A stretch of DNA of 51,700 nucleotides from IMG/VR virus record IMGVR_UViG_3300021963_000175, positions 1-51,700 of that record. The stretch is one strand, 5' to 3'. The position numbers and the translations under genes are program-made. Shown in pieces: positions 1 to 51,700 of this stretch (positions are counted from its first letter, which is position 1; every line of letters begins with the position of its first letter). Source of the stretch: a virus. The notes under the pieces are model-generated. The model worked only from the letters and a program-made list of their open reading frames with translations, searched no databases and was not told the DNA's origin.

Positions 1-13
1 AGAATCCTCTCCA

Positions 14-41
14 ACAAAAAAGGACCACTACACAGTGGTCC
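14..41 (-). terminator. Intrinsic terminator after the AT-hook gene
   Basis: On the minus strand an 8-bp perfect stem (GGACCACT/AGTGGTCC, loop GTGT) at 22-41 is followed by a run of six U at 16-21. It ends the transcript of the gene at 80-358. The stem's outer end overlaps a copy of the recurrent CCAGAATC element. Confidence 0.85.
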
Positions 42-79
42 AGAATCATTTTTGAGTTAAGTTGTAATTGAAGGAGAGA

Positions 80-358
80 TTAAATCTCTTCCTTCTTCAT
101 TTTTGGACGTCCCTTTTTAATAACACCTCCATTTTTCAAAAATTCAATTCTTTCTTTTTCTCTCATTTGTTTTTTAGAATTTGGATTTACAGGTCTTCCT
201 TTTTTTAACAATCCCTGTTCTCTTAATTCTTCTTTCAAAATTAAATTCTTTTGTCTTTGGCTCTCTGGATTAGCTGGTCTCCCCAATCTTTTACCTTTTT
301 CAGAGATAGTGTTAACTTGGATCACTTTTACTTCTTTCATTTCTTTTACTTTTTTCAT
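80..358 (-). CDS. Small basic protein with three AT-hook-like GRP motifs
   Basis: This 92-residue, strongly basic protein carries three Gly-Arg-Pro cores embedded in Lys/Arg at residues 26-28, 54-56 and 83-85. The GRP core flanked by basic residues is the hallmark of the AT-hook, which binds the minor groove of AT-rich DNA. Three evenly spaced copies (about 28 residues apart) suggest a multivalent DNA binder acting on host or phage DNA, for example as an architectural or silencing protein. The first two repeats share a GRPxNP core, so they look like internal duplications. The gene has its own promoter about 20 nt upstream and a strong terminator after it, so it is monocistronic. The function beyond DNA binding is inference. 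Confidence 0.75.
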   Translation of the reverse strand: MKKVKEMKEVKVIQVNTISEKGKRLGRPANPESQRQKNLILKEELREQGLLKKGRPVNPNSKKQMREKERIEFLKNGGVIKKGRPKMKKEEI

Positions 359-379
359 ATCTTTTTATCTTATTTCTTT

Positions 380-398
380 TATACTATAATATAATAAA
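380..398 (-). promoter_or_regulatory. Phage promoter-like motif
   Basis: The minus strand carries TTTATTATATTATAGTAT about 20 nt before the start codon of the AT-hook gene. It is the strict version of the motif that precedes most transcription units here. Confidence 0.65.
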
Positions 399-404
399 CC
401 CTTT

Positions 405-506
405 CTAAAATACAAAACTTATCTTTTTATCCCTGTTACGTTTGTATTTGGTTCTATCCTCCCTCACCTTAGTAATCATGTTACGTCTGATTTGTTGTTT
501 CATCAT
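405..506 (-). CDS. 33-residue basic small protein
   Basis: The start is one of two adjacent ATG codons preceded at 5 nt by AAGGAGG, one of the strongest Shine-Dalgarno sequences in the window. The frame encodes MMKQQIRRNMITKVREDRTK and a further 13 residues, very rich in Lys/Arg, ending seven nucleotides before the next promoter. An in-frame ATG at 545 would add 13 residues but lacks this ribosome site. The basic character suggests nucleic-acid binding, but no family is recognised. Confidence 0.55.
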   Translation of the reverse strand: MMKQQIRRNMITKVREDRTKYKRNRDKKISFVF

Positions 507-547
507 CCTAACCTCCTTACTTTCTCTTTCATTTTTCTCTTTCATGT

Positions 548-561
548 CTATAATATAATAA
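548..561 (-). promoter_or_regulatory. Phage promoter-like motif
   Basis: The minus strand reads TTATTATATTATAG, about 42 nt before the ribosome site of the 33-residue gene. The downstream TATAAGAAAG half of the strict motif is absent. Confidence 0.5.
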
Positions 562-568
562 GATTTTT

Positions 569-763
569 TCAAAATACAAAACATTTTTTACTTTTTTTAA
601 AACCTAACCCCAACATGTCCAGAATCCTTTTTACCAAAAACCAAACACACCCCAGAATCCTTTTTAATGTTTTTTTGTATATACATATATCTTTTTTATA
701 TAAACGTTTTGGGAGTGTTGCGTGTCCGAAAGGGCCACACAAACACATTACCACATCACCCAT
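569..763 (-). CDS. Doubtful small ORF containing two CCAGAATC elements
   Basis: An open frame of 64 codons starts after a weak GAAGGG and has no promoter motif of the usual type. Its only regularity is that two copies of the recurrent 15-nt element fall in the same frame and give KRILG and KRILD. It may be an untranslated leader rather than a gene. Confidence 0.2.
   Translation of the reverse strand: MGDVVMCLCGPFGHATLPKRLYKKDICIYKKTLKRILGCVWFLVKRILDMLGLGFKKSKKCFVF
619..659 (-). repeat. Two copies of the AAAAAGGATTCTGG element
   Basis: CCAGAATC plus a following T-run (plus strand) occurs at 619 and 652, 33 nt apart. These are members of a dispersed element seen about eleven times in the window, always in the same orientation relative to transcription. 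Confidence 0.6.
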
Positions 764-849
764 TCACCCTTCACTTTCCACCCACCATATTATATACCTA
801 TATCATTACATACACATATCCACATATAACAATATACATATATCACATA

Positions 850-879
850 CAACAAAAGTGGGTCACATAAGTAACCCAC
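850..879 (-). terminator. Intrinsic terminator
   Basis: The minus strand has GTGGGT/ACCCAC (stem arms 874-879 and 858-863) followed by TTTTGTTG. It ends the operon that begins at 1629. Confidence 0.7.
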
Positions 880-905
880 CCTAAACCAATACAAACCAAT
901 TAAAA

Positions 906-1115
906 TTATACTACACTATTACACAAACAACACCTAACAACCTTCAATCCACTCACATGTCTAACAGACACGTACGTTTTGTTATGTGTACACTGTCCAT
1001 TATTCAATGGGTTATTATTTGTTGTTTTCATTTCCCTACCCATTTCTATTTCCCATTCATTATCATCAATATACATTGTTAATGTTGGGTCTTGATTCCA
1101 CCCTGTCATGTCCAT
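906..1115 (-). CDS. Small protein with possible zinc knuckle
   Basis: This 69-residue protein has Cys42 and His44 followed by Cys62, Cys63 and Cys65, a spacing that could bind one zinc ion. The N-terminal half is acidic. It is the last gene of a three-gene operon, starting 2 nt after the stop of the preceding gene, and is followed by a terminator. No family is recognised. Confidence 0.65.
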   Translation of the reverse strand: MDMTGWNQDPTLTMYIDDNEWEIEMGREMKTTNNNPLNNGQCTHNKTYVSVRHVSGLKVVRCCLCNSVV

Positions 1116-1117
1116 AG

Positions 1118-1351
1118 TTAGAACATACCTCCATCAATAACAAATACATTAAACACATTATCATCCTCATCATAATCATCCTTATCCACCTCACATAAAC
1201 CCTCACCATCCATATCTATGACTGACGTTTCATAATAACCATCAACATCATTCATATACACCCACCCGTCAGGTCCTGTTCCCTTAATAACCACATCCAT
1301 ATCCTGGTTATCTATTTTATTCAGTTCATCTATTAATTCTTTTACTGTCAT
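1118..1351 (-). CDS. Highly acidic small protein (MTVKELIDEL type)
   Basis: The 77-residue product opens with an amphipathic helix, MTVKELIDELNKI, like many small phage proteins, and then becomes strongly acidic: roughly a third of its residues are Asp/Glu and only a few are Lys. A run near residues 55-64 is almost all Asp/Glu. Such charge is compatible with a DNA mimic or an inhibitor of a host nucleic-acid enzyme, but no specific family is recognised. It lies 11 nt after its upstream neighbour in the same operon. Confidence 0.7.
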   Translation of the reverse strand: MTVKELIDELNKIDNQDMDVVIKGTGPDGWVYMNDVDGYYETSVIDMDGEGLCEVDKDDYDEDDNVFNVFVIDGGMF

Positions 1352-1362
1352 GTTCTTATATA

Positions 1363-1629
1363 TTATCCTATTACTTCAAATACACCTTTGTTATACATTT
1401 CTTCAAAATCAAACCAACCATCACTATATTCATCCTTCCAACTACCCTCAATACATTCAACCATATTATCTTCAACTACAACCCACACATCATCCTTAAC
1501 CAACAAATGTGAAACACTTTCAAACAATTCTTCTTTAGTTAGGTATGAACATTCTTCAATACTGTCCTCAATAATGTAATAAATGTCCTTAATTACTTTT
1601 AATTTTGTTCCAATTTCTAAATTCATCAT
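1363..1629 (-). CDS. Acidic small protein, unknown
   Basis: The 88-residue product begins with two Met codons and a beta-like segment (IGTKLKVIKD), followed by alternating acidic and hydrophobic residues. It is the first gene of its operon and starts about 11 nt after the promoter motif, so the untranslated leader is very short. No family is recognised. Confidence 0.7.
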   Translation of the reverse strand: MMNLEIGTKLKVIKDIYYIIEDSIEECSYLTKEELFESVSHLLVKDDVWVVVEDNMVECIEGSWKDEYSDGWFDFEEMYNKGVFEVIG

Positions 1630-1639
1630 CTTTTTATAT

Positions 1640-1662
1640 CTTTCTTATACTATAATATAACT
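1640..1662 (-). promoter_or_regulatory. Strict phage promoter-like motif
   Basis: The minus strand carries TTATATTATAGTATAAGA immediately before the operon at 1629-906, with one change (TAG TTATA rather than AATTATA) at its upstream edge. Confidence 0.7.
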
Positions 1663-1705
1663 AACCTTTTTATTAAAACCAAATTACCTAATTAATTCAC
1701 ACCTA

Positions 1706-2050
1706 TTAACCATGTTCCATGTCCACACACAACTCAATCCCAGTACAATCAAAATACTCCTCACCTAATATATTCTTAACATTAACAATCCCTCCACCAC
1801 TTACATTACCCCAACCACATATGTACTCAAAACGTTCACAATAATCTTTTTTCTCTTCAATCCATTCATTCATCATTTCCTTATATGTGTCTGTTTTAAT
1901 TACAATCCCAACCTCCTCATAATCTTCATCTGTATTTTGGTCCCATAAATTACCTTTAATAATAATCTCATCCCCCACCACACCAATTATCTCTGTATTA
2001 ACTGAGTAATACATGAATACATTTACCATTTTTGACACTGTCTTTTTCAT
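1706..2050 (-). CDS. Unknown 114-residue protein
   Basis: This is a mixed alpha/beta-looking acidic protein with four Cys residues in its C-terminal 45 residues and a Gly-rich turn (WGNVSGGG). It is monocistronic: its own promoter lies 14 nt upstream and the next promoter follows the stop codon by about 45 nt. No family is recognised. Confidence 0.7.
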   Translation of the reverse strand: MKKTVSKMVNVFMYYSVNTEIIGVVGDEIIIKGNLWDQNTDEDYEEVGIVIKTDTYKEMMNEWIEEKKDYCERFEYICGWGNVSGGGIVNVKNILGEEYFDCTGIELCVDMEHG

Positions 2051-2063
2051 ATTTTTTTACTTT

Positions 2064-2087
2064 CTTTCTTATACTATAATATAATTA
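2064..2087 (-). promoter_or_regulatory. Strict phage promoter-like motif
   Basis: The minus strand reads AATTATATTATAGTATAAGA followed by AAGAAAG, 14 nt before the gene at 2050. Confidence 0.75.
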
Positions 2088-2091
2088 AGGA

Positions 2092-2111
2092 TTTGTGTAA
2101 GGCCTAGTTAA
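2092..2111 (-). repeat. 20-bp repeat spanning a stop codon (copy 1)
   Basis: The 20-mer TTTGTGTAAGGCCTAGTTAA (plus strand) recurs exactly at 11358-11377. Both copies bridge a stop codon and the space before the next promoter. Confidence 0.7.
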
Positions 2112-2326
2112 CAATATTCATATTCATCATTCCAATTACACTTAATATAATATATTTCACTCATATCATCTATGTACTTGTAACAGAAATTAAAATAATC
2201 CTCATAACTAATATCCTTACCCACCTCAAACTCATCCACAAAATCATTCAATATATCTTCATCCTCATAACTCTCAATAACCTCTTTCACATAATCATAA
2301 CTTCTAAACTTAAATTTAATTTTCAT
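2108..2326 (-). CDS. Acidic small protein, candidate DNA mimic
   Basis: Of 72 residues, 20 are Asp/Glu and 8 are Lys/Arg, and aromatic residues (mainly Tyr) are frequent. Small size, high negative charge and Tyr/Phe content resemble phage DNA-mimic inhibitors, but no family match can be claimed. The ATG overlaps the stop of the gene at 2323-2625 by four bases (ATGA), so the two are translationally coupled. Confidence 0.7.
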   Translation of the reverse strand: MKIKFKFRSYDYVKEVIESYEDEDILNDFVDEFEVGKDISYEDYFNFCYKYIDDMSEIYYIKCNWNDEYEYC

Positions 2327-2625
2327 ATCTCTTTATAATACTTTTTTATATCCCAATATACATTCAAATTCATTTTATACTCTCTTTGTCCTCCCAATCT
2401 AACAAACTCCCAACCTCCACCATCTACCTCATTTAATTTATTTACTAAATCAATAAACAAATTCTTATTCCTACATTTATTATATACTCTAAATTTAATT
2501 TTCCTTTCATTTTTATTCTTATCATTAAACCTTACAATCCTTGCCCATGTTTTTTCCCAGTTTTGTTCCCCACCAACTTCAAAATACAAATTTCTAAATT
2601 CTTTAATACCCATTTCTTTTTTCAT
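2323..2625 (-). CDS. Basic small protein, unknown
   Basis: The 100-residue product is rich in Lys/Arg/Asn and aromatics, with a basic centre (RKIKFRVYNKCRNK). It begins two nt after the promoter block and is coupled to the acidic protein downstream. An acidic-basic pair with a four-base overlap could be two partners, but that is inference. Confidence 0.7.
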   Translation of the reverse strand: MKKEMGIKEFRNLYFEVGGEQNWEKTWARIVRFNDKNKNERKIKFRVYNKCRNKNLFIDLVNKLNEVDGGGWEFVRLGGQREYKMNLNVYWDIKKYYKEI

Positions 2626-2627
2626 AT

Positions 2628-2651
2628 CTTTCTTATACTATAATATAATTA
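2628..2651 (-). promoter_or_regulatory. Strict phage promoter-like motif
   Basis: The minus strand reads AATTATATTATAGTATAAGA then AAGATATG, so the motif abuts the start codon at 2625 and leaves almost no untranslated leader. Confidence 0.75.
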
Positions 2652-2661
2652 AAAATCCATG

Positions 2662-2696
2662 TAAAAACAAGGGAGGGTAGATTTTTCAATCTACCC
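2662..2696 (-). terminator. GAAA-tetraloop intrinsic terminator
   Basis: The minus strand forms GGGTAGATT-GAAA-AATCTACCC, a 9-bp stem closed by a GNRA loop, followed by TCCCTTGTTTTTAC. A near-identical hairpin lies at 11870-11906. It precedes the promoter of the next unit. Confidence 0.8.
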
Positions 2697-2709
2697 AACC
2701 ATACTAAAT

Positions 2710-2748
2710 CCAGAATCCTTTTAACTAACCTAAAACAAGTCCAGAATC
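2710..2748 (-). repeat. Two copies of the AAAAAGATTCTGGAC element
   Basis: CCAGAATC occurs at 2710 and 2741 in the untranslated region after the gene at 2758-2925. The second copy lies in a 25-nt stretch (CTAAAACAAGT, CCAGAATC, TTTTTT) that recurs at 4089-4113. Confidence 0.65.
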
Positions 2749-2757
2749 TTTTTTGTA

Positions 2758-2925
2758 TTATTTTAGACTATCTTTAATTTCTGAATAATACAAAAACATA
2801 AATAATGATAACAATAATTGGTTTACACCTAATATAACGTTACCTGTTATTAGATTCCAAATGAAACCTAAAACATTCAATCCCATAACAATTGGGAGTC
2901 CATACTTCAATACTTTATTTACCAT
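2758..2925 (-). CDS. Small two-TM membrane protein
   Basis: This 55-residue protein (MVNKVLKYGLPIVMGLNVLG at the N-terminus) has two hydrophobic segments, about residues 9-26 and 31-47, and a charged tail EIKDSLK. Its start lies one base before the stop of the upstream gene at 2927, so it is probably translated by coupling. It is likely an inner-membrane phage protein of unknown role. Confidence 0.6.
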   Translation of the reverse strand: MVNKVLKYGLPIVMGLNVLGFIWNLITGNVILGVNQLLLSLFMFLYYSEIKDSLK

Positions 2926-2926
2926 T

Positions 2927-3163
2927 TTAATACTTATTAGCTATTTTATTTATAGTATCAATTTCTTCTTGAGTTAGTCTATAATACAAATGAGACAATT
3001 TATCTACATTATTAACATAATTCAGACCATCAAGTGACATTTTGTCTGTGTCTACAACATTCACATTGTCATTTACACCCAACAATTCCTTTAATTCATC
3101 AATTTCATAACTAGAGCATGAATCAACAAATTCATTAACACTAATATCTATACCATACCACAT
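2927..3163 (-). CDS. Unknown 78-residue protein
   Basis: The product is mostly helical in appearance, with acidic and hydrophobic residues alternating and a C-terminal LTQEEIDTINKIANKY helix. It is the fourth gene of a five-gene operon that starts at 3796 and ends at 2758. No family is recognised. Confidence 0.65.
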   Translation of the reverse strand: MWYGIDISVNEFVDSCSSYEIDELKELLGVNDNVNVVDTDKMSLDGLNYVNNVDKLSHLYYRLTQEEIDTINKIANKY

Positions 3164-3167
3164 ATTC

Positions 3168-3452
3168 TTAATTATTATTTACTATTTTTTTCTCAACAAA
3201 ATATAATGTTTCTTGTAATTCACATTCCATATCAAATCCTTTATTATACAATTTTTCTCCTTTAATCAGACATGTATATACATCTAAATAATTTCTATGA
3301 AATTCAAAATATATTTCATTTCCATCCACATCTAAACTAAAACCCATACGTCCACCCTCAGTGTCTTCAAAATCAGATATAACCTTATATCTGTTATTAA
3401 CAGTTTGGATAAACTCTTTAATGATCATTTTATTTATTTCTTTCTTAGTCAT
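3168..3452 (-). CDS. Unknown 94-residue protein
   Basis: An N-terminal basic helix (MTKKEINKMIIKEFIQTVNN) is followed by beta-like segments (GFSLDVDGNEIYFEFHRNYL) and an acidic helix. It starts one base before the stop of the preceding 30-residue gene. No family is recognised. Confidence 0.65.
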   Translation of the reverse strand: MTKKEINKMIIKEFIQTVNNRYKVISDFEDTEGGRMGFSLDVDGNEIYFEFHRNYLDVYTCLIKGEKLYNKGFDMECELQETLYFVEKKIVNNN

Positions 3453-3453
3453 A

Positions 3454-3546
3454 TTATTTCAAAAATAAAAAACAAGTTCCAAACATTCCTGCCATATACA
3501 ATAACAAATAAAATAATGTTTTTATTTCGTCTTTATCTATTTTCAT
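3454..3546 (-). CDS. 30-residue membrane microprotein
   Basis: The frame fills the space between two genes exactly: it starts one base before the upstream stop and ends one base before the next start. It encodes a charged N-terminus (MKIDKDEIKT) and one hydrophobic span of about 19 residues. Fit to the gap and composition argue for translation. Confidence 0.5.
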   Translation of the reverse strand: MKIDKDEIKTLFYLLLYMAGMFGTCFLFLK

Positions 3547-3547
3547 T

Positions 3548-3796
3548 TTACTTAATATAAAAATCTACTTCAGAACGTGTTTGACAACTGGTTAATATGT
3601 CATAACCATTTTCACCATGTGACTCAACAAATTCCTTAACTAATATTTCATGGTCATCTAAATACTCATACAACTCAGTTGCTGATTTGAAGGTGTTGTC
3701 ATAAATTTCAATTACATCTAAAGCTTTATCATGTTCACCTTTGTTATGTAATGATTGAGCAATCATCTCTACTAACTCTTTATCTGTCTTTTTCAT
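3548..3796 (-). CDS. Unknown helical protein
   Basis: The 82-residue product looks all-alpha (KELVEMIAQSLHNKGEHDKA and similar), with a helix-turn pattern loosely like one TPR unit. It is the first gene of the operon and follows the promoter by two nucleotides. No family is recognised. Confidence 0.65.
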   Translation of the reverse strand: MKKTDKELVEMIAQSLHNKGEHDKALDVIEIYDNTFKSATELYEYLDDHEILVKEFVESHGENGYDILTSCQTRSEVDFYIK

Positions 3797-3798
3797 AT

Positions 3799-3822
3799 CT
3801 TTCTTATACTATAATATAATAA
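3799..3822 (-). promoter_or_regulatory. Strict phage promoter-like motif
   Basis: The minus strand reads TTATTATATTATAGTATAAG then AAAGATATG. The motif runs into the start codon at 3796. Confidence 0.75.
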
Positions 3823-3843
3823 ACTTTTTTAGATTTTCAAAAC

Positions 3844-4002
3844 TTAAATAATTGTGCTTTGACCTATAATAATGTTTTCTTGATTTACTATTGATTGTGG
3901 TTCAAATTCATCAATCAATATCCATTCCGTTGTTTCATCATCATAAATGAAATCCTCAAACACCACATACTCTTTACCATTAATTTCTTTTGTACTAAAC
4001 AT
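3844..4002 (-). CDS. Acidic 52-residue protein
   Basis: The frame (MFSTKEINGKEYVVFEDFIY at the start) is acidic, with a beta-like core, and is bounded by a promoter motif 16 nt upstream and another promoter 22 nt after the stop. It is a monocistronic unit. No family is recognised. Confidence 0.6.
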   Translation of the reverse strand: MFSTKEINGKEYVVFEDFIYDDETTEWILIDEFEPQSIVNQENIIIGQSTII

Positions 4003-4017
4003 ATCTTCTTACTTTAT

Positions 4018-4042
4018 CTTTCTTATACTATAATATAATTAA
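4018..4042 (-). promoter_or_regulatory. Strict phage promoter-like motif
   Basis: The minus strand carries AATTATATTATAGTATAAGA, 16 nt before the 52-residue gene. The upstream flank, with GGTAATACAT, closely matches that of the promoter at 13980. Confidence 0.75.
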
Positions 4043-4088
4043 GGATTCATGTATTACCAAAGAATAATTATTTTTCAAATTTACTATT

Positions 4089-4113
4089 CTAAAACAAGTC
4101 CAGAATCTTTTTT
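4089..4113 (-). repeat. Extended copy of the AAAAAGATTCTGGAC element
   Basis: The 25 nt repeat those at 2730-2754 (CTAAAACAAGT, CCAGAATC, TTTTTT). It lies just after the stop of the gene at 4115. Confidence 0.65.
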
Positions 4114-4114
4114 G

Positions 4115-4297
4115 TTAGAGAGATGGGTGTTGTTGAACTGCTTCATCTTTCATTTGATGTGCTTTTGGTTTTCTACCACGTTTTTTAGTTGGTTGTGGTT
4201 CTGATAGACTTTCAAACCATGGGAATATGTTCTTAAACTCATCCATTGATATGGTGTAAACTGTTACTATTGGTTTATCTGGATTCATATTATTCAA
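4115..4297 (-). CDS. Small protein with an AT-hook-like motif
   Basis: The 60-residue product has a hydrophobic/acidic N-terminal half and a basic segment PTKKRGRKPKAH at about residues 36-47. The RGRKPK core fits the AT-hook consensus. It starts eight bases inside the upstream gene and ends an operon that begins at 5534. DNA binding is inferred from the motif only. Confidence 0.65.
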   Translation of the reverse strand: MNNMNPDKPIVTVYTISMDEFKNIFPWFESLSEPQPTKKRGRKPKAHQMKDEAVQQHPSL

Positions 4298-4583
4298 ATA
4301 ATTGTTCTAATTCTGTTAATGCTTGTTCTGTTACTGCTTTAGAATGACCACCTATATGCCATACAATCGGAGTATACTCATTGTAATCTCTATACTCTTT
4401 CCAATCATAAATTGTAAATACATCACCATCTTCTGTCTCACAATTCCATTCATATTGTACTTTTTCATCTTTATCTCCTGTATAATCTGGTTTGCCTATT
4501 TTATTTTCAATCATATGACGAGTCAACATAATATCGTGACCATGAAATGATGTCATATTAGCGCTTTTATCTGATCGTTTCAT
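4290..4583 (-). CDS. Conserved phage protein with YDWKEYR/WHIGGHSK motifs
   Basis: Starting at the ATG at 4583, two bases after the upstream stop, the product has 97 residues. It contains EWNCETEDGDVFTIYDWKEY and WHIGGHSK, a pattern I recognise from conserved hypothetical proteins of large phages. The central part looks like a small beta sheet, and the C-terminus is a helix. A longer in-frame start at 4670 would lie inside the preceding gene and is less likely. Function unknown. Confidence 0.75.
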   Translation of the reverse strand: MKRSDKSANMTSFHGHDIMLTRHMIENKIGKPDYTGDKDEKVQYEWNCETEDGDVFTIYDWKEYRDYNEYTPIVWHIGGHSKAVTEQALTELEQLFE

Positions 4584-4584
4584 A

Positions 4585-4938
4585 TTATTGTGAGTTAGAA
4601 TATCTTTGATTATCTTGATCAACAGTTGCCATATAATCACTCCATTGAGTGAGTTCTGATTTTTCTTCAATCAATTCATTAATTGAGTTAACATTAGCTT
4701 TCAAAACCAATTGACGCAACATTTGATCCATCATACCAGTTTTTTCAATAATATACTCAATTTCTTCACCTGTAACCTCAATAACATTGAGAACATCAAT
4801 CATTGCATCAATAGATTTCATTCTCATCTCGTTGTACTCTTCTACTTTATTCATAACATTTATTTTATTTTTCCACTTTTTATTTCTTTCAATTACGTCT
4901 GCTTGACGTTGTAATTCATTATATTGTGCTAGTGTCAT
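4585..4938 (-). CDS. Helical protein, unknown
   Basis: The 117-residue product is almost entirely helical, charged and Met-rich (QRQADVIERNKKWKNKINVM and so on), with coiled-coil character in the N-terminal 50 residues. It sits in the middle of the six-gene operon from 5534. No family is recognised. Confidence 0.7.
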   Translation of the reverse strand: MTLAQYNELQRQADVIERNKKWKNKINVMNKVEEYNEMRMKSIDAMIDVLNVIEVTGEEIEYIIEKTGMMDQMLRQLVLKANVNSINELIEEKSELTQWSDYMATVDQDNQRYSNSQ

Positions 4939-4950
4939 TATTAAGATTAT

Positions 4951-5073
4951 TTAATCAATCCACTCTAATTTCATAACTGGAAAACGCTCAATAAAATCTA
5001 ACAGGTTTTCTAATTCAACAACAGTCCAATCTTCACCTGATTGTGTCATGTACGTTACTTTTATCTTCTTCAT
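4951..5073 (-). CDS. 40-residue protein, unknown
   Basis: The frame encodes MKKIKVTYMTQSGEDWTVVE and 20 further residues ending in MKLEWID. It starts eight bases after the stop of the gene at 5082-5378 and lies in the same operon. Strand-helix order suggests a tiny folded domain; no family is recognised. Confidence 0.6.
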   Translation of the reverse strand: MKKIKVTYMTQSGEDWTVVELENLLDFIERFPVMKLEWID

Positions 5074-5081
5074 CTTTTTAT

Positions 5082-5378
5082 TTATCTACTTTTTACAGAC
5101 TCAATTACTGATGTTCCTGAGTTAATCATTGCTATTACACCACCCCACTCATTTTCATCTGCTTCCCATTCAATTTCATACTTTTCATGTTTCATTGACC
5201 AATTATTTATAGAAAATCCCATTCCATCAAGTTTGAAATCACCTTCCTCATTTTTCTTAAATCTCAAATGTCCAACATTATCACACATACATGATATTGT
5301 TTTGAAAATTACTTCCCTGGCTCCTTCATTAATGGATAATTTGGGTGGGTTTGATCTTAATTCTATGTACTTACTCAT
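5082..5378 (-). CDS. Unknown 98-residue protein
   Basis: The product is acidic with several aromatic residues and beta-like stretches (EIEWEADENEWGGVIAMINS). It starts six bases after the upstream stop. No family is recognised. Confidence 0.7.
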   Translation of the reverse strand: MSKYIELRSNPPKLSINEGAREVIFKTISCMCDNVGHLRFKKNEEGDFKLDGMGFSINNWSMKHEKYEIEWEADENEWGGVIAMINSGTSVIESVKSR

Positions 5379-5384
5379 AACTTT

Positions 5385-5534
5385 TTATTTATTTTCTTTT
5401 AATCGTTTAATCATATCTGATATAATCCTAATAGCTTCCAATTCACCATATGTAATATCATCATATGTCATAAGTGAGTTTAGATTTATTTTGTACTCAT
5501 CAAGAAAATTCAATACTTTATCTAAATCACTCAT
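5385..5534 (-). CDS. Small helical protein, unknown
   Basis: The ATG at 5534 is chosen because it follows the promoter motif; an in-frame ATG at 5579 lies upstream of the promoter. The 49-residue product (MSDLDKVLNFLDEYKINLNS onward) is helical and charged. It is the first gene of the operon running to 4115. Confidence 0.65.
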   Translation of the reverse strand: MSDLDKVLNFLDEYKINLNSLMTYDDITYGELEAIRIISDMIKRLKENK

Positions 5535-5543
5535 CTTTTTTAT

Positions 5544-5567
5544 CTTTCTTATACTATAATATAATAA
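5544..5567 (-). promoter_or_regulatory. Strict phage promoter-like motif
   Basis: The minus strand reads TTATTATATTATAGTATAAG then AAAGATAAAA before the start at 5534. Confidence 0.75.
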
Positions 5568-5593
5568 ATCTTTTATCAAAAACCTAATTAACC

Positions 5594-5893
5594 TTATAGT
5601 CCATGACTATAATCTTCCCAAGCTGGGTCATAATTGTCTCCAATGTCATCGAACTCATCTAACATTAATTGGTTCCACATATCTTCTGTATAACCTGAAA
5701 TAAGTAATTCACGATTACCAAGTGACATATTAGGGAATGCTTTTTGTATCAACATACCATTAGCATAATTGTCATACTCATTTTTCAAACAATTAACATG
5801 GTGTTTTTCACCCATTCTATCTTCAACTACCAATACTAATTCTTGTGTTGTTGGTTCAAGAATATCAATTATGTAATGACTTGCAAATTTCAT
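5594..5893 (-). CDS. Unknown 99-residue protein
   Basis: The product begins with a beta-rich half (HYIIDILEPTTQELVLVVED) and ends in an acidic, Trp-containing tail (DNYDPAWEDYSHGL). The start codon shares one base with the stop of the upstream gene (TAATG). It is the last gene of the operon that starts at 6289. Confidence 0.7.
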   Translation of the reverse strand: MKFASHYIIDILEPTTQELVLVVEDRMGEKHHVNCLKNEYDNYANGMLIQKAFPNMSLGNRELLISGYTEDMWNQLMLDEFDDIGDNYDPAWEDYSHGL

Positions 5894-6099
5894 TATAGTG
5901 TATTTTTAATTTTTTTAGCTGTGTTAATAATAAGTTCAGGTGATAAAAAATGATTTTCATACAATTTTCTTGTACCATCTTCATCATCAAGTATTTCTTG
6001 ACTGTAAGACACCAACATTGATGAAATCAAAGCCACTTCAATTGTATCACATTCTTTCAACAATTGTCTCATTTTTTGTTCATTAGTTTTCCTTTTCAT
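5893..6099 (-). CDS. Small helical protein, unknown
   Basis: The start at 6099 gives a 68-residue product with MKRKTNEQKMRQLLKECDTI; a start at 6144 would overlap the previous gene by 62 bases and is less likely. The product is helical with a Ser/Met-rich centre. No family is recognised. Confidence 0.65.
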   Translation of the reverse strand: MKRKTNEQKMRQLLKECDTIEVALISSMLVSYSQEILDDEDGTRKLYENHFLSPELIINTAKKIKNTL

Positions 6100-6289
6100 T
6101 ATCTTTTTTATAAATTTGTTCCCACATTTTTTCAATGTTGTCATATTTGTCCATTAACTGGTCTTCTTTTAACAACCCCATAGCAGCACTTGCTATTATA
6201 CCCTTAGCATAACCAATAATGTTACACATTTGGAGTGATTTTTTACACTCATTATCATACAATTCCTGATACATCTTTTCAAAACTCAT
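6083..6289 (-). CDS. Small helical protein, unknown
   Basis: The 68-residue product is helical with a Gly/Ala-rich centre (GYAKGIIASAAMGLL) and a Lys/Glu/Asn tail. It leads a three-gene operon and overlaps its successor by 17 bases. No family is recognised. Confidence 0.65.
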   Translation of the reverse strand: MSFEKMYQELYDNECKKSLQMCNIIGYAKGIIASAAMGLLKEDQLMDKYDNIEKMWEQIYKKDNEKEN

Positions 6290-6304
6290 ATCTCTTTTTA
6301 TTAT

Positions 6305-6329
6305 CTTTCTTATACTATAATATAATTAA
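6305..6329 (-). promoter_or_regulatory. Strict phage promoter-like motif
   Basis: The minus strand carries AATTATATTATAGTATAAGA then AAGATAATAA. Its upstream edge is the U-run of the preceding terminator. Confidence 0.75.
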
Positions 6330-6369
6330 AAAAGTGTGGTGGGCCAAATTACTTAATTGACCCACCACT
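6327..6369 (-). terminator. Intrinsic terminator
   Basis: On the minus strand GTGGTGGGTCAA pairs with TTGGCCCACCAC (one G-U pair, arms 58-69 and 37-48 of 6300), followed by ACTTTTTT. The U-run then merges with the next promoter. Confidence 0.85.
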
Positions 6370-6388
6370 ATAAGATAAAAAAGATATT

Positions 6389-6643
6389 TTAATTATTTTC
6401 TGTTTTAGATATAGTCCAACTCTCTTTAATTCTACTTTTTCCTAACCTGTCCAGAATCTTTTTCACATCACTCCATGATATTTTCCCATCCATTATATCT
6501 ATTTTACCTACAGTTCTACAAAATGCTTGAAACCTATTTTTATACTCCTCATAGTCATTTAATTGAACTTGATATAAACTTTGATATACTGTGTCATATT
6601 GATTCAGGAATTTAATTACTGTTTTAGTTTGTTGACTCATCAT
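6389..6643 (-). CDS. Unknown 84-residue protein
   Basis: The likely start is the MM pair at 6643/6640 (MMSQQTKTVIKFLNQYDTVY), overlapping the end of the 292-residue gene. The C-terminal half (SWSDVKKILDRLGKSRIKES) contains the KKILD that arises from an in-frame copy of the recurrent 15-nt element at 6451. It is cotranscribed with the 6624-7502 gene. No family is recognised. Confidence 0.65.
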   Translation of the reverse strand: MMSQQTKTVIKFLNQYDTVYQSLYQVQLNDYEEYKNRFQAFCRTVGKIDIMDGKISWSDVKKILDRLGKSRIKESWTISKTENN

Positions 6644-7502
6644 AATACTTAGAAAAATCATTAATTAAATTTGAATCAATAATTCTAACATCTCTAGCAA
6701 TTGGATCATCATTTTCTCTCAAATAACTTTCAATCAACTGATGAACATAAGTAACTTTAGATCTAAATGGTGATATTAGAGGTGTATTTGAGTCAGTACT
6801 ATATGTTGATATAGTATATGTTTTTCCACCTGGATTGAGTTGGAATTTAACCTTACCTCTCAAATACACACTGTCTGATAATTTATAATTAAAATTCAAA
6901 TAATTACTTACAGTGAATCCACTTGATGTTAATTCTTTAGTTCTTTTTTCCAAGTATTGATTCCTAATTTCATTAGCCAAACTAGTATATTTTTTTAGTT
7001 CTTCATCACCAGTTTGTCTAATATTTTTTTCTTTTTCTTCAAGGAAGAAATTTAGTAGTTCTTGATAGAACTGGGATTGGTAATAAATTTGTTCTGCTAT
7101 ATCTAGTTTTAAACGGTTAGTATTTAGGAAAAATTCAATATCATCATTATCATTATTAAACATATCAACTGTAATTCTTTCACTTTCATATGTTAGGTAA
7201 GATACTTGACTTATCTCATTTGTACTAGTATTTGTTACATTCTTTTTATTTAGTTTAATTGTAATTTCTTTATTTGACCAATAACCAGCTTCTTTATCTT
7301 TGGAAAGATATATTCTTTGGTTATGTATGTCATAAACAACATATAATTCTTTAGGTATGTCAAAATTACTTCTAAACACCTCATCCATTTTATCAGTTGT
7401 ACTTTTATTCCAACAAACTAAATCTGTTTTGTTTTGTTCTTCAATTTCAAAAACTTGGAGTTTCAACTCAGCCCACTTCTTAAAATAATCTATCTTTTTC
7501 AT
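6624..7502 (-). CDS. Unknown 292-residue protein of the MoxR-VWA block
   Basis: An N-terminal segment is followed by beta-rich parts (residues about 55-120), a long charged helix with coiled-coil character (about 140-195, EEKEKNIRQTGDEELKKYTS) and a beta-rich C-terminal third containing KFQLNPGGKTYTISTYSTDS. There is no signal peptide or membrane segment. The gene has its own promoter and lies just downstream of three larger genes that include a MoxR-type ATPase and a VWA protein, so it may be an accessory or substrate of that system. No family is recognised. Confidence 0.75.
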   Translation of the reverse strand: MKKIDYFKKWAELKLQVFEIEEQNKTDLVCWNKSTTDKMDEVFRSNFDIPKELYVVYDIHNQRIYLSKDKEAGYWSNKEITIKLNKKNVTNTSTNEISQVSYLTYESERITVDMFNNDNDDIEFFLNTNRLKLDIAEQIYYQSQFYQELLNFFLEEKEKNIRQTGDEELKKYTSLANEIRNQYLEKRTKELTSSGFTVSNYLNFNYKLSDSVYLRGKVKFQLNPGGKTYTISTYSTDSNTPLISPFRSKVTYVHQLIESYLRENDDPIARDVRIIDSNLINDFSKYYDESTN

Positions 7503-7508
7503 CTTTTT

Positions 7509-7531
7509 CTTATTTAATATAATATAATAAA
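7509..7531 (-). promoter_or_regulatory. Phage promoter-like motif, relaxed form
   Basis: The minus strand has TTTTATTATATTATATTAAA before the gene at 7502. It keeps the TTATTATATTA core but not the TAGTATAAG part. Confidence 0.6.
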
Positions 7532-7563
7532 AGAAGGTGGGCTCTCAAAACTCGAGGCCCACC
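7528..7563 (-). terminator. Intrinsic terminator
   Basis: On the minus strand GGTGGGC (57-63) pairs with GCCCACC (36-42), with an inner CTC/GAG helix, followed by TTCTTTTATT. The terminal U-run is shared with the next promoter. Confidence 0.75.
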
Positions 7564-7574
7564 CACAACTATGA

Positions 7575-8660
7575 TTAACTATTCAACTGCAAACTCACCA
7601 CTTTAATATTAGAATTAGTAAAGTACTGTTTATTAATCTCATCAATCATCATTTTATCAATGATTAATTTGATTTCATCAGAACTATTCATATTCATTAA
7701 CTTTGGGATAAGATACTTATAGTTGTCATTTGATATGTCATGAACATGTTTATAACGTTTAATAAAACTGTTTATAGACACAGTATATCTACTCTTATTC
7801 AATCCATGTTTTTGATAATAATGTTTGAATATTAAACTAATAAGTGGTTCATTTCCTTCAGGTACTAAACAATTACTTAGTACTTCCAAACCCATCAAAG
7901 CATTATCTTTATCACCTGATGAAACCATAGATATCAAATTTTCATAAGTATCCAAATCTAAACTAGCATTATCAGCATCAGCTTCCCTAAAAAACTCAGT
8001 CAATAAAATTCCTTTACTATTATCTTTAGTTAGACATTCAATATTCTTGAAAAAATCCTCCCAACGGTCATTAGTTTTGATATGTCTGTTTTCACCCCAA
8101 CCCCAAATTCTATACATTCCTTCAACTTCATAGAATGTTTCAATTTTACAATTACCAAAACCTGAATCAATGGCAGCTAAGTCACTACGTTCTTTTTTTA
8201 CTTTCTCAAAACTATTAGATGAAGAAATAATAACTTCATTACATTGGTATAATGCTTGGGCCTTTTTCACATATTCTTGATCAAATGGTGATTTAGAAAG
8301 ATTACTTGTATTACTGTTAACTAATGAAATTGGAGCAATCAAACAATATATAGGTTTATCACTAAAATCAGTTTGAAACAAACCATCATCAATAATAAAT
8401 TTATCAGCTTCTTCAATTTTACGTACTCGTTTAATTTTCATCTCATCAGTGACAAGTCTCATTTTGTCACGAGTAATTGAACCTTTACTAAACCAAACTT
8501 TATCACATCTTTCTACTTTGTTTGTTTTAGTACCTGCTAATAATGAATTAATTGCTTTTTGATCTTCTAAAGTTACACAACCTTTAAGTTCAACCCAACT
8601 TGAAATTTGAATTCGTGGACCATTAGTGTAGGCAGTTGTTGAAAAATAATTTTTAATCAT
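7575..8660 (-). CDS. Unknown 361-residue protein of the MoxR-VWA block
   Basis: The N-terminal 200 residues look alpha/beta, with strands such as KPIYCLIAPISLV and EVIISSSNSF. The C-terminal 150 residues look like helical repeats (GDKDNALMGLEVLSNCLVPE and FIKRYKHVHDISNDNYKYLI). It is monocistronic, with a promoter 22 nt upstream and a terminator after the stop. It lies between the MoxR-type ATPase gene and the 292-residue gene, so it may be a partner or target adaptor of the ATPase. The family is not recognised. Confidence 0.75.
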   Translation of the reverse strand: MIKNYFSTTAYTNGPRIQISSWVELKGCVTLEDQKAINSLLAGTKTNKVERCDKVWFSKGSITRDKMRLVTDEMKIKRVRKIEEADKFIIDDGLFQTDFSDKPIYCLIAPISLVNSNTSNLSKSPFDQEYVKKAQALYQCNEVIISSSNSFEKVKKERSDLAAIDSGFGNCKIETFYEVEGMYRIWGWGENRHIKTNDRWEDFFKNIECLTKDNSKGILLTEFFREADADNASLDLDTYENLISMVSSGDKDNALMGLEVLSNCLVPEGNEPLISLIFKHYYQKHGLNKSRYTVSINSFIKRYKHVHDISNDNYKYLIPKLMNMNSSDEIKLIIDKMMIDEINKQYFTNSNIKVVSLQLNS

Positions 8661-8681
8661 AGTCTTTTTTTTATCTCTTTT

Positions 8682-8700
8682 ACTCTTATAATATAATAAA
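8682..8700 (-). promoter_or_regulatory. Phage promoter-like motif, relaxed form
   Basis: The minus strand has TTTATTATATTATAAGAGTA upstream of the 361-residue gene. Confidence 0.6.
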
Positions 8701-8725
8701 GAGGGGTTGGTTACCCAAACCCCCC
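8696..8725 (-). terminator. Intrinsic terminator
   Basis: On the minus strand GGGGTTTGG-GTAA-CCAACCCC is followed by TCTTTATT. It ends the MoxR-type gene and abuts the next promoter. Confidence 0.8.
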
Positions 8726-8742
8726 TTTTATCACTTAACTCC

Positions 8743-9912
8743 TTATTTTAGAATATACTTAACCAAATCTTTGTTTAATGCAAGTGTTGAGAACTTTTTC
8801 TGATCAGAACCATAAATTGATTTAACCAAATGGTATTTCAAATCATTGTTCAAAATATCTTCAGTTACAATCTTTCCAATACGATCAATCAATGATTTTT
8901 CAATTTTATTATCTTTGGCAAAATATACTACATTGTTAATCAATCGAGTAGTCAATGTTGAGGCAATATCAGCTCTGTAATTATCACCAGTGCCAACATT
9001 TGATTTGAGTGCTCTAATTGCACTTTCTTCATTTTCATCAAACAACACTTTTCTAACATCAACCAATTTGTCCAATTTATTATTAATAAACATTGAGAAC
9101 ATACTAGCAAATTCAGGACCAACTGAACCTTCTCCAATCATTTGGATCAAACCCAAACTATTTTCAAATGATTCAATACTAGAAATACTATTAAAAAACA
9201 TTACAATACTCCTTGAATTGACTTTCTTAGAAACTAGTTCTGGATGCATCAATAAGAAGTTAATACATCTACTATCAATGTGATTCTCTTCGGCCCAACG
9301 TGCCCAACATTCAACATCAAATCTCAAATCAACTGAAATGAAACGTGTCTTTTGAGCTGCGTCAATACTATTTACAATATAATCATCTGTGTCTGGATTA
9401 CTTGTTAGAATAATATGCCAGTTTTTAGGTAGTGACCAACTAATATATTGTTGTCTATCTACTAGTTCCATTACAGCTTGAATGAACCTCATATCAGCTC
9501 TATTCCAGTCATCCAGAAGTAAAATACCTCCTTCTTCTTTACCAGCGATCCATTCAGGTGGACAATAACTCATCCTATTATTACCTGTTGGTTTAAAACC
9601 ACTTTGGCGAGCATCATCAATGACATTCTCATCTACATACTTTGTTTCTTTTCCATTTGTAACTTCAAATTGACGGATTGGAAAACCAACCAAATCACCT
9701 AATTCTTCAATTTGGGCGAGGTTCAGTTTAACAAAATTCAAATTTGTTTCTTGAGCCAGTTGTAGGATAGAACTTGTTTTACCAATTCCTGATTCACCTA
9801 CTACTTCAATTGCTACTGGTGTTTTACCATGTTCTTGAATGTACTGGTTGTTGTTAATAATGTGGGTTAGAAACCCTTTCAATTCATTTGAGTTAAGTGA
9901 TACTTTTTGCAT
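8743..9912 (-). CDS. MoxR-type AAA+ ATPase
   Basis: The 389-residue protein has a Walker A motif GESGIGKT at residues 39-46, a Walker B segment GGILLLDDWNRAD around 129-141 and the sensor-1-like HIILTSNPDTDDYIV. This arrangement is that of MoxR/RavA-type AAA+ proteins, chaperone-like ATPases that usually work with a von Willebrand factor A protein on metal insertion, complex assembly or remodelling. The gene just upstream encodes such a VWA protein, which supports the pairing. Both genes carry their own promoter and terminator. The protein lacks a signal peptide and should act in the cytoplasm. The substrate is unknown. Confidence 0.85.
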   Translation of the reverse strand: MQKVSLNSNELKGFLTHIINNNQYIQEHGKTPVAIEVVGESGIGKTSSILQLAQETNLNFVKLNLAQIEELGDLVGFPIRQFEVTNGKETKYVDENVIDDARQSGFKPTGNNRMSYCPPEWIAGKEEGGILLLDDWNRADMRFIQAVMELVDRQQYISWSLPKNWHIILTSNPDTDDYIVNSIDAAQKTRFISVDLRFDVECWARWAEENHIDSRCINFLLMHPELVSKKVNSRSIVMFFNSISSIESFENSLGLIQMIGEGSVGPEFASMFSMFINNKLDKLVDVRKVLFDENEESAIRALKSNVGTGDNYRADIASTLTTRLINNVVYFAKDNKIEKSLIDRIGKIVTEDILNNDLKYHLVKSIYGSDQKKFSTLALNKDLVKYILK

Positions 9913-9952
9913 AATCTTTATTTTTATTTATCTTCTTTTTTTTCTCTTTATC

Positions 9953-9970
9953 TTTAATAATATAATAAAC
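9953..9970 (-). promoter_or_regulatory. Phage promoter-like motif, relaxed form
   Basis: The minus strand has TTTATTATATTATTAAAG about 40 nt before the MoxR-type gene. Confidence 0.55.
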
Positions 9971-9977
9971 TCTTTGT

Positions 9978-10013
9978 GTTAAAACAAGGGGAAGTAATTC
10001 TTAAATTACTTCC
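9978..10013 (-). terminator. Intrinsic terminator overlapping a stop codon
   Basis: On the minus strand a perfect 10-bp stem GGAAGTAATT/AATTACTTCC (loop TAAG) is followed by CCTTGTTTTAAC. The upstream arm encodes the last codons of the VWA protein. Confidence 0.8.
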
Positions 10014-11320
10014 ATTTGAACTTGTTTGCCTGGTAATATGTCACCATAACCCCTTCTATTTCTTGTCAATACCCATAACATGTTTTTTCTAGGCTTGACA
10101 CTTGGTGCTGGACACTCCCCATCTGTAAAATAAACCATACAATTATATTTCTGTTGGTTTTTATTAAAATACTCAACAGCTGGAGTGAAATTAGTTCCTC
10201 CACCTCCATAAACAATATTGATGAATTTACCTTTATATTCTTCAACATGGTCCACATCTGCATCACAATGTAACAATGTGATATCAGTTCCTGCTTTATG
10301 AATCAATTTAATTTGAGCCATAAAGTTAGCCATTTCTTCTGTAGATACAGAACCACTTGTATCAATAGCAACCAACATATTTTTCCTAGGTTTGATTTTC
10401 AAAGCTGGGTTACCATTAAATCTGATATTTGGTTTGTGACGTGTCTTTTTAGTTTCGATTTTATTAGAACTACTTACAAAATTCCTTAAATAAGCCTTCC
10501 AATCAATAACTGGTTTAACTTCTTTAAATAGTTCTTCAAGCATTTGTTGTAAAGCAGCTGGTAAATTTCCTCTACTATTACTTCCTTTACGATCCAATTG
10601 AGTCACTACTTCTTTTAATTGATGTTCAATTTGGTTCTTAATAATTTTCTTATCTGCTTCACTTAGTTCTGATATTTCTTTCCATGTACCATGGTCATCA
10701 ATCATTCCATCTGTAAAGTCACTATCACCTTCCATCATACCTTTTAGTTTCTGTTGTGACTCATTCAATCCAGATCCACTATTACCATTTCCATTTCCAC
10801 CATTTCCATCAATTTCTCCTCCATCACCTTCATTATCCCCACTACTATTTCCACCATTACTTGGTCCATTACTATTTCCATTTTGACCTGATGGATTCAT
10901 ATTTTTATATTCCTTCATCAATGTGTCATAATATTCTTTAGTACCAGCTTTTTCAGGTAAGTTAAAATCAGGAAATGATGAAGGTAACAATGCTCCTTCT
11001 GGTAAGTGTTTTTCATCAATGTATTGATTAATTTCAATATCAGCAGCTATATTAACCATTCGTTGATTTTCATAATGGTCATAATTGTACAGGTGATGAA
11101 ATGCTATATGAAGCAATTCATGTTTCAACAAACCATATTGATGGTCATAACTTAGACTATTATAAAAGTCAGGATTGAATTCCAAATTCAAATTATACCC
11201 TGCTTTTCTAACACAAGCTGTATCAATATTCTTATTTTCTAATTTGTTCAGTTGTAATAACATCAAACCATAAAATGGTTCTTTTAACATCAATTCTTTT
11301 GTAACTTTTGAAATATCCAT
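10001..11320 (-). CDS. VWA domain protein with N-terminal metallopeptidase-like domain
   Basis: The 439-residue protein starts with a putative zinc metallopeptidase domain of the DUF2201 type: HELLH at residues 67-71, followed by a VNIAADIEINQYI helix that supplies further ligands in that family. A Gly/Asn/Ser-rich linker occupies about residues 143-190. The C-terminal third is a von Willebrand A domain with the MIDAS motif DTSGS (near residue 318), a later Thr in GGGGTNFTP and the Asp of YFTDGEC. This fusion is the usual partner of MoxR-type ATPases, which here is the next gene. The pair probably remodels or processes a protein complex in the cytoplasm; the target is unknown. Confidence 0.85.
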   Translation of the reverse strand: MDISKVTKELMLKEPFYGLMLLQLNKLENKNIDTACVRKAGYNLNLEFNPDFYNSLSYDHQYGLLKHELLHIAFHHLYNYDHYENQRMVNIAADIEINQYIDEKHLPEGALLPSSFPDFNLPEKAGTKEYYDTLMKEYKNMNPSGQNGNSNGPSNGGNSSGDNEGDGGEIDGNGGNGNGNSGSGLNESQQKLKGMMEGDSDFTDGMIDDHGTWKEISELSEADKKIIKNQIEHQLKEVVTQLDRKGSNSRGNLPAALQQMLEELFKEVKPVIDWKAYLRNFVSSSNKIETKKTRHKPNIRFNGNPALKIKPRKNMLVAIDTSGSVSTEEMANFMAQIKLIHKAGTDITLLHCDADVDHVEEYKGKFINIVYGGGGTNFTPAVEYFNKNQQKYNCMVYFTDGECPAPSVKPRKNMLWVLTRNRRGYGDILPGKQVQMEVI

Positions 11321-11333
11321 CTTTTTTTATTTT

Positions 11334-11354
11334 TATTTAATATAATATAATAAA
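11334..11354 (-). promoter_or_regulatory. Phage promoter-like motif, relaxed form
   Basis: The minus strand has TTTATTATATTATATTAAA before the VWA gene, the same variant as at 7509. Confidence 0.6.
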
Positions 11355-11357
11355 CTC

Positions 11358-11377
11358 TTTGTGTAAGGCCTAGTTAA
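11358..11377 (-). repeat. 20-bp repeat spanning a stop codon (copy 2)
   Basis: It is identical to 2092-2111. Here the stop codon used is TAG within the repeat, whereas at 2108 it is TAA. Confidence 0.7.
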
Positions 11378-11825
11378 TAATTTGTGAATAATTTTCTATT
11401 AAACGTTTCAAAGTAGCATATTGACCACTTGATATACGAACATTTTTATATGATTTATCTAGGTATTCATATGCTTTTTCTAATCCACCTATTTCAAAAT
11501 AAGTAATCATATCATTACCTGTCTTTTCAAACATTTGTGGTGAACCAATTGTAGATAATGAACAACCTTTTTCAATTTTTCTACTAAACTCTTTTGTTCC
11601 ACCACTCTTAATTTTCCCTAATGATGAACCAAAACCTGAACGACGTGACATTTTGTTAACATGACTAGCTGTTTTCTTATCAACATGTTCTACTGTGTTA
11701 CCTGTTTTATGATATACAATATCAATTGTACCATAAGCTTCAGTTTCAGAACAATCAACACAATGGTTAAAACCTAATTCTACTCGTTTTGTAGGTAATG
11801 TTTTTGAACAACTTTTACAATTCAT
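11370..11825 (-). CDS. Zinc-ribbon protein
   Basis: The 151-residue protein opens with CKSC (residues 3-6) and CVDC (22-25), a four-Cys zinc ribbon, followed by a basic Ser/Gly/Lys-rich region and a helical C-terminus (GLEKAYEYLDKSYKNVRISS). Such small zinc-ribbon proteins in phages often bind nucleic acid or RNA polymerase, but no family is recognised. It is monocistronic with its own promoter. Confidence 0.75.
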   Translation of the reverse strand: MNCKSCSKTLPTKRVELGFNHCVDCSETEAYGTIDIVYHKTGNTVEHVDKKTASHVNKMSRRSGFGSSLGKIKSGGTKEFSRKIEKGCSLSTIGSPQMFEKTGNDMITYFEIGGLEKAYEYLDKSYKNVRISSGQYATLKRLIENYSQIIN

Positions 11826-11841
11826 CTCTCTTTATTTATTT

Positions 11842-11863
11842 CTTTATACTTTAATATAATAAA
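11842..11863 (-). promoter_or_regulatory. Phage promoter-like motif, relaxed form
   Basis: The minus strand has TTTATTATATTAAAGTATAAAG, close to the strict form, before the zinc-ribbon gene. Confidence 0.65.
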
Positions 11864-11869
11864 GAAGTT

Positions 11870-11906
11870 GTGTGTAAACAAAGAAAGGTAGATTTTTCAA
11901 CCTACC
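11870..11906 (-). terminator. GAAA-tetraloop intrinsic terminator
   Basis: On the minus strand GGTAGGTT-GAAA-AATCTACC forms an 8-bp stem with one G-U pair, followed by TTTCTTTGTTT. It differs by only a few bases from the hairpin at 2662. Confidence 0.8.
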
Positions 11907-11920
11907 AATCTAAAAAATAT

Positions 11921-11958
11921 CCAGAATCCTTTTACTAAACTCTAACAGCTCCAGAATC
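11921..11958 (-). repeat. Two copies of the AAAAAGATTCTGGA element
   Basis: CCAGAATC occurs at 11921 (after a stop codon) and at 11951 (inside the end of the 52-residue gene, where it encodes KDSG). The 30-nt spacing resembles the pairs at 619/652 and 2710/2741. Confidence 0.65.
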
Positions 11959-12093
11959 TTTTTCTAAAATTTCTTTAACCCAATTAATAGCTTCTTGTTC
12001 TGTGTTGAATTGAGCTGCTATAATTCCTTGAGTTTGATCCCAAACTCTCCAAACACGATTGTTATTTACAATAGATACTCTAATATGGTACAT
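11935..12093 (-). CDS. 52-residue protein, unknown
   Basis: The frame begins MYHIRVSIVNNNRVWRVWDQ and ends in a helix and a short SGAVRV tail. The beta-beta-alpha order suggests a compact fold. It lies 49 nt after the stop of the gene at 12143, without an obvious promoter, so it is probably the end of the operon starting at 13957. Confidence 0.6.
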   Translation of the reverse strand: MYHIRVSIVNNNRVWRVWDQTQGIIAAQFNTEQEAINWVKEILEKDSGAVRV

Positions 12094-12142
12094 TTGATTT
12101 ACTTATACATATAAGATATTTTCAAAATGTAATGTTAATTTT

Positions 12143-12340
12143 TTATATAAATGACTCACCCCACTCATCATCAATAAGCTCATTTTTATTCCAACCTGCT
12201 TCATTAATAGCTTTATATTCATCAGGTGCCATACCTTTCATTATCATATACATTTCAAAATCAATGTCAAGTAATCTCCACTTATCATTCCACTCCCTAA
12301 TCCACATTTGTCTATGTTGTTCAAATTCTTGTTGTGTCAT
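12143..12340 (-). CDS. Small helical protein, unknown
   Basis: The 65-residue product is helical, with many Trp and Met residues (HRQMWIREWNDKWRLLDIDF). The start overlaps the upstream stop by four bases (ATGA), so it is translationally coupled. Confidence 0.7.
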   Translation of the reverse strand: MTQQEFEQHRQMWIREWNDKWRLLDIDFEMYMIMKGMAPDEYKAINEAGWNKNELIDDEWGESFI

Positions 12341-12684
12341 AATTTAAATAATTCATAATTACTATTTTGTGTTTTGAATTTAATATAATCCTCTCGCTCC
12401 TCTATGATTTCTGTAACAGAAGTTGTTTGCCAAGTAAAAAATTGGTTAAATGGAGACATAATTAATGAACGACCAATAGCAGGTTCATCATGTTTTGCTT
12501 TAAAACGACCTTCATCATTCCATTCTAACCATTTTATTTCTTTAGATTGATTAGTTAGTCCATCATGTTCACGAACTAATTTCCAATTAAATTCGTTTTC
12601 AATTACTCCTTGTTCAACAGCAATCTTCAATACATTATCTTCCGTTAATGTCATTGGTATCTTATCTTGTTTAATCTTGCTCAT
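12337..12684 (-). CDS. Conserved small protein of Bacteroidota phages
   Basis: The 115-residue product contains IKWLEWNDEGRFKAKHDEPA, then GRSLIMSPFNQFFTWQTTSV and a C-terminal FKTQNSNYELF. I recognise this combination from conserved hypothetical proteins of flavobacterial phages and prophages. Function unknown. Start and stop both overlap neighbours by four bases. Confidence 0.75.
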   Translation of the reverse strand: MSKIKQDKIPMTLTEDNVLKIAVEQGVIENEFNWKLVREHDGLTNQSKEIKWLEWNDEGRFKAKHDEPAIGRSLIMSPFNQFFTWQTTSVTEIIEEREDYIKFKTQNSNYELFKL

Positions 12685-12962
12685 ATAGTTTTATGTTTGT
12701 CTTTTTTAAATAAAAATTTAAAGCATCCTTTCCAAATTAACAATCTACATATCCATTTAGGTAACCAACCTGCCATATAAGGTTCAGTTTTAATTAACTC
12801 ATAACTACCATGAATTAATCCATTTTCCCATCCTGCTTCAGTTAAACTGAATTCAATAGTTGCGCTGTCCCATCTAGCTCTAAAATAGAAATAATATCCT
12901 AGAAACCAACCTTCTGATTGAACGGGGCAGTTGCCTGATGGTTTGTATTTCCACTTAATCAT
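12681..12962 (-). CDS. Conserved small protein (SGNCPVQSEG family)
   Basis: The 93-residue product begins MIKWKYKPSGNCPVQSEGWF and continues with FYFRARWDSATIEFS, a signature shared with many uncharacterised phage and Bacteroidota proteins. The C-terminus is basic and Trp/Phe-rich. It is coupled to both neighbours in the operon from 13957. Confidence 0.75.
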   Translation of the reverse strand: MIKWKYKPSGNCPVQSEGWFLGYYFYFRARWDSATIEFSLTEAGWENGLIHGSYELIKTEPYMAGWLPKWICRLLIWKGCFKFLFKKDKHKTI

Positions 12963-12963
12963 A

Positions 12964-13662
12964 TTAATCCATTTCTTTATTATATCCTAAGTTTAATTCC
13001 TGAGCTTGTTTGGTTAGAAAGTCTAATTGCTTTTCTCGATTTTCTTTTTCAGTTTCTAGTTTCTCTAGTTGTTTTTCAAATCGCTCAATACTACCCCAAA
13101 TAATACTAGCTTTAGAGTCTAGTGTTAATATTTGTTCTACCAATTCTTTTTGTCTGCCTCTACTATAAAAACCATGTTCAATATCATCAGCTAAGTTTTG
13201 TAAATGTTCAGGAGCATGAATTGAAATACGAAGATCATAATCATGCCACTTAGTTTTCCAATCTATAAAGGCAATTCCCTTAGTTAGCTTTCTAAGTAGA
13301 TTGTGTAAGGACCAGTTACGTACTCGAACAATAGACCTATCACTACCAAACACATGTAAGAAACGTAAGAACCATCTTGGACATAGTTTAGGTTTAGCTT
13401 CATAATCCATAGCAAGTACTAATGGGTATAGAGCATTAAAATAATCACCTTCTTCATTCCATAGGTGTGTTCCTAAGTAACCATACTTTTCAAATCCTTT
13501 AGGAAAGAAAATGTATCTGAAGTCATCTAACTCAATATCACGAGTATAAATCATACCCTTACTACGTCCTTTCCAAAACAGGATTGTGTATTTAATATTG
13601 TCTATACGTTCTTCAAATGTTGGTGGTTTGTAAAATTTATTATTTTTGTCTATTTTGCTCAT
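12964..13662 (-). CDS. Unknown 232-residue protein with C-terminal coiled coil
   Basis: The first 165 residues are rich in aromatics and basic residues (FWKGRSKGMIYTRDIELDDF, LCPRWFLRFLHVFGSDRSIV); the last 60 form a charged coiled coil (FEKQLEKLETEKENREKQLD). No signal peptide is seen. It overlaps the upstream gene by 23 bases. No family is recognised. Confidence 0.75.
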   Translation of the reverse strand: MSKIDKNNKFYKPPTFEERIDNIKYTILFWKGRSKGMIYTRDIELDDFRYIFFPKGFEKYGYLGTHLWNEEGDYFNALYPLVLAMDYEAKPKLCPRWFLRFLHVFGSDRSIVRVRNWSLHNLLRKLTKGIAFIDWKTKWHDYDLRISIHAPEHLQNLADDIEHGFYSRGRQKELVEQILTLDSKASIIWGSIERFEKQLEKLETEKENREKQLDFLTKQAQELNLGYNKEMD

Positions 13663-13957
13663 AATTATCTAAATCTTCTTTTAAACGTTCTAAAAATGTT
13701 TGTTCTCCATCATCACCACTTACCAACCAATCTATCCTATGAGCATAGATTTGAGCTTTTCTAAGCAGTTCTACTCCTTCTTTAAATTTTTCAATTATTT
13801 CGTCTGGGTAGTCATGATAGTAAATTCTATCATCCCAAACTTCATGCCATCTATCTTCATCAGCAACTTCTTTTTTATTTCCTTCAATTAGTCTCTCAAT
13901 TGAATCAGCAATATATCCAATTTTATGTTGGTCGTATTCAAAATGTCCTCCACTCAT
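13640..13957 (-). CDS. Conserved MSGGHFEY-family phage protein
   Basis: The 105-residue product begins MSGGHFEYDQHKIGYIADSI and contains RIDWLVSGDDGEQTF, both hallmarks of a widespread uncharacterised family in phages and Bacteroidota. It is helical and acidic and leads the six-gene operon down to 11935. Function unknown. Confidence 0.8.
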   Translation of the reverse strand: MSGGHFEYDQHKIGYIADSIERLIEGNKKEVADEDRWHEVWDDRIYYHDYPDEIIEKFKEGVELLRKAQIYAHRIDWLVSGDDGEQTFLERLKEDLDNYEQNRQK

Positions 13958-13979
13958 AGTATTTTATCTTTTTTATTTT

Positions 13980-14003
13980 CTTTCTTATACTATAATATAA
14001 TTA
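13980..14003 (-). promoter_or_regulatory. Strict phage promoter-like motif
   Basis: The minus strand carries AATTATATTATAGTATAAGA before the gene at 13957. Its upstream flank (GGTAATACAT) matches the promoter at 4018. Confidence 0.75.
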
Positions 14004-14044
14004 AGAATTTATGTATTACCAAAGAAAAGTTATTTAATTTTATA

Positions 14045-14404
14045 TTAACCTCCGAATGTTTCCTTGTAGTATTGTTCTGATTTACCCATTGGGTCTTCTT
14101 CTATTGCATTCATAAGCGTATGTGAATATACTGCTTGAATAATCTCCTCCTTGTGCATTGCTTTGGCTTGTTTCAAAATGTCAATGTTTACAATTCCCTC
14201 TCCATAAATACTTCTTAAGTATTCAGCCATTTCAATGGCATACCACTCAATACTACTTTGTTTATTGTTGCTCATAATTTCTATTTTTTGATTGTCAAAA
14301 GGTTTTGTTTGCAATGTATTAGTGCTAATTACAGTTTCTCTATGTGGTAATTCAAGATACTTTTTAATTTGTTTTACTTCCGTTTGTTGTTTGGTGTTGC
14401 TCAT
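14045..14404 (-). CDS. Small phage protein with MSNTKQ start and internal MSNNKQ
   Basis: The full frame gives 119 residues. Residue 44 starts a second MSNNKQ, followed by SIEWYAIEMAEYLRSIYGEG and a helix with KQAKAMHKEEII, ending in EQYYKETFGG; this latter part matches a common family of flavobacterial phage proteins. The upstream ATG at 14404 has a strong GGAGG site, whereas the internal ATG at 14275 has none that I can see. The N-terminal 43 residues may be a former separate small gene fused in frame. It overlaps the upstream gene by 41 bases. Confidence 0.7.
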   Translation of the reverse strand: MSNTKQQTEVKQIKKYLELPHRETVISTNTLQTKPFDNQKIEIMSNNKQSSIEWYAIEMAEYLRSIYGEGIVNIDILKQAKAMHKEEIIQAVYSHTLMNAIEEDPMGKSEQYYKETFGG

Positions 14405-14636
14405 TGTTACCTCCTTCTTGATATTGTTCCCCTTTTTGTTCTATTGCATCTAAGACTCTAAACAAAGGAACTAATATTGTTCCATTGGTGTATACTTCTT
14501 GACTATCCTTAAAACTATAATCAATAATAAAGTCTATAATTTTGAGATGTTCTTCATCTGTAATGTATTTCAATCTACTACTTATAGATAAATCATTTTT
14601 GATTTCTTCTTTCATACTTTGTTTATTGTTGCTCAT
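14364..14636 (-). CDS. Small protein with MSNNKQ start
   Basis: The 90-residue product starts MSNNKQSMKEEIKNDLSISS and has a helical centre. Its C-terminus (EGGNNEQHQTTNGSKTN) is the ribosome site and start of the next gene read in another frame, so the tail probably arose by read-through into a duplicated start cassette. GGAGGTAAC stands before the start. No family is recognised. Confidence 0.7.
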   Translation of the reverse strand: MSNNKQSMKEEIKNDLSISSRLKYITDEEHLKIIDFIIDYSFKDSQEVYTNGTILVPLFRVLDAIEQKGEQYQEGGNNEQHQTTNGSKTN

Positions 14637-15052
14637 TTGTTACCTCCTTGTATTTTGTTGATTATTTTATAAACTTCATGACTTTCATTTTCAGCCCAAG
14701 TAATTATTTCCTCTTCCAAATCTATGTTATAATTGTGTAATGCAAATGATTGATGCATTAATTCATGCATTATTAATCCAAAAGTGCTAAGTGAATCAGT
14801 ACATCTTGAAAGATTAATAAATACAAACCTTGGATCATCATCTATATACTCACCAGATTCTTTAGGTATAAAATTAGATAATCCTGCTACATAAGCATCT
14901 TCTGTTGTGTTTTTATAAGCAGTACAATCTATGGCATTAAGACCATGCATTTCTTCTACATTATAATAAGTAAATAAATCACAAGGATTAGAACTTAATA
15001 GAAGCGTGTAAGTCTCTCTATTTATTTTTTCAATTTGTTTATTATTGCTCAT
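14633..15052 (-). CDS. Gluzincin-like zinc protease domain protein
   Basis: The start at 15052 (MSNNKQIEKINRETYTLLLS) is preferred over 15064 because it matches the other MSNNKQ genes. The 139-residue product has HELMH at about residues 99-103, preceded by a helix, and then DLEEEIITWAE, where a downstream Glu could be the third zinc ligand. This looks like a minimal zinc metallopeptidase; the metalloprotease role is inferred from the motif. No signal peptide is present. Confidence 0.7.
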   Translation of the reverse strand: MSNNKQIEKINRETYTLLLSSNPCDLFTYYNVEEMHGLNAIDCTAYKNTTEDAYVAGLSNFIPKESGEYIDDDPRFVFINLSRCTDSLSTFGLIMHELMHQSFALHNYNIDLEEEIITWAENESHEVYKIINKIQGGNK

Positions 15053-15053
15053 A

Positions 15054-15329
15054 CTAACTTCCAAATGTTGGTCTGCTGATATCTATCCATACTTTACACA
15101 CAATAAGATTTAGTCCAATCATATAAGCTCTAACATGATTATCTTTACTAAATACTTCTTTAATACTACCTTTCTTTTTACCAACGGCCTCATATGTTTT
15201 TACCCATATTCCTAAGTTGAATGTGTTTCGCATTTGAAACTTTTCAAAATTTTCCATACCTCCTTCTTCCCATCTGTGACGGAGTACAAGATTAATATGA
15301 AACCATTTGTTTCTAATCTTACTTATCAT
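15054..15329 (-). CDS. Unknown 91-residue protein
   Basis: The product is basic and aromatic-rich, with a beta-like C-terminal half (HVRAYMIGLNLIVCKVWIDI). An internal Met at residue 25 follows a GGAGG-like sequence (GAAGAAGGAGGTATGG) and could be the true start. No family is recognised. Confidence 0.6.
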   Translation of the reverse strand: MISKIRNKWFHINLVLRHRWEEGGMENFEKFQMRNTFNLGIWVKTYEAVGKKKGSIKEVFSKDNHVRAYMIGLNLIVCKVWIDISRPTFGS

Positions 15330-15332
15330 TGT

Positions 15333-15638
15333 TTATTTTTTAAATACCTCTATTAATTCATCAAATGATACACCACCATTACCCTCTTTTATTTTATATA
15401 ATTCGGCTTGTACCTCATCATAAAAATTTATTCTATCCATTACAAAAGCAGAATTAGGTTCCATTGACATGAATTCTAAAGTCAGTATAAGTCGTTTAAC
15501 ACCTATTAAAGCACATTCAATTGCTTCCTTATAACGTGAATCACAACTATTAATACCACTATTCAATGAACCGTTGTTTGGTAACATGAAATAATAATCA
15601 TGAATAATTTCTAATGCTGCTTTTTGGTGTGGTGTCAT
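15333..15638 (-). CDS. Conserved small helical phage protein
   Basis: The 101-residue product starts MTPHQKAALEIIHDYYFMLP and is largely helical. It overlaps the upstream gene's stop by four bases. Its N-terminus resembles that of the next gene upstream (MTPQEHASNLVDKI), which suggests a common helical family in flavobacterial phages. Function unknown. Confidence 0.7.
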   Translation of the reverse strand: MTPHQKAALEIIHDYYFMLPNNGSLNSGINSCDSRYKEAIECALIGVKRLILTLEFMSMEPNSAFVMDRINFYDEVQAELYKIKEGNGGVSFDELIEVFKK

Positions 15639-15850
15639 AGTCTTTTTATTTCACGTTTAACTGCTTCCAAATATTCTACAATAGTGTGAGGTGTTGTTCT
15701 ATCCTCTAACAATGATTTTTGTAGCTCATGTGTTGCTATCCAAGCTGCTTGCTTAACAATATGTAATGACGTTTTATAGTCAATGTCTTCATTAAAATAA
15801 GCATACTTAATTTTATCAACTAAATTTGATGCGTGTTCTTGTGGTGTCAT
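15635..15850 (-). CDS. Conserved small helical protein of flavobacterial phages
   Basis: The 71-residue product (MTPQEHASNLVDKIKYAYFN, then AAWIATHEL and YLEAVKREIKRL) follows a pattern I recognise from many flavobacterial phages and prophages: an N-terminal helix, an Ala-rich helix and a YxxVKxEI C-terminus. Function unknown. Both ends overlap neighbours by four bases. Confidence 0.75.
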   Translation of the reverse strand: MTPQEHASNLVDKIKYAYFNEDIDYKTSLHIVKQAAWIATHELQKSLLEDRTTPHTIVEYLEAVKREIKRL

Positions 15851-16086
15851 AACTTGTTAAATTTTCTTGTTTGTATTTTTATTATATACTTTTGTGCTAT
15901 TTTATGCCACCACCAATCAAAGTCTCTATTGTAATAAGTACATTTGTGTTCTAGTATTTCTAGTAAAGCATTTTCAAAAGTATGATGTGTTGTTCTGTAT
16001 TGTCCATCTCTCAAGACAAACCAACAACCCTTTCTAAATTTGAACTTGTAGTCTTTTCTTAATTTCTTTAAAAGTTTAGCTTTCAT
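15847..16086 (-). CDS. Small basic protein, unknown
   Basis: The 79-residue product is very basic, with RKGCWFVLRDGQYRTTHHTF and a C-terminal KYIIKIQTRKFNKL. It is coupled by ATGA overlaps to the 22-residue microprotein before it and the helical protein after it. No family is recognised. Confidence 0.7.
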   Translation of the reverse strand: MKAKLLKKLRKDYKFKFRKGCWFVLRDGQYRTTHHTFENALLEILEHKCTYYNRDFDWWWHKIAQKYIIKIQTRKFNKL

Positions 16087-16151
16087 TTCTTTAACTTATC
16101 GTTTATAGCACCTAGGTAAAGTATCACTACTATTAATAAAAATATAACCAT
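16083..16151 (-). CDS. 22-residue single-TM microprotein
   Basis: The frame encodes MVIFLLIVVILYLGAINDKL plus KK. The start lies two bases after the upstream stop, and the stop overlaps the next start as ATGA, so it is knitted into the operon on both sides. It would be one membrane span with a basic tail. The exact fit in the gap is the main support. Confidence 0.55.
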   Translation of the reverse strand: MVIFLLIVVILYLGAINDKLKK

Positions 16152-16152
16152 A

Positions 16153-16425
16153 TTACTTTAGTTTAACTAATTCACTGATTAATAATGCAACATCATCTGT
16201 TGTTTGATGAGACATAACATCTGTATATCCATCAGTTAATACAACCCAATTATCAACATTCCAAATCATCCAATCACCATTACTATTCCAAGCTGCTACT
16301 TCGGCGGTTGTTTCACCTTCATCACAATAATTACCTTTACTAAATTGAACACTAATAGTACATCCGTTAGCAAAGTCCATTTGAAAGCCGTGATGCCAAT
16401 CATTATTTTCTGCTCTAAATTTCAT
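16153..16425 (-). CDS. Conserved small phage protein (GFQMDFANG family)
   Basis: The 90-residue product contains HHGFQMDFANGCTISVQFSK, NYCDEGETTAEVAAW and a C-terminal helix with a DDVALLISELVKL end, a pattern shared by uncharacterised phage proteins. It looks like a small beta sandwich plus a helix. Function unknown. Confidence 0.75.
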   Translation of the reverse strand: MKFRAENNDWHHGFQMDFANGCTISVQFSKGNYCDEGETTAEVAAWNSNGDWMIWNVDNWVVLTDGYTDVMSHQTTDDVALLISELVKLK

Positions 16426-16431
16426 AACTTT

Positions 16432-16782
16432 TTATTTATCAAATGTATTAAAAATTGAATTCCAAAAACCTTTATTAATTCTATTATGATATTCTTCATA
16501 TTTTATAAGTGCTTTATTTACTGAATCTTTATATGTATCAGCTACACGAGTTTTTTCTTTAGTGTGTGAAGAAAAATCAGCATATAAATAAAAATCATCA
16601 GCAGCCATAACTTGTTGTTCTTCTAAAACAGCTTTACTATACTTTAAAGTAAGTAAATAATATTTATTTTCTAATTGTTGATATTCTTTTTTTAGAATAT
16701 CATATTTTTGATATTCAGAATGACCTACTTTAACAGTAACTGCTGTTACTAAAATTGAGATTGTGATAACTATTTTTTTCAT
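16432..16782 (-). CDS. Membrane-anchored small protein
   Basis: An N-terminal signal anchor (KKIVITISILVTAVTVKV, residues 2-19) is followed by a coiled-coil segment (residues about 25-60) and an acidic/aromatic tail. It lacks a lipobox. It probably faces the periplasm. The upstream gene ends six bases before its start. Its role could be structural or related to the Rz type, but that is only a guess. Confidence 0.65.
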   Translation of the reverse strand: MKKIVITISILVTAVTVKVGHSEYQKYDILKKEYQQLENKYYLLTLKYSKAVLEEQQVMAADDFYLYADFSSHTKEKTRVADTYKDSVNKALIKYEEYHNRINKGFWNSIFNTFDK

Positions 16783-16787
16783 AACTT

Positions 16788-17210
16788 TTATTTCTTAATA
16801 ATAATTAAATAACCTTCTGGGGTTGATTTAAAATGTTCAATAATCATTCCTTTAAATGATTTGTCAAACATTCCCATATCATGATCAGAATGCATATAAG
16901 GACCACCACTTGGATCAATCATATCAATTTTAGTAGTGTCTGAATAAATTAAACCTCGGTATTTTTTAGATAATGGAGTTGATTCAAATGTTTCCTTATC
17001 ATACTCATGAACAGCGGTTTTAAATTCACCCATAGTCATTCGCTCATCTGTATCAACATCAGTACAATATGCTTCATATGCTTTATCATAAACATTAGGC
17101 CAACCACAACGCATCCATTTAAATTCACCTTCAAATAAAATGTTTCCATCATCTGTTTTACTGAATGTAAAAACATCATTGTAACGATTTGTGTAACTTA
17201 CTTTTTCCAT
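16788..17210 (-). CDS. Conserved phage protein with MIDPSGGPYM motif
   Basis: The 140-residue product is alpha/beta-looking, with MRCGWPNVYDKAYEAYCTDV early and DMIDPSGGPYMHSDHDMGMF in the last third. I recognise the latter as typical of uncharacterised large-phage proteins. It leads the operon from 17210 down to 14045. Function unknown. Confidence 0.75.
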   Translation of the reverse strand: MEKVSYTNRYNDVFTFSKTDDGNILFEGEFKWMRCGWPNVYDKAYEAYCTDVDTDERMTMGEFKTAVHEYDKETFESTPLSKKYRGLIYSDTTKIDMIDPSGGPYMHSDHDMGMFDKSFKGMIIEHFKSTPEGYLIIIKK

Positions 17211-17220
17211 TTTTCTCTTT

Positions 17221-17243
17221 TCTTATAATAATAATATAATAAA
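17221..17243 (-). promoter_or_regulatory. Phage promoter-like motif, relaxed form
   Basis: The minus strand has TTTATTATATTATTATTATA followed by AGA about 10 nt before the gene at 17210. Confidence 0.6.
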
Positions 17244-17266
17244 GAGGGTTTGGAAATCCAAACCCC
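17236..17266 (-). terminator. Intrinsic terminator
   Basis: On the minus strand GGGTTTGGA/TCCAAACCC forms a 9-bp perfect stem with a TT(T) loop, followed by TCTTTATTA that runs into the next promoter. Confidence 0.85.
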
Positions 17267-17295
17267 CTAATTAAACTATAACTAGTAATCCTGTG

Positions 17296-17751
17296 TTATC
17301 TTTTTATCTCAATATATTTAATTTGTTGTGTAAAAGCATCTAAAGTAATATCTAATGAACCTAATATTTTAATATCATCATTTATATCATATACAGTTAT
17401 ATAAAACCTATAACCGCCATTAGTGCGTCCGGTAAACTCGGCTTTACCCTTAGACAACACCTTCCATACTTTTTTATCAATTATATCTTTACTATAATAA
17501 GATGTAACCCATCTATCATTTTTCTTTTCCTCAACTACTTCAGTTGTTGAATCATTCAGATACATTTTAATATGCCCTTTAATAATATGTCCGGCTGCTG
17601 TTTGAGCATCATAATGAGTTGGGACTGAAACATACTGACCTATTAGAGGAAATGATGTTAGAAAAATTCCTGTTATTATAAATTTTTGAAATACAGAATG
17701 TTCACGTACCCACTGAATACTATTTTGAATTATTTTTAATATTTTTTTCAT
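17296..17751 (-). CDS. Membrane-anchored periplasmic-type protein
   Basis: The 151-residue product has a basic N-terminus and one hydrophobic span (FIITGIFLTSFPLIGQYV, residues about 24-41), followed by a soluble beta-rich domain with a VVEEKKNDRWVTSYYSKDII segment. No lipobox is seen. It resembles small TM-anchored phage proteins with an extracytoplasmic domain. Function unknown. Its start overlaps the preceding stop as ATGA. Confidence 0.7.
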   Translation of the reverse strand: MKKILKIIQNSIQWVREHSVFQKFIITGIFLTSFPLIGQYVSVPTHYDAQTAAGHIIKGHIKMYLNDSTTEVVEEKKNDRWVTSYYSKDIIDKKVWKVLSKGKAEFTGRTNGGYRFYITVYDINDDIKILGSLDITLDAFTQQIKYIEIKR

Positions 17752-17885
17752 TTGCTAAAATTAAAATCCAAACACCAAACTAACCAACATAATGAAATTT
17801 CAAATCTATTATGCCAACTAATCCATATTTGTGGTAATACAAATAATGATTTATAATGTGATGAAGTACTTATTTTTATATTCAT
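17748..17885 (-). CDS. 45-residue Trp-rich protein
   Basis: The frame begins MNIKISTSSHYKSLFVLPQI and continues with WISWHNRF and a hydrophobic segment with three Trp and two Cys. Both ends overlap neighbours as ATGA, which argues strongly that it is translated. I recognise the HYKSLFVLP start from short proteins of Bacteroidota phages. It may be membrane-associated. Confidence 0.6.
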   Translation of the reverse strand: MNIKISTSSHYKSLFVLPQIWISWHNRFEISLCWLVWCLDFNFSK

Positions 17886-18181
17886 ACTTTATCTATATTT
17901 TCAGGGTTAGAAAATTTTAACCCCCACATTAATGAAGACCAATCCATCTCACGTTCAGCCGTTGTTTTATTGAGCTTAAGATTTTTACGCAAATAATCAG
18001 TACCCCATTTTTTCCATTCAACATTTTGTTCAACAGTCATAGTCCATTGAGCATACCAGTCATCTTTTCTATCTTTAATATCATCATAAGTGATATTATG
18101 ACCAGCAATAACAAACATTTGATTAATTATGTCAATAACAGCTTGTTGACGTTTTTCTTCTCTACTCATTCTCTTTTTCAT
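17882..18181 (-). CDS. Conserved phage protein with DWYAQWTMT motif
   Basis: The 99-residue product has a basic N-terminal helix, then DDWYAQWTMTVEQNVEWKKW and EREMDWSSLMWGLKF, a pattern frequent in conserved hypothetical proteins of Bacteroidota phages. Function unknown. It leads a three-gene operon. Confidence 0.75.
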   Translation of the reverse strand: MKKRMSREEKRQQAVIDIINQMFVIAGHNITYDDIKDRKDDWYAQWTMTVEQNVEWKKWGTDYLRKNLKLNKTTAEREMDWSSLMWGLKFSNPENIDKV

Positions 18182-18190
18182 AACTTATCT

Positions 18191-18210
18191 TTTCTTTTTA
18201 ATATAATAAA
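18191..18210 (-). promoter_or_regulatory. Phage promoter-like motif, relaxed form
   Basis: The minus strand has TTTATTATATTAAAAAGAAA before the gene at 18181. Confidence 0.55.
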
Positions 18211-18229
18211 TCTTTTTTAAAGAACCAAA

Positions 18230-18652
18230 TTAATCCCACCAACTTTCAATTCGCTCATTCATTATTTTAAATAATAAACGTTTTGCTTTATTGTGTTTAT
18301 CCATTACATATTTAAGTGCTTCTGGTGTTCTATAATTTGCGTCATAGAATTCATGGTAATATGATTCTTCTTGTATTTTTTCAATTAACCTAACACAAGT
18401 CATCATTAGTTCAGCATCACGTTTAGAACTTTCATGCCAGTTTCTCTCACCTAAATGTTTGGCTTGCTTTTCTAATTTAAATTTTAGTACCTCAAAAATA
18501 TAATGATGGTCCCAGTCTCTATCCTTCCAGATTACCCAAAACCATTTGTATAAGTTCTGAACTCCATACTTAATGTATTTGTGCTGGTAAGGTAGTTGCC
18601 ATCTTACCCACCTGTACAATTTCCAATACCACTCATTATATTCTTTACTCAT
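18230..18652 (-). CDS. Conserved phage protein with RDWDHHYI motif
   Basis: The 140-residue product is helical and Trp/Tyr-rich, with WKDRDWDHHYIFEVLKFKLE near residue 42 and AELMMTCVRLIEKIQEESYY later. I recognise this as a widespread uncharacterised phage family. It overlaps the preceding gene's stop by four bases. Function unknown. Confidence 0.8.
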   Translation of the reverse strand: MSKEYNEWYWKLYRWVRWQLPYQHKYIKYGVQNLYKWFWVIWKDRDWDHHYIFEVLKFKLEKQAKHLGERNWHESSKRDAELMMTCVRLIEKIQEESYYHEFYDANYRTPEALKYVMDKHNKAKRLLFKIMNERIESWWD

Positions 18653-18882
18653 ATTGTTCCTGAAACTAAAATTGAACCATCACCTAGAATTTTATAGTCA
18701 AATAAATGTTTTTTTAAAGCACTAGTAGCTAATGTTTTCATTTTAGTACTATTGCCAGTAATAATTTTACCTTGAAAACCTAGTACTCGATAGTCCCACA
18801 TGATAGCCCATTCTTCAACTATCCATATAACATCCTCATGTTTTACTCCATGTAGATCTAATGTGATAATATCTTTTTCCAT
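18649..18882 (-). CDS. Minimal Smr-like domain protein
   Basis: The 77-residue product has ITLDLHGVKHEDV at residues 6-18 and GKIITGNSTKMKTLATSALK at about 38-57. LDLHG is the signature of the Smr domain, found in MutS2 and in stand-alone Smr proteins that bind or nick DNA/RNA. The second motif, usually HGxG or TGxGxHS, appears as TGNS, which may alter catalysis. It lacks the flanking regions of full Smr proteins. The Smr assignment is fairly secure; the activity is not. Confidence 0.7.
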   Translation of the reverse strand: MEKDIITLDLHGVKHEDVIWIVEEWAIMWDYRVLGFQGKIITGNSTKMKTLATSALKKHLFDYKILGDGSILVSGTI

Positions 18883-18918
18883 AACTTGATTGCTTTAATT
18901 AATCGTTTTCTAGTTGTT

Positions 18919-19230
18919 TTATTTTTTATTGATTTTCTGTGTCGTGGAGTTTTCATAGCGGTAATAAATACATACAATTGTATCACCAATATGAAATGCT
19001 TTACCTATTGAAACAACTACTTGACCATTTAGTGTTTTACCATAATAACGATAATCAGTCTGTAATGTATTTTCTTGACCTGGGGATGTGGACCATACTG
19101 AGTCAATAGTTGATATTATTTTTTCTTTATCAATTATTCTAGTTTCATCAGGTACTAAATCAGTAACAAAAAATCCTAATATTAACAAAGCTAAAAATGT
19201 TCCAACTCCAATAATTCCTTCTTTATTCAT
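18919..19230 (-). CDS. Membrane-anchored small protein
   Basis: A hydrophobic span (GIIGVGTFLALLILGFFVTD, residues 5-24) precedes a soluble domain with YRYYGKTLNGQVVVSIGKAF and GDTIVCIYYRYEN, a beta-rich pattern. The start shares one base with the stop of the upstream gene. It is probably exported. Function unknown. Confidence 0.7.
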   Translation of the reverse strand: MNKEGIIGVGTFLALLILGFFVTDLVPDETRIIDKEKIISTIDSVWSTSPGQENTLQTDYRYYGKTLNGQVVVSIGKAFHIGDTIVCIYYRYENSTTQKINKK

Positions 19231-19448
19231 TATTTTTCAAATTTATGATGTTTATGTAAATATCTTAAGTCACCTAATGTTTCTACACCTTGAGCTGTAT
19301 TATCAATAGGAATAACTGCCATTGAATCAGGTAATAATTCAACCAAATCATTCAACCAAATAATAGCTACCTCACCTTTTCCAATACCTCTACGACGAGC
19401 TACTTCTACTTGTTTATCTTTAACTTCAATAACAAATGTTGTACTCAT
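19230..19448 (-). CDS. Conserved phage protein with DNTAQGVETLGDL motif
   Basis: The 72-residue product begins MSTTFVIEVKDKQVEVARRR and contains LLPDSMAVIPIDNTAQGVET. I recognise both segments from small uncharacterised proteins in Bacteroidota phages. It lies two bases after the stop of thymidylate synthase, so it may be expressed with it. Function unknown. Confidence 0.75.
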   Translation of the reverse strand: MSTTFVIEVKDKQVEVARRRGIGKGEVAIIWLNDLVELLPDSMAVIPIDNTAQGVETLGDLRYLHKHHKFEK

Positions 19449-19450
19449 AA

Positions 19451-20479
19451 TTAATTACTTAAGGGTGCTTTAATTGCTGGATGTGGGTCATATCCTAACA
19501 AAATAAAATCATTCAAATTAATTTCATCTGCTTTACCTTTCAATGCGGCTCTAAAGTTATGACCTGAACTCATTTTCAATACAGGTAATTCTTTAGGTTC
19601 CCTATCCATTTGTTCCTTAGCTTGTTCCAAATGATTCAAGTACAAATGTGTATCGCCTAAATGACCAATTAAATTTTCAGGCACCATATTCACTTCACGA
19701 GCAATCATCTCAAGTAATAGACCGTATGAAGCAATATTAAACGGCAAACCTAGGAACACATCAACTGAACGTTGATTCCAAAGTAATGAAATTGCTCGTT
19801 TAGGAGTTCTATCACTAAATGCTTCTTCAGTAATAATAAAATTATCTAATTCTAGATCCCTATTTTTCATTACCCATTGTATTTTTTCTTCCAAACTCAA
19901 CTCTCTTGTATAAACTTGAAATCCATAATGACAAGGTGGAAGAACCATATACTCAAGAGCATCTACATTCCAAGCTGAAACCATCAATCGTCTTGAATCA
20001 GGATTATTTTTTAATTGATGAATTAAATGTTTAATTTGATCAATTGTTCCACCTGCTAAATCATTTGATTCCCAAGCTCTCCATTGTGCTCCGTAAATAG
20101 GACCTAAATCACCCCATACATGAGCAAAATCACCATTGGTTTTAATTTGTTCAATAAACTTATCCATTGGTAATGGTTCACCCACACCTACTCTAGAATC
20201 CTTATATCTCTTATAAGCATCACCATTCCAAATATTACAACCATTATCAACTAAATACTTAATATTAGTATCACCCATCAAAAACCACATCAACTCAGTT
20301 GCCATTGTTTTAAATGCTACTTTTTTAGTAGTCAACAATGGAAAACCATTCCTCATATTATGATGAATTGTATAACCAAAAATTGATTTAGTACCAGTAC
20401 TTGTTCTGTCTTTCTTTTCAACACCAAATTCAAGAATATCTTGTAGTAATGTTTGATATTGTATATCTAGATTATTCAT
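19451..20479 (-). CDS. thyA: Thymidylate synthase
   Basis: The enzyme methylates dUMP to dTMP with methylene-tetrahydrofolate. The 342-residue protein carries the phosphate-binding RTSTGT at residues 25-30, WGDLGPIYGAQWR near 122, DSRRLMVSAWN at 161-171, and the catalytic Cys183 in PPCHYGFQ. It ends with GYDPHPAIKAPLSN, as ThyA proteins do. It is longer than E. coli ThyA (264 residues), because about 40 residues are inserted after QVY (residues about 190-230) and because the small domain is enlarged. The extra loop lies before LLWNQRSVDVFLGLPFNIAS. All key residues are present, so the enzyme should be active in phage nucleotide supply. Confidence 0.97.
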   Translation of the reverse strand: MNNLDIQYQTLLQDILEFGVEKKDRTSTGTKSIFGYTIHHNMRNGFPLLTTKKVAFKTMATELMWFLMGDTNIKYLVDNGCNIWNGDAYKRYKDSRVGVGEPLPMDKFIEQIKTNGDFAHVWGDLGPIYGAQWRAWESNDLAGGTIDQIKHLIHQLKNNPDSRRLMVSAWNVDALEYMVLPPCHYGFQVYTRELSLEEKIQWVMKNRDLELDNFIITEEAFSDRTPKRAISLLWNQRSVDVFLGLPFNIASYGLLLEMIAREVNMVPENLIGHLGDTHLYLNHLEQAKEQMDREPKELPVLKMSSGHNFRAALKGKADEINLNDFILLGYDPHPAIKAPLSN

Positions 20480-20481
20480 AA

Positions 20482-20622
20482 TTAATCTTCAACTTCTTCA
20501 ATTTCATTAAGCCATTTTGAAGTTTTCTTTCGCTGTTGTTTTCTGAATTTATGATTCTTTTTCAAATCTTCAATCCATATTTTTAAAACAGCTAGTTTTT
20601 GTAAATTACTTGTTTTACTCAT
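20482..20622 (-). CDS. 46-residue basic helical protein
   Basis: The frame begins MSKTSNLQKLAVLKIWIEDL and contains KKNHKFRKQQRKKTSKW, then an acidic tail EIEEVED. It ends two bases before the thyA start. Basic-acidic polarity suggests a small nucleic-acid binder, but no family is recognised. Confidence 0.6.
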   Translation of the reverse strand: MSKTSNLQKLAVLKIWIEDLKKNHKFRKQQRKKTSKWLNEIEEVED

Positions 20623-20629
20623 GTTTTTA

Positions 20630-20842
20630 TTAAATATTAAAATTAGTGAAAATATAATTTGATAAATTATCTACAATTTGTTCATCCATAACTTTATTTC
20701 TAAAATCATCATAAACAATAACATCAACATAACCTAAATCTTCATCTTGTGTTACTTCTACTTGATAATGTTCATTGTGTGTTGTTAAGTCAAACCTTAA
20801 CACAACTTCAGTTAATCTAGAGTGTTTAATATTTGTATCCAT
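20630..20842 (-). CDS. Small beta-rich protein, unknown
   Basis: The 70-residue product has alternating beta-like segments (LTEVVLRFDLTTHNEHYQVE, LGYVDVIVYDDF) and a short C-terminal helix. It overlaps the preceding gene by 17 bases. No family is recognised. Confidence 0.65.
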   Translation of the reverse strand: MDTNIKHSRLTEVVLRFDLTTHNEHYQVEVTQDEDLGYVDVIVYDDFRNKVMDEQIVDNLSNYIFTNFNI

Positions 20843-21182
20843 AAAATGTGTTATATATCCATCCCCAACAATTTTTTTTCATTCTTTGTATTTTAATATC
20901 AAATCTACGTTTAGCACATTGGATTACATATGTTTTAGGTTTTTCATCCAAAGATCTCATATAAGCCTTCAATGCTTTACCAAACTGTACCTTAAACATA
21001 CTAAATAGAAACCAAAACAGTTTCTTTTGATCAAATGAGTCAAACACCCATTTTCCACCTTTGTAGTTGGCAATTTTTTTCAATTCACCACTACCTTCAT
21101 AACCTGAAAACAACTCAATACAGCTTAACTGTGTTTTAAACACTAAATACTCTGTTTCACTTAAATTGTACATAAAATTCAT
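20826..21182 (-). CDS. Unknown 118-residue protein
   Basis: The product is aromatic-rich and basic (FDQKKLFWFLFSMFKVQFGK, KPKTYVIQCAKRRFDIKIQR) with a Trp/Tyr-rich tail. It is the first gene of the operon that includes thyA. No family is recognised. Confidence 0.65.
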   Translation of the reverse strand: MNFMYNLSETEYLVFKTQLSCIELFSGYEGSGELKKIANYKGGKWVFDSFDQKKLFWFLFSMFKVQFGKALKAYMRSLDEKPKTYVIQCAKRRFDIKIQRMKKNCWGWIYNTFYGYKY

Positions 21183-21201
21183 AACTCTTTTTTTATCTTT
21201 T

Positions 21202-21222
21202 TATCTTAAATAATATAATTAA
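21202..21222 (-). promoter_or_regulatory. Phage promoter-like motif, relaxed form
   Basis: The minus strand has AATTATATTATTTAAGATAA before the gene at 21182. It drives the thyA-containing operon. Confidence 0.6.
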
Positions 21223-21266
21223 TTCTTTTTAAAAAGCCAAGTGGGACTTAAAAGTCCCACCTAGCT
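21221..21266 (-). terminator. Intrinsic terminator after tRNA-Leu
   Basis: On the minus strand GTGGGACT-TTTA-AGTCCCAC is extended by AGCTAG/TTGGCT and followed by TTTTTAAAAAG. It ends the transcript containing the tRNA-Leu. Confidence 0.85.
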
Positions 21267-21289
21267 GAAAGAAAGAAATAAAAAGTTTG

Positions 21290-21375
21290 TACTGCTGGCC
21301 GGGATCGAACCGGCACGAACCTTACGGCTCACAGGATTTTAAGTCCTGCGCGTCTACCTGTTCCGCCACAACAGC
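21290..21375 (-). tRNA. tRNA-Leu (TAA)
   Basis: The 86-nt sequence folds as a class II tRNA. It has acceptor GCTGTTG/CAGCAGT with two G-U pairs, D-stem GCG/CGC, anticodon stem CAGGA/TCCTG with loop CTTAAAA, a long variable arm and a T arm GCCGG-TTCGATC-CCGGC. The anticodon TAA reads UUA, a codon heavily used in this AT-rich genome. The CCA end is not encoded. It is the only class II tRNA outside the main array, apart from Ser. Confidence 0.95.
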
Positions 21376-21388
21376 ATATTTTTAAATA

Positions 21389-21559
21389 TCATATATTGTA
21401 ATACTCTTTTTTATACTTTCTTTTCTCAGTAAATTTAAAGTAACCAAATGATATGATAAAAACTAAAGCAAATAAAGTGTATTTAAGAACTTTAAAACAC
21501 CATAAAATAAATAAAGCTAAACCACCTGCTAATAACCAACTATTTAACTCTTTACTCAT
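21389..21559 (-). CDS. Small two-TM membrane protein
   Basis: The 56-residue product starts MSKELNSWLLAGGLALFILW and has two hydrophobic stretches (about 7-22 and 27-41), then a basic/aromatic tail. It lies between a promoter and tRNA-Leu, so protein and tRNA share a transcript. It could be a holin-like or other inner-membrane protein. Confidence 0.6.
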   Translation of the reverse strand: MSKELNSWLLAGGLALFILWCFKVLKYTLFALVFIISFGYFKFTEKRKYKKEYYNI

Positions 21560-21580
21560 TATAAATCTTTATTTTCCTTC

Positions 21581-21603
21581 TTATCTTATATTAATATAAT
21601 AAA
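21581..21603 (-). promoter_or_regulatory. Phage promoter-like motif, relaxed form
   Basis: The minus strand has TTTATTATATTAATATAAGATA before the gene at 21559 and the downstream tRNA-Leu. Confidence 0.6.
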
Positions 21604-21627
21604 TCTTTTTCCAAAATCCAAATCTTT

Positions 21628-22416
21628 TTAATCTTCTTTTATAGTTTCATATGAATAATGAACTGAATCTTTTTGTATTGTGAAATACAGATCAAAGTCT
21701 TTATCACAATCACGATTCTTACTAAAGTACATTAAACGTTGATTACTTTCTTTGGATCGCTCAATATGGCACATTGCATCAGTCATGTGTTTTAACCGGT
21801 TTGATCCAGCGAAATCACCCGCCTTAGTCATTTGTTGTATATTAATAAATGTGGTGTAACGTTTATTTTTATTTTCACCTTTTTTATTTCTATCTTGTAA
21901 AGACAAAAACCATGACTCAGCAGCGTTTTCAGTTATTTTATAATGATCTCTAACCATATCAATAACCTCAGCTATTGAATCTACAGCTACAATATCATAA
22001 CCTTCATTAAACACATATTCAAGAGTTTCTTTAACTGTTTCAGCATAGTTTTTCAAAAATAATGTTTTAACACAAGAAAATTTAGGCAAACGCCTACAGT
22101 ACTTATAATAACCAATTTCATCCATCTCACCTGAGATAAATAAACATTTATAACCTTGACGAGTAAAATTAGAAAGCATATCAAGTACAACTGTTGATTT
22201 ACCACTACCAGGACCACCCACCATAACCATATTAGTACCAGGCATAATCCCACCTTCAGTACTTAATATAACATCAAGTTCTGATTTTGTTTGTATTGGT
22301 TTAAATAAAGAATCATTAAAATTAAGTTCATTACCACTAATTAGTTTAATACTAGTTGGATCAAATAATTTTGATTCTGTTTTTTTAGATGGTCTTCCTC
22401 TTTTAGTTTTATTCAT
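21628..22416 (-). CDS. RecA-superfamily (RadA/KaiC-like) ATPase with AT-hook-like N-terminus
   Basis: The 262-residue protein has Walker A GGPGSGKS at residues 67-74, Walker B in GYDIVAVDSIAEVID around 132-146, and a NIQQMTKAGDFAGSNRLKHM segment matching the L2 and post-L2 part of RadA/DnaB-type RecA folds. It lacks the RadA zinc finger and Lon domain and the oligomerisation domain of UvsX. The first ten residues (MNKTKRGRPS) contain an AT-hook-like RGRP. It probably acts in phage recombination or as a DNA motor/loader; which of these is uncertain. It is the last gene of the operon starting at 23487. Confidence 0.8.
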   Translation of the reverse strand: MNKTKRGRPSKKTESKLFDPTSIKLISGNELNFNDSLFKPIQTKSELDVILSTEGGIMPGTNMVMVGGPGSGKSTVVLDMLSNFTRQGYKCLFISGEMDEIGYYKYCRRLPKFSCVKTLFLKNYAETVKETLEYVFNEGYDIVAVDSIAEVIDMVRDHYKITENAAESWFLSLQDRNKKGENKNKRYTTFINIQQMTKAGDFAGSNRLKHMTDAMCHIERSKESNQRLMYFSKNRDCDKDFDLYFTIQKDSVHYSYETIKED

Positions 22417-22421
22417 AACTT

Positions 22422-22760
22422 TTATTTCTGTTGTTGTTTTAAAATATCAAAATACCAATCACGCTCATGAGGTCTGGGTTGAAATACAGGTTTATCAATT
22501 TCATGAAGATATACAGTTTTGAATTTATTTTGTTTTTTAGCTCTTTTATTTGATTCATAATAATATAATGGTCCTGTGTATTTTTGTGGTTTTGGTTCTC
22601 CATTTTCATAATATACAATTCTTCTAGGTCCATCCCAAGATCTAAATGCTCTACAAGTAACTCTATACCATTTGCCTTCTTTTTTAAGTTGAATTTGAGT
22701 TTCTTTTACAGTATTAAAATCGTACTTTAATTGGACAGTGTTACCTTTTTTCTCACTCAT
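22422..22760 (-). CDS. Unknown basic 112-residue protein
   Basis: The product is basic and Tyr-rich, with beta-like segments (KWYRVTCRAFRSWDGPRRIV) and a Pro-rich region (QPRPHERDWYFD). It starts three bases after the preceding stop and lies just upstream of the RadA-like ATPase, so it may be a partner protein. No family is recognised. Confidence 0.7.
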   Translation of the reverse strand: MSEKKGNTVQLKYDFNTVKETQIQLKKEGKWYRVTCRAFRSWDGPRRIVYYENGEPKPQKYTGPLYYYESNKRAKKQNKFKTVYLHEIDKPVFQPRPHERDWYFDILKQQQK

Positions 22761-22763
22761 TTA

Positions 22764-23063
22764 TTAAAATGGAAGTATTTCATCAATTGAAAATTCAACA
22801 CGTTCCTCATCTTTATTTTTTCTAGGAACTGGTGGGTGTTCAAAATATTTTTCTAGCCAAGTTACAGGATATATTAAAACACGACCTGTATATCTAGAAT
22901 TATTAATATGTTTTTCTCCAAATGGTATTTTTTGTAAGGATGCTTCTTTATATATTTCTTTTCCTAATGCGGGTCCAGCCGCTTTACCTAAAAAATTATA
23001 CAATGACATAAAACTATCATTATAATAGGGACTTTCACTCCAATATGGTCTTTCTTTTATCAT
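22764..23063 (-). CDS. Unknown 99-residue protein
   Basis: The N-terminal half is helical with a Gly/Ala-rich stretch (FLGKAAGPALGKEIYKEASL), followed by RYTGRVLIYPVTWLEKYF and an acidic C-terminus. The RVLIYPVTWLEKYF part looks like a winged-helix recognition-type segment, but I cannot assign a family. Confidence 0.65.
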   Translation of the reverse strand: MIKERPYWSESPYYNDSFMSLYNFLGKAAGPALGKEIYKEASLQKIPFGEKHINNSRYTGRVLIYPVTWLEKYFEHPPVPRKNKDEERVEFSIDEILPF

Positions 23064-23064
23064 T

Positions 23065-23487
23065 TTATTTATTTTTAACTGCTTTAATATGTTTACAACC
23101 TTCCATTCTATTCTTTAATCTATAAAAACCTTGGCAATTACATGTCCAATAATTTTTAGATGGATCAAATTTAACTTTATACTCACCTAAACCTGAACCA
23201 CTTTCTGCTGTGAATATTTCTTTTTTTACTTTTATTTCAGGTTTAATCCAGTTAATATCTTCTAATGTTGTAGCTGGGTGTACTTTTAACCAAATAGGAA
23301 CAATATGTTTTTCACCCCTTATTGTTATAATAGAGGGGTTTAATGTATGTTCCACGTCATATTTAAAAGCACTTACACCACAACCTAAAACATCTTCTTC
23401 AGGTGTATATGAATAAGGAAGACTACCTTCAATTATTTCATCAACTACATTACCATCTTTATATGTTTTATAAATCCTTAATAACAT
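23065..23487 (-). CDS. SWIM zinc-finger protein
   Basis: The 140-residue protein ends with KNYWTCNCQGFYRLKNRMEG followed by CKHI, the CxC...CxH SWIM motif (residues about 114-134). SWIM fingers bind DNA or proteins. The upstream 90 residues are beta-rich. It leads the operon that ends with the RadA-like ATPase, so a role in phage recombination is plausible; in other systems SWIM proteins accompany RecA-like ATPases. The specific partner is not shown. Confidence 0.75.
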   Translation of the reverse strand: MLLRIYKTYKDGNVVDEIIEGSLPYSYTPEEDVLGCGVSAFKYDVEHTLNPSIITIRGEKHIVPIWLKVHPATTLEDINWIKPEIKVKKEIFTAESGSGLGEYKVKFDPSKNYWTCNCQGFYRLKNRMEGCKHIKAVKNK

Positions 23488-23497
23488 CTTTTTTTCT

Positions 23498-23523
23498 TTC
23501 TTTTACTATAATAATATAATTAA
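23498..23523 (-). promoter_or_regulatory. Phage promoter-like motif, relaxed form
   Basis: The minus strand has AATTATATTATTATAGTAAA before the SWIM gene. It overlaps the stop codon of the preceding gene. Confidence 0.6.
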
Positions 23524-23882
23524 GAATTTTTAGTTTTCAAAGTCTTTTGTTTTTTCTTACCTTCATGAGTCAATAAGTAAACATTCTCTCCTGTTTCAAC
23601 ATCAATATTTGCATAAATCAAACCTAATTCAATCATATTATCTAAATGGTATTTAACAACACATTCCCTGATAATATCTTCTATTTGTTCTTCATCAAGC
23701 ATAGGTTCATCATGATCAATTACATTTTCAATAGCTTTGAACATAACACCTTCTTCAATCATTTCAAGAAATTTTTGTTCATTTTCAATTTCCTCATCTA
23801 AACAAAGTTGAGGTGCTACTGTTTCAAAAAAACTCATCATCTTTGAAACATAAATCTGTGCGTCTATTGGATAATTATTCAT
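23520..23882 (-). CDS. Unknown acidic protein with possible winged-helix C-terminus
   Basis: The 120-residue product is acidic through residue 75 and then shows EECVVKYHLDNMIELGLIYA-like helices and VYLLTHEGKKKQK, the strand-Glu-Gly pattern of a winged helix. It starts one base before the stop of the upstream 58-residue gene. Regulatory function is a guess. Confidence 0.65.
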   Translation of the reverse strand: MNNYPIDAQIYVSKMMSFFETVAPQLCLDEEIENEQKFLEMIEEGVMFKAIENVIDHDEPMLDEEQIEDIIRECVVKYHLDNMIELGLIYANIDVETGENVYLLTHEGKKKQKTLKTKNS

Positions 23883-23883
23883 A

Positions 23884-24060
23884 TTATTTCTTTATTTGGT
23901 TATACAATTCAATAACTTTATCTGATTCTTCATGAGTCAAACTATCAACTAGTTCTAACAAAATGTCTGTTGTTTCATGATCTGATTCTCCATACATGTC
24001 AATTTGTGCATTTGCTCTGAGTTGCAACTCAATAACTCTGTTTACTTTTTCAATGTTCAT
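23884..24060 (-). CDS. 58-residue helical protein
   Basis: The frame begins MNIEKVNRVIELQLRANAQI and ends in VIELYNQIKK. It is acidic, helical and starts right after a promoter motif. No family is recognised. Confidence 0.65.
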   Translation of the reverse strand: MNIEKVNRVIELQLRANAQIDMYGESDHETTDILLELVDSLTHEESDKVIELYNQIKK

Positions 24061-24076
24061 ATCTTTTTATTTTTCT

Positions 24077-24101
24077 CTTTTACCTTAATAATATAATAAA
24101 A
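24077..24101 (-). promoter_or_regulatory. Phage promoter-like motif, relaxed form
   Basis: The minus strand has TTTTATTATATTATTAAGGT before the gene at 24060. Confidence 0.55.
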
Positions 24102-24125
24102 GATTTGTGGTACTCCAAGGAAAAA

Positions 24126-24281
24126 TTAAAATAAATCTTTTAAATTATTATCCTGGTCCTTGAACGTATCATTAAATTTTCTAAGGTACTCATCCCTATC
24201 CAGAATCTTATTGGCCGCTTTTTCCAATGATTTATTTTTGTTAGGTTTTGGTTGTTTTTTATTTTTTTGTTTCATGTCCAT
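24126..24281 (-). CDS. 51-residue basic protein
   Basis: The frame (MDMKQKNKKQPKPNKNKSLE onward) has a Lys/Pro/Asn-rich N-terminal half and an acidic C-terminal helix. It contains ANKILDRD, produced by an in-frame copy of the recurrent 15-nt element at 24200. It starts just after the terminator at 24289, which could attenuate it. Confidence 0.55.
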   Translation of the reverse strand: MDMKQKNKKQPKPNKNKSLEKAANKILDRDEYLRKFNDTFKDQDNNLKDLF

Positions 24282-24313
24282 AAATAAAGGGGCCTAGTTA
24301 AAAACTAGACCCC
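24282..24313 (-). terminator. Intrinsic terminator
   Basis: On the minus strand GGGGTCTAGTT-TTT-AACTAGGCCCC forms an 11-bp stem with one T-G pair, followed by CTTTATTTATGG. The U-run reaches the start codon of the next gene. Confidence 0.75.
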
Positions 24314-24342
24314 AATGTAAAAGATAAGAAATAAAAGATACT

Positions 24343-24570
24343 TTATTTTTTAGTTTTGGCAGCTGGTTTTTTTCCAGCTGGTTTTTTATTATAGCGTTTC
24401 CTTGGTGCAGGTTTTGGTTTAATAGTTTCTGGAATGAATGGTTGTTCTTCAACAACTGGTTCATCTGTGAGTGTTTCATTAGATGAAACTTGATCATTTT
24501 TTGAGAAGTAAAAATTGTAAATAAAATAAATTACAATTAAAGCTAGGCAGGTGATAACTAAGATATTCAT
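24343..24570 (-). CDS. Membrane-anchored Lys/Pro-rich protein
   Basis: The 75-residue product has an N-terminal TM span (MNILVITCLALIVIYFIYNF) and a C-terminal basic Pro/Lys/Ala tail (PAPRKRYNKKPAGKKPAAKT). Such anchors with basic tails occur in phage lysis and DNA-membrane proteins. It is the last gene of the operon from 25983. Function unknown. Confidence 0.65.
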   Translation of the reverse strand: MNILVITCLALIVIYFIYNFYFSKNDQVSSNETLTDEPVVEEQPFIPETIKPKPAPRKRYNKKPAGKKPAAKTKK

Positions 24571-24572
24571 GA

Positions 24573-24881
24573 TTATTTTTTATTTAATATTTCTAATATA
24601 GATTTAATTTGACTACATTCTTCATACATCTCATTTTTAACAAATACATTCATACATCCATTTAATACAGTTGGATATTCTTCTTTGTCTATTGATAATT
24701 TATATGTTTCTTCTGTTTCACGACAATAAACAGAAAATATGTTTGCCTTTTTTCTATTTTTAGCTATTGCTATTTTAACACTACTAAATAATTCACTAAC
24801 TACATCTAAGTCTTGATTAGAGAATTTTTTTACAAATTCTTCAAAAGAATCAACAATTATTTTTTTCATAGTTTGGTCCAT
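24573..24881 (-). CDS. Small protein paralogous to 27078-27389
   Basis: The 102-residue product ends with EEYPTVLNGCMNVFVKNEMY followed by EECSQIKSILEI. The gene at 27078 ends with the same arrangement (LNQCIEYY, KDERYEQCSEIVKLI). Shared features are AI...KAxIFxV, then LNxC, then YExCSxI. The two are therefore probably paralogs of one small phage family. The function is unknown. It overlaps the transglycosylase gene by 16 bases. Confidence 0.7.
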   Translation of the reverse strand: MDQTMKKIIVDSFEEFVKKFSNQDLDVVSELFSSVKIAIAKNRKKANIFSVYCRETEETYKLSIDKEEYPTVLNGCMNVFVKNEMYEECSQIKSILEILNKK

Positions 24882-25393
24882 TTATTTTTGTAGTTTATAT
24901 TACTAGCAGCATACATAGCATAATCATTCCTAATAGGTTGACCACTATTGTAAGCACCACAAGCTAATTCCCAATCATTGTAAATTGAATGCCATTTATT
25001 AAGCATTTGCATACTAATCTTAACATTCAAATCTATATTAGTTTTTAATTCTTTTTCACTTAAACGATGTTTAACATATGGATGTGCCCAACGAGTAATA
25101 ATCTGCATTGGTCCTACAGCACCAGCGTATGATTTTTGATATGGGTTATAATCAAAATCAAATGGTCCTTGGTAACGAGTTTCTAGATAAGCTACATTAT
25201 AAGCTATATGTTTTGGAATATTGAAACTATCACTCCAGTGTTCAATTGATTCATACATCTGGAGTGAAATAGTTCCATTAGCTAAATCTAAGCGTTCTTC
25301 AAAATAATCTAGACGTTGATTAACATTATAATACATTAATCCAACAATACCTAGAATAATAATCAAATACCAGTGTTTCAATTTAGCAAACAT
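24866..25393 (-). CDS. Membrane-anchored lytic transglycosylase (SLT type)
   Basis: The enzyme cleaves peptidoglycan glycan strands. An N-terminal TM segment (residues about 8-23, LIIILGIVGLMYYNV) is followed by a short linker and the SLT domain: HIAYNVAYLETRYQGPF with the catalytic Glu near residue 72, SYAGAVGPMQI around 90-100, and ACGAYNSGQ near 145. At 175 residues it is a compact catalytic domain. As an anchored periplasmic enzyme it could widen gaps for virion or DNA passage or assist lysis. It is distinct from the GH19 endolysin at 46.6 kb. Confidence 0.85.
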   Translation of the reverse strand: MFAKLKHWYLIIILGIVGLMYYNVNQRLDYFEERLDLANGTISLQMYESIEHWSDSFNIPKHIAYNVAYLETRYQGPFDFDYNPYQKSYAGAVGPMQIITRWAHPYVKHRLSEKELKTNIDLNVKISMQMLNKWHSIYNDWELACGAYNSGQPIRNDYAMYAASNINYKNKWTKL

Positions 25394-25401
25394 AGTTGTT
25401 T

Positions 25402-25719
25402 TTATTTAGTTACTACAGGACTAGCAATTTTACTAGCATACATTTTAAAGATAATTCGTCCAATAGAATCACTATAGATAGTATAACTTCCTGTTTTACG
25501 ATCCATCATAATTAATTTATCTTCTGAATCAATAGCAATTCTTACTTCCTTATTAAGGATAGTTTCATTAACAGCTTGTGGTTTCATTTTTAGTTCTTGG
25601 AAATAGTAACCTAAACCAAAACCAGCAATTAAAGTTGATGCTACAATAGTAACATTCATAAAGCGAGAAAATGCTGCTTTAAATTTTTCTTTGAACTCTT
25701 CTGTGATTAATTTTTTCAT
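25402..25719 (-). CDS. Membrane-anchored small protein
   Basis: A basic N-terminal helix is followed by a TM span (NVTIVASTLIAGFGLGYYFQ, residues about 22-41) and a small beta-rich domain with EDKLIMMDRKTGSYTIYSDS. It stands immediately upstream of the anchored transglycosylase and may act with it at the membrane. No family is recognised. Confidence 0.7.
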   Translation of the reverse strand: MKKLITEEFKEKFKAAFSRFMNVTIVASTLIAGFGLGYYFQELKMKPQAVNETILNKEVRIAIDSEDKLIMMDRKTGSYTIYSDSIGRIIFKMYASKIASPVVTK

Positions 25720-25722
25720 AAC

Positions 25723-25983
25723 TTATTTCTTTTTATTTTGTTTCATTTGACTTTGCTCAGACTTAAGCTTAGCTTCATACATTGGATGGAATTTAGGTTT
25801 TTCATTTTGTAACCTTTCTTCTATTCGTTTTTGTCTTTGTTCTTCTTCAAGTTTATCCAATCTAGCTATTTGTTCAGCTAATGTTGGTTCTCTATATTTG
25901 TTAGATTCATCTGAACGATTAATACGTTCATTACGTTTCATTGCTCTTTCAAAAGCATCTTGACTACATATTTTTAATCCCAT
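25723..25983 (-). CDS. Basic coiled-coil small protein
   Basis: The 86-residue product is highly charged, with a long helix EQIARLDKLEEEQRQKRIEE of coiled-coil character and a Lys/Gln-rich tail. It leads the operon to 24343 and follows the promoter closely. No family is recognised. Confidence 0.65.
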   Translation of the reverse strand: MGLKICSQDAFERAMKRNERINRSDESNKYREPTLAEQIARLDKLEEEQRQKRIEERLQNEKPKFHPMYEAKLKSEQSQMKQNKKK

Positions 25984-25992
25984 ACTCTTTTT

Positions 25993-26014
25993 CTTTTACC
26001 TTATTAATATAATT
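25993..26014 (-). promoter_or_regulatory. Phage promoter-like motif, relaxed form
   Basis: The minus strand has AATTATATTAATAAGGTAAA before the gene at 25983. Confidence 0.55.
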
Positions 26015-26038
26015 ATCCTTTTTTAAAAAACCAAACTT

Positions 26039-26674
26039 TTATCTATAAGAAATAAACTCAGAACCATCATTTGGAGTTTCATCATCCATTAACCCTAATT
26101 CTTTAAAATGTTCTATTTGCCATTCATCCAATTCCCAATTAACTTCATTCTTTTTAGCTGGGGTTATATAATCTTCAATTGCTTTTACTTGTTTATTGTT
26201 GAATACATCTCCAGCATATAAAAAATAACAATTATAACATAACATTTCTAAATTGTTTAAATTCCAATTTTTCTTATTTTTATCTTTAAAACTTAGTAAT
26301 AAAGGTGTTTTTAAATCTGTTAAACGTTGCTCATGAAAATCACATTTATAACAATGTTCAACTAAATGTCCTTCTAATAATAATCTATTTTTAAGTTTAT
26401 CAGGATTATATGAATCAATAGAAACTCTACCTTCAATCAAATCATTTAATAATGGTTCTTTACCTTTAGCAATTGTATGTTTGGCTATCCCTTTACCTGC
26501 CTGATTTTTATGAAGATCAAAAAGACTCAGTCCAGAATCCTCATCACGGAAAAGTTTCATCCATTTTTTTAAATGTTGATAAGAACAATGTAAATACCTA
26601 GCAGCAGCTTTAACTGATCTAGTTTTGATCATTGCTGTTTGGATTTCTTCTTTTGATAATGGTCTTGCTTTCAT
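26039..26674 (-). CDS. HNH-endonuclease-like protein with HTH, degenerate active site
   Basis: The 211-residue protein has a helix-turn-helix near residues 7-42 (KEEIQTAMIKTRSVKAAARY, then LHCSYQHLKKWM). A zinc-type core follows, with CYKC near residue 114, NWNLNNLEMLCYNC near residue 150, and a C-terminal helix. The layout is that of HNH homing-type endonucleases, in which CxxC...NL..LC..CH frames a catalytic His. Here the position where DH is expected reads LSFKDKN, and the last position is Tyr rather than His. It may be an inactive or repurposed HNH protein that keeps DNA binding. It follows the glycosyltransferase operon. Confidence 0.7.
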   Translation of the reverse strand: MKARPLSKEEIQTAMIKTRSVKAAARYLHCSYQHLKKWMKLFRDEDSGLSLFDLHKNQAGKGIAKHTIAKGKEPLLNDLIEGRVSIDSYNPDKLKNRLLLEGHLVEHCYKCDFHEQRLTDLKTPLLLSFKDKNKKNWNLNNLEMLCYNCYFLYAGDVFNNKQVKAIEDYITPAKKNEVNWELDEWQIEHFKELGLMDDETPNDGSEFISYR

Positions 26675-27081
26675 TTAGAATCAAATGTTTCAAGTTTAAA
26701 TAATACATTCCAAAGATCCTCAGGTGTGTCTAATTCTACTTCATTTCCATTATCATCTATTAATGTATTTATTGATCCGTCTGGATTGATTTTTTCATAT
26801 AAATAAAAATTAATTAATTCATATCCGTCTTTACCAAATGTGAATAATAAAAGTGCATCTATTACTTGATAAAACGCTTCATCATAACTTGAAGTGTCAA
26901 GTCGTAAGTCTGCGTTAACTAAACTACTTCTTGTATCTAACACTTGTATTCCATTTATAATAGCGTAGAACAATTCTTTTTTCTTTTCTAAAGTATTTTT
27001 TTTCTTTCGTTTAAAAGAAGTGTTTACTTTAAGTAATTCATCAATTGCTTTTTTTACTAAATTGTATTCTTGATCTTTCAT
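26671..27081 (-). CDS. Unknown 136-residue protein
   Basis: The N-terminal half is basic and helical (KAIDELLKVNTSFKRKKKNT), the C-terminal half acidic with LINFYLYEKINPDGSINTLI. It overlaps both neighbours by four bases and belongs to the glycosyltransferase operon. No family is recognised. Confidence 0.7.
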   Translation of the reverse strand: MKDQEYNLVKKAIDELLKVNTSFKRKKKNTLEKKKELFYAIINGIQVLDTRSSLVNADLRLDTSSYDEAFYQVIDALLLFTFGKDGYELINFYLYEKINPDGSINTLIDDNGNEVELDTPEDLWNVLFKLETFDSK

Positions 27082-27389
27082 AACTCTAATTCTTTAATTA
27101 ATTTAACTATTTCAGAACATTGTTCATAACGTTCATCTTTTTTATAATACTCAATACATTGGTTTAATGCTTTTTTCCAATCTGATTTATTAATTTCTAC
27201 TTGATATTCTGAATATGCTACTTTAAATAAAATAGCTGTTTTTGATCTATTTATAGCAGCGTCTCTAATAGCTTCAACAGTTTCAGAATATACTAAACTA
27301 ATAAAATTATTACTTTTTAATAATAAGTCATGGTCAAGACCTTTACCAACAAAAGCTATATTGAGTGTGAAAGGTTGTCTTACAATCAT
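27078..27389 (-). CDS. Small protein paralogous to 24573-24881
   Basis: The 103-residue product has an N-terminal beta-like stretch and shares the C-terminal LNQCIEYYKKDERYEQCSEI pattern with the gene at 24573. It overlaps the first GT2 gene by four bases. The shared fold could be a small helical effector family; function unknown. Confidence 0.7.
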   Translation of the reverse strand: MIVRQPFTLNIAFVGKGLDHDLLLKSNNFISLVYSETVEAIRDAAINRSKTAILFKVAYSEYQVEINKSDWKKALNQCIEYYKKDERYEQCSEIVKLIKELEL

Positions 27390-28459
27390 GATATCTCATT
27401 TTTTATAAATATTAAATCTTTAGATATGTCATTAATATTTTTTATTTCAACTTTAATATTACCTAATTCAAATTCACCAGTATCATTTGTTTCTTGAATG
27501 ATTTTATTTAATTGAGTTATAACTTTAAAATCATTTTGATTTATCTGTTTTAAATCTAAATTAATAATAATATCATAATCATCTATATTTTTTGGATTAA
27601 TATCCCCTAAAAATTCTTCACCATTAAAAGGAATATAATTACTAACTATTGAACATTTTTTATAAACAGGAGTTAAAATAGGATGACCATACAAATCGTT
27701 TTCTATCCAACTACCCCATTTCTTAATATAGTATTTTCTTGCTTTTTCTTCAGCTATTTTAAAATAATCATCATTAACTCCTATTTTTTCATTCCATCTA
27801 TGACCACGACATGTTAAGTGATAAACAAAAGCATCTCTAGATTGAATCAATTCATATCCTGCTAATATCCACCTTTGAAAAATATCTGAGTCTTCATATG
27901 GAAATGGGGCAAAATTCCAGTCATGACCTCCAATTGCTAAAAAATCTTTTTTATAAAGTAACCATGGTGCAAACATTCCTTTAGTAGTTTTATCAGGAAA
28001 TTGACTTTGTAATTTTTGACAATGCAATTCAAAATCAGCTATATTTAATGAATCAAAGTCCATTCCAAAGTCCATAACTATTTTTTCATTACCTGGAGGA
28101 TGCAATGGTGGTTCTATTCTAGTACCACATACTACAGTTCCGGGTTTTAAATGTTTTAACATATTTTCTATGTAGTTAGGACCAAGTATCATATCAGCAT
28201 GAATAATACCTACAATATCATACATGGTGAAATCTATACCTTTATCATATAATATAGTATGACCTACTCTTTCATTAGATTTAAATATTCTTAATTTATT
28301 ATCTGAGTTATATATTGTTTGCATCCAATCCCAAGTACCATCATTACTAGCATCATCATACATAATAATTTCTACATTTGGAGCATGTTTTTTAATACTA
28401 TAATAAGCATTTTTTAAATGTCTAAGGTTATTATGAGATGGTATAATTAAGGAAATCAT
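27386..28459 (-). CDS. GT2 glycosyltransferase (tandem copy A)
   Basis: The 357-residue protein opens with the GT-A beginning MISLIIPSHNNLRHLKNAYY, followed by the nucleotide-binding EIIMYDDASNDGTWDW, and shows the DxD-like IIHADMILGPNY near residue 90. GTRIEPPLHPPGNEKIV is shared with the next gene. The C-terminal 100 residues form an extension ending in EFELGNIKVEIKNI. GT2 enzymes transfer sugars from nucleotide donors to glycans or proteins. The two genes look like a tandem duplication. The acceptor is unknown. Confidence 0.85.
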   Translation of the reverse strand: MISLIIPSHNNLRHLKNAYYSIKKHAPNVEIIMYDDASNDGTWDWMQTIYNSDNKLRIFKSNERVGHTILYDKGIDFTMYDIVGIIHADMILGPNYIENMLKHLKPGTVVCGTRIEPPLHPPGNEKIVMDFGMDFDSLNIADFELHCQKLQSQFPDKTTKGMFAPWLLYKKDFLAIGGHDWNFAPFPYEDSDIFQRWILAGYELIQSRDAFVYHLTCRGHRWNEKIGVNDDYFKIAEEKARKYYIKKWGSWIENDLYGHPILTPVYKKCSIVSNYIPFNGEEFLGDINPKNIDDYDIIINLDLKQINQNDFKVITQLNKIIQETNDTGEFELGNIKVEIKNINDISKDLIFIKNEIS

Positions 28460-29592
28460 ATTAACTTTAATTTTGGATTTTTTACTTCTATTTTGTTTAC
28501 TTTTATTTTTATAGTACCAAATTCATACTCACTATCTTCTTCCACTTGGTCTATAATATCTTCTATATTTTTAATAATATAGTTAAGATTTTGTATATCT
28601 CCTAGCTTATTATCAAATTCTATAACAACATCATTATTTAATTCATTTACAAATTTAGAATGTAAATCAAATTTAGATATAGGTTGAAATGTTTCTATAT
28701 AAGGAATAACATTGCAATCAACTATTAAATTATTAAAATATGGTTCTAAAGATACTAAACTAGTATCACAATTAATTATTTTAATACCAACGTCATATTT
28801 TTTATTAGGTTTAGGTTCACAAGGTCCATATTCTTGAAATACACCACCCCATTTTCTAATATATTCTAATAATGAAATTTGATTTTTTAATTGCCAATCT
28901 TGTGATTTATTATTTAAGTCTTTAGTTTCTTTAGCATGTTCAAATTGCCCTCCTCTACAAGTTAAATGATAAACTAAACTAGACCATACTTGTATAGTAT
29001 CATAACCAGCTAATTTAAATCTTCTAAATAAATCAGCATCTTCAAATACTGATAAGAAAATAGGATCATGACCTAAATGATCATTCCTATTTATTAACCA
29101 AGGAGCAAAAGATGATTTAGTTAATTTATTTTCATTTTCTTTAGATGTTTTAACTACAAATTGATTAAACTCATCCCATTTAATTTCTTCAGGCCATAAA
29201 CCAAAGTCCTGTACTATTTTTTCAGGTCCAGGAGGGTGTAATGGTGGTTCTATTCTAGTACTACATACAACTGATTGAGGTTTATAATGTTCAATTAAAT
29301 ACTTATCAGCATCAACACCTAATATCATATCAGCATGAAATGCTACTACTAAATCAAATTTAGCTTCTTTAAACATTAAATCATAAGCGTAACCAATTCC
29401 TTTACATTCTGATTCTGAGTTTAGAATATAACGGATTTTGTTTTCTTCTAACCATTCAACTGTACCATCATTATCTTGGTCTACAAATACTAATATCTCA
29501 TTTGTTGTATAATGAGAGTTTATCTCAATAGAAGGTATACATGTTTTTAAATACCTTAAATTGTTTTTACTGGGTATACAAAATGTTATCAT
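28456..29592 (-). CDS. GT2 glycosyltransferase (tandem copy B)
   Basis: The 378-residue protein begins MITFCIPSKNNLRYLKTCIP, has a VDQDNDGTVEWL donor motif and VVAFHADMILGVDADKYLIE with the DxD-like acid, then STRIEPPLHPPGPEKIV. Its C-terminus (SEYEFGTIKIKVNKIEV) matches the last part of copy A. The distinctive PPLHPPG segment and shared tail indicate one ancestral gene. It overlaps copy A by four bases. Confidence 0.85.
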   Translation of the reverse strand: MITFCIPSKNNLRYLKTCIPSIEINSHYTTNEILVFVDQDNDGTVEWLEENKIRYILNSESECKGIGYAYDLMFKEAKFDLVVAFHADMILGVDADKYLIEHYKPQSVVCSTRIEPPLHPPGPEKIVQDFGLWPEEIKWDEFNQFVVKTSKENENKLTKSSFAPWLINRNDHLGHDPIFLSVFEDADLFRRFKLAGYDTIQVWSSLVYHLTCRGGQFEHAKETKDLNNKSQDWQLKNQISLLEYIRKWGGVFQEYGPCEPKPNKKYDVGIKIINCDTSLVSLEPYFNNLIVDCNVIPYIETFQPISKFDLHSKFVNELNNDVVIEFDNKLGDIQNLNYIIKNIEDIIDQVEEDSEYEFGTIKIKVNKIEVKNPKLKLI

Positions 29593-30449
29593 TTGAATAA
29601 ATGTTTATATTTTTCCTTATTATTTTTTATATATTGAGGTAAGTTATCTTCATTAAGAGTTAACTTATAATTTCGTCCATGAAAATAAGAACTTATAACT
29701 TCAATATTATTTTTTAATTTATTTTCTATATCATTTTTAACAACATCATTATTAAATTCTTGATGTCCATAAGATTCTATTTTTAATTTAATCATGTCAG
29801 GACCACCCATGAAAGTAAAATGCCAACCACCATTATCAATATATTTGTATGGAGTTCTAGCTGGGTTACGTAAATGATTAGTACTAGAGTTTTTAATATT
29901 TTTATATTTTGTTAATGTTACTCCAGCCCATGGTTCATTTGATTCAAGGTTCATATATCCACTATATACTATTTGTCTAAGTTTATACACAGTAGAGTCT
30001 TCTAAACTATAATTTAATTCTGGGTTCCATATTTCATCTAAATCACTAATAAAGCAAATGTCATCATCATTTAATCCTTGTAATGGTATTCTAATACATT
30101 CTTTTTGATAAAATTCTTTTAACCAATGTAATTCTCCTGGAGGTACATTAGTAGTAGTTAAAGCATGATGAATAATATTTTCTTCTAGTTTAGTAATATT
30201 TGGTTTATTTAGTCTAGATCTTAGTTCAGGCCAGCTAATTACAGGGTCTTGAATAACATAATGAATAATTTTATGTTCCCATTCTTTAAATCTATCTTTA
30301 TTTTCTTGGTAAAATAAAGGTTTTGGATTTCCTGAGAATGTTTCTATACATTCAATTATTACAAATTTATCTACTTTGTCATTTAACATTTGGAGTCTGA
30401 TTTCTAATAAATCTAACTCATTAAAAAAGGTGAAAATATCGTATACCAT
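29589..30449 (-). CDS. GT17-like glycosyltransferase
   Basis: The 286-residue protein starts MVYDIFTFFNELDLLEIRLQ and continues with MLNDKVDKFVIIECIETFSG, the N-terminal signature of the GT17 family (N-acetylglucosaminyltransferase type), plus FISDLDEIWNPE and GGWHFTFMGG. GT17 proteins are common in phage and bacterial glycan clusters. The donor and acceptor cannot be deduced. It overlaps the GT2 copy B by four bases and touches the next gene at a TAATG. Confidence 0.8.
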   Translation of the reverse strand: MVYDIFTFFNELDLLEIRLQMLNDKVDKFVIIECIETFSGNPKPLFYQENKDRFKEWEHKIIHYVIQDPVISWPELRSRLNKPNITKLEENIIHHALTTTNVPPGELHWLKEFYQKECIRIPLQGLNDDDICFISDLDEIWNPELNYSLEDSTVYKLRQIVYSGYMNLESNEPWAGVTLTKYKNIKNSSTNHLRNPARTPYKYIDNGGWHFTFMGGPDMIKLKIESYGHQEFNNDVVKNDIENKLKNNIEVISSYFHGRNYKLTLNEDNLPQYIKNNKEKYKHLFK

Positions 30450-31351
30450 TATTTATTATAAATTTGAGGATTGTTTGACATATATAACTGTAAATCTCTT
30501 TTACATTCATCATAAGAAAATAAAATACCATCACGATCTTGATAGAACCAGTCTTCATATAAGTTATAATTACAAGTCCAATAACCATTAGAAACATTAT
30601 GTCTACCCCAATATTTAGGCGCTATAACCATTCTAGCATTTCCTGTAACTGTTGGCCATATAGCGAAACTTGAATTTGATAATATTAAATACTTAGCATT
30701 TTTTATTACTGAATAGTCTCTACCAACATCAAAATGAAAAATATTATCAGACAATTCAGGTAATACTCTTTTAGCTTCATCTGGGTTCTCTGTAATTACA
30801 ACAAAAGTAAAATCTGGGTTGATTTTTAACATATTGTATATAGCTTGAACCCAATAATTTCTTGTTAAGTACATAGCTTGACAATCTGGTCCAGAATAGT
30901 CTCTATAGTTTAACACACAAATATCATCACTTGAAAAATCATAAACTTCAAATTCTGGTTTTACCTTAAGCCAGTTTTTTAAGTCATTTTTTCTATGACG
31001 AAAATAACCTTCACCCTGCATAACACCATCAATTTTTGTATTATCAGTAATGTTTATAAGATTATAATCTATATCTCTAACATCACACCCTAAAACTCTA
31101 TCATGTTGACTAGCATTTGTTTTTAATCTTAATTCTTTTTCAACATAATGATTTGTAATTCCTTGAACTGGTTTTCCAAGATCAAGGTCCATAAAATATA
31201 ACCCATGATCATTAAATCTTCTATCTCCTAAATTTTCTAATCCAGTAAAACCAAAATCATATCCTTTATCAGCAGCTATAACTCTTGTAGTTACATAACA
31301 TGCTAATTGGTTTCCTAAACCCTGGCCATAATAAAACTCTGTAGCTATCAT
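30449..31351 (-). CDS. GT11-like fucosyltransferase family protein (first copy)
   Basis: The 300-residue protein begins MIATEFYYGQGLGNQLACYV, matching the GLGNQ motif of GT11 alpha-1,2-fucosyltransferases, and later has YLILSNSSFAIWPTVTGNAR and VIAPKYWGRH, the NSSFSWWA-type C-terminal block. The HxRxGD motif typical of GT11 is not clearly visible, so it may use another donor. It lies in the middle of the glycosyltransferase operon. Confidence 0.7.
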   Translation of the reverse strand: MIATEFYYGQGLGNQLACYVTTRVIAADKGYDFGFTGLENLGDRRFNDHGLYFMDLDLGKPVQGITNHYVEKELRLKTNASQHDRVLGCDVRDIDYNLINITDNTKIDGVMQGEGYFRHRKNDLKNWLKVKPEFEVYDFSSDDICVLNYRDYSGPDCQAMYLTRNYWVQAIYNMLKINPDFTFVVITENPDEAKRVLPELSDNIFHFDVGRDYSVIKNAKYLILSNSSFAIWPTVTGNARMVIAPKYWGRHNVSNGYWTCNYNLYEDWFYQDRDGILFSYDECKRDLQLYMSNNPQIYNK

Positions 31352-31357
31352 ATATTT

Positions 31358-31969
31358 TTATTTTATTTTTTCTAGTAAACATCTGCCTTCTAAATCTTCT
31401 ATACATCTTATAGTATGTTTAGGAAGGTATTTTTTAATATATTCTTTAGTTGGGATATTATAATAATCATGAAATTCTACTTCAATCCATTTTACTGTTT
31501 TCAAAAATGTAGAATTTTCAATTACATTATATTCTCCCCCTTCTATATCTAATTTAATAAGATCAACTTTAGGAAATTTTAATTCTTCTAAAGTAGCCAC
31601 TTCAACTTCTATACCAGGTATACTTGAGTCAGGTACTAATCTAAATCCACCAATATTATCATCAACAGAATATATTTTTGGACTAACTAAATTATAACCA
31701 ATTGCTTTTTGAAAAAATAATACTTTTTGTTTTTTAACATTATTTTGCAAAAATATAAAATTATCTTCTTGTGGTTCAATAAGATAAGCTTTTTTAAGTG
31801 TATCTATTTTTTCAAAAAGTACATTACAAAACTCTCCAACATTAGCACCTATATCTATATAAGATTTAATTTTATCTTGTTTTAAAATTTCTATTACATC
31901 CTTATAATACTGATAGGTTTCTAATTCTGATCTAGTATATAACATGTGTGATTCTCTACTTGATGGCAT
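31358..31969 (-). CDS. FkbM-family methyltransferase
   Basis: The 203-residue protein has the SAM-binding YIDIGANVGEFCNVLF near residue 37, the acidic loop AYLIEPQEDN, and the FkbM signature VDLIKLDIEGGEYNVIE near residue 145. FkbM enzymes O-methylate small molecules or sugars. Within this cluster it probably methylates a glycan. It starts one base before the upstream stop. Confidence 0.9.
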   Translation of the reverse strand: MPSSRESHMLYTRSELETYQYYKDVIEILKQDKIKSYIDIGANVGEFCNVLFEKIDTLKKAYLIEPQEDNFIFLQNNVKKQKVLFFQKAIGYNLVSPKIYSVDDNIGGFRLVPDSSIPGIEVEVATLEELKFPKVDLIKLDIEGGEYNVIENSTFLKTVKWIEVEFHDYYNIPTKEYIKKYLPKHTIRCIEDLEGRCLLEKIK

Positions 31970-31970
31970 T

Positions 31971-32660
31971 TTAATTGTATTTTTTATTTATATATTCAAA
32001 TTCATTATTTTTAACTTGTTGAGTAGCAATTGTGTTACTCACTTGATTGTTATGTTCTCTATTCACAACTGTAATAAAATTACAAATTGATGGTAAACCA
32101 AATTTATCATATAAACGTTTATAGTATTCTACATCCATGAGCCAAAATAAATTTTCATCAAACAAAATTAAATCATCTTTATACATCATTAAAACACTTG
32201 GTGAGCTAATAGTATTTTCACCATAATGAATGTTATCATGATATTTTGGATAAAATGGATTATATAATTTTAAATCATCTTTAGAGTGACAACAAGCTGT
32301 AACTAACCAATGATTATGATTACCCGCTAAATGTACTAACATAGTTTCAAGACTTTTATTATCATAAAGAAAATCATCTTGAAATAATATTTTTATAACA
32401 TCACCTGATGATTGTTTCATAGCAGTATTGATGTTACATGAAGAAACACCTCTACCATAATCATTATAAAAATGTTTTATATCAAATTTAGATTGATATT
32501 TTTTACAAACATTTTCAATTAATGGAGTAGTACTATGATCAGATATTATAACTTCAAAATTTTGGTAAGTTTGTTTTTCCAATACTGATAATGAATGGTC
32601 TAGATAATTAGCTCCAAAACCTTTCATCTCATATGTTGGTATACAAATACTAACTTTCAT
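31971..32660 (-). CDS. GT2 glycosyltransferase
   Basis: The 229-residue protein starts MKVSICIPTYEMKGFGANYL and has the FEVIISDHSTTPLIEN donor loop and VIKILFQDDFLYD with the expected acidic motif near residue 93. It is a compact catalytic domain without a membrane segment. It likely adds one sugar in the same pathway as its neighbours. Confidence 0.85.
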   Translation of the reverse strand: MKVSICIPTYEMKGFGANYLDHSLSVLEKQTYQNFEVIISDHSTTPLIENVCKKYQSKFDIKHFYNDYGRGVSSCNINTAMKQSSGDVIKILFQDDFLYDNKSLETMLVHLAGNHNHWLVTACCHSKDDLKLYNPFYPKYHDNIHYGENTISSPSVLMMYKDDLILFDENLFWLMDVEYYKRLYDKFGLPSICNFITVVNREHNNQVSNTIATQQVKNNEFEYINKKYN

Positions 32661-32662
32661 TT

Positions 32663-33175
32663 TTATTTTCTAGCAAACCATACTCCCATTTGAGGAGCAT
32701 GTACAAAACCAAATTTCCCTTCAGCTACAATATTAAATCCCCACTCTTTTATTTTATTCATAATATTTTCTCTAATATCTTCAGTGTGATATTCAATAGC
32801 TAACTCAGTAATGGATTCCATATCCTCATTATTTAAATTATATAAAACTGTTTCATAAGCTTCAATATCACATTTTAAAGCTGTAGCTTGGATTTCATTT
32901 AAAAGACTTTTAACTGTATCAGTATTATCAATAAACATAGCTCTAGCTTCTAAATTTTCTATGTTTAAATCATTAAAATAATCTACTTCTGATTGTCTAG
33001 TATCAATAGCTAATACTTTTAAAGCTCCTTGTTGTAAAAAATAAGTTGGACTATGATGTTCAACTTGGTGTGTATCATGTCTACCACATCCTAAATCTAA
33101 TACTACTTTTCCTTTAGGATGAAAATGTAACCAATGATGTTCTGAATTTTCTGAGGCAATACTGTGTTGTTCCAT
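32663..33175 (-). CDS. SAM-dependent methyltransferase, FkbM-like
   Basis: The 170-residue product has VVLDLGCGRHDTHQ near residue 25 and ATALKCDIEAYETVLYNL near residue 97, which corresponds to the FkbM DIEGxE signature. The protein is shorter than typical FkbM enzymes and has a His-rich N-terminus. It could methylate a sugar added by the nearby transferases. It lies two bases after the preceding stop. Confidence 0.75.
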   Translation of the reverse strand: MEQHSIASENSEHHWLHFHPKGKVVLDLGCGRHDTHQVEHHSPTYFLQQGALKVLAIDTRQSEVDYFNDLNIENLEARAMFIDNTDTVKSLLNEIQATALKCDIEAYETVLYNLNNEDMESITELAIEYHTEDIRENIMNKIKEWGFNIVAEGKFGFVHAPQMGVWFARK

Positions 33176-33182
33176 TTTATTT

Positions 33183-33932
33183 TTAAATTAGTTTTGATAA
33201 ATCTGTTTTCATGTTTTCTGTAACTTCATAATTACACATCCAAATAGTATATAAAGCTCTTTCAATTAAATGACTTTCTCCAGATAATTGAGTATGTTCA
33301 ACAAATAATCTTAAATTTTTATAAAAAACTTTATCATATTTGTATATATGTTCTTTTGGTACTACAAAATTTCCACCTGGAGGAAATCTAACATATTTTG
33401 GTAATACTGGATCTGTAAAACAGTATAACATAAAGTCATTATATGTTTGAAAGTATTTAATTGGATGTTTTGGATTGTTTAAATACCAACTATTATTTAT
33501 TTCTAACCACCCACCATCACTAGAGAACATAGCTATTCCTGCTTGTAAACTTGGTTGATTTGGATCATGAGCTTTCCAATCTTCAATAGGGGTAAAACAT
33601 TTTAATTTAACTAATTGTCTAAACTTTTCTTCAGATACATGTCTAGGAAAAGTATTACCTTTACAAAATACAATTATGTTAGGTAAATCATCATAATGAT
33701 CAATAATGTAAGTTAGATAATCATATATGTTATAACCATTTATTGAAGATTTAACAATGTTATAATTAGGATATTTTTTATAAAGATCTACAACTTCAAA
33801 AGGATAAGAAGCATTTTCTAATAAACTAGCGTCCCAAGTTTTATCATATATAATATGATTAGGATAATCTTTAACCCAATCTAAATTATTATTATAATTT
33901 GATATACAAAAAAAGTTTAAATCACTATCCAT
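33183..33932 (-). CDS. DUF3431-like protein
   Basis: The 249-residue product matches the order expected for DUF3431, a family in fungal and bacterial glycan clusters: GYNIYDYLTYIIDHYDDLPN, IIVFCKGNTFPRH, then FPPGGNFVVPKEHIY and SHLIERALYTIWM. DUF3431 is thought to be glycosyltransferase-like, but no activity is established to my knowledge. Its start overlaps the next fucosyltransferase-like gene by 16 bases. Confidence 0.7.
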   Translation of the reverse strand: MDSDLNFFCISNYNNNLDWVKDYPNHIIYDKTWDASLLENASYPFEVVDLYKKYPNYNIVKSSINGYNIYDYLTYIIDHYDDLPNIIVFCKGNTFPRHVSEEKFRQLVKLKCFTPIEDWKAHDPNQPSLQAGIAMFSSDGGWLEINNSWYLNNPKHPIKYFQTYNDFMLYCFTDPVLPKYVRFPPGGNFVVPKEHIYKYDKVFYKNLRLFVEHTQLSGESHLIERALYTIWMCNYEVTENMKTDLSKLI

Positions 33933-34750
33933 TCTTTACAATATAAATCATTAGTATCATGAAAATAATAGGCTGGTCCAAACCATTGTTTAGGTGCTAC
34001 AACTAACTTATTTTTATTTTTATTTAGATAAGCAGCCCACCAACTAAATGAACTATTTGCTATTATATTATGATTGCACATTGACATTAAACACATATCA
34101 ATATACGGATCAACATTATTAATATAATGAATATTTTCTTGTTCTCCAAATAATTCTTTACAATAATTTACATCATCAGAAAAAATGATAAAATGATATT
34201 CTTTATCACTAAATAATTTAATAGCATTTGAATAATATTCTGGGGAGCATATTGGATGGAAATTTTCTAATCCTTTATAATCACCTATTCTTAAATGTAT
34301 AGATACAGTTTCTGTAGTTAATTTAGGAAATAATTTATTAGCCTCACTTTGTATATCTAGTTTGAAAGTAAATAATTCTAGTATTTCTTCTTTAACATGT
34401 TCAAAATATTTTTCTGTTTGATAATATCCTTTTAAATCAGCATTATCAGGTATAGAAAAAAATTGTTCATTAAAATGAAAATGAGGTTCTTGAACTTCAT
34501 ATTCAAGACTTGGGAATATATTTTCTTTAGGTCTTAATATATCTTTTTTTAAAGTAAAAACTTTAGGTAAATCAAAAGTACAATATCTTGTTACTCCATC
34601 TTTAAATTCTTCATATTGTCCCTCAATCATATTCTCCATAGGAAAAGTAACATCATAATTTAGTTTTCTAGCTATACCATATGTCCCAGCAAATTGAAAC
34701 ATTTGGTTTCCTAATCTACCAAAAAGTCCTATTTTACTGTATGTTATCAT
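33917..34750 (-). CDS. GT11 alpha-1,2-fucosyltransferase-like protein
   Basis: The 277-residue protein begins MITYSKIGLFGRLGNQMFQF with the GT11 GxLGNQMF motif. It has VSIHLRIGDYKG near residue 150, the HxRxGDY donor motif of inverting GT11 fucosyltransferases, and NSSFSWWAAYL at the C-terminal end. All three motifs are present, so it should transfer L-fucose (or a related sugar) from GDP-fucose. No GDP-fucose synthesis genes are in the window, so the host must supply donor. Confidence 0.85.
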   Translation of the reverse strand: MITYSKIGLFGRLGNQMFQFAGTYGIARKLNYDVTFPMENMIEGQYEEFKDGVTRYCTFDLPKVFTLKKDILRPKENIFPSLEYEVQEPHFHFNEQFFSIPDNADLKGYYQTEKYFEHVKEEILELFTFKLDIQSEANKLFPKLTTETVSIHLRIGDYKGLENFHPICSPEYYSNAIKLFSDKEYHFIIFSDDVNYCKELFGEQENIHYINNVDPYIDMCLMSMCNHNIIANSSFSWWAAYLNKNKNKLVVAPKQWFGPAYYFHDTNDLYCKEWIVI

Positions 34751-35402
34751 ACAAATTATTTTGTTTCTCTTGTTTCTCTATAGTTTTTATATGCTTTAAA
34801 GCTACTATTTCATTATCAGGAAGTGGAGCTAAAGACTTATAACCAATTAATACTTCATGTACTTTATTTTTCCATTGTATTTCAGGAATATTTTTACAAA
34901 TTCTAAACTGATAATCAGGGAAATTTATCCAACCTTTTTCATTTACTCTCCATCCCCATTTATCAATATGTTGTTGAGTTAAACCCTCAACTATATTAAC
35001 TCTAGGTACTAACATAACTTCTACTTTATCTTGATTTAATTCAATAATTTCTCTAATTAAATGAATTTGATCTTGACTAATTTCCTCATCAGCATCTAAA
35101 AAGAAAATCCAATCTTTTGAACAACGTTTTTTAATACTATTTTTAAAAGTAGCAAAGTCTCCATTTAAATCACTAAATACTTTTATTGCTGGGATTATTA
35201 TTTTTCTTCGTCTAGATATTACTGGGTTATAGAATCCTTCAAAATCAGATATTATTTTTAAAACTTTATCTGTTGTATTACTACTATCAACTTGAATTAT
35301 TATTTCATCATTTTCAATAGTACAAGTTTCTAATTGTTTTAATAATCTACTTAATTCATATGCTTCATCACATACAGTAATAGCAAAACTAATATTAATC
35401 AT
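34734..35402 (-). CDS. GT2 glycosyltransferase (WaaE-like)
   Basis: The 222-residue protein begins MINISFAITVCDEAYELSRL, has DEIIIQVDSSNTTDKVL and KDWIFFLDADEEISQDQ with the DxD-like motif. The later WRVNEKGWINFPDYQFRICK and WKNKVHEVLIGY match the WaaE branch of GT2, which acts in lipopolysaccharide core glycosylation. It overlaps the fucosyltransferase gene by 17 bases. Confidence 0.85.
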   Translation of the reverse strand: MINISFAITVCDEAYELSRLLKQLETCTIENDEIIIQVDSSNTTDKVLKIISDFEGFYNPVISRRRKIIIPAIKVFSDLNGDFATFKNSIKKRCSKDWIFFLDADEEISQDQIHLIREIIELNQDKVEVMLVPRVNIVEGLTQQHIDKWGWRVNEKGWINFPDYQFRICKNIPEIQWKNKVHEVLIGYKSLAPLPDNEIVALKHIKTIEKQEKQNNLYDNIQ

Positions 35403-35405
35403 AAT

Positions 35406-35849
35406 TTAATTATCAAATAACCCTAAATAATCACAAGCACTAATAAAGTCATTTTCAAAATGTTTCATAGTAGATGGATCTGATTTATATTTAGCTCCTT
35501 TATTAATAGCTTCTTTTTGTTCTTCTTTACTAAGTTTTCTAACTTTAATAACTGACCATTTCCAATCATCTTTACTAGTACCATTAATAAATACTGTTCC
35601 TTTATCATGCATATTAAATGTCATAGGATACCAAATTCTTTTTTCTTTATCAATATGTTTAATATCTTTATACAATTCAGGCATTGTTAACTCATACTCA
35701 AAAGGATCAAATTCACCCTCAATCATAAGGTCATTAGTATGAAAACCACAACCCATACAATTATATGAATTTTTAGTCTCATTAATAGGTAATGAGTAAC
35801 AAGCATCTGATCCACATTTGGGACATACTATTAAATCATCTTTTATCAT
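35406..35849 (-). CDS. Zinc-ribbon protein in the glycosyltransferase operon
   Basis: The 147-residue protein has CPKC near residue 9 and CMGC near residue 32, a four-Cys zinc ribbon, followed by a charged alpha/beta part with a C-terminal helix. It overlaps the GT4 gene by four bases. Nucleic-acid binding is possible; a role in glycan synthesis is not evident. No closer family is recognised. Confidence 0.7.
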   Translation of the reverse strand: MIKDDLIVCPKCGSDACYSLPINETKNSYNCMGCGFHTNDLMIEGEFDPFEYELTMPELYKDIKHIDKEKRIWYPMTFNMHDKGTVFINGTSKDDWKWSVIKVRKLSKEEQKEAINKGAKYKSDPSTMKHFENDFISACDYLGLFDN

Positions 35850-37165
35850 ATTTTCTTTAATTTAGGTAATTCAACTTTTTTCAATTGAGGTAATTTTAGT
35901 TCAATTTGTTTAGGTAACTCAGAAACATTTTTATCAAGTATATGTTTTAATTTTTCTACCATCTTTTCAAATGAAAATTCATTTTTAGACTTAAAAGCCT
36001 GACGTTTAGCTAATTCAGAATATTTTTTATAATTTAAAAAAACATCATTTAAAGCTCTATTTACTTGAACAATATCTGGGGCAAACCATAATCCTTCTTT
36101 TAATATAATTCCTTGAACATATGCACTTGGGTGAGTTGGTCTTAATTCACCTCCAACAGATAATACAAATTCTGGATTTAAAAAGTCCATATGACCTGAC
36201 CATCCTGATATGATTATAGGTTTTTTAAGAGTACTAAATTCAAGTAATGGACGACCAAAACCTTCACCTTTAGTTAATGATATCATAGCTTTAATTGAAG
36301 GGTGATTATACAAATAATTCATTTCTTCTTCAGATATATCACCATGGATTAGATAGATATTAGGTAAGTCTCCTTTAATTGTTTTTCTTACATTATCTAT
36401 TCGTTTTAAAATTTCATTTCTATCTAACACTGAACTTCCTGCTCCACTTACTTTTAATACTAAAGCTGGTTTGTTCTTTTTATTTTTAAATGTTTCTAAA
36501 AATGTTTTTATTAATAAACCTACATTCTTTCTGTCTTCACCTATTTCACCTTGTAACCAATGTCCAACAAATAAATAACAAAATGTCTCTTCAATACTAT
36601 CTAAAACTTCAACTATAGGACATTCAGGTAATTCATCATCAGGAATTTCAAAATATTTATTTAAATCAACTCCTTCAAATAATACATCAATGGGTTTTTC
36701 AAGTTTGATTAGTCTAACAATTTGACCAGCTTCATTATTTTGTTCAAAATTAATTTCTTCAAATACTTTTTTAGCATGTTCAGAAGAGACTAAAGTTAAA
36801 TCCATTCTATTAACTCCATCAATCCAATTAGGATCACAAACTGTTGTTTCAATACCTGCTGTAACTCCTATACTATATTTACCAATATGTTGAAATTCAT
36901 TAGGTACTGTTATTTGAAACCAAACATCAGGATGTCTAGATAATTGAGTTGTTAAGGCAGGTAAAAGATATGGTTGTAAAAATCCCCACTCCTCAATATG
37001 GTCCTCAATATAATTCCAAGGTGTATTACCCCAACGTTGAGGGATAATTTGAATATCCCAATCATTTTCTTTTGATTCAATAAGAGCTTTAACAAAATCT
37101 CTAGCTCTAGCTCCGTAACCTGAATATGTGTCTATAGGACAACTAACTACACAATATTGTTTCAT
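35846..37165 (-). CDS. GT4 glycosyltransferase (GT-B fold)
   Basis: The 439-residue protein has the N-terminal KQYCVVSCPIDTYSGYGARA loop and the C-terminal SLTKGEGFGRPLLEFSTLKK with the conserved EGFGxPxxE acid pair of GT4 retaining enzymes, then PIIISGWSGHMDFL. A Lys/Leu/Pro-rich tail (QIELKLPQLKKVELPKLKKI) is repeated two or three times as LPxLKK, possibly for membrane or partner docking. It should transfer a sugar from a nucleotide donor. Confidence 0.9.
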   Translation of the reverse strand: MKQYCVVSCPIDTYSGYGARARDFVKALIESKENDWDIQIIPQRWGNTPWNYIEDHIEEWGFLQPYLLPALTTQLSRHPDVWFQITVPNEFQHIGKYSIGVTAGIETTVCDPNWIDGVNRMDLTLVSSEHAKKVFEEINFEQNNEAGQIVRLIKLEKPIDVLFEGVDLNKYFEIPDDELPECPIVEVLDSIEETFCYLFVGHWLQGEIGEDRKNVGLLIKTFLETFKNKKNKPALVLKVSGAGSSVLDRNEILKRIDNVRKTIKGDLPNIYLIHGDISEEEMNYLYNHPSIKAMISLTKGEGFGRPLLEFSTLKKPIIISGWSGHMDFLNPEFVLSVGGELRPTHPSAYVQGIILKEGLWFAPDIVQVNRALNDVFLNYKKYSELAKRQAFKSKNEFSFEKMVEKLKHILDKNVSELPKQIELKLPQLKKVELPKLKKI

Positions 37166-37166
37166 A

Positions 37167-38603
37167 TTAATATATTAATTTATGTTTAATTTTTTCTTTT
37201 TTTAAATCTTCAATTTTGATAAATTCTAAAGTAGGACGAGGTTCAAATTTTTCAAAACATTCATCCATGTGTTTAATTACATTATCTGACATAGCTTTAG
37301 CTGTCATCATAGATTCTTCACTTCTAACCCATTCCATACCTTTTAAACCTTTTTCTTCTCTTTCTTCAGGATTTAAATTATAAACATTTTCAATAGCTTT
37401 AGCTATATCTCTAAAATCACATCTATCATCCCAAATATAAGGTGTTGGTATTGAACCAACTAAAGACATATTATTAGGAAATACTGGTTCTACCCATTCA
37501 CCATGTTCTTTGTAAGTACCAAAATGATTTGAGCAAAACTCATCATCAAATTCCATCCATTTCCCATCACGAACAAATCTCATTTGATCCTGCATACCAC
37601 CAGTAACATTACCTATAATCATTGTTCCAGCCATCATACTTTCAGTTAATGATAATCCCCAACCTTCATTTGAAGAAATTAAACAAGTAACATCAGCTAT
37701 GTTATATAAATAATTTAATTGTTCAGTTGATAACATTTTATCATATATCATAACATTAACATAATCATCACAAATGTAATCATAAACTGCTTCTAAGTCT
37801 GTACCATTTTCATCTCTAACTTGAGTATGTAAAACCAAAATACATTCTTTAGATTTTTCAGGTCCAATATTATCACAAAATACTTTATAACCAGCTATTA
37901 AATCAGGAACTGATTTTCTTCTAATATTACGAGCATTATAAAAAACTACATACTTATATGTTTTATTACCAAATAATTCTTTTTTATATAATAATAAGTC
38001 TTTAAATTTTTCATGATTAGCATCAATTTTAAAGAATCGTTCATGATTAATACCATGAGGTACATAACCAATAACTTTATTTTTAGCTTTATCACCTAAA
38101 ACAAGTTTGTTAATATTAACAGTTTGTTTTGAAATACCCATTAAACAATCACATGATTCATAATATGATTCATTATATTTAGGTGCTGGGTAATTATCCC
38201 AAATGTTTAAATACATGATTGGAATTTTTTTCCTTATTTCATTTTCTATTTGAAATAACCAAACCCAATATCTAGGGTCAGTAAATAACAAAATAGCATC
38301 AATTTTTTCATGTTTAATAATTTGCCTAATTAAATCAGGATTACCATAACCACTAATAGGCATTACTTGAACATCAGCATCTTCAATCCCATTTAACTCA
38401 TTTGTAGCTGGAGATAAATCAAATCGTTGACCTTGTTCTGGGTGATTAATAGCACCTCCTAAATTAACCCAATTGTAATGATGAGCTGTTCCTATAACAA
38501 ACTCTTTACCCATTGTAGCGATTCCTGAATGTAATCTAATATCATCACATAATAGGAGAATACGTTTTCTCTGTTCTTTTGGAATATAACCTTGTTTACT
38601 CAT
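37167..38603 (-). CDS. GT4 glycosyltransferase
   Basis: The 478-residue protein has an N-terminal RILLLCDDIRLHSGIATMGK (GxA loop), VVFYNARNIRRKSVPDLIAG at the domain junction and the C-terminal ISSNEGWGLSLTESMMAGTM motif, where the acid pair EGWG...E holds the donor. It is the first glycosyltransferase of the operon in transcription order. It lies one base before the second GT4 gene and is probably cotranscribed with all genes down to 26039. Confidence 0.9.
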   Translation of the reverse strand: MSKQGYIPKEQRKRILLLCDDIRLHSGIATMGKEFVIGTAHHYNWVNLGGAINHPEQGQRFDLSPATNELNGIEDADVQVMPISGYGNPDLIRQIIKHEKIDAILLFTDPRYWVWLFQIENEIRKKIPIMYLNIWDNYPAPKYNESYYESCDCLMGISKQTVNINKLVLGDKAKNKVIGYVPHGINHERFFKIDANHEKFKDLLLYKKELFGNKTYKYVVFYNARNIRRKSVPDLIAGYKVFCDNIGPEKSKECILVLHTQVRDENGTDLEAVYDYICDDYVNVMIYDKMLSTEQLNYLYNIADVTCLISSNEGWGLSLTESMMAGTMIIGNVTGGMQDQMRFVRDGKWMEFDDEFCSNHFGTYKEHGEWVEPVFPNNMSLVGSIPTPYIWDDRCDFRDIAKAIENVYNLNPEEREEKGLKGMEWVRSEESMMTAKAMSDNVIKHMDECFEKFEPRPTLEFIKIEDLKKEKIKHKLIY

Positions 38604-38613
38604 AAATTTTTAA

Positions 38614-38802
38614 TTAAATACTTCCTGTGGGTTTTGTAAAAATTGTTAAATCTTTTCTAAACTTAACATCATTGACATATAAATGCATACAACGATCTAC
38701 TAATTTTTGAAGAGAAAATTTTGTTTTAACACATTCTACTTTAAAGTCGTTAAATAATTTTTCATCGACCTTGACAGATGTTAACTGTTGATTGTTTTTC
38801 AT
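38614..38802 (-). CDS. Ribbon-helix-helix-like small protein
   Basis: The 62-residue product begins MKNNQQLTSVKVDEKLFNDF, with a beta-strand then a helix, and KFSLQKLVDRCMHLYVND as the second helix. This is the order of Arc/MetJ-type DNA-binding proteins that act as dimers. It stands directly upstream of the glycosyltransferase operon, so it could regulate it. That link is inference; no operator is identified. Confidence 0.65.
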   Translation of the reverse strand: MKNNQQLTSVKVDEKLFNDFKVECVKTKFSLQKLVDRCMHLYVNDVKFRKDLTIFTKPTGSI

Positions 38803-38842
38803 AACTTATATCTACTTATGTACGTATATAAATATATAACTT

Positions 38843-39793
38843 TTAGCTAAAAAACTGCTTTTGTTCAATATTTTTGTTACAAAGGTTTGATAGATTGTTA
38901 TAAGGACACCAACGACAAGTATCTTTAGATACTATTTTTGGATAATCTTTTTGTACAAAAGTTCCATCACTATTAAAACATTCATCTAAAAATGATTGAA
39001 ATGAAGTATTAGCTTTTTTCATTTTAATTTTACCAGCGGCGGGTTTAAATTCTTGAACTCTACCAATAACAAAATCTTCACTATCCCATATTTTTCTTCT
39101 AACTACTAAAAATTCAACTTCAACTTTATCAATATCAATTTTATATAAGTCAGAAAAATATTGTTTATAAAGTAAAATTTGATTGATTTTAATATCATCT
39201 TTTTTTTCTTTAGCTGACCAACCTCTAGTAGATGTTTTAATATCAAATATATAATATCTATCATATTTTTCATCATACAAGATAAAATCAATAAAACCTT
39301 TCATATACATGTTTTGTTTATTAGGAATAGGTTCAATAATAGGTACTTCAATACCAATTAGTTTCCATTGTCTAATTCCTAAATACTTGGCTCTATTTTT
39401 CTTAAAATATGATAGAATAGCTATTCCATCCTCATAAAATTCTTTCATCTCACCTGGAGATGAGAAATGTGTTTTTTTATTTCTGTCTAGTTCAGATTTA
39501 TAATTTTCAGTAAATCTTTCTTTAAAGAATAATTCAATATCAAATTCATCAGCTTTTTTACCAGAAACATTATATATCATATCAATATATTTCTGCATTG
39601 CTTCATGCATTGATGTTCCAAATACTGTATGAATTGTAGGTGTATAAACTGCTTCACCTTTAACATAGTTTAAATACCATTGATAAGGACATTTTCTCCA
39701 AATTGAATACTGAGAATATGACACAGTTTTATCAATTGCATAATTTATCTCATGTAATTTTATTTTATTTACTGGATTTTTAAATTTAGCCAT
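38843..39793 (-). CDS. PD-(D/E)XK nuclease, RecB/Cas4-like with Fe-S cysteine set
   Basis: The 316-residue protein starts with YSQYSIWRKCPYQWYLNYVK near residue 26, followed by GTSMHEAMQKYID. The catalytic core reads MKGFIDFILYD (Asp) and YYIFDIKTSTRGW (D-x-K), and near the end CRWCPYNNLSNLC completes three further Cys. One N-terminal and three C-terminal cysteines around a RecB-type core is the pattern of AddB/Cas4 nucleases, which hold a 4Fe-4S cluster. It is probably a 5'- or end-processing exonuclease for phage recombination or DNA repair. It sits next to the clamp loader genes. Confidence 0.85.
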   Translation of the reverse strand: MAKFKNPVNKIKLHEINYAIDKTVSYSQYSIWRKCPYQWYLNYVKGEAVYTPTIHTVFGTSMHEAMQKYIDMIYNVSGKKADEFDIELFFKERFTENYKSELDRNKKTHFSSPGEMKEFYEDGIAILSYFKKNRAKYLGIRQWKLIGIEVPIIEPIPNKQNMYMKGFIDFILYDEKYDRYYIFDIKTSTRGWSAKEKKDDIKINQILLYKQYFSDLYKIDIDKVEVEFLVVRRKIWDSEDFVIGRVQEFKPAAGKIKMKKANTSFQSFLDECFNSDGTFVQKDYPKIVSKDTCRWCPYNNLSNLCNKNIEQKQFFS

Positions 39794-40047
39794 TATTTTT
39801 TTCCTTTTAACATTTGGATTGTTTTTTCCAAATATAAAGCTAAATCCATTGCTTCTTCTTTAGCATGTTGTAAATATTCTAATACTGATAAATCTGTCCT
39901 GTCTAATGTTTGACCATATTTTTCTTTACCCATTTGTGCTCTTTTAATATGTTCATCAATAACTGAGTCAACAATAGAGTCTGTTTTTATAATAGTACGA
40001 GATTCAATATCTCTTCTAACACCATAAATTTCACTATTTTTTGTCAT
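39793..40047 (-). CDS. MazG-like nucleotide pyrophosphohydrolase
   Basis: The start at 40047 (MTKNSEIYGVRRDIESRTII) is preferred; upstream codons overlap gp62 more heavily. The 84-residue protein contains RAQMGKEKYGQTL and EYLQHAKEEAMDLALYLEKT, the EExxD-type helix of all-alpha NTP pyrophosphatases. Such proteins clean or balance the nucleotide pool or act on alarmones in phages. Only the family-level assignment is made. It overlaps the clamp loader small subunit gene by 14 bases. Confidence 0.7.
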   Translation of the reverse strand: MTKNSEIYGVRRDIESRTIIKTDSIVDSVIDEHIKRAQMGKEKYGQTLDRTDLSVLEYLQHAKEEAMDLALYLEKTIQMLKGKK

Positions 40048-40438
40048 TTTTCTTTTTTTTATTATAACCGTAAATTTCATTTAATATAACATCAATTTCT
40101 TGTTTTTCCAAGATATTTAAATAATCTTTAATTTCACGGGTTGAACATTGAAAATATTTAGCTAATGTTTCAATTTGTTCTGTATCATATTTAAGATTTG
40201 ATTTTATATATTTACTCCAAGTTTTCTTTTTAGGTATAACATCTTTATAGAAATCATAAAGTTTATCATTAGGCATAGGATAAGTTTGAGCCATTCCAAC
40301 AATTGGAATATATTCTTTAGTCATACTTAAAACCCTATTAACTATAAAAGGATTAAAAGCAGACTGATCAGTTTCAGTAAAACTATCCCATTCACGCTTT
40401 TCAAACGTGATCATATTAACCCAGTCAAATACTGTCAT
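40034..40438 (-). CDS. Clamp loader small subunit (gp62-like)
   Basis: The 134-residue product begins MTVFDWVNMITFEKREWDSF and contains FNPFIVNRVLSM and PKKKTWSKYIKSN, followed by a helical tail with EYFQCSTREIKDYL-like heptads (KYFQCSTREIKDYL). This layout matches gp62 of T4-like phages, which joins four gp44 subunits to load the sliding clamp. The gp44-like gene is two genes upstream, which supports the call. It is shorter than T4 gp62 (187 residues), close to that of cyanophages. Confidence 0.8.
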   Translation of the reverse strand: MTVFDWVNMITFEKREWDSFTETDQSAFNPFIVNRVLSMTKEYIPIVGMAQTYPMPNDKLYDFYKDVIPKKKTWSKYIKSNLKYDTEQIETLAKYFQCSTREIKDYLNILEKQEIDVILNEIYGYNKKKKNDKK

Positions 40439-40668
40439 TAATCCTGTTTCTTTAACTCAGATGGAATAAATTCCTCATTTACATGTTGACATTTGCTACA
40501 AGAAAATACTGGAATTGGAATAATTCCATCTTGAGTTTGTCCAGTTAAAAACTTAGACACTTTACGTAACAACAATCCTTCTACAAAAACTGTGTTGCCA
40601 CATTCGTCACATGCTACAGGAATTGTTTTATCCAATGTAACATTTACATTTACTTGATTATTTTTCAT
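40438..40668 (-). CDS. Zinc-ribbon small protein between clamp loader genes
   Basis: The 76-residue product has CDEC (near residue 18) and CSKC (near residue 58), with GNTVFVEGLLLRKVSKFL between them. It looks like a beta-ribbon zinc protein. It shares one base with the gp62-like start codon (TAATG) and is likely part of the replication operon. No closer family is recognised. Confidence 0.7.
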   Translation of the reverse strand: MKNNQVNVNVTLDKTIPVACDECGNTVFVEGLLLRKVSKFLTGQTQDGIIPIPVFSCSKCQHVNEEFIPSELKKQD

Positions 40669-40858
40669 TTTTTGTTTGTTTATGTTCTTTCCAATCTAAA
40701 TAAAAACCAATTGCAACTAATAAATTCATTCCAACTGATGCCCATAATTCCATTATATCTTCATAAATATTCATTGTTAGATGAACATGACCTACCATCC
40801 AAAATGGAACTGATAAATTACTTGATACCCATCTAATAAAATACATTATAAAGGTCAT
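40658..40858 (-). CDS. Small membrane protein
   Basis: The 66-residue product has two hydrophobic regions (MTFIMYFIRWVSSNLSVPFW and ELWASVGMNLLVAIGFYLDW) and a Lys-rich tail. It overlaps the gp44-like gene by four bases (ATGA) and the zinc-ribbon gene by 11 bases. Its place in the replication operon is unexplained. Confidence 0.6.
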   Translation of the reverse strand: MTFIMYFIRWVSSNLSVPFWMVGHVHLTMNIYEDIMELWASVGMNLLVAIGFYLDWKEHKQTKNEK

Positions 40859-41736
40859 GATAATAATTTAGCAACAGTTGACATAAAATTAATTTCTTTA
40901 TCTACAGCTGATATAGCCTGATATTGACCTTCAGCAATTATAATTATATCAGAAGCTGCTTTTGTATTATCATAAAGTGCTCTATATAACTCAGTAAAAT
41001 CTCTTAAATTAGAATCAGCTATAATTTGTCTAATTTTAGTAAATGAGTCTTTAGAGCGTTTATTTAATTCATCAATAATTTCTTTTGATGGGTTTGCTTT
41101 TTGTAAATTACCATCTGTAATAGAGTTATTCTTAACTGATGACTGAAGTGAATTAATAATTCTCCTAATATCAGGGTAAAAATTACTTATATATTTAGCA
41201 ACATCTTCTTTAATATAAGATATATTTTCTTGATCAAGAATGTTAATTACATGTTTATATATTTGTGGTTTAGATGGTGTTTCTAAACGGTATAAAGCGA
41301 GTCTAGATTGAAGTGGCTCAATTATACGTTCAATATAATTACATGTGAATATAAACCTTGTATTGAGTGAAAATGTCTCAATTACATTACGTAATGCGGC
41401 TTGAGCATTAATAGTTAAGAAATCAGCTTCATCTAATACTACAATCTTAATAGGTTGAAATGAAGCAGCTGAGGCATATGTTTTTATTTTTTCTCTAATT
41501 GTATCAATACCATTTTCATCTGAACAATTAATATAAATAAAATCACATTTTAAATTAACAGTTAATAACTTAGCAGCTGTTGTTTTACCAACCCCAGCTG
41601 TTCCATATAGTAATAAGTTAGGAAAGTCATTTTTTTCTATCCATTCTTTAACTCCAGCTATAAAATCATCATTGCCTAAATAAGTATCTAAAACAGTTGG
41701 TCTATATTTTTCAACCCAAAGTGAATGTTTTTTCAT
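40855..41736 (-). CDS. Clamp loader large subunit (gp44-like AAA+ ATPase)
   Basis: The 293-residue protein starts LWVEKYRPTVLDTYLGNDDF, typical of the RFC/gp44 family, and has Walker A GTAGVGKTT at residues 45-53, the Walker B LDEAD at 101-105 and an SRC-like EPLQSRLALYRLE. It loads the sliding clamp that tethers the phage polymerase and, in T4, supports late transcription. It is slightly shorter than T4 gp44 (319 residues). Together with gp62 this indicates a T4-type replisome, although no clamp (gp45) is in the window. Confidence 0.92.
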   Translation of the reverse strand: MKKHSLWVEKYRPTVLDTYLGNDDFIAGVKEWIEKNDFPNLLLYGTAGVGKTTAAKLLTVNLKCDFIYINCSDENGIDTIREKIKTYASAASFQPIKIVVLDEADFLTINAQAALRNVIETFSLNTRFIFTCNYIERIIEPLQSRLALYRLETPSKPQIYKHVINILDQENISYIKEDVAKYISNFYPDIRRIINSLQSSVKNNSITDGNLQKANPSKEIIDELNKRSKDSFTKIRQIIADSNLRDFTELYRALYDNTKAASDIIIIAEGQYQAISAVDKEINFMSTVAKLLS

Positions 41737-41738
41737 AA

Positions 41739-42197
41739 TTAAAATATAATAAATAAAATAGCAATAGCAAAACCTATTATTGATGAAATTAAAACAATAT
41801 TTTTAATATTATTTGAGGTATTTAAACTATCATATGATGGATATTTACTAGGTGAATAACCTAGTTCTATTAATTGTTTATCAAGCTTATCAATTTCAGT
41901 AGCCCAATATTCATAATTTCTTTTACTTTGTTTTTTGTTTAATTCTCTATCAAAAGTATTAACAATAACTTGTTCTTTCATTAATTTAATACAAATATCT
42001 CTTTCACGATTTAAATCTTCAATTTGTTCTTTTCTTTTATAAATAAGATCAAATTTCTTATAAATTTCATTTTTAGATACATTTTTCCACTCTGGATAAG
42101 TGGTACGAACTAATGTTTCAAATTTCTCAAAGTAATAAGAACGATTTTGGTGATGAGTAGCTAACTCAATCATTTCCTTTGTTAATTTTAACTTCAT
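41739..42197 (-). CDS. Tail-anchored coiled-coil protein
   Basis: The 152-residue product is charged and helical with coiled-coil character (residues about 45-110, ERDICIKLMKEQVIVNTFDR) and ends with a single hydrophobic span (IKNIVLISSIIGFAIAILFI). This C-terminal TM with a cytoplasmic coiled coil is a tail anchor. It starts 17 nt after the tRNA at 42215 in the transcript. Function unknown. Confidence 0.65.
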   Translation of the reverse strand: MKLKLTKEMIELATHHQNRSYYFEKFETLVRTTYPEWKNVSKNEIYKKFDLIYKRKEQIEDLNRERDICIKLMKEQVIVNTFDRELNKKQSKRNYEYWATEIDKLDKQLIELGYSPSKYPSYDSLNTSNNIKNIVLISSIIGFAIAILFIIF

Positions 42198-42214
42198 ATA
42201 AACCTTTATTTTAG

Positions 42215-42288
42215 TGGACCCTGTAGGGTTTGAACCTACGACCCCCAGATTATGAGTCTGACGCTCTGACCAACTGAGCTAAGGGTCC
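42215..42288 (-). tRNA. tRNA with CAT anticodon (Met or Ile2)
   Basis: The 74-nt sequence has acceptor GGACCCT/AGGGTCC, D-arm AGCTCAGTTGGTCAGAGC, anticodon stem TCAGA/TCTGG with loop CTCATAA, and T arm GTAGG-TTCAAAC-CCTAC. The anticodon CAT could be elongator Met or Ile2, which is lysidine-modified and reads AUA; the GGACCCTTAGCTCAG start resembles Ile2. AUA would be useful in an AT-rich genome. CCA is not encoded. Confidence 0.9.
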
Positions 42289-42498
42289 ATAAATCAAATA
42301 AGGAAAAATTAAATTTTCACTGAAAAGGTTTAAGATTTAAGTTTTCCAATTTTAAGCTTTCACGTTTAAATTTTAAGGCGAGCTATCAAAATCAAAATCT
42401 TAGTATCATGTTCATGAAGTAAAGCGATATGTGGTCGCCATTGTCCTAAATTAAAAATTTAATCTAGGTGCTACTAGCTTAATCTTCCCTTTATTTGA
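42289..42498 (-). other. Non-coding gap of about 210 nt
   Basis: No convincing gene is seen; the longest frame starts MATTYRFTS and stops at once. The minus strand has GGCGA and TCGCC arms about 60 nt apart and a ATGAACAT hairpin between, so a structured RNA or processing spacer is possible. It lies upstream of the tRNA with CAT anticodon, and this spacer might feed tRNA processing. Confidence 0.4.
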
Positions 42499-42927
42499 TT
42501 ATATCTTTGTTAAAGCATTAAATGCTTCAATTTCTTCTTGAAGGGCGTCAATTTTTTCTTCCCAATTACTTATTACTTGATCTTTTTGAATTTGATCCAT
42601 CCAACATGAATATTCACTTTTTTCTTCACTATAGCCTCTTCTAAATAATCCTTTTTTAGTATCAACTTTTTTCATACGTGAAACTAAATTTTTAAGTTCT
42701 CCTAGTTCAAAAATTTTATGAGCAATTGGTTGGTTAGCAATTTGAATTTTAGTTTTCAAATTAACTAATTCTTGAGTAGTTGATAACCAACTATTATACA
42801 TTATTTGTGGATCATATGTTTGTTCTTGATCTGTTTCAAATGAGTTACTATTAGAAAAACGAGAGTAAAACTCATCAGCTTTTTTAATTAACTTTTTCTT
42901 TTGTTTGAGTGCTTTTGTCAAATTCAT
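42499..42927 (-). CDS. Coiled-coil protein, unknown
   Basis: The 142-residue product is helical and charged, with KALKQKKKLIKKADEFYSRF at the start and a C-terminal coiled coil (EEKIDALQEEIEAFNALTKI). No membrane segment is present. It follows a promoter and precedes the tRNA-bearing spacer. No family is recognised. Confidence 0.7.
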   Translation of the reverse strand: MNLTKALKQKKKLIKKADEFYSRFSNSNSFETDQEQTYDPQIMYNSWLSTTQELVNLKTKIQIANQPIAHKIFELGELKNLVSRMKKVDTKKGLFRRGYSEEKSEYSCWMDQIQKDQVISNWEEKIDALQEEIEAFNALTKI

Positions 42928-42932
42928 ATTTT

Positions 42933-42961
42933 TTCTTTTATAACAATATTAATATAATAAA
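42933..42961 (-). promoter_or_regulatory. Phage promoter-like motif, relaxed form
   Basis: The minus strand has TTTATTATATTAATATTGTT before the gene at 42927. Confidence 0.5.
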
Positions 42962-43017
42962 TCTTTTTTAGAGAGCCAAATTTTTTAAAAAAATAGTAGA
43001 TATTCTTTAACAGTTAA

Positions 43018-43335
43018 TTATCCTTTTATAACCTCCTTAGTTTTGTTAGATTGAAGTTTATCAATACGAGAGTCTATATATGATGTAATATCTCGTTTTT
43101 CTTCTTCAATTGATCTAAATATTTGTTCTTCAACACTACTCACTCGTTGATGAATTTCATTTGAGTTTTCTGATATAGATCGATGAATATGATCAAATTC
43201 TCTATACATAGAGTTTTCTAAATTCTCGACTTTTTTAGTCTGTTTGTAAATCTTAACTAAACCTAAAACTACTACTACAGCTACAGCCATACCAATAATT
43301 GTAAGCATACCTAAAATAAATGATGTAATTTCCAT
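43018..43335 (-). CDS. Membrane-anchored coiled-coil protein
   Basis: The 105-residue product has an N-terminal TM (residues about 5-24, SFILGMLTIIGMAVAVVVVL) and a long coiled-coil tail (NLENSMYREFDHIHRSISEN onward). AAGGAGA lies about 9 nt before the start, a clear Shine-Dalgarno. The topology is N-out with the coiled coil in the cytoplasm or periplasm, as in Rz-like or membrane scaffold proteins. Function unknown. Confidence 0.7.
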   Translation of the reverse strand: MEITSFILGMLTIIGMAVAVVVVLGLVKIYKQTKKVENLENSMYREFDHIHRSISENSNEIHQRVSSVEEQIFRSIEEEKRDITSYIDSRIDKLQSNKTKEVIKG

Positions 43336-43398
43336 AATTTTTTCTCCTTTTTAATTTTTAAATTGTTTTAAATAAGTCAAAGAACATCTACTATTTTG

Positions 43399-43472
43399 TG
43401 ATTCCGACAGGATTCGAACCTGTGACCTACAGCTTAGAAGGCTGTTGCTCTATCCAGCTGAGCTACAAAATC
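43399..43472 (-). tRNA. tRNA-Arg (TCT)
   Basis: The 74-nt sequence has acceptor GATTTTG/CGGAATC, anticodon stem ACAGC/GCTGT with loop CTTCTAA, and T arm CACAGG-TTCGAAT-CCTGT. The anticodon TCT reads AGA, the arginine codon most used by AT-rich phages. No CCA is encoded. Confidence 0.95.
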
Positions 43473-43478
43473 AATTTG

Positions 43479-43550
43479 TACTCGGTAGGGGAGTTGAACC
43501 CCTCTTACCAGGATGAAAACCTGGTGTCCTAACCGATAGACGAACCGAGC
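43479..43550 (-). tRNA. tRNA-Glu (TTC)
   Basis: The 72-nt sequence has acceptor GCTCGGT/ACCGAGT, anticodon stem CCAGG/CCTGG with loop TTTTCAT, and T arm GAGGGG-TTCAACT-CCCCT. It reads GAA. Confidence 0.95.
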
Positions 43551-43623
43551 AAGTTGTAGGATATCGCTTAACCTACGATGATTGTACCTTTCATCTTTTA
43601 CCCCATAAGGGATGATTTTTTTG

Positions 43624-43694
43624 TTACCCCTGATAGATTCGAACTACCATTAACTGGACCAAAACCAGTTGTCCTGCCGTTAGACGAAAGGGTA
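43624..43694 (-). tRNA. tRNA-Gln (TTG)
   Basis: The 71-nt sequence has acceptor TACCCTT/AGGGGTA (one G-U), anticodon stem ACTGG/CCAGT with loop TTTTGGT, and T arm GGTAG-TTCGAAT-CTATC. It reads CAA. Confidence 0.95.
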
Positions 43695-43699
43695 ATGTG

Positions 43700-43784
43700 C
43701 GGAAGATGTAGGATTCGAACCTACGGAACCTCTCGGTTCAACAGTTTTCAAGACTGCCGCGATCGACCACTCTGCCAATCTTCC
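43700..43784 (-). tRNA. tRNA-Ser (TGA)
   Basis: The 85-nt class II tRNA has acceptor GGAAGAT/ATCTTCC, anticodon stem GCAGT/ACTGT with loop CTTGAAA, a long variable arm and T arm GTAGG-TTCGAAT-CCTAC. It reads UCA. The discriminator is G, as usual for tRNA-Ser. Confidence 0.95.
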
Positions 43785-43789
43785 GTATA

Positions 43790-43856
43790 GTGGAGCGTCA
43801 CTTATTTCTAAGTTATCCACTTCGGTTACGTTATCTTTCGATAAGAGGCTTTACCG
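43790..43856 (-). ncRNA. Structured RNA with two GAAA-tetraloop hairpins
   Basis: On the minus strand two hairpins follow each other. One is CGGT...ACCG enclosing TTATC-GAAA-GATAA; the other is GTGGA...TCCAC enclosing ACTTA-GAAA-TAAGT. Each has an outer helix, an internal loop and an inner helix capped by the same GNRA tetraloop. The sequence lies between tRNA-Ser and the tRNA-like element and has no open frame. It could be a small regulatory RNA or a processing element; GNRA loops often dock into tertiary receptors. Confidence 0.5.
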
Positions 43857-43865
43857 AGCCCAAGG

Positions 43866-43991
43866 TAGTCAGGACAGGATTCAAACCTGTATACATGGAT
43901 ATGGTATCTACGGTGGATTACCCGCCTCACCTCACCACTTATCCTTGCGTCTACCACGTCAGGGAAACCCCTAACCTTCCGCCACCTGACT
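43866..43991 (-). ncRNA. tRNA-like RNA with expanded D and anticodon regions
   Basis: On the minus strand the ends pair as a 7-bp acceptor (AGTCAGG/CCTGACT) with discriminator A, and the T arm ACAGG-TTTGAAT-CCTGT is intact. The D-arm edges GCGGAA and GGTAGACGC match those of tRNA-Leu but are separated by about 20 extra nt, including AGGG/CCCT. A GGATA/TATCC stem in the anticodon position encloses 37 nt instead of seven, containing a GTGG/CCAC hairpin. It is thus either a degenerate tRNA or a tRNA-like RNA. The 126-nt total and non-canonical loop make normal decoding unlikely. Confidence 0.5.
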
Positions 43992-44037
43992 ATAAAAAAC
44001 CCTAGCAGTTTCTGTTGATCAGACAGTCTTACTAGGG
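43992..44037 (-). terminator. Terminator-like hairpin within the tRNA array
   Basis: On the minus strand CCCTAG/CTAGGG encloses an inner CTGT/ACAG helix and is followed by TTTTTT. It stands just before the tRNA-like element, so it may limit its transcription or serve as a processing hairpin. Confidence 0.65.
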
Positions 44038-44131
44038 ATGTCAATTTAGCTTATGCCTTGGGCTATTCACTTATTTGACAACAAGACCACAGCTAGTGAG
44101 CAGTTCTGATGGTATGCTTCGTGGTACTTTG
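44038..44131 (-). other. Non-coding hairpin-rich spacer
   Basis: The minus strand contains TGTCAA/TTGACA around a small GCC-CAA-GGC hairpin, and ACCAC/GTGGT with an inner AGCA/TGCT. No open frame of note. It fills the space between the initiator-like tRNA and the terminator-like hairpin. Confidence 0.45.
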
Positions 44132-44202
44132 TTGCGGACGACAGACTCGAACTATCAACCCTGGGTTATGAGCCCAATGTGTTACCATTACACCAATCCG
44201 CT
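44132..44202 (-). tRNA. Initiator-like tRNA-Met (CAT)
   Basis: The 71-nt sequence has acceptor GCGGAT/GTCCGC with an A-A mismatch at 1-72, three G-C pairs next to the anticodon loop (GGG CTCATAA CCC) and T arm GATAG-TTCGAGT-CTGTC. The unpaired 1-72 position and the GGG/CCC stem are the two features that distinguish bacterial initiator tRNA from elongator Met. In E. coli the mismatch is C-A, here A-A. D-stem is GTG/CAC. No CCA is encoded. Confidence 0.8.
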
Positions 44203-44207
44203 ATATA

Positions 44208-44302
44208 GGTGGTGAATAATTTGCGATTATTCATTTCTACTTCTGAATATGCTGATTAAGTTAACATCACAGCAGGAATTTCATTTTCGTCTAACTACCA
44301 CC
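44208..44302 (-). ncRNA. Structured spacer RNA, three-helix junction
   Basis: On the minus strand GGTGGT pairs with ACCACC, enclosing TGCTG/CAGCA and GAATAAT/ATTATTC (loop CGCAA). The predicted three-way junction exactly fills the space between tRNA-Thr and the initiator-like tRNA. It has no open frame. It may be a processing spacer or a regulatory RNA; I do not recognise a family. Confidence 0.45.
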
Positions 44303-44303
44303 T

Positions 44304-44379
44304 TGGAGCCACCTGCCGGACTCGAACCAGCGACCATCTGATTACAAATCAGAAGCTCTACCAACTGAGCTAAGGGGGC
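44304..44379 (-). tRNA. tRNA-Thr (TGT)
   Basis: The 76-nt sequence has acceptor GCCCCCT/AGGTGGC with one C-U mismatch, anticodon stem TCTGA/TCAGA with loop TTTGTAA, and T arm GCTGG-TTCGAGT-CCGGC. The sequence following discriminator T is CCA, so the CCA end may be encoded here, unlike in the other tRNAs. It reads ACA. Confidence 0.92.
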
Positions 44380-44390
44380 TTGTAAAAGAA

Positions 44391-44582
44391 TTATTTATTT
44401 AATTCTTTAATACCTGTAAGAACTGAATCAGAACGAAGTTCTACTTGATGAGCCAATGAATCAACACTCATTGAATCAGTACAAGTTGAATCAGTACAAA
44501 CTGAATCTTTAGATGAAGTTGAGGTTTCGTTTGAGCAAGAAGCCAAAGTAACCAATGTAGCGATAAATAATACTTTTTTCAT
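44391..44582 (-). CDS. Small lipoprotein
   Basis: The 63-residue product has a signal peptide ending in the lipobox LASC (Cys16), then a Ser/Thr/Asp-rich region with CTDSTCTDS and a short helix. It should be a lipoprotein of the host envelope. Small phage lipoproteins often block superinfection or act as spanin partners. It lies just upstream of the tRNA array and shares its transcript. Confidence 0.75.
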   Translation of the reverse strand: MKKVLFIATLVTLASCSNETSTSSKDSVCTDSTCTDSMSVDSLAHQVELRSDSVLTGIKELNK

Positions 44583-44592
44583 TTTTAATTTT

Positions 44593-44618
44593 CTCTTATT
44601 TATAATAATATAATAAAA
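44593..44618 (-). promoter_or_regulatory. Phage promoter-like motif, relaxed form
   Basis: The minus strand has TTTTATTATATTATTATAAA about 20 nt before the lipoprotein gene. It is likely to drive the lipoprotein and the tRNA array. Confidence 0.6.
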
Positions 44619-44640
44619 GAAATTTAAAAAACCAAATTTT

Positions 44641-45831
44641 TTAAAGATTTTTTAACATTTTCTTTTTTCTATATGATGATAGATAATTATTTTCAATTAT
44701 AGTTTGTCTTTGAGAATTTATTCTATCTATTTCTTCTTGAGATAAACCTGTATCTTTAGCTTCTTCAGTGTCTATAAAACCATCATTGTTATCATCATAT
44801 TTATCTAATATTTCTTCATCAGTTAAATTAGCTCTAATCATATCATTTATAACTTGGTTAGATATTTCTAATCTAGCATCATGATCATCTTTAATTATTT
44901 CTTCAATAGCTTCTTTTTGTTCTTCTTCTGTTAAATCACTATTAATTATTTCTTGATACTTTTCAGATGTTTGTTTTATCTCATTTTCTAAATCATCATA
45001 AGCATCAACTACTTTTCTCATACCTTCTACTTTTTCTTCAATAGGTGTTTCATCACGTTTAGTAAGTTGAGTAAAGGCAAAGTTAGCAGCTATTACAAGA
45101 GCAATAGCTAATGGATCAAATACAAATATAATAACTAATATGTACCAGTTAATGATTCTGTCCATGGCAACTCCAGTAAGTTGACTTAAATATTTTAAAG
45201 GACCTAATTCACTTTCAACTATAGATTTAGTTTTAACTTCTAATATTTTAGATTCTAAACTGAAAATAGAATCATTAACTACATCTATTTTGGCTGATAA
45301 TTTTTCATTTGATTTTGATGCTGATTCAATATTACGAATAGCAGCATTATTTGATCTAACTACTAAATTACCTTTTTTATCTGTGTATTGAGTTGTTGAA
45401 GCTTGAGATAAAGTACCTTGTAATGTTGCTATTGATTGTTTTTCTTTTAAAATATTGTCTCTAGTTTCTTCAAATAATTTCTTTTTAGATTCTAAAGCTG
45501 TTATTTTAGATTCAACAATACTAGTTTGGTCTGCTGTTTTCTGATAGGCAGCTGATAAATAACCATATATACCTGCTGATGTTATTAGAATTAAAACACC
45601 TGCTGCTATTGTTAAATAAATTTTAAGTAATTTAGGTAATGTTTTTCTATATTGGTAAAGTAAAGAAGCTATCACTAATTTAGCTACTTCTAAAGAAGCA
45701 GCCATAATCATTACAGCTAAACCAGCTCCAGCAAATAACATACTTAAACCAGTAACACTATAAAATGCAGCTGATGCACTAACAGATAATGCTGATAATG
45801 CTATAATATATGGAAACAATTTTTTATTCAT
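44641..45831 (-). CDS. Multi-TM protein with coiled coil and EF-hand
   Basis: The 396-residue protein has three N-terminal TM segments (about residues 7-28, 32-58 and 72-92), a periplasmic or cytoplasmic coiled coil (about 95-195, with KITALESKKKLFEETRDNIL), another TM (NWYILVIIFVFDPLAIALVI, about 223-246) and a soluble tail. The tail has DKYDDNNDGFIDTEEA near residue 355, a canonical EF-hand calcium loop (DxDxNxDGxID). The topology resembles membrane scaffold or DUF4407-like proteins. Its role in the phage is unknown; calcium control is inferred from the loop. Confidence 0.75.
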   Translation of the reverse strand: MNKKLFPYIIALSALSVSASAAFYSVTGLSMLFAGAGLAVMIMAASLEVAKLVIASLLYQYRKTLPKLLKIYLTIAAGVLILITSAGIYGYLSAAYQKTADQTSIVESKITALESKKKLFEETRDNILKEKQSIATLQGTLSQASTTQYTDKKGNLVVRSNNAAIRNIESASKSNEKLSAKIDVVNDSIFSLESKILEVKTKSIVESELGPLKYLSQLTGVAMDRIINWYILVIIFVFDPLAIALVIAANFAFTQLTKRDETPIEEKVEGMRKVVDAYDDLENEIKQTSEKYQEIINSDLTEEEQKEAIEEIIKDDHDARLEISNQVINDMIRANLTDEEILDKYDDNNDGFIDTEEAKDTGLSQEEIDRINSQRQTIIENNYLSSYRKKKMLKNL

Positions 45832-45855
45832 ACTTTAATGTATGTAATAAATAAG

Positions 45856-46257
45856 TTATTTTTCTTTATGTTTATCAATCTTATCTAAGATTGTTGTTAA
45901 GGCTTCATTTTTAATAAATCCAGCCTGTTCCGCATTTTTTAAAGCGCTAATAACTTGGAATACAATTAATGGAATTAATATTGTTTCTGATAACCATGAT
46001 GTTCCTTTAAAACCTGCTTCAACTATTATTAATGCAGTTAATGTAACAATCCAAGCAACTAATGTTTTAAGAATTCTAACAGCTTTATATGTTTTAAATC
46101 CTTCTCTTTTAGTTCCAGCTATTACACCAAAAAAACCATCCATGAATATTACAGCTACAACAGCAAGATACTGATCTGAATTTTCCATTGCTAAGTTAAA
46201 GAAATAACTACATACAAAGGCAAATGCTGTTGATGTTACTAGTAATGTTGTCTTCAT
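45856..46257 (-). CDS. Holin family protein
   Basis: The 133-residue protein has an N-terminal hydrophobic segment, then AVVAVIFMDGFFGVIAGTKR with the D-G-FxG loop, and two further TM spans (AWIVTLTALIIVEAGF, LIPLIVFQVISAL). The layout matches the phage_holin_4 (toxin-secretion/lysis) family of Bacteroidota and Firmicutes phages. It forms membrane pores that time lysis and let the endolysin out. The endolysin lies two genes upstream, which supports the call. Confidence 0.8.
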   Translation of the reverse strand: MKTTLLVTSTAFAFVCSYFFNLAMENSDQYLAVVAVIFMDGFFGVIAGTKREGFKTYKAVRILKTLVAWIVTLTALIIVEAGFKGTSWLSETILIPLIVFQVISALKNAEQAGFIKNEALTTILDKIDKHKEK

Positions 46258-46258
46258 G

Positions 46259-46636
46259 TTATCCTATTTCATCATCTAAATGATCTGGAATACCGTCACC
46301 ATCTACATCAGTAATCTCACTATATCCTAAAGCTTTCATAAACTGGGCAACTCTTTCTTTTAAATCATTATCACTGTCAGCAAACCAATCTTCTTTAATA
46401 TTATCATGGCTTAATACAGTAGTTAAAGCTGTATAAAGACTATCAATATGTTCTACTAAATAGATATCAGCTGCTGTAAAATCTAAACTGAAAGCATAAT
46501 CATCGATTTGAGGGATTTTTAATAAACTATCTGTTTTACCTATTTTCTTTTCAGTTGGAATACTTCCTCCAAACTTATGAAAATATTCTCCAATGTAGAT
46601 ATATCCTTGTCCTTCTTTTAATTGAAACTCACTCAT
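46259..46636 (-). CDS. T5orf172/GIY-YIG-like protein with calcium-binding tail
   Basis: The 125-residue protein has GYIYIGEYFHKFGGSIPTEK with KIGKT near residue 36, the beta-strand pair of GIY-YIG-type folds in the T5orf172 (MUG113) branch, followed by a helix and DWFADSDNDLKERVAQFMKA, which matches its later EWF motif. The last 15 residues (DVDGDGIPDHLDDEIG) form an acidic DxDxDGxxD repeat, as in thrombospondin type 3 or dockerin calcium sites. A catalytic Arg is not obvious. It sits between endolysin and holin genes. Confidence 0.6.
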   Translation of the reverse strand: MSEFQLKEGQGYIYIGEYFHKFGGSIPTEKKIGKTDSLLKIPQIDDYAFSLDFTAADIYLVEHIDSLYTALTTVLSHDNIKEDWFADSDNDLKERVAQFMKALGYSEITDVDGDGIPDHLDDEIG

Positions 46637-47466
46637 TATTTTAATAAATTATAATACTCGTTAAAATGTTTAATACGATCAGGTAAACCAATTGTTCCAC
46701 CATTTACTCTTTTAGTAACAGCAGTTACAGTTCCTTGATCAGCTCCCTTATCACAAATAGCCCACAAACCATTCTTATTAAAGAACCAAGCAGCAGACAT
46801 TAAAGGATATTTAGTAGCAACCAAATCAGGATTAGATAAAATTTCCTCAGGAACAAATTTATCAAAAGCAGAATAATTATCTTTACCTGTTAATTGAATA
46901 TAACCACGGCCTCTAAATTTATATCCTTCTTTTGTAGCCTCAACTCCATTACCCATTCTACCTCCATAAACACGAGAAGCAATAGCTTCAGGTTTACGAG
47001 CGTATTGTTCTGCTAAAGCGGGTGTAAAATATCTTGGGAAGATACCTAATAAACCTTTAGAAGAATAATTTAAGTTTTCTGAAGTTGCTTTCCAACCTCC
47101 TGATTCATGACCACATTGTGCTAAAAAATGAGCTAATCTTAAAGGATTAGTAATATTAAATTTAACAGCTGTATCAGGAATTTGAGCTAATACTGTATCA
47201 GGAATATGTCCTTTTAATTTATCTAATTTAAATGGACCCGATAAGATTGGAGTTGCAGTTAATGTGGGAGCAGTATCTGGAGTTGTCCCGAACATTTTAT
47301 TCCATGTTCCGTCTCCTACTATACCGTCAGCTGTTAGCCCATTAGCTCTTTGCCATGCCTTAACTGCTTCTTCAGTCTTAGGTCCAAAAGTTCCTATTGC
47401 TTCAACGCCTAATTTGGCTTGAAGTTTTTTAACATTGTCGTTGTTATCACCTCTTTTTAATAACAT
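46636..47466 (-). CDS. Endolysin: peptidoglycan-binding domain plus GH19 chitinase-like domain
   Basis: The 276-residue protein has an N-terminal PG_binding_1 domain (residues about 4-62, LLKRGDNNDNVKKLQAKLGV and WQRANGLTADGIVGDGTWNK) and, after a linker, a GH19 muramidase/chitinase-like domain with AHFLAQCGHESGGWKATSEN near residue 115, where the Glu is catalytic, and GRGYIQLTGKDNYSAF near 205. It lacks a signal peptide, so release depends on the holin. It cleaves the peptidoglycan glycan at lysis. It shares one base with the next gene's start. Confidence 0.92.
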   Translation of the reverse strand: MLLKRGDNNDNVKKLQAKLGVEAIGTFGPKTEEAVKAWQRANGLTADGIVGDGTWNKMFGTTPDTAPTLTATPILSGPFKLDKLKGHIPDTVLAQIPDTAVKFNITNPLRLAHFLAQCGHESGGWKATSENLNYSSKGLLGIFPRYFTPALAEQYARKPEAIASRVYGGRMGNGVEATKEGYKFRGRGYIQLTGKDNYSAFDKFVPEEILSNPDLVATKYPLMSAAWFFNKNGLWAICDKGADQGTVTAVTKRVNGGTIGLPDRIKHFNEYYNLLK

Positions 47467-47468
47467 AA

Positions 47469-47729
47469 TTAACCTTCTTCTTCTGGGCTTTGATTATCTT
47501 TTTTCTTATTAATCCATTTGTCTACAGATGCAATACCAAATGAACCTAATACCATCACCATAAATCCGTCAAAGATAATCTTGTTAACAACAAATTCTTT
47601 ACCAGCATAACCAGTAATAATATCTACTAAAAAGGCTATACATAACATTAAAAATGCTATAAAGCCTACAACACTCTTTTCATTTATTGAGTTGTTGTCA
47701 TCAAATAATTGTGAGAAAAATTTTTTCAT
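47469..47729 (-). CDS. Two-TM small membrane protein, holin-like
   Basis: The 86-residue product has two hydrophobic spans (VVGFIAFLMLCIAFLVDIIT, about 20-39, and GFMVMVLGSFGIASVDKWI, about 55-73) and charged N- and C-terminal tails. It lies immediately upstream of the endolysin. The topology, size and place fit an antiholin or second holin. No family match is claimed. Confidence 0.7.
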   Translation of the reverse strand: MKKFFSQLFDDNNSINEKSVVGFIAFLMLCIAFLVDIITGYAGKEFVVNKIIFDGFMVMVLGSFGIASVDKWINKKKDNQSPEEEG

Positions 47730-47757
47730 TGTTTTTAGGTTTATTATAAATATGAGT

Positions 47758-48195
47758 TTAAAGTGAATTTATTGAATTTTTTAATGAGGATTCTAATGCT
47801 TTAGAAAATGATTTTCGATTTAATGGAACCTCATTATTTTCAACATCTAAAAACATAGCAAAAATAAAAGTACGTCTTTCACTTTTACCTTTAAAACAAC
47901 CTGAACCTATACAAGTAGTTGTTTCTACAATATAGTCTTTACGTAACCATTTTATTCCCATTATATTAACAATCTGTTGTGGAGAATAAATACTATCTAT
48001 ACTAACCCACACATCCATTCCTTCAGTTGTATCATTTACTGGGTTGTATCCTTTGTTAGATAATAATTCTTCAACTGTTTCTTTAACTCCAAAAGTAACA
48101 TCTCTAGATTCAACTTTTTGAATTGTTTGATTATTAGTTACATGAATTTTAATTGGGTTGAGAGATAATAAAGCAGGGATTAGTATATTTAACAT
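47758..48195 (-). CDS. Secreted-type protein, possible CsgG-associated
   Basis: The 145-residue product opens with a hydrophobic stretch (MLNILIPALLSLNPIKIHVT), likely a signal sequence, and then has beta segments with two Cys (TTCIGSGC) and a C-terminal helix. The layout of DVWVSIDSIYSPQQIVNIMG and RRTFIFAMFLDVENNE is loosely like periplasmic chaperone or TolB-N type domains. Its position after the CsgG-like and GEVED genes suggests export. No family is recognised. Confidence 0.5.
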   Translation of the reverse strand: MLNILIPALLSLNPIKIHVTNNQTIQKVESRDVTFGVKETVEELLSNKGYNPVNDTTEGMDVWVSIDSIYSPQQIVNIMGIKWLRKDYIVETTTCIGSGCFKGKSERRTFIFAMFLDVENNEVPLNRKSFSKALESSLKNSINSL

Positions 48196-48206
48196 AATTA
48201 TAAATA

Positions 48207-49280
48207 TTAATTTCTATAACCTGTTCGAATTAAATAATAATTTGAATTTCCTTTATTTGTAATTCCACTTAAAGTAATAGTTTGTACCCCTGAATAGGTA
48301 GCTTTTAAATTTGAGTTTGAGTTATTTATTGAATTCCATTCTGTTGAAGAAAAAATTCTATAATTCGGAAGTGGATATCTCCATGTTCTTCCTATTATTC
48401 TAGCATAAACTAAATAAACATCTGTCACACTTAGATAATCATCATTATTAACATCCATTCTATAGTAATCTTTAGAATTAAAAGTTTGAGATAATATTTT
48501 TTGATTAAATGATTGAGCATCACTTATCATAGGAGATGAAATAGTTAAACTACTGATTTCAATTTGGAAATCATAAACTGTAGCATCTTTAGTAGATGAG
48601 ATAGCATATTTACCATTTATATCTGTATTAATAGTACTTTCAAAAGTATAAGTAGAAGATGATTTTAATTTAGAATAAAATTTAACAGGTATATTTTGTA
48701 TTCCTACTCCTTCAGAATTGTAAATATAACCTGAATATGAGAAAGGATCTGTAGCACCAACAATTCTAGTTTTAAAATCAAATGTATTTCCATAAGGATA
48801 AGTACCACAAATAGTAGGAGAACCTGAGTATTGCATTACAAATCTCATGTAAACTTCTCCATTATAAACTGATGTTGGAACAGTAAAAGTAGATGTAACA
48901 GTTTTAGTACCTAACCAAGAATAATTTGAACTATGAACTAATTCACCTGCATCTGTTAATATTCCATTACCATTAAAGTCAATCCACAGTTTAAAATACT
49001 CCATATAATTACCATTTGTAACAGCTGTATATGAAATAGAAATACTTTGTCCTGCTTTAATTCTAGGAACAGTATCTTTAGTATAAGCATAATCATAATA
49101 ACCAGCAGGGTTTCCACCAGATGTAGAAGTAAATCCATTACTTCCAGCAAATGTTTTTCCGTTTATAGTGACACTAGATACATATTCACAACAAAAAGTT
49201 GTAGGTCTACTAGCACATAAAGGTGACTGACTATAAAGATTTGTATTAAATAAAAATACTAATATAATTAACCATCTCAT
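48207..49280 (-). CDS. GEVED/dockerin-like secreted protein
   Basis: The 357-residue protein has a signal peptide (residues 1-17, LIILVFLFNTNLYSQS), then a GEVED-type beta-sandwich whose central part reads FKLWIDFNGNGILTDAGELV near residue 100, with IRLP-like VYMRFVMQYSGSPTICGTYP. A second module carries a prealbumin-like beta fold (GYIYNSEGVGIQNIPVKFYS) and MDVNNDDYLSVTDVYLVYAR, a dockerin-type calcium repeat. GEVED domains are common in Bacteroidota secreted proteins. A phage copy may be a virion surface or secreted adhesin. No C-terminal sorting domain is visible. Confidence 0.75.
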   Translation of the reverse strand: MRWLIILVFLFNTNLYSQSPLCASRPTTFCCEYVSSVTINGKTFAGSNGFTSTSGGNPAGYYDYAYTKDTVPRIKAGQSISISYTAVTNGNYMEYFKLWIDFNGNGILTDAGELVHSSNYSWLGTKTVTSTFTVPTSVYNGEVYMRFVMQYSGSPTICGTYPYGNTFDFKTRIVGATDPFSYSGYIYNSEGVGIQNIPVKFYSKLKSSSTYTFESTINTDINGKYAISSTKDATVYDFQIEISSLTISSPMISDAQSFNQKILSQTFNSKDYYRMDVNNDDYLSVTDVYLVYARIIGRTWRYPLPNYRIFSSTEWNSINNSNSNLKATYSGVQTITLSGITNKGNSNYYLIRTGYRN

Positions 49281-50701
49281 ATTTTTAATTTTGCTCCCAT
49301 TAATATTTGAAAATTAAGAATGTCTTGACCAGCTATGTAAGTGCCACCTCCTGTTAATCCAATTCCAAATGTTTTAGTTAATTTATAATTTAAATTTAAA
49401 AAAGGTATAATAATTGGTTTAGCATCAAAAATAGATTCTGTATAAAATTTAGAATAAGGAGAATAAATTCCAGCCATAATAATTGTAGCATCTACTGCTT
49501 TACCAATTTTTCCTTTATACATAAAACCACCTATAGCTATAGTTGATATTAACTCTTCACCAAATAACTGTCCATAGGTTGCTGATACACCATATAAAGC
49601 TGTAAATGATTTGATTGAATTAACTCGTATTAATAAAGCATTTGCTGTAGTAGATTTAGGTAATATTCCTAATCCTACTGAAGCAACATTAATATGTTTA
49701 TGACCATTTTTATTAGTCCCAATCCAAGAACGTATTGCTGATAAATTACCAATTTTAGCATTAACCATATAATCAGCCGAAAAACCTATTGAGGCTGTAC
49801 CATCACCTTTTACACGAGTAAAAGACATAGTACCTCTAGCATCTTGAGAACCATCAGCTCTAGTTTGGACTCCAACAATATCTCCAGTAACTAAGATTGC
49901 TGGTTTTTGGGTTTCAGCTTTAGCTTTACTAGCGGCTTTAGTAGTACTAGCAGACTGTGTTTTTTGTTGTTCAGTCTTAGTATCTTCTATTTGTTGGTCA
50001 TTTGGTTTTTCTTCTTTGGGAGTCTCTCCACTATTGTTATTCCCACTCCCGTTACCAGAACTACTACCAGAAGAATTACTGTTATTATTTGAACTATTGC
50101 TTCCATTACCTACTGTTCCTCCTCCAGATCCATTAGACCCGCCTTGATTTTCTGGTGGATTTCCTCCCTCTTGGCCTGTTCCTGTACTTGGATTCGATCC
50201 ATCATTAGAATTGGAACTATTATTATTAGAATTATTGTTAGGATTATTGTTATCATTTTTCTTTTTATTTGTTGTTATACTTCCTGAACCTGAGTTGGTG
50301 GTTCCTCCTATATTATTTCCTATACCTCCTGATACTCCACTTGTTATAGAAGAGAGATCTAAACTTAATAAGTTAGTAACATTACCTATAATATTAGAAA
50401 CTTGGTTTGTTGAAGTTATAGTTGTAGTAGTAGTAAGAACACCTTGACAAGGTGATGTTGATTGGTATTTAATATAAATATTATTAATCCAAGTATCAAA
50501 TGTACCGTCATTTAATTCTCCATATGTAAATGTTTTTATTTGTCCATAGTATGAAATAACTATAGGAGAACTCATGTCAGCATTAATAAATTTATTTTGT
50601 TTAGTGCATGGATCTATATAACTATAGATAAAGGATTGCCCACAAAGGGGCAATCCAATTGTTATTAATATTAATAATATTTTAGTTTTTAAAGATACCA
50701 T
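49277..50701 (-). CDS. Secreted protein with disordered linker and probable outer-membrane barrel
   Basis: The 474-residue protein has a signal peptide (residues 4-22, LKTKILLILITIGLPLCGQS), an N-terminal folded part, and a long Gly/Asn/Ser-rich linker (about residues 128-220). The C-terminal 200 residues alternate in a beta-barrel manner (GTMSFTRVKGDGTASIGFSA, NVASVGLGILPKSTTANALL) and end in ILMGAKLKI, as outer-membrane barrels do. It overlaps the GEVED gene by four bases. It may anchor or export other proteins of this block. Confidence 0.7.
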   Translation of the reverse strand: MVSLKTKILLILITIGLPLCGQSFIYSYIDPCTKQNKFINADMSSPIVISYYGQIKTFTYGELNDGTFDTWINNIYIKYQSTSPCQGVLTTTTTITSTNQVSNIIGNVTNLLSLDLSSITSGVSGGIGNNIGGTTNSGSGSITTNKKKNDNNNPNNNSNNNSSNSNDGSNPSTGTGQEGGNPPENQGGSNGSGGGTVGNGSNSSNNNSNSSGSSSGNGSGNNNSGETPKEEKPNDQQIEDTKTEQQKTQSASTTKAASKAKAETQKPAILVTGDIVGVQTRADGSQDARGTMSFTRVKGDGTASIGFSADYMVNAKIGNLSAIRSWIGTNKNGHKHINVASVGLGILPKSTTANALLIRVNSIKSFTALYGVSATYGQLFGEELISTIAIGGFMYKGKIGKAVDATIIMAGIYSPYSKFYTESIFDAKPIIIPFLNLNYKLTKTFGIGLTGGGTYIAGQDILNFQILMGAKLKI

Positions 50702-51368
50702 TCTTGATTAGGTTTTCAATTACTTTAGTTGTAGCAGTCTCTAAAGACTTTCTAGTTGCTTTACCTACAGTACTCTGAGAAAACTTCATATCAAGATTTT
50801 TAAGAAATGATTCACCTACTTTTTGTGACTCACCTTCACCTGAACCGATATATATTTGGCCTGTCATGGCATCAACGAAACGAACTTGGAGACGTATGAA
50901 AGTAGTGACAACAACTTTACTTTTACCTTTTTCCACAGTCTCATCTTCATCAACAGCAAAATCGGCCACAGTAACATAAACAAAGTAACGAGCAGCTTTA
51001 ATCTTACCCTTTCCATCAATGGGCTCTTCAAAGACTCCTTTTTTAGAGGCTTTGAATTGGGTAACCATTCTTTCTTTGATTTCAGCTTTCTCTTCGGTGA
51101 ATATAAATCTTCTTGTTTCATCTAAATAATCTAATACTGATTCGGCAAAACCTAAACCTACATTTTTTTCTTGAAGGTCTGGGTATAAAGCAAGTACCTT
51201 AGTCATATCAACATTAATTACTTGAACAGCATATTTTAAGCTGTCTGTGTAATTAGAAACTGTTGAAATGTCTTTAGTTTCAATAACATCTTGTTCAGTA
51301 GTAGTTTTCATAGAACCACAACCTACTAATAAGATAGTTAAAAAAATATTACCAAGGCTCTTCTTCAT
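50682..51368 (-). CDS. CsgG-like lipoprotein
   Basis: The start at 51368 gives a signal peptide MKKSLGNIFLTILLVGC, with the lipobox LVGC and Cys17; a start at 51410 would add an extra hydrophobic piece. The 228-residue protein has KNVGLGFAESVLDYLDETRR and FIFTEEKAEI, then AARYFVYVTVADFAVDEDET, FIRLQVRFVDAMTGQIYIGS and a C-terminal helix (KATRKSLETATTKVIENLIK). This order fits CsgG, the nonameric outer-membrane pore that secretes curli in E. coli. CsgG homologs are known from T4-like marine phages. The family call is moderately secure. Confidence 0.75.
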   Translation of the reverse strand: MKKSLGNIFLTILLVGCGSMKTTTEQDVIETKDISTVSNYTDSLKYAVQVINVDMTKVLALYPDLQEKNVGLGFAESVLDYLDETRRFIFTEEKAEIKERMVTQFKASKKGVFEEPIDGKGKIKAARYFVYVTVADFAVDEDETVEKGKSKVVVTTFIRLQVRFVDAMTGQIYIGSGEGESQKVGESFLKNLDMKFSQSTVGKATRKSLETATTKVIENLIKNGIFKN

Positions 51369-51672
51369 CTTTAGCAGGTTTAGTAGCAGGAGCAGCAACT
51401 GGTTTTTCAATTACACGTTCTTTAATAATTGTGTTAGTTCCACCACCTTGCTTAACTTGTTGTTTGTTTTCTTGGTTTTGTTGAACATTAATTACTACAG
51501 GAGCAGCAGAAGCAGGAGCTGCTTGTTCAGTTTTAACTTCTTCTTTAGGCTCATCACCACCGCCTAAGTGGGTTGCAAACCAGGCACCGCCGGCTGTAAC
51601 TGCTGTAGTGATAGCACCAATAATTGCTTTTTTGGTAGCAGACATTACGCTTTCTTCTTTTTCTTCTGACAT
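51349..51672 (-). CDS. Small Ala/Pro/Glu-rich membrane-associated protein
   Basis: The 107-residue product has a hydrophobic Ala/Gly-rich segment (AIIGAITTAVTAGGAWFATH, residues about 15-34), then an Ala/Pro/Glu-rich disordered part with a Gln/Asn-rich stretch (VQQNQENKQQVKQG). It overlaps the CsgG-like gene by 20 bases, so the two are coupled. It may be a membrane anchor or chaperone for the secretion block. No family is recognised. Confidence 0.65.
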   Translation of the reverse strand: MSEEKEESVMSATKKAIIGAITTAVTAGGAWFATHLGGGDEPKEEVKTEQAAPASAAPVVINVQQNQENKQQVKQGGGTNTIIKERVIEKPVAAPATKPAKDEEEPW

Positions 51673-51700
51673 TTTATTTATTTATAATTATTTTAGAGGT

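Follow-up and report, generated by a model that had tools for sequence, protein, structure and literature searches.

The locus considered here raises the question of what a phage does with a MoxR-type AAA+ motor encoded next to a VWA protein bearing a zinc-protease site, and of which among the genes transcribed along with them belong to the same system. The MoxR–vWA-metallopeptidase pair as such is already known from jumbo phages (PMC7824862) and from N4, as gp24/gp25 (PMC2784036). It is found here on the virus contig IMGVR_UViG_3300021963_000175, the whole stretch analysed, 51.7 kb in length, being referred to as the window. Judging from its sequence, the source phage is T4-like; the window encodes a clamp loader of T4 type as well as an exonuclease of the SbcCD type, and a T4-type gp23 capsid gene is present in 7 of the 12 relatives searched. 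This T4-like contig also carries a glycosyltransferase-like gene run (27386-38603; phrog_841, phrog_2170), seven clustered tRNA genes (Met, Arg, Glu, Gln, Ser, Met and Thr; 42214-44379) and an eighth tRNA gene (Leu; 21289-21375). As developed below, comparison with relatives shows that MoxR, the VWA/zinc-metallopeptidase and a third protein, U361, form a conserved genetic unit in which the motor, zinc and metal-binding residues are intact.

All the ORFs initially called in the block were confirmed on the minus strand with their coordinates unchanged, the order of transcription being a 151-aa gene, the VWA/metallopeptidase gene, MoxR, U361, the 292-aa ORF and an overlapping 90-aa ORF (Table 1). 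The claim that each unit has its own promoter and terminator is right in substance, as hairpins lie 3' of the VWA, MoxR, U361 and 90-aa genes and a 13-base promoter-like element, TTATTATATTATA, is located 28-56 bases 5' of the block unit starts, often right behind a hairpin; the 292-aa and 90-aa ORFs, which overlap by 38 bases, are therefore taken as sharing one unit. At no more than one mismatch, TTATTATATTATA occurs at 19 sites, all on the minus strand, where shuffling expects 2.1; these sites span positions 385-44616 of the window and are concentrated at 0-18 kb. Generic sigma-70 sites are not enriched in the window (34 found vs. 35 expected), and most relatives use elements other than TTATTATATTATA.

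Table 1. Coordinates of the genes, promoter-like elements and hairpins of the block, numbered from the first base of the window.
Feature	Position	Strand	Basis
Promoter-like element TTATTATATTATA before the VWA gene	11341..11353	-	
VWA protein with N-terminal zinc-metallopeptidase domain (DUF2201_N + DUF2201), 439 aa	10001..11320	-	Pfam, PHROG, invariant residues
Terminator-like hairpin, end of the VWA gene	9990..10013	-	
Promoter-like element before the MoxR gene, 1 mismatch to TTATTATATTATA	9956..9968	-	
MoxR-like AAA+ ATPase, 389 aa	8743..9912	-	AAA_5, phrog_1297, relatives
GC-rich hairpin, MoxR–U361 interval, running into the next promoter-like element	8697..8726	-	
Promoter-like element before the U361 gene	8687..8699	-	
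U361, third partner, 361 aa; as a lead only, N-terminal part predicted BRCT-like and C-terminal half, which contains the S-x-D-x-x-N module, helical and HEAT-like	7575..8660	-	Alignments, profile, linkage, AlphaFold
S-x-D-x-x-N helical module within U361; in relatives, small proteins carry a single copy of it as well	7824..7970	-	
GC-rich hairpin, U361–292-aa ORF interval	7530..7566	-	
Promoter-like element before the 292-aa ORF	7518..7530	-	
292-aa orphan ORF, a transcriptional neighbour of the triad without shared conservation	6624..7502	-	No relatives (collections given in the text)
90-aa ORF, overlaps the 3' end of the 292-aa ORF; no conservation with the triad	6389..6661	-	
GC-rich hairpin 3' of the 90-aa ORF	6334..6369	-	

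The original prediction of a MoxR-type AAA+ ATPase adjoining a VWA protein with an N-terminal HELLH motif was borne out by Pfam, PHROG and invariant residues. In Pfam, the VWA protein is assigned to DUF2201_N (E 7.7e-26), a family of putative metallopeptidases, and to DUF2201, which is VWA-like (E 4.3e-16); in PHROG, it matches phrog_1314 (E 5.9e-66). Its zinc site HELLH (residues 67-71) and a later NxAxDxEINQ segment, along with the MIDAS residues D320-T-S322-G-S324, T376 and D400, are essentially invariant across relatives. A weak SprT-like match (E 0.032) remained below the cut-off, and the DUF2201 VWA-like domain stops at residue 422 of 439, with no C-terminal effector domain behind it. 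PHROG 1314 and the RefSeq names in many phage records label this VWA-metallopeptidase family 'HNH endonuclease', which is unsupported, the Pfam matches being to metallopeptidase and VWA domains. Elsewhere in the window, a 143-aa ORF (14633-15064) exhibits a HELMH zinc-site motif without a family match. Some relatives have a nucleotidyltransferase-like gene overlapping or abutting the VWA gene (L013:10691-11416 and 20 relatives, alignment A2); its product, which bears the motif GGSLAL...RxPDxDF...D (GGS...DxD...D) and gave one weak AbiEii match, is possibly an effector. No such gene was found in the window.

As for MoxR, it matches Pfam AAA_5 above the cut-off and phrog_1297 (E 5.6e-38). Viral contigs contain 362 relatives of it; for the best 80, identity is 65-70% along almost all of the protein. 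Between the window and the same relatives, identity reaches only 47-58% for the clamp loader, itself part of the replication core, which indicates that MoxR is under unusually strong constraint. Regarding solved structures, a likeness was found for MoxR only, to midasin and distant, and none for the other parts. In bacterial genomes, the search with MoxR returned a single contig, 115 kb long and phage-like, from the bin of a Pseudomonadales MAG.

The third gene of the unit emerged from linkage. Among the best 80 of the 362 MoxR loci, taking only those with at least 3 kb of flank on each side, both VWA and U361 are present in 42 of 44 viral contigs, and conversely both MoxR and VWA accompany U361 in all 26 contigs selected by the latter, these counts being of related sequences rather than of independent events. 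The genes come in different orders among the best 80 loci (MoxR-U361-VWA, U361-VWA-MoxR and VWA-x-MoxR-U361), with triad neighbours frequently 1-25 bases apart and the MoxR–U361 gap amounting to 1-15 bases in 23 of 37 adjacent pairs. The U361 relatives beside MoxR are 340-390 aa long, and the profile of the family recovers the window protein with an E-value of 1.4e-61. Median pairwise identity in relatives declines from 76% for MoxR to 60% for VWA and 26% for U361; the identities of the three proteins nonetheless co-vary among relatives, which fits joint descent. Searching the viral contigs with the VWA protein or U361 alone found nothing, an outcome attributed to the faster divergence of both. 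U361 of the window has no family in Pfam, PHROG, NCBIfam or PADLOC, and no recurring Pfam family, VMAP-type or other recognised domain appears across its family. By sequence, it was found neither in cultured phages nor in bacterial genomes, and it is undetectable beside the MoxR–VWA genes of N4-like, AR9, cyanophage and Moorella phages, so that U361 is not universal to such pairs. The third genes located beside the pair in the Moorella phage, AR9, S-TIM5, phiFa, phage G and AD45 were likewise compared by profile and none proved to be a U361 relative.

The linkage thus stands for one of the two large unassigned genes, U361, but not for the other. The 292-aa protein has no relative in the viral contigs, in 50,697 phage records or in the whole records of 14 relatives, and nothing matches it in Pfam, PHROG, NCBIfam or PADLOC; neither it nor the 90-aa protein belongs to a shared cluster near MoxR among the best 80 of the 362 loci. 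Profile comparison also spoke against its being a divergent U361 (E 0.2) or a nucleotidyltransferase (E 0.38). On this distribution, the 292-aa gene lies outside the MoxR–VWA–U361 system, and the supposed block of four or five genes comes down to a triad with the 292-aa and 90-aa genes as passengers.

AlphaFold models of the U361 family (mean pLDDT 77 and 82) depict an alpha/beta N-terminal part followed by a helical C-terminal half. In the former, a strand-helix-strand-strand-helix order surrounds the conserved 'IPRxKLKxFI...KKTSR..ADxIIxNK', a topology that would fit a BRCT-like domain, and the C-terminal half may be HEAT-like. In the PDB fold search, BRCT entries and HEAT/ARM-type repeats were listed, none of them significant, the best BRCT match having a probability of 0.47 and an E-value of about 0.7-2; Pfam BRCT is matched by 2 of 53 family members. 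The BRCT/HEAT reading is consequently offered as a lead only. Within the C-terminal half, a module with the consensus 'LDxExYxxLxxMxxSxDxxNIxLxxExLxN' recurs in free-standing proteins of about 80-165 aa, which mostly adjoin MoxR in relatives, some being 10-75 kb away from it (examples with a single module are L008:9612-9947, L075:18-383 and L006:8485-8805). Across very divergent U361 members, invariant and near-invariant residues persist (alignments A1/A4).

The reach of the family goes beyond the closest relatives. The BFVD fold search with U361 gave four relatives with E-values below 1e-6, from an uncultured Caudovirales phage, a crAss-like virus and, for two of the proteins, one podovirus. 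VWA-MoxR genes with U361 relatives are also encoded on two contigs, L142 and L141 (profile E 2e-22 and 7.6e-29, respectively), both of which we infer to be crAss-like; L142 bears in addition a second, weakly similar U361-like gene, and L141, an IMG/VR contig, has a gene order resembling that of L142. The latter (WLWP01000004.1) is the phage-like 115-kb contig of the Pseudomonadales MAG; it carries a replication module and is likely a mis-binned phage. Taken with the BFVD matches, these triads suggest that the U361 family crosses tailed-phage lineages.

Regarding expression, the triad is set apart from the genes building the particle. A second element, ATATTTAT, lies upstream of 24 of 44 capsid-region genes vs. 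none of 16 triad genes in six relatives (p 6e-5), and the four genomes not used for motif discovery give 13 of 28 vs. none of 10 (p 0.008). Over all relatives, it precedes 119 of 415 other genes of the same loci vs. none of 110 triad genes, with a nominal p of 1e-14 that ignores relatedness. In the gp23 regions of relatives, ATATTTAT precedes the portal gene as well. Where triad genes have an upstream region to themselves, most genomes show a common AT-rich element in front of them that is distinct from ATATTTAT. The ATPase–VWA pair of Bacillus phage AR9 has an annotated early promoter immediately 5' of it; dRNA-Seq in this phage confirmed 33 of 34 predicted early promoters, g057 being the sole failure, and its virion genes belong to the late class in 41 of 43 cases (PMC5312081).

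From this separation between the switching on of the triad and that of the particle-building genes, the complex probably dismantles protein complexes rather than contributing to virion building. We give an even chance to the triad being a remodelling protease of early or middle infection with U361 as its specificity part. In such a machine, U361 would carry or recognise the target via its fast-evolving, putatively BRCT-like N-terminal part and would dock on the motor through the helical S-x-D-x-x-N module; the VWA domain would hand the target to the MoxR ring, which would pull it apart with ATP, and the zinc site would cut it. Active early or midway in infection, the machine would have as its target protein complexes where phage DNA is replicated, or else a complex of the host, rather than the virion. 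A more specific and improbable version has U361 direct motor and protease to proteins that are jammed on phage DNA or form assemblies there.

The virion component suggested at the outset as a target corresponds to a published proposal for jumbo phages, made by analogy with Acidianus two-tailed virus, in which the pair would serve virion assembly (PMC7824862), possibly as a chaperone-cochaperone folding or trimming structural proteins during assembly or maturation. Besides this proposal, one relative, G005, has a portal gene within 10 kb of the triad (about 5-9 kb), but the capsid gene is located more than 60 kb from the triad on the contigs of three others (G001, G002 and G003). The neighbours are of replication type in several phage lineages, the pair adjoining exonuclease V and DNA polymerase in the N4-like Presley, preceding one unknown gene and then an SNF2 helicase in the Moorella phage, and VWA-MoxR-U361 lying on L142 between DnaB-type helicase/primase/RusA and a PD-(D/E)XK nuclease. 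Together with the ATATTTAT counts and the early promoter of AR9, this disfavours the virion as target, makes an assembly role unlikely and speaks for the early/middle remodelling protease.

Host takeover or counter-defence is a sub-case of the early/middle remodelling protease, U361 then being a rapidly changing adaptor that would bring proteins of the host, or defence complexes, to the motor-protease. It would agree with U361 diverging fastest in the triad, with the TTATTATATTATA-type element that the window triad has in common with the region of many small ORFs (1-18 kb), and with the nucleotidyltransferase-like gene linked to VWA in some relatives. Counter-defence genes are however usually patchy, whereas U361 is present in nearly every relative at a stable size and MoxR itself is unusually conserved; moreover, PADLOC yields nothing beyond a weak similarity between the P-loop of MoxR and DolB (E 2e-4 across 40 residues), so that this search brought no defence link for the defence complex once proposed as a target. 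The takeover sub-case is accordingly held as possible but doubtful. Fast divergence and the free-standing copies of its module would also suit U361 being a mere substrate or inhibitor of the pair, e.g. silencing the protease, with the single-module proteins as further substrates; the invariant residues and the compact two-part predicted fold suggest instead a working rather than a disposable protein, and we regard this option as very unlikely.

Several known systems invite comparison with the triad as a remodelling protease. RavA–ViaA and CbbQ–CbbO are cellular MoxR–VWA pairs, where a MoxR ring with a VWA adaptor remodels a specific complex, and the phage system is alike in ring and adaptor; to our knowledge, they have neither a metallopeptidase domain nor a U361-like third partner. 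In Cdc48/p97 with SPRTN/Wss1, an AAA+ motor works with a HExxH protease on DNA-bound proteins; the pairing of motor and protease motif is alike here, and the VWA protein has the weak SprT-like match below the cut-off, MoxR belonging however to a different AAA+ family. The jumbo/N4 pair (PHROG 1297 and 1314) has in common with the triad both families, their adjacency and the N-terminal metallopeptidase fused to VWA; what differs here is the constant U361, the single-module relatives near MoxR and sometimes the nucleotidyltransferase-like gene, as well as evidence favouring early/middle expression over the virion assembly proposed for jumbo phages. The bacterial MoxR–vWA ternary conflict systems, of VMAP, iSTAND and FtsH types (PMC7159879), resemble the triad in their three-part logic, with MoxR evolving slowest and the other parts faster. 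They differ in their fixed order, third gene-MoxR-vWA, where the phage triad shows at least three orders; the triad is moreover viral, with the metallopeptidase ahead of VWA, no effector domain behind it and no VMAP-type match for U361. In the literature searched, no description was found of the conserved third gene U361 and its promoter class, which are thus considered new.

For MoxR–VWA pairs, present in hundreds of phage genomes, a single guess as to function has been published, virion assembly. Cultured phages with the pair are at hand in AR9, N4 and its relatives, U361 being known to date from uncultured phages only. Should U361 indeed lead the motor-protease to proteins on phage DNA, the triad would be a phage machine clearing nucleoprotein roadblocks in replication, functionally like Cdc48 with SPRTN. 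More broadly, a constant third partner provides a handle on the specificity of MoxR–VWA, and the promoter evidence predicts for the triad an early/middle role related to replication or takeover.
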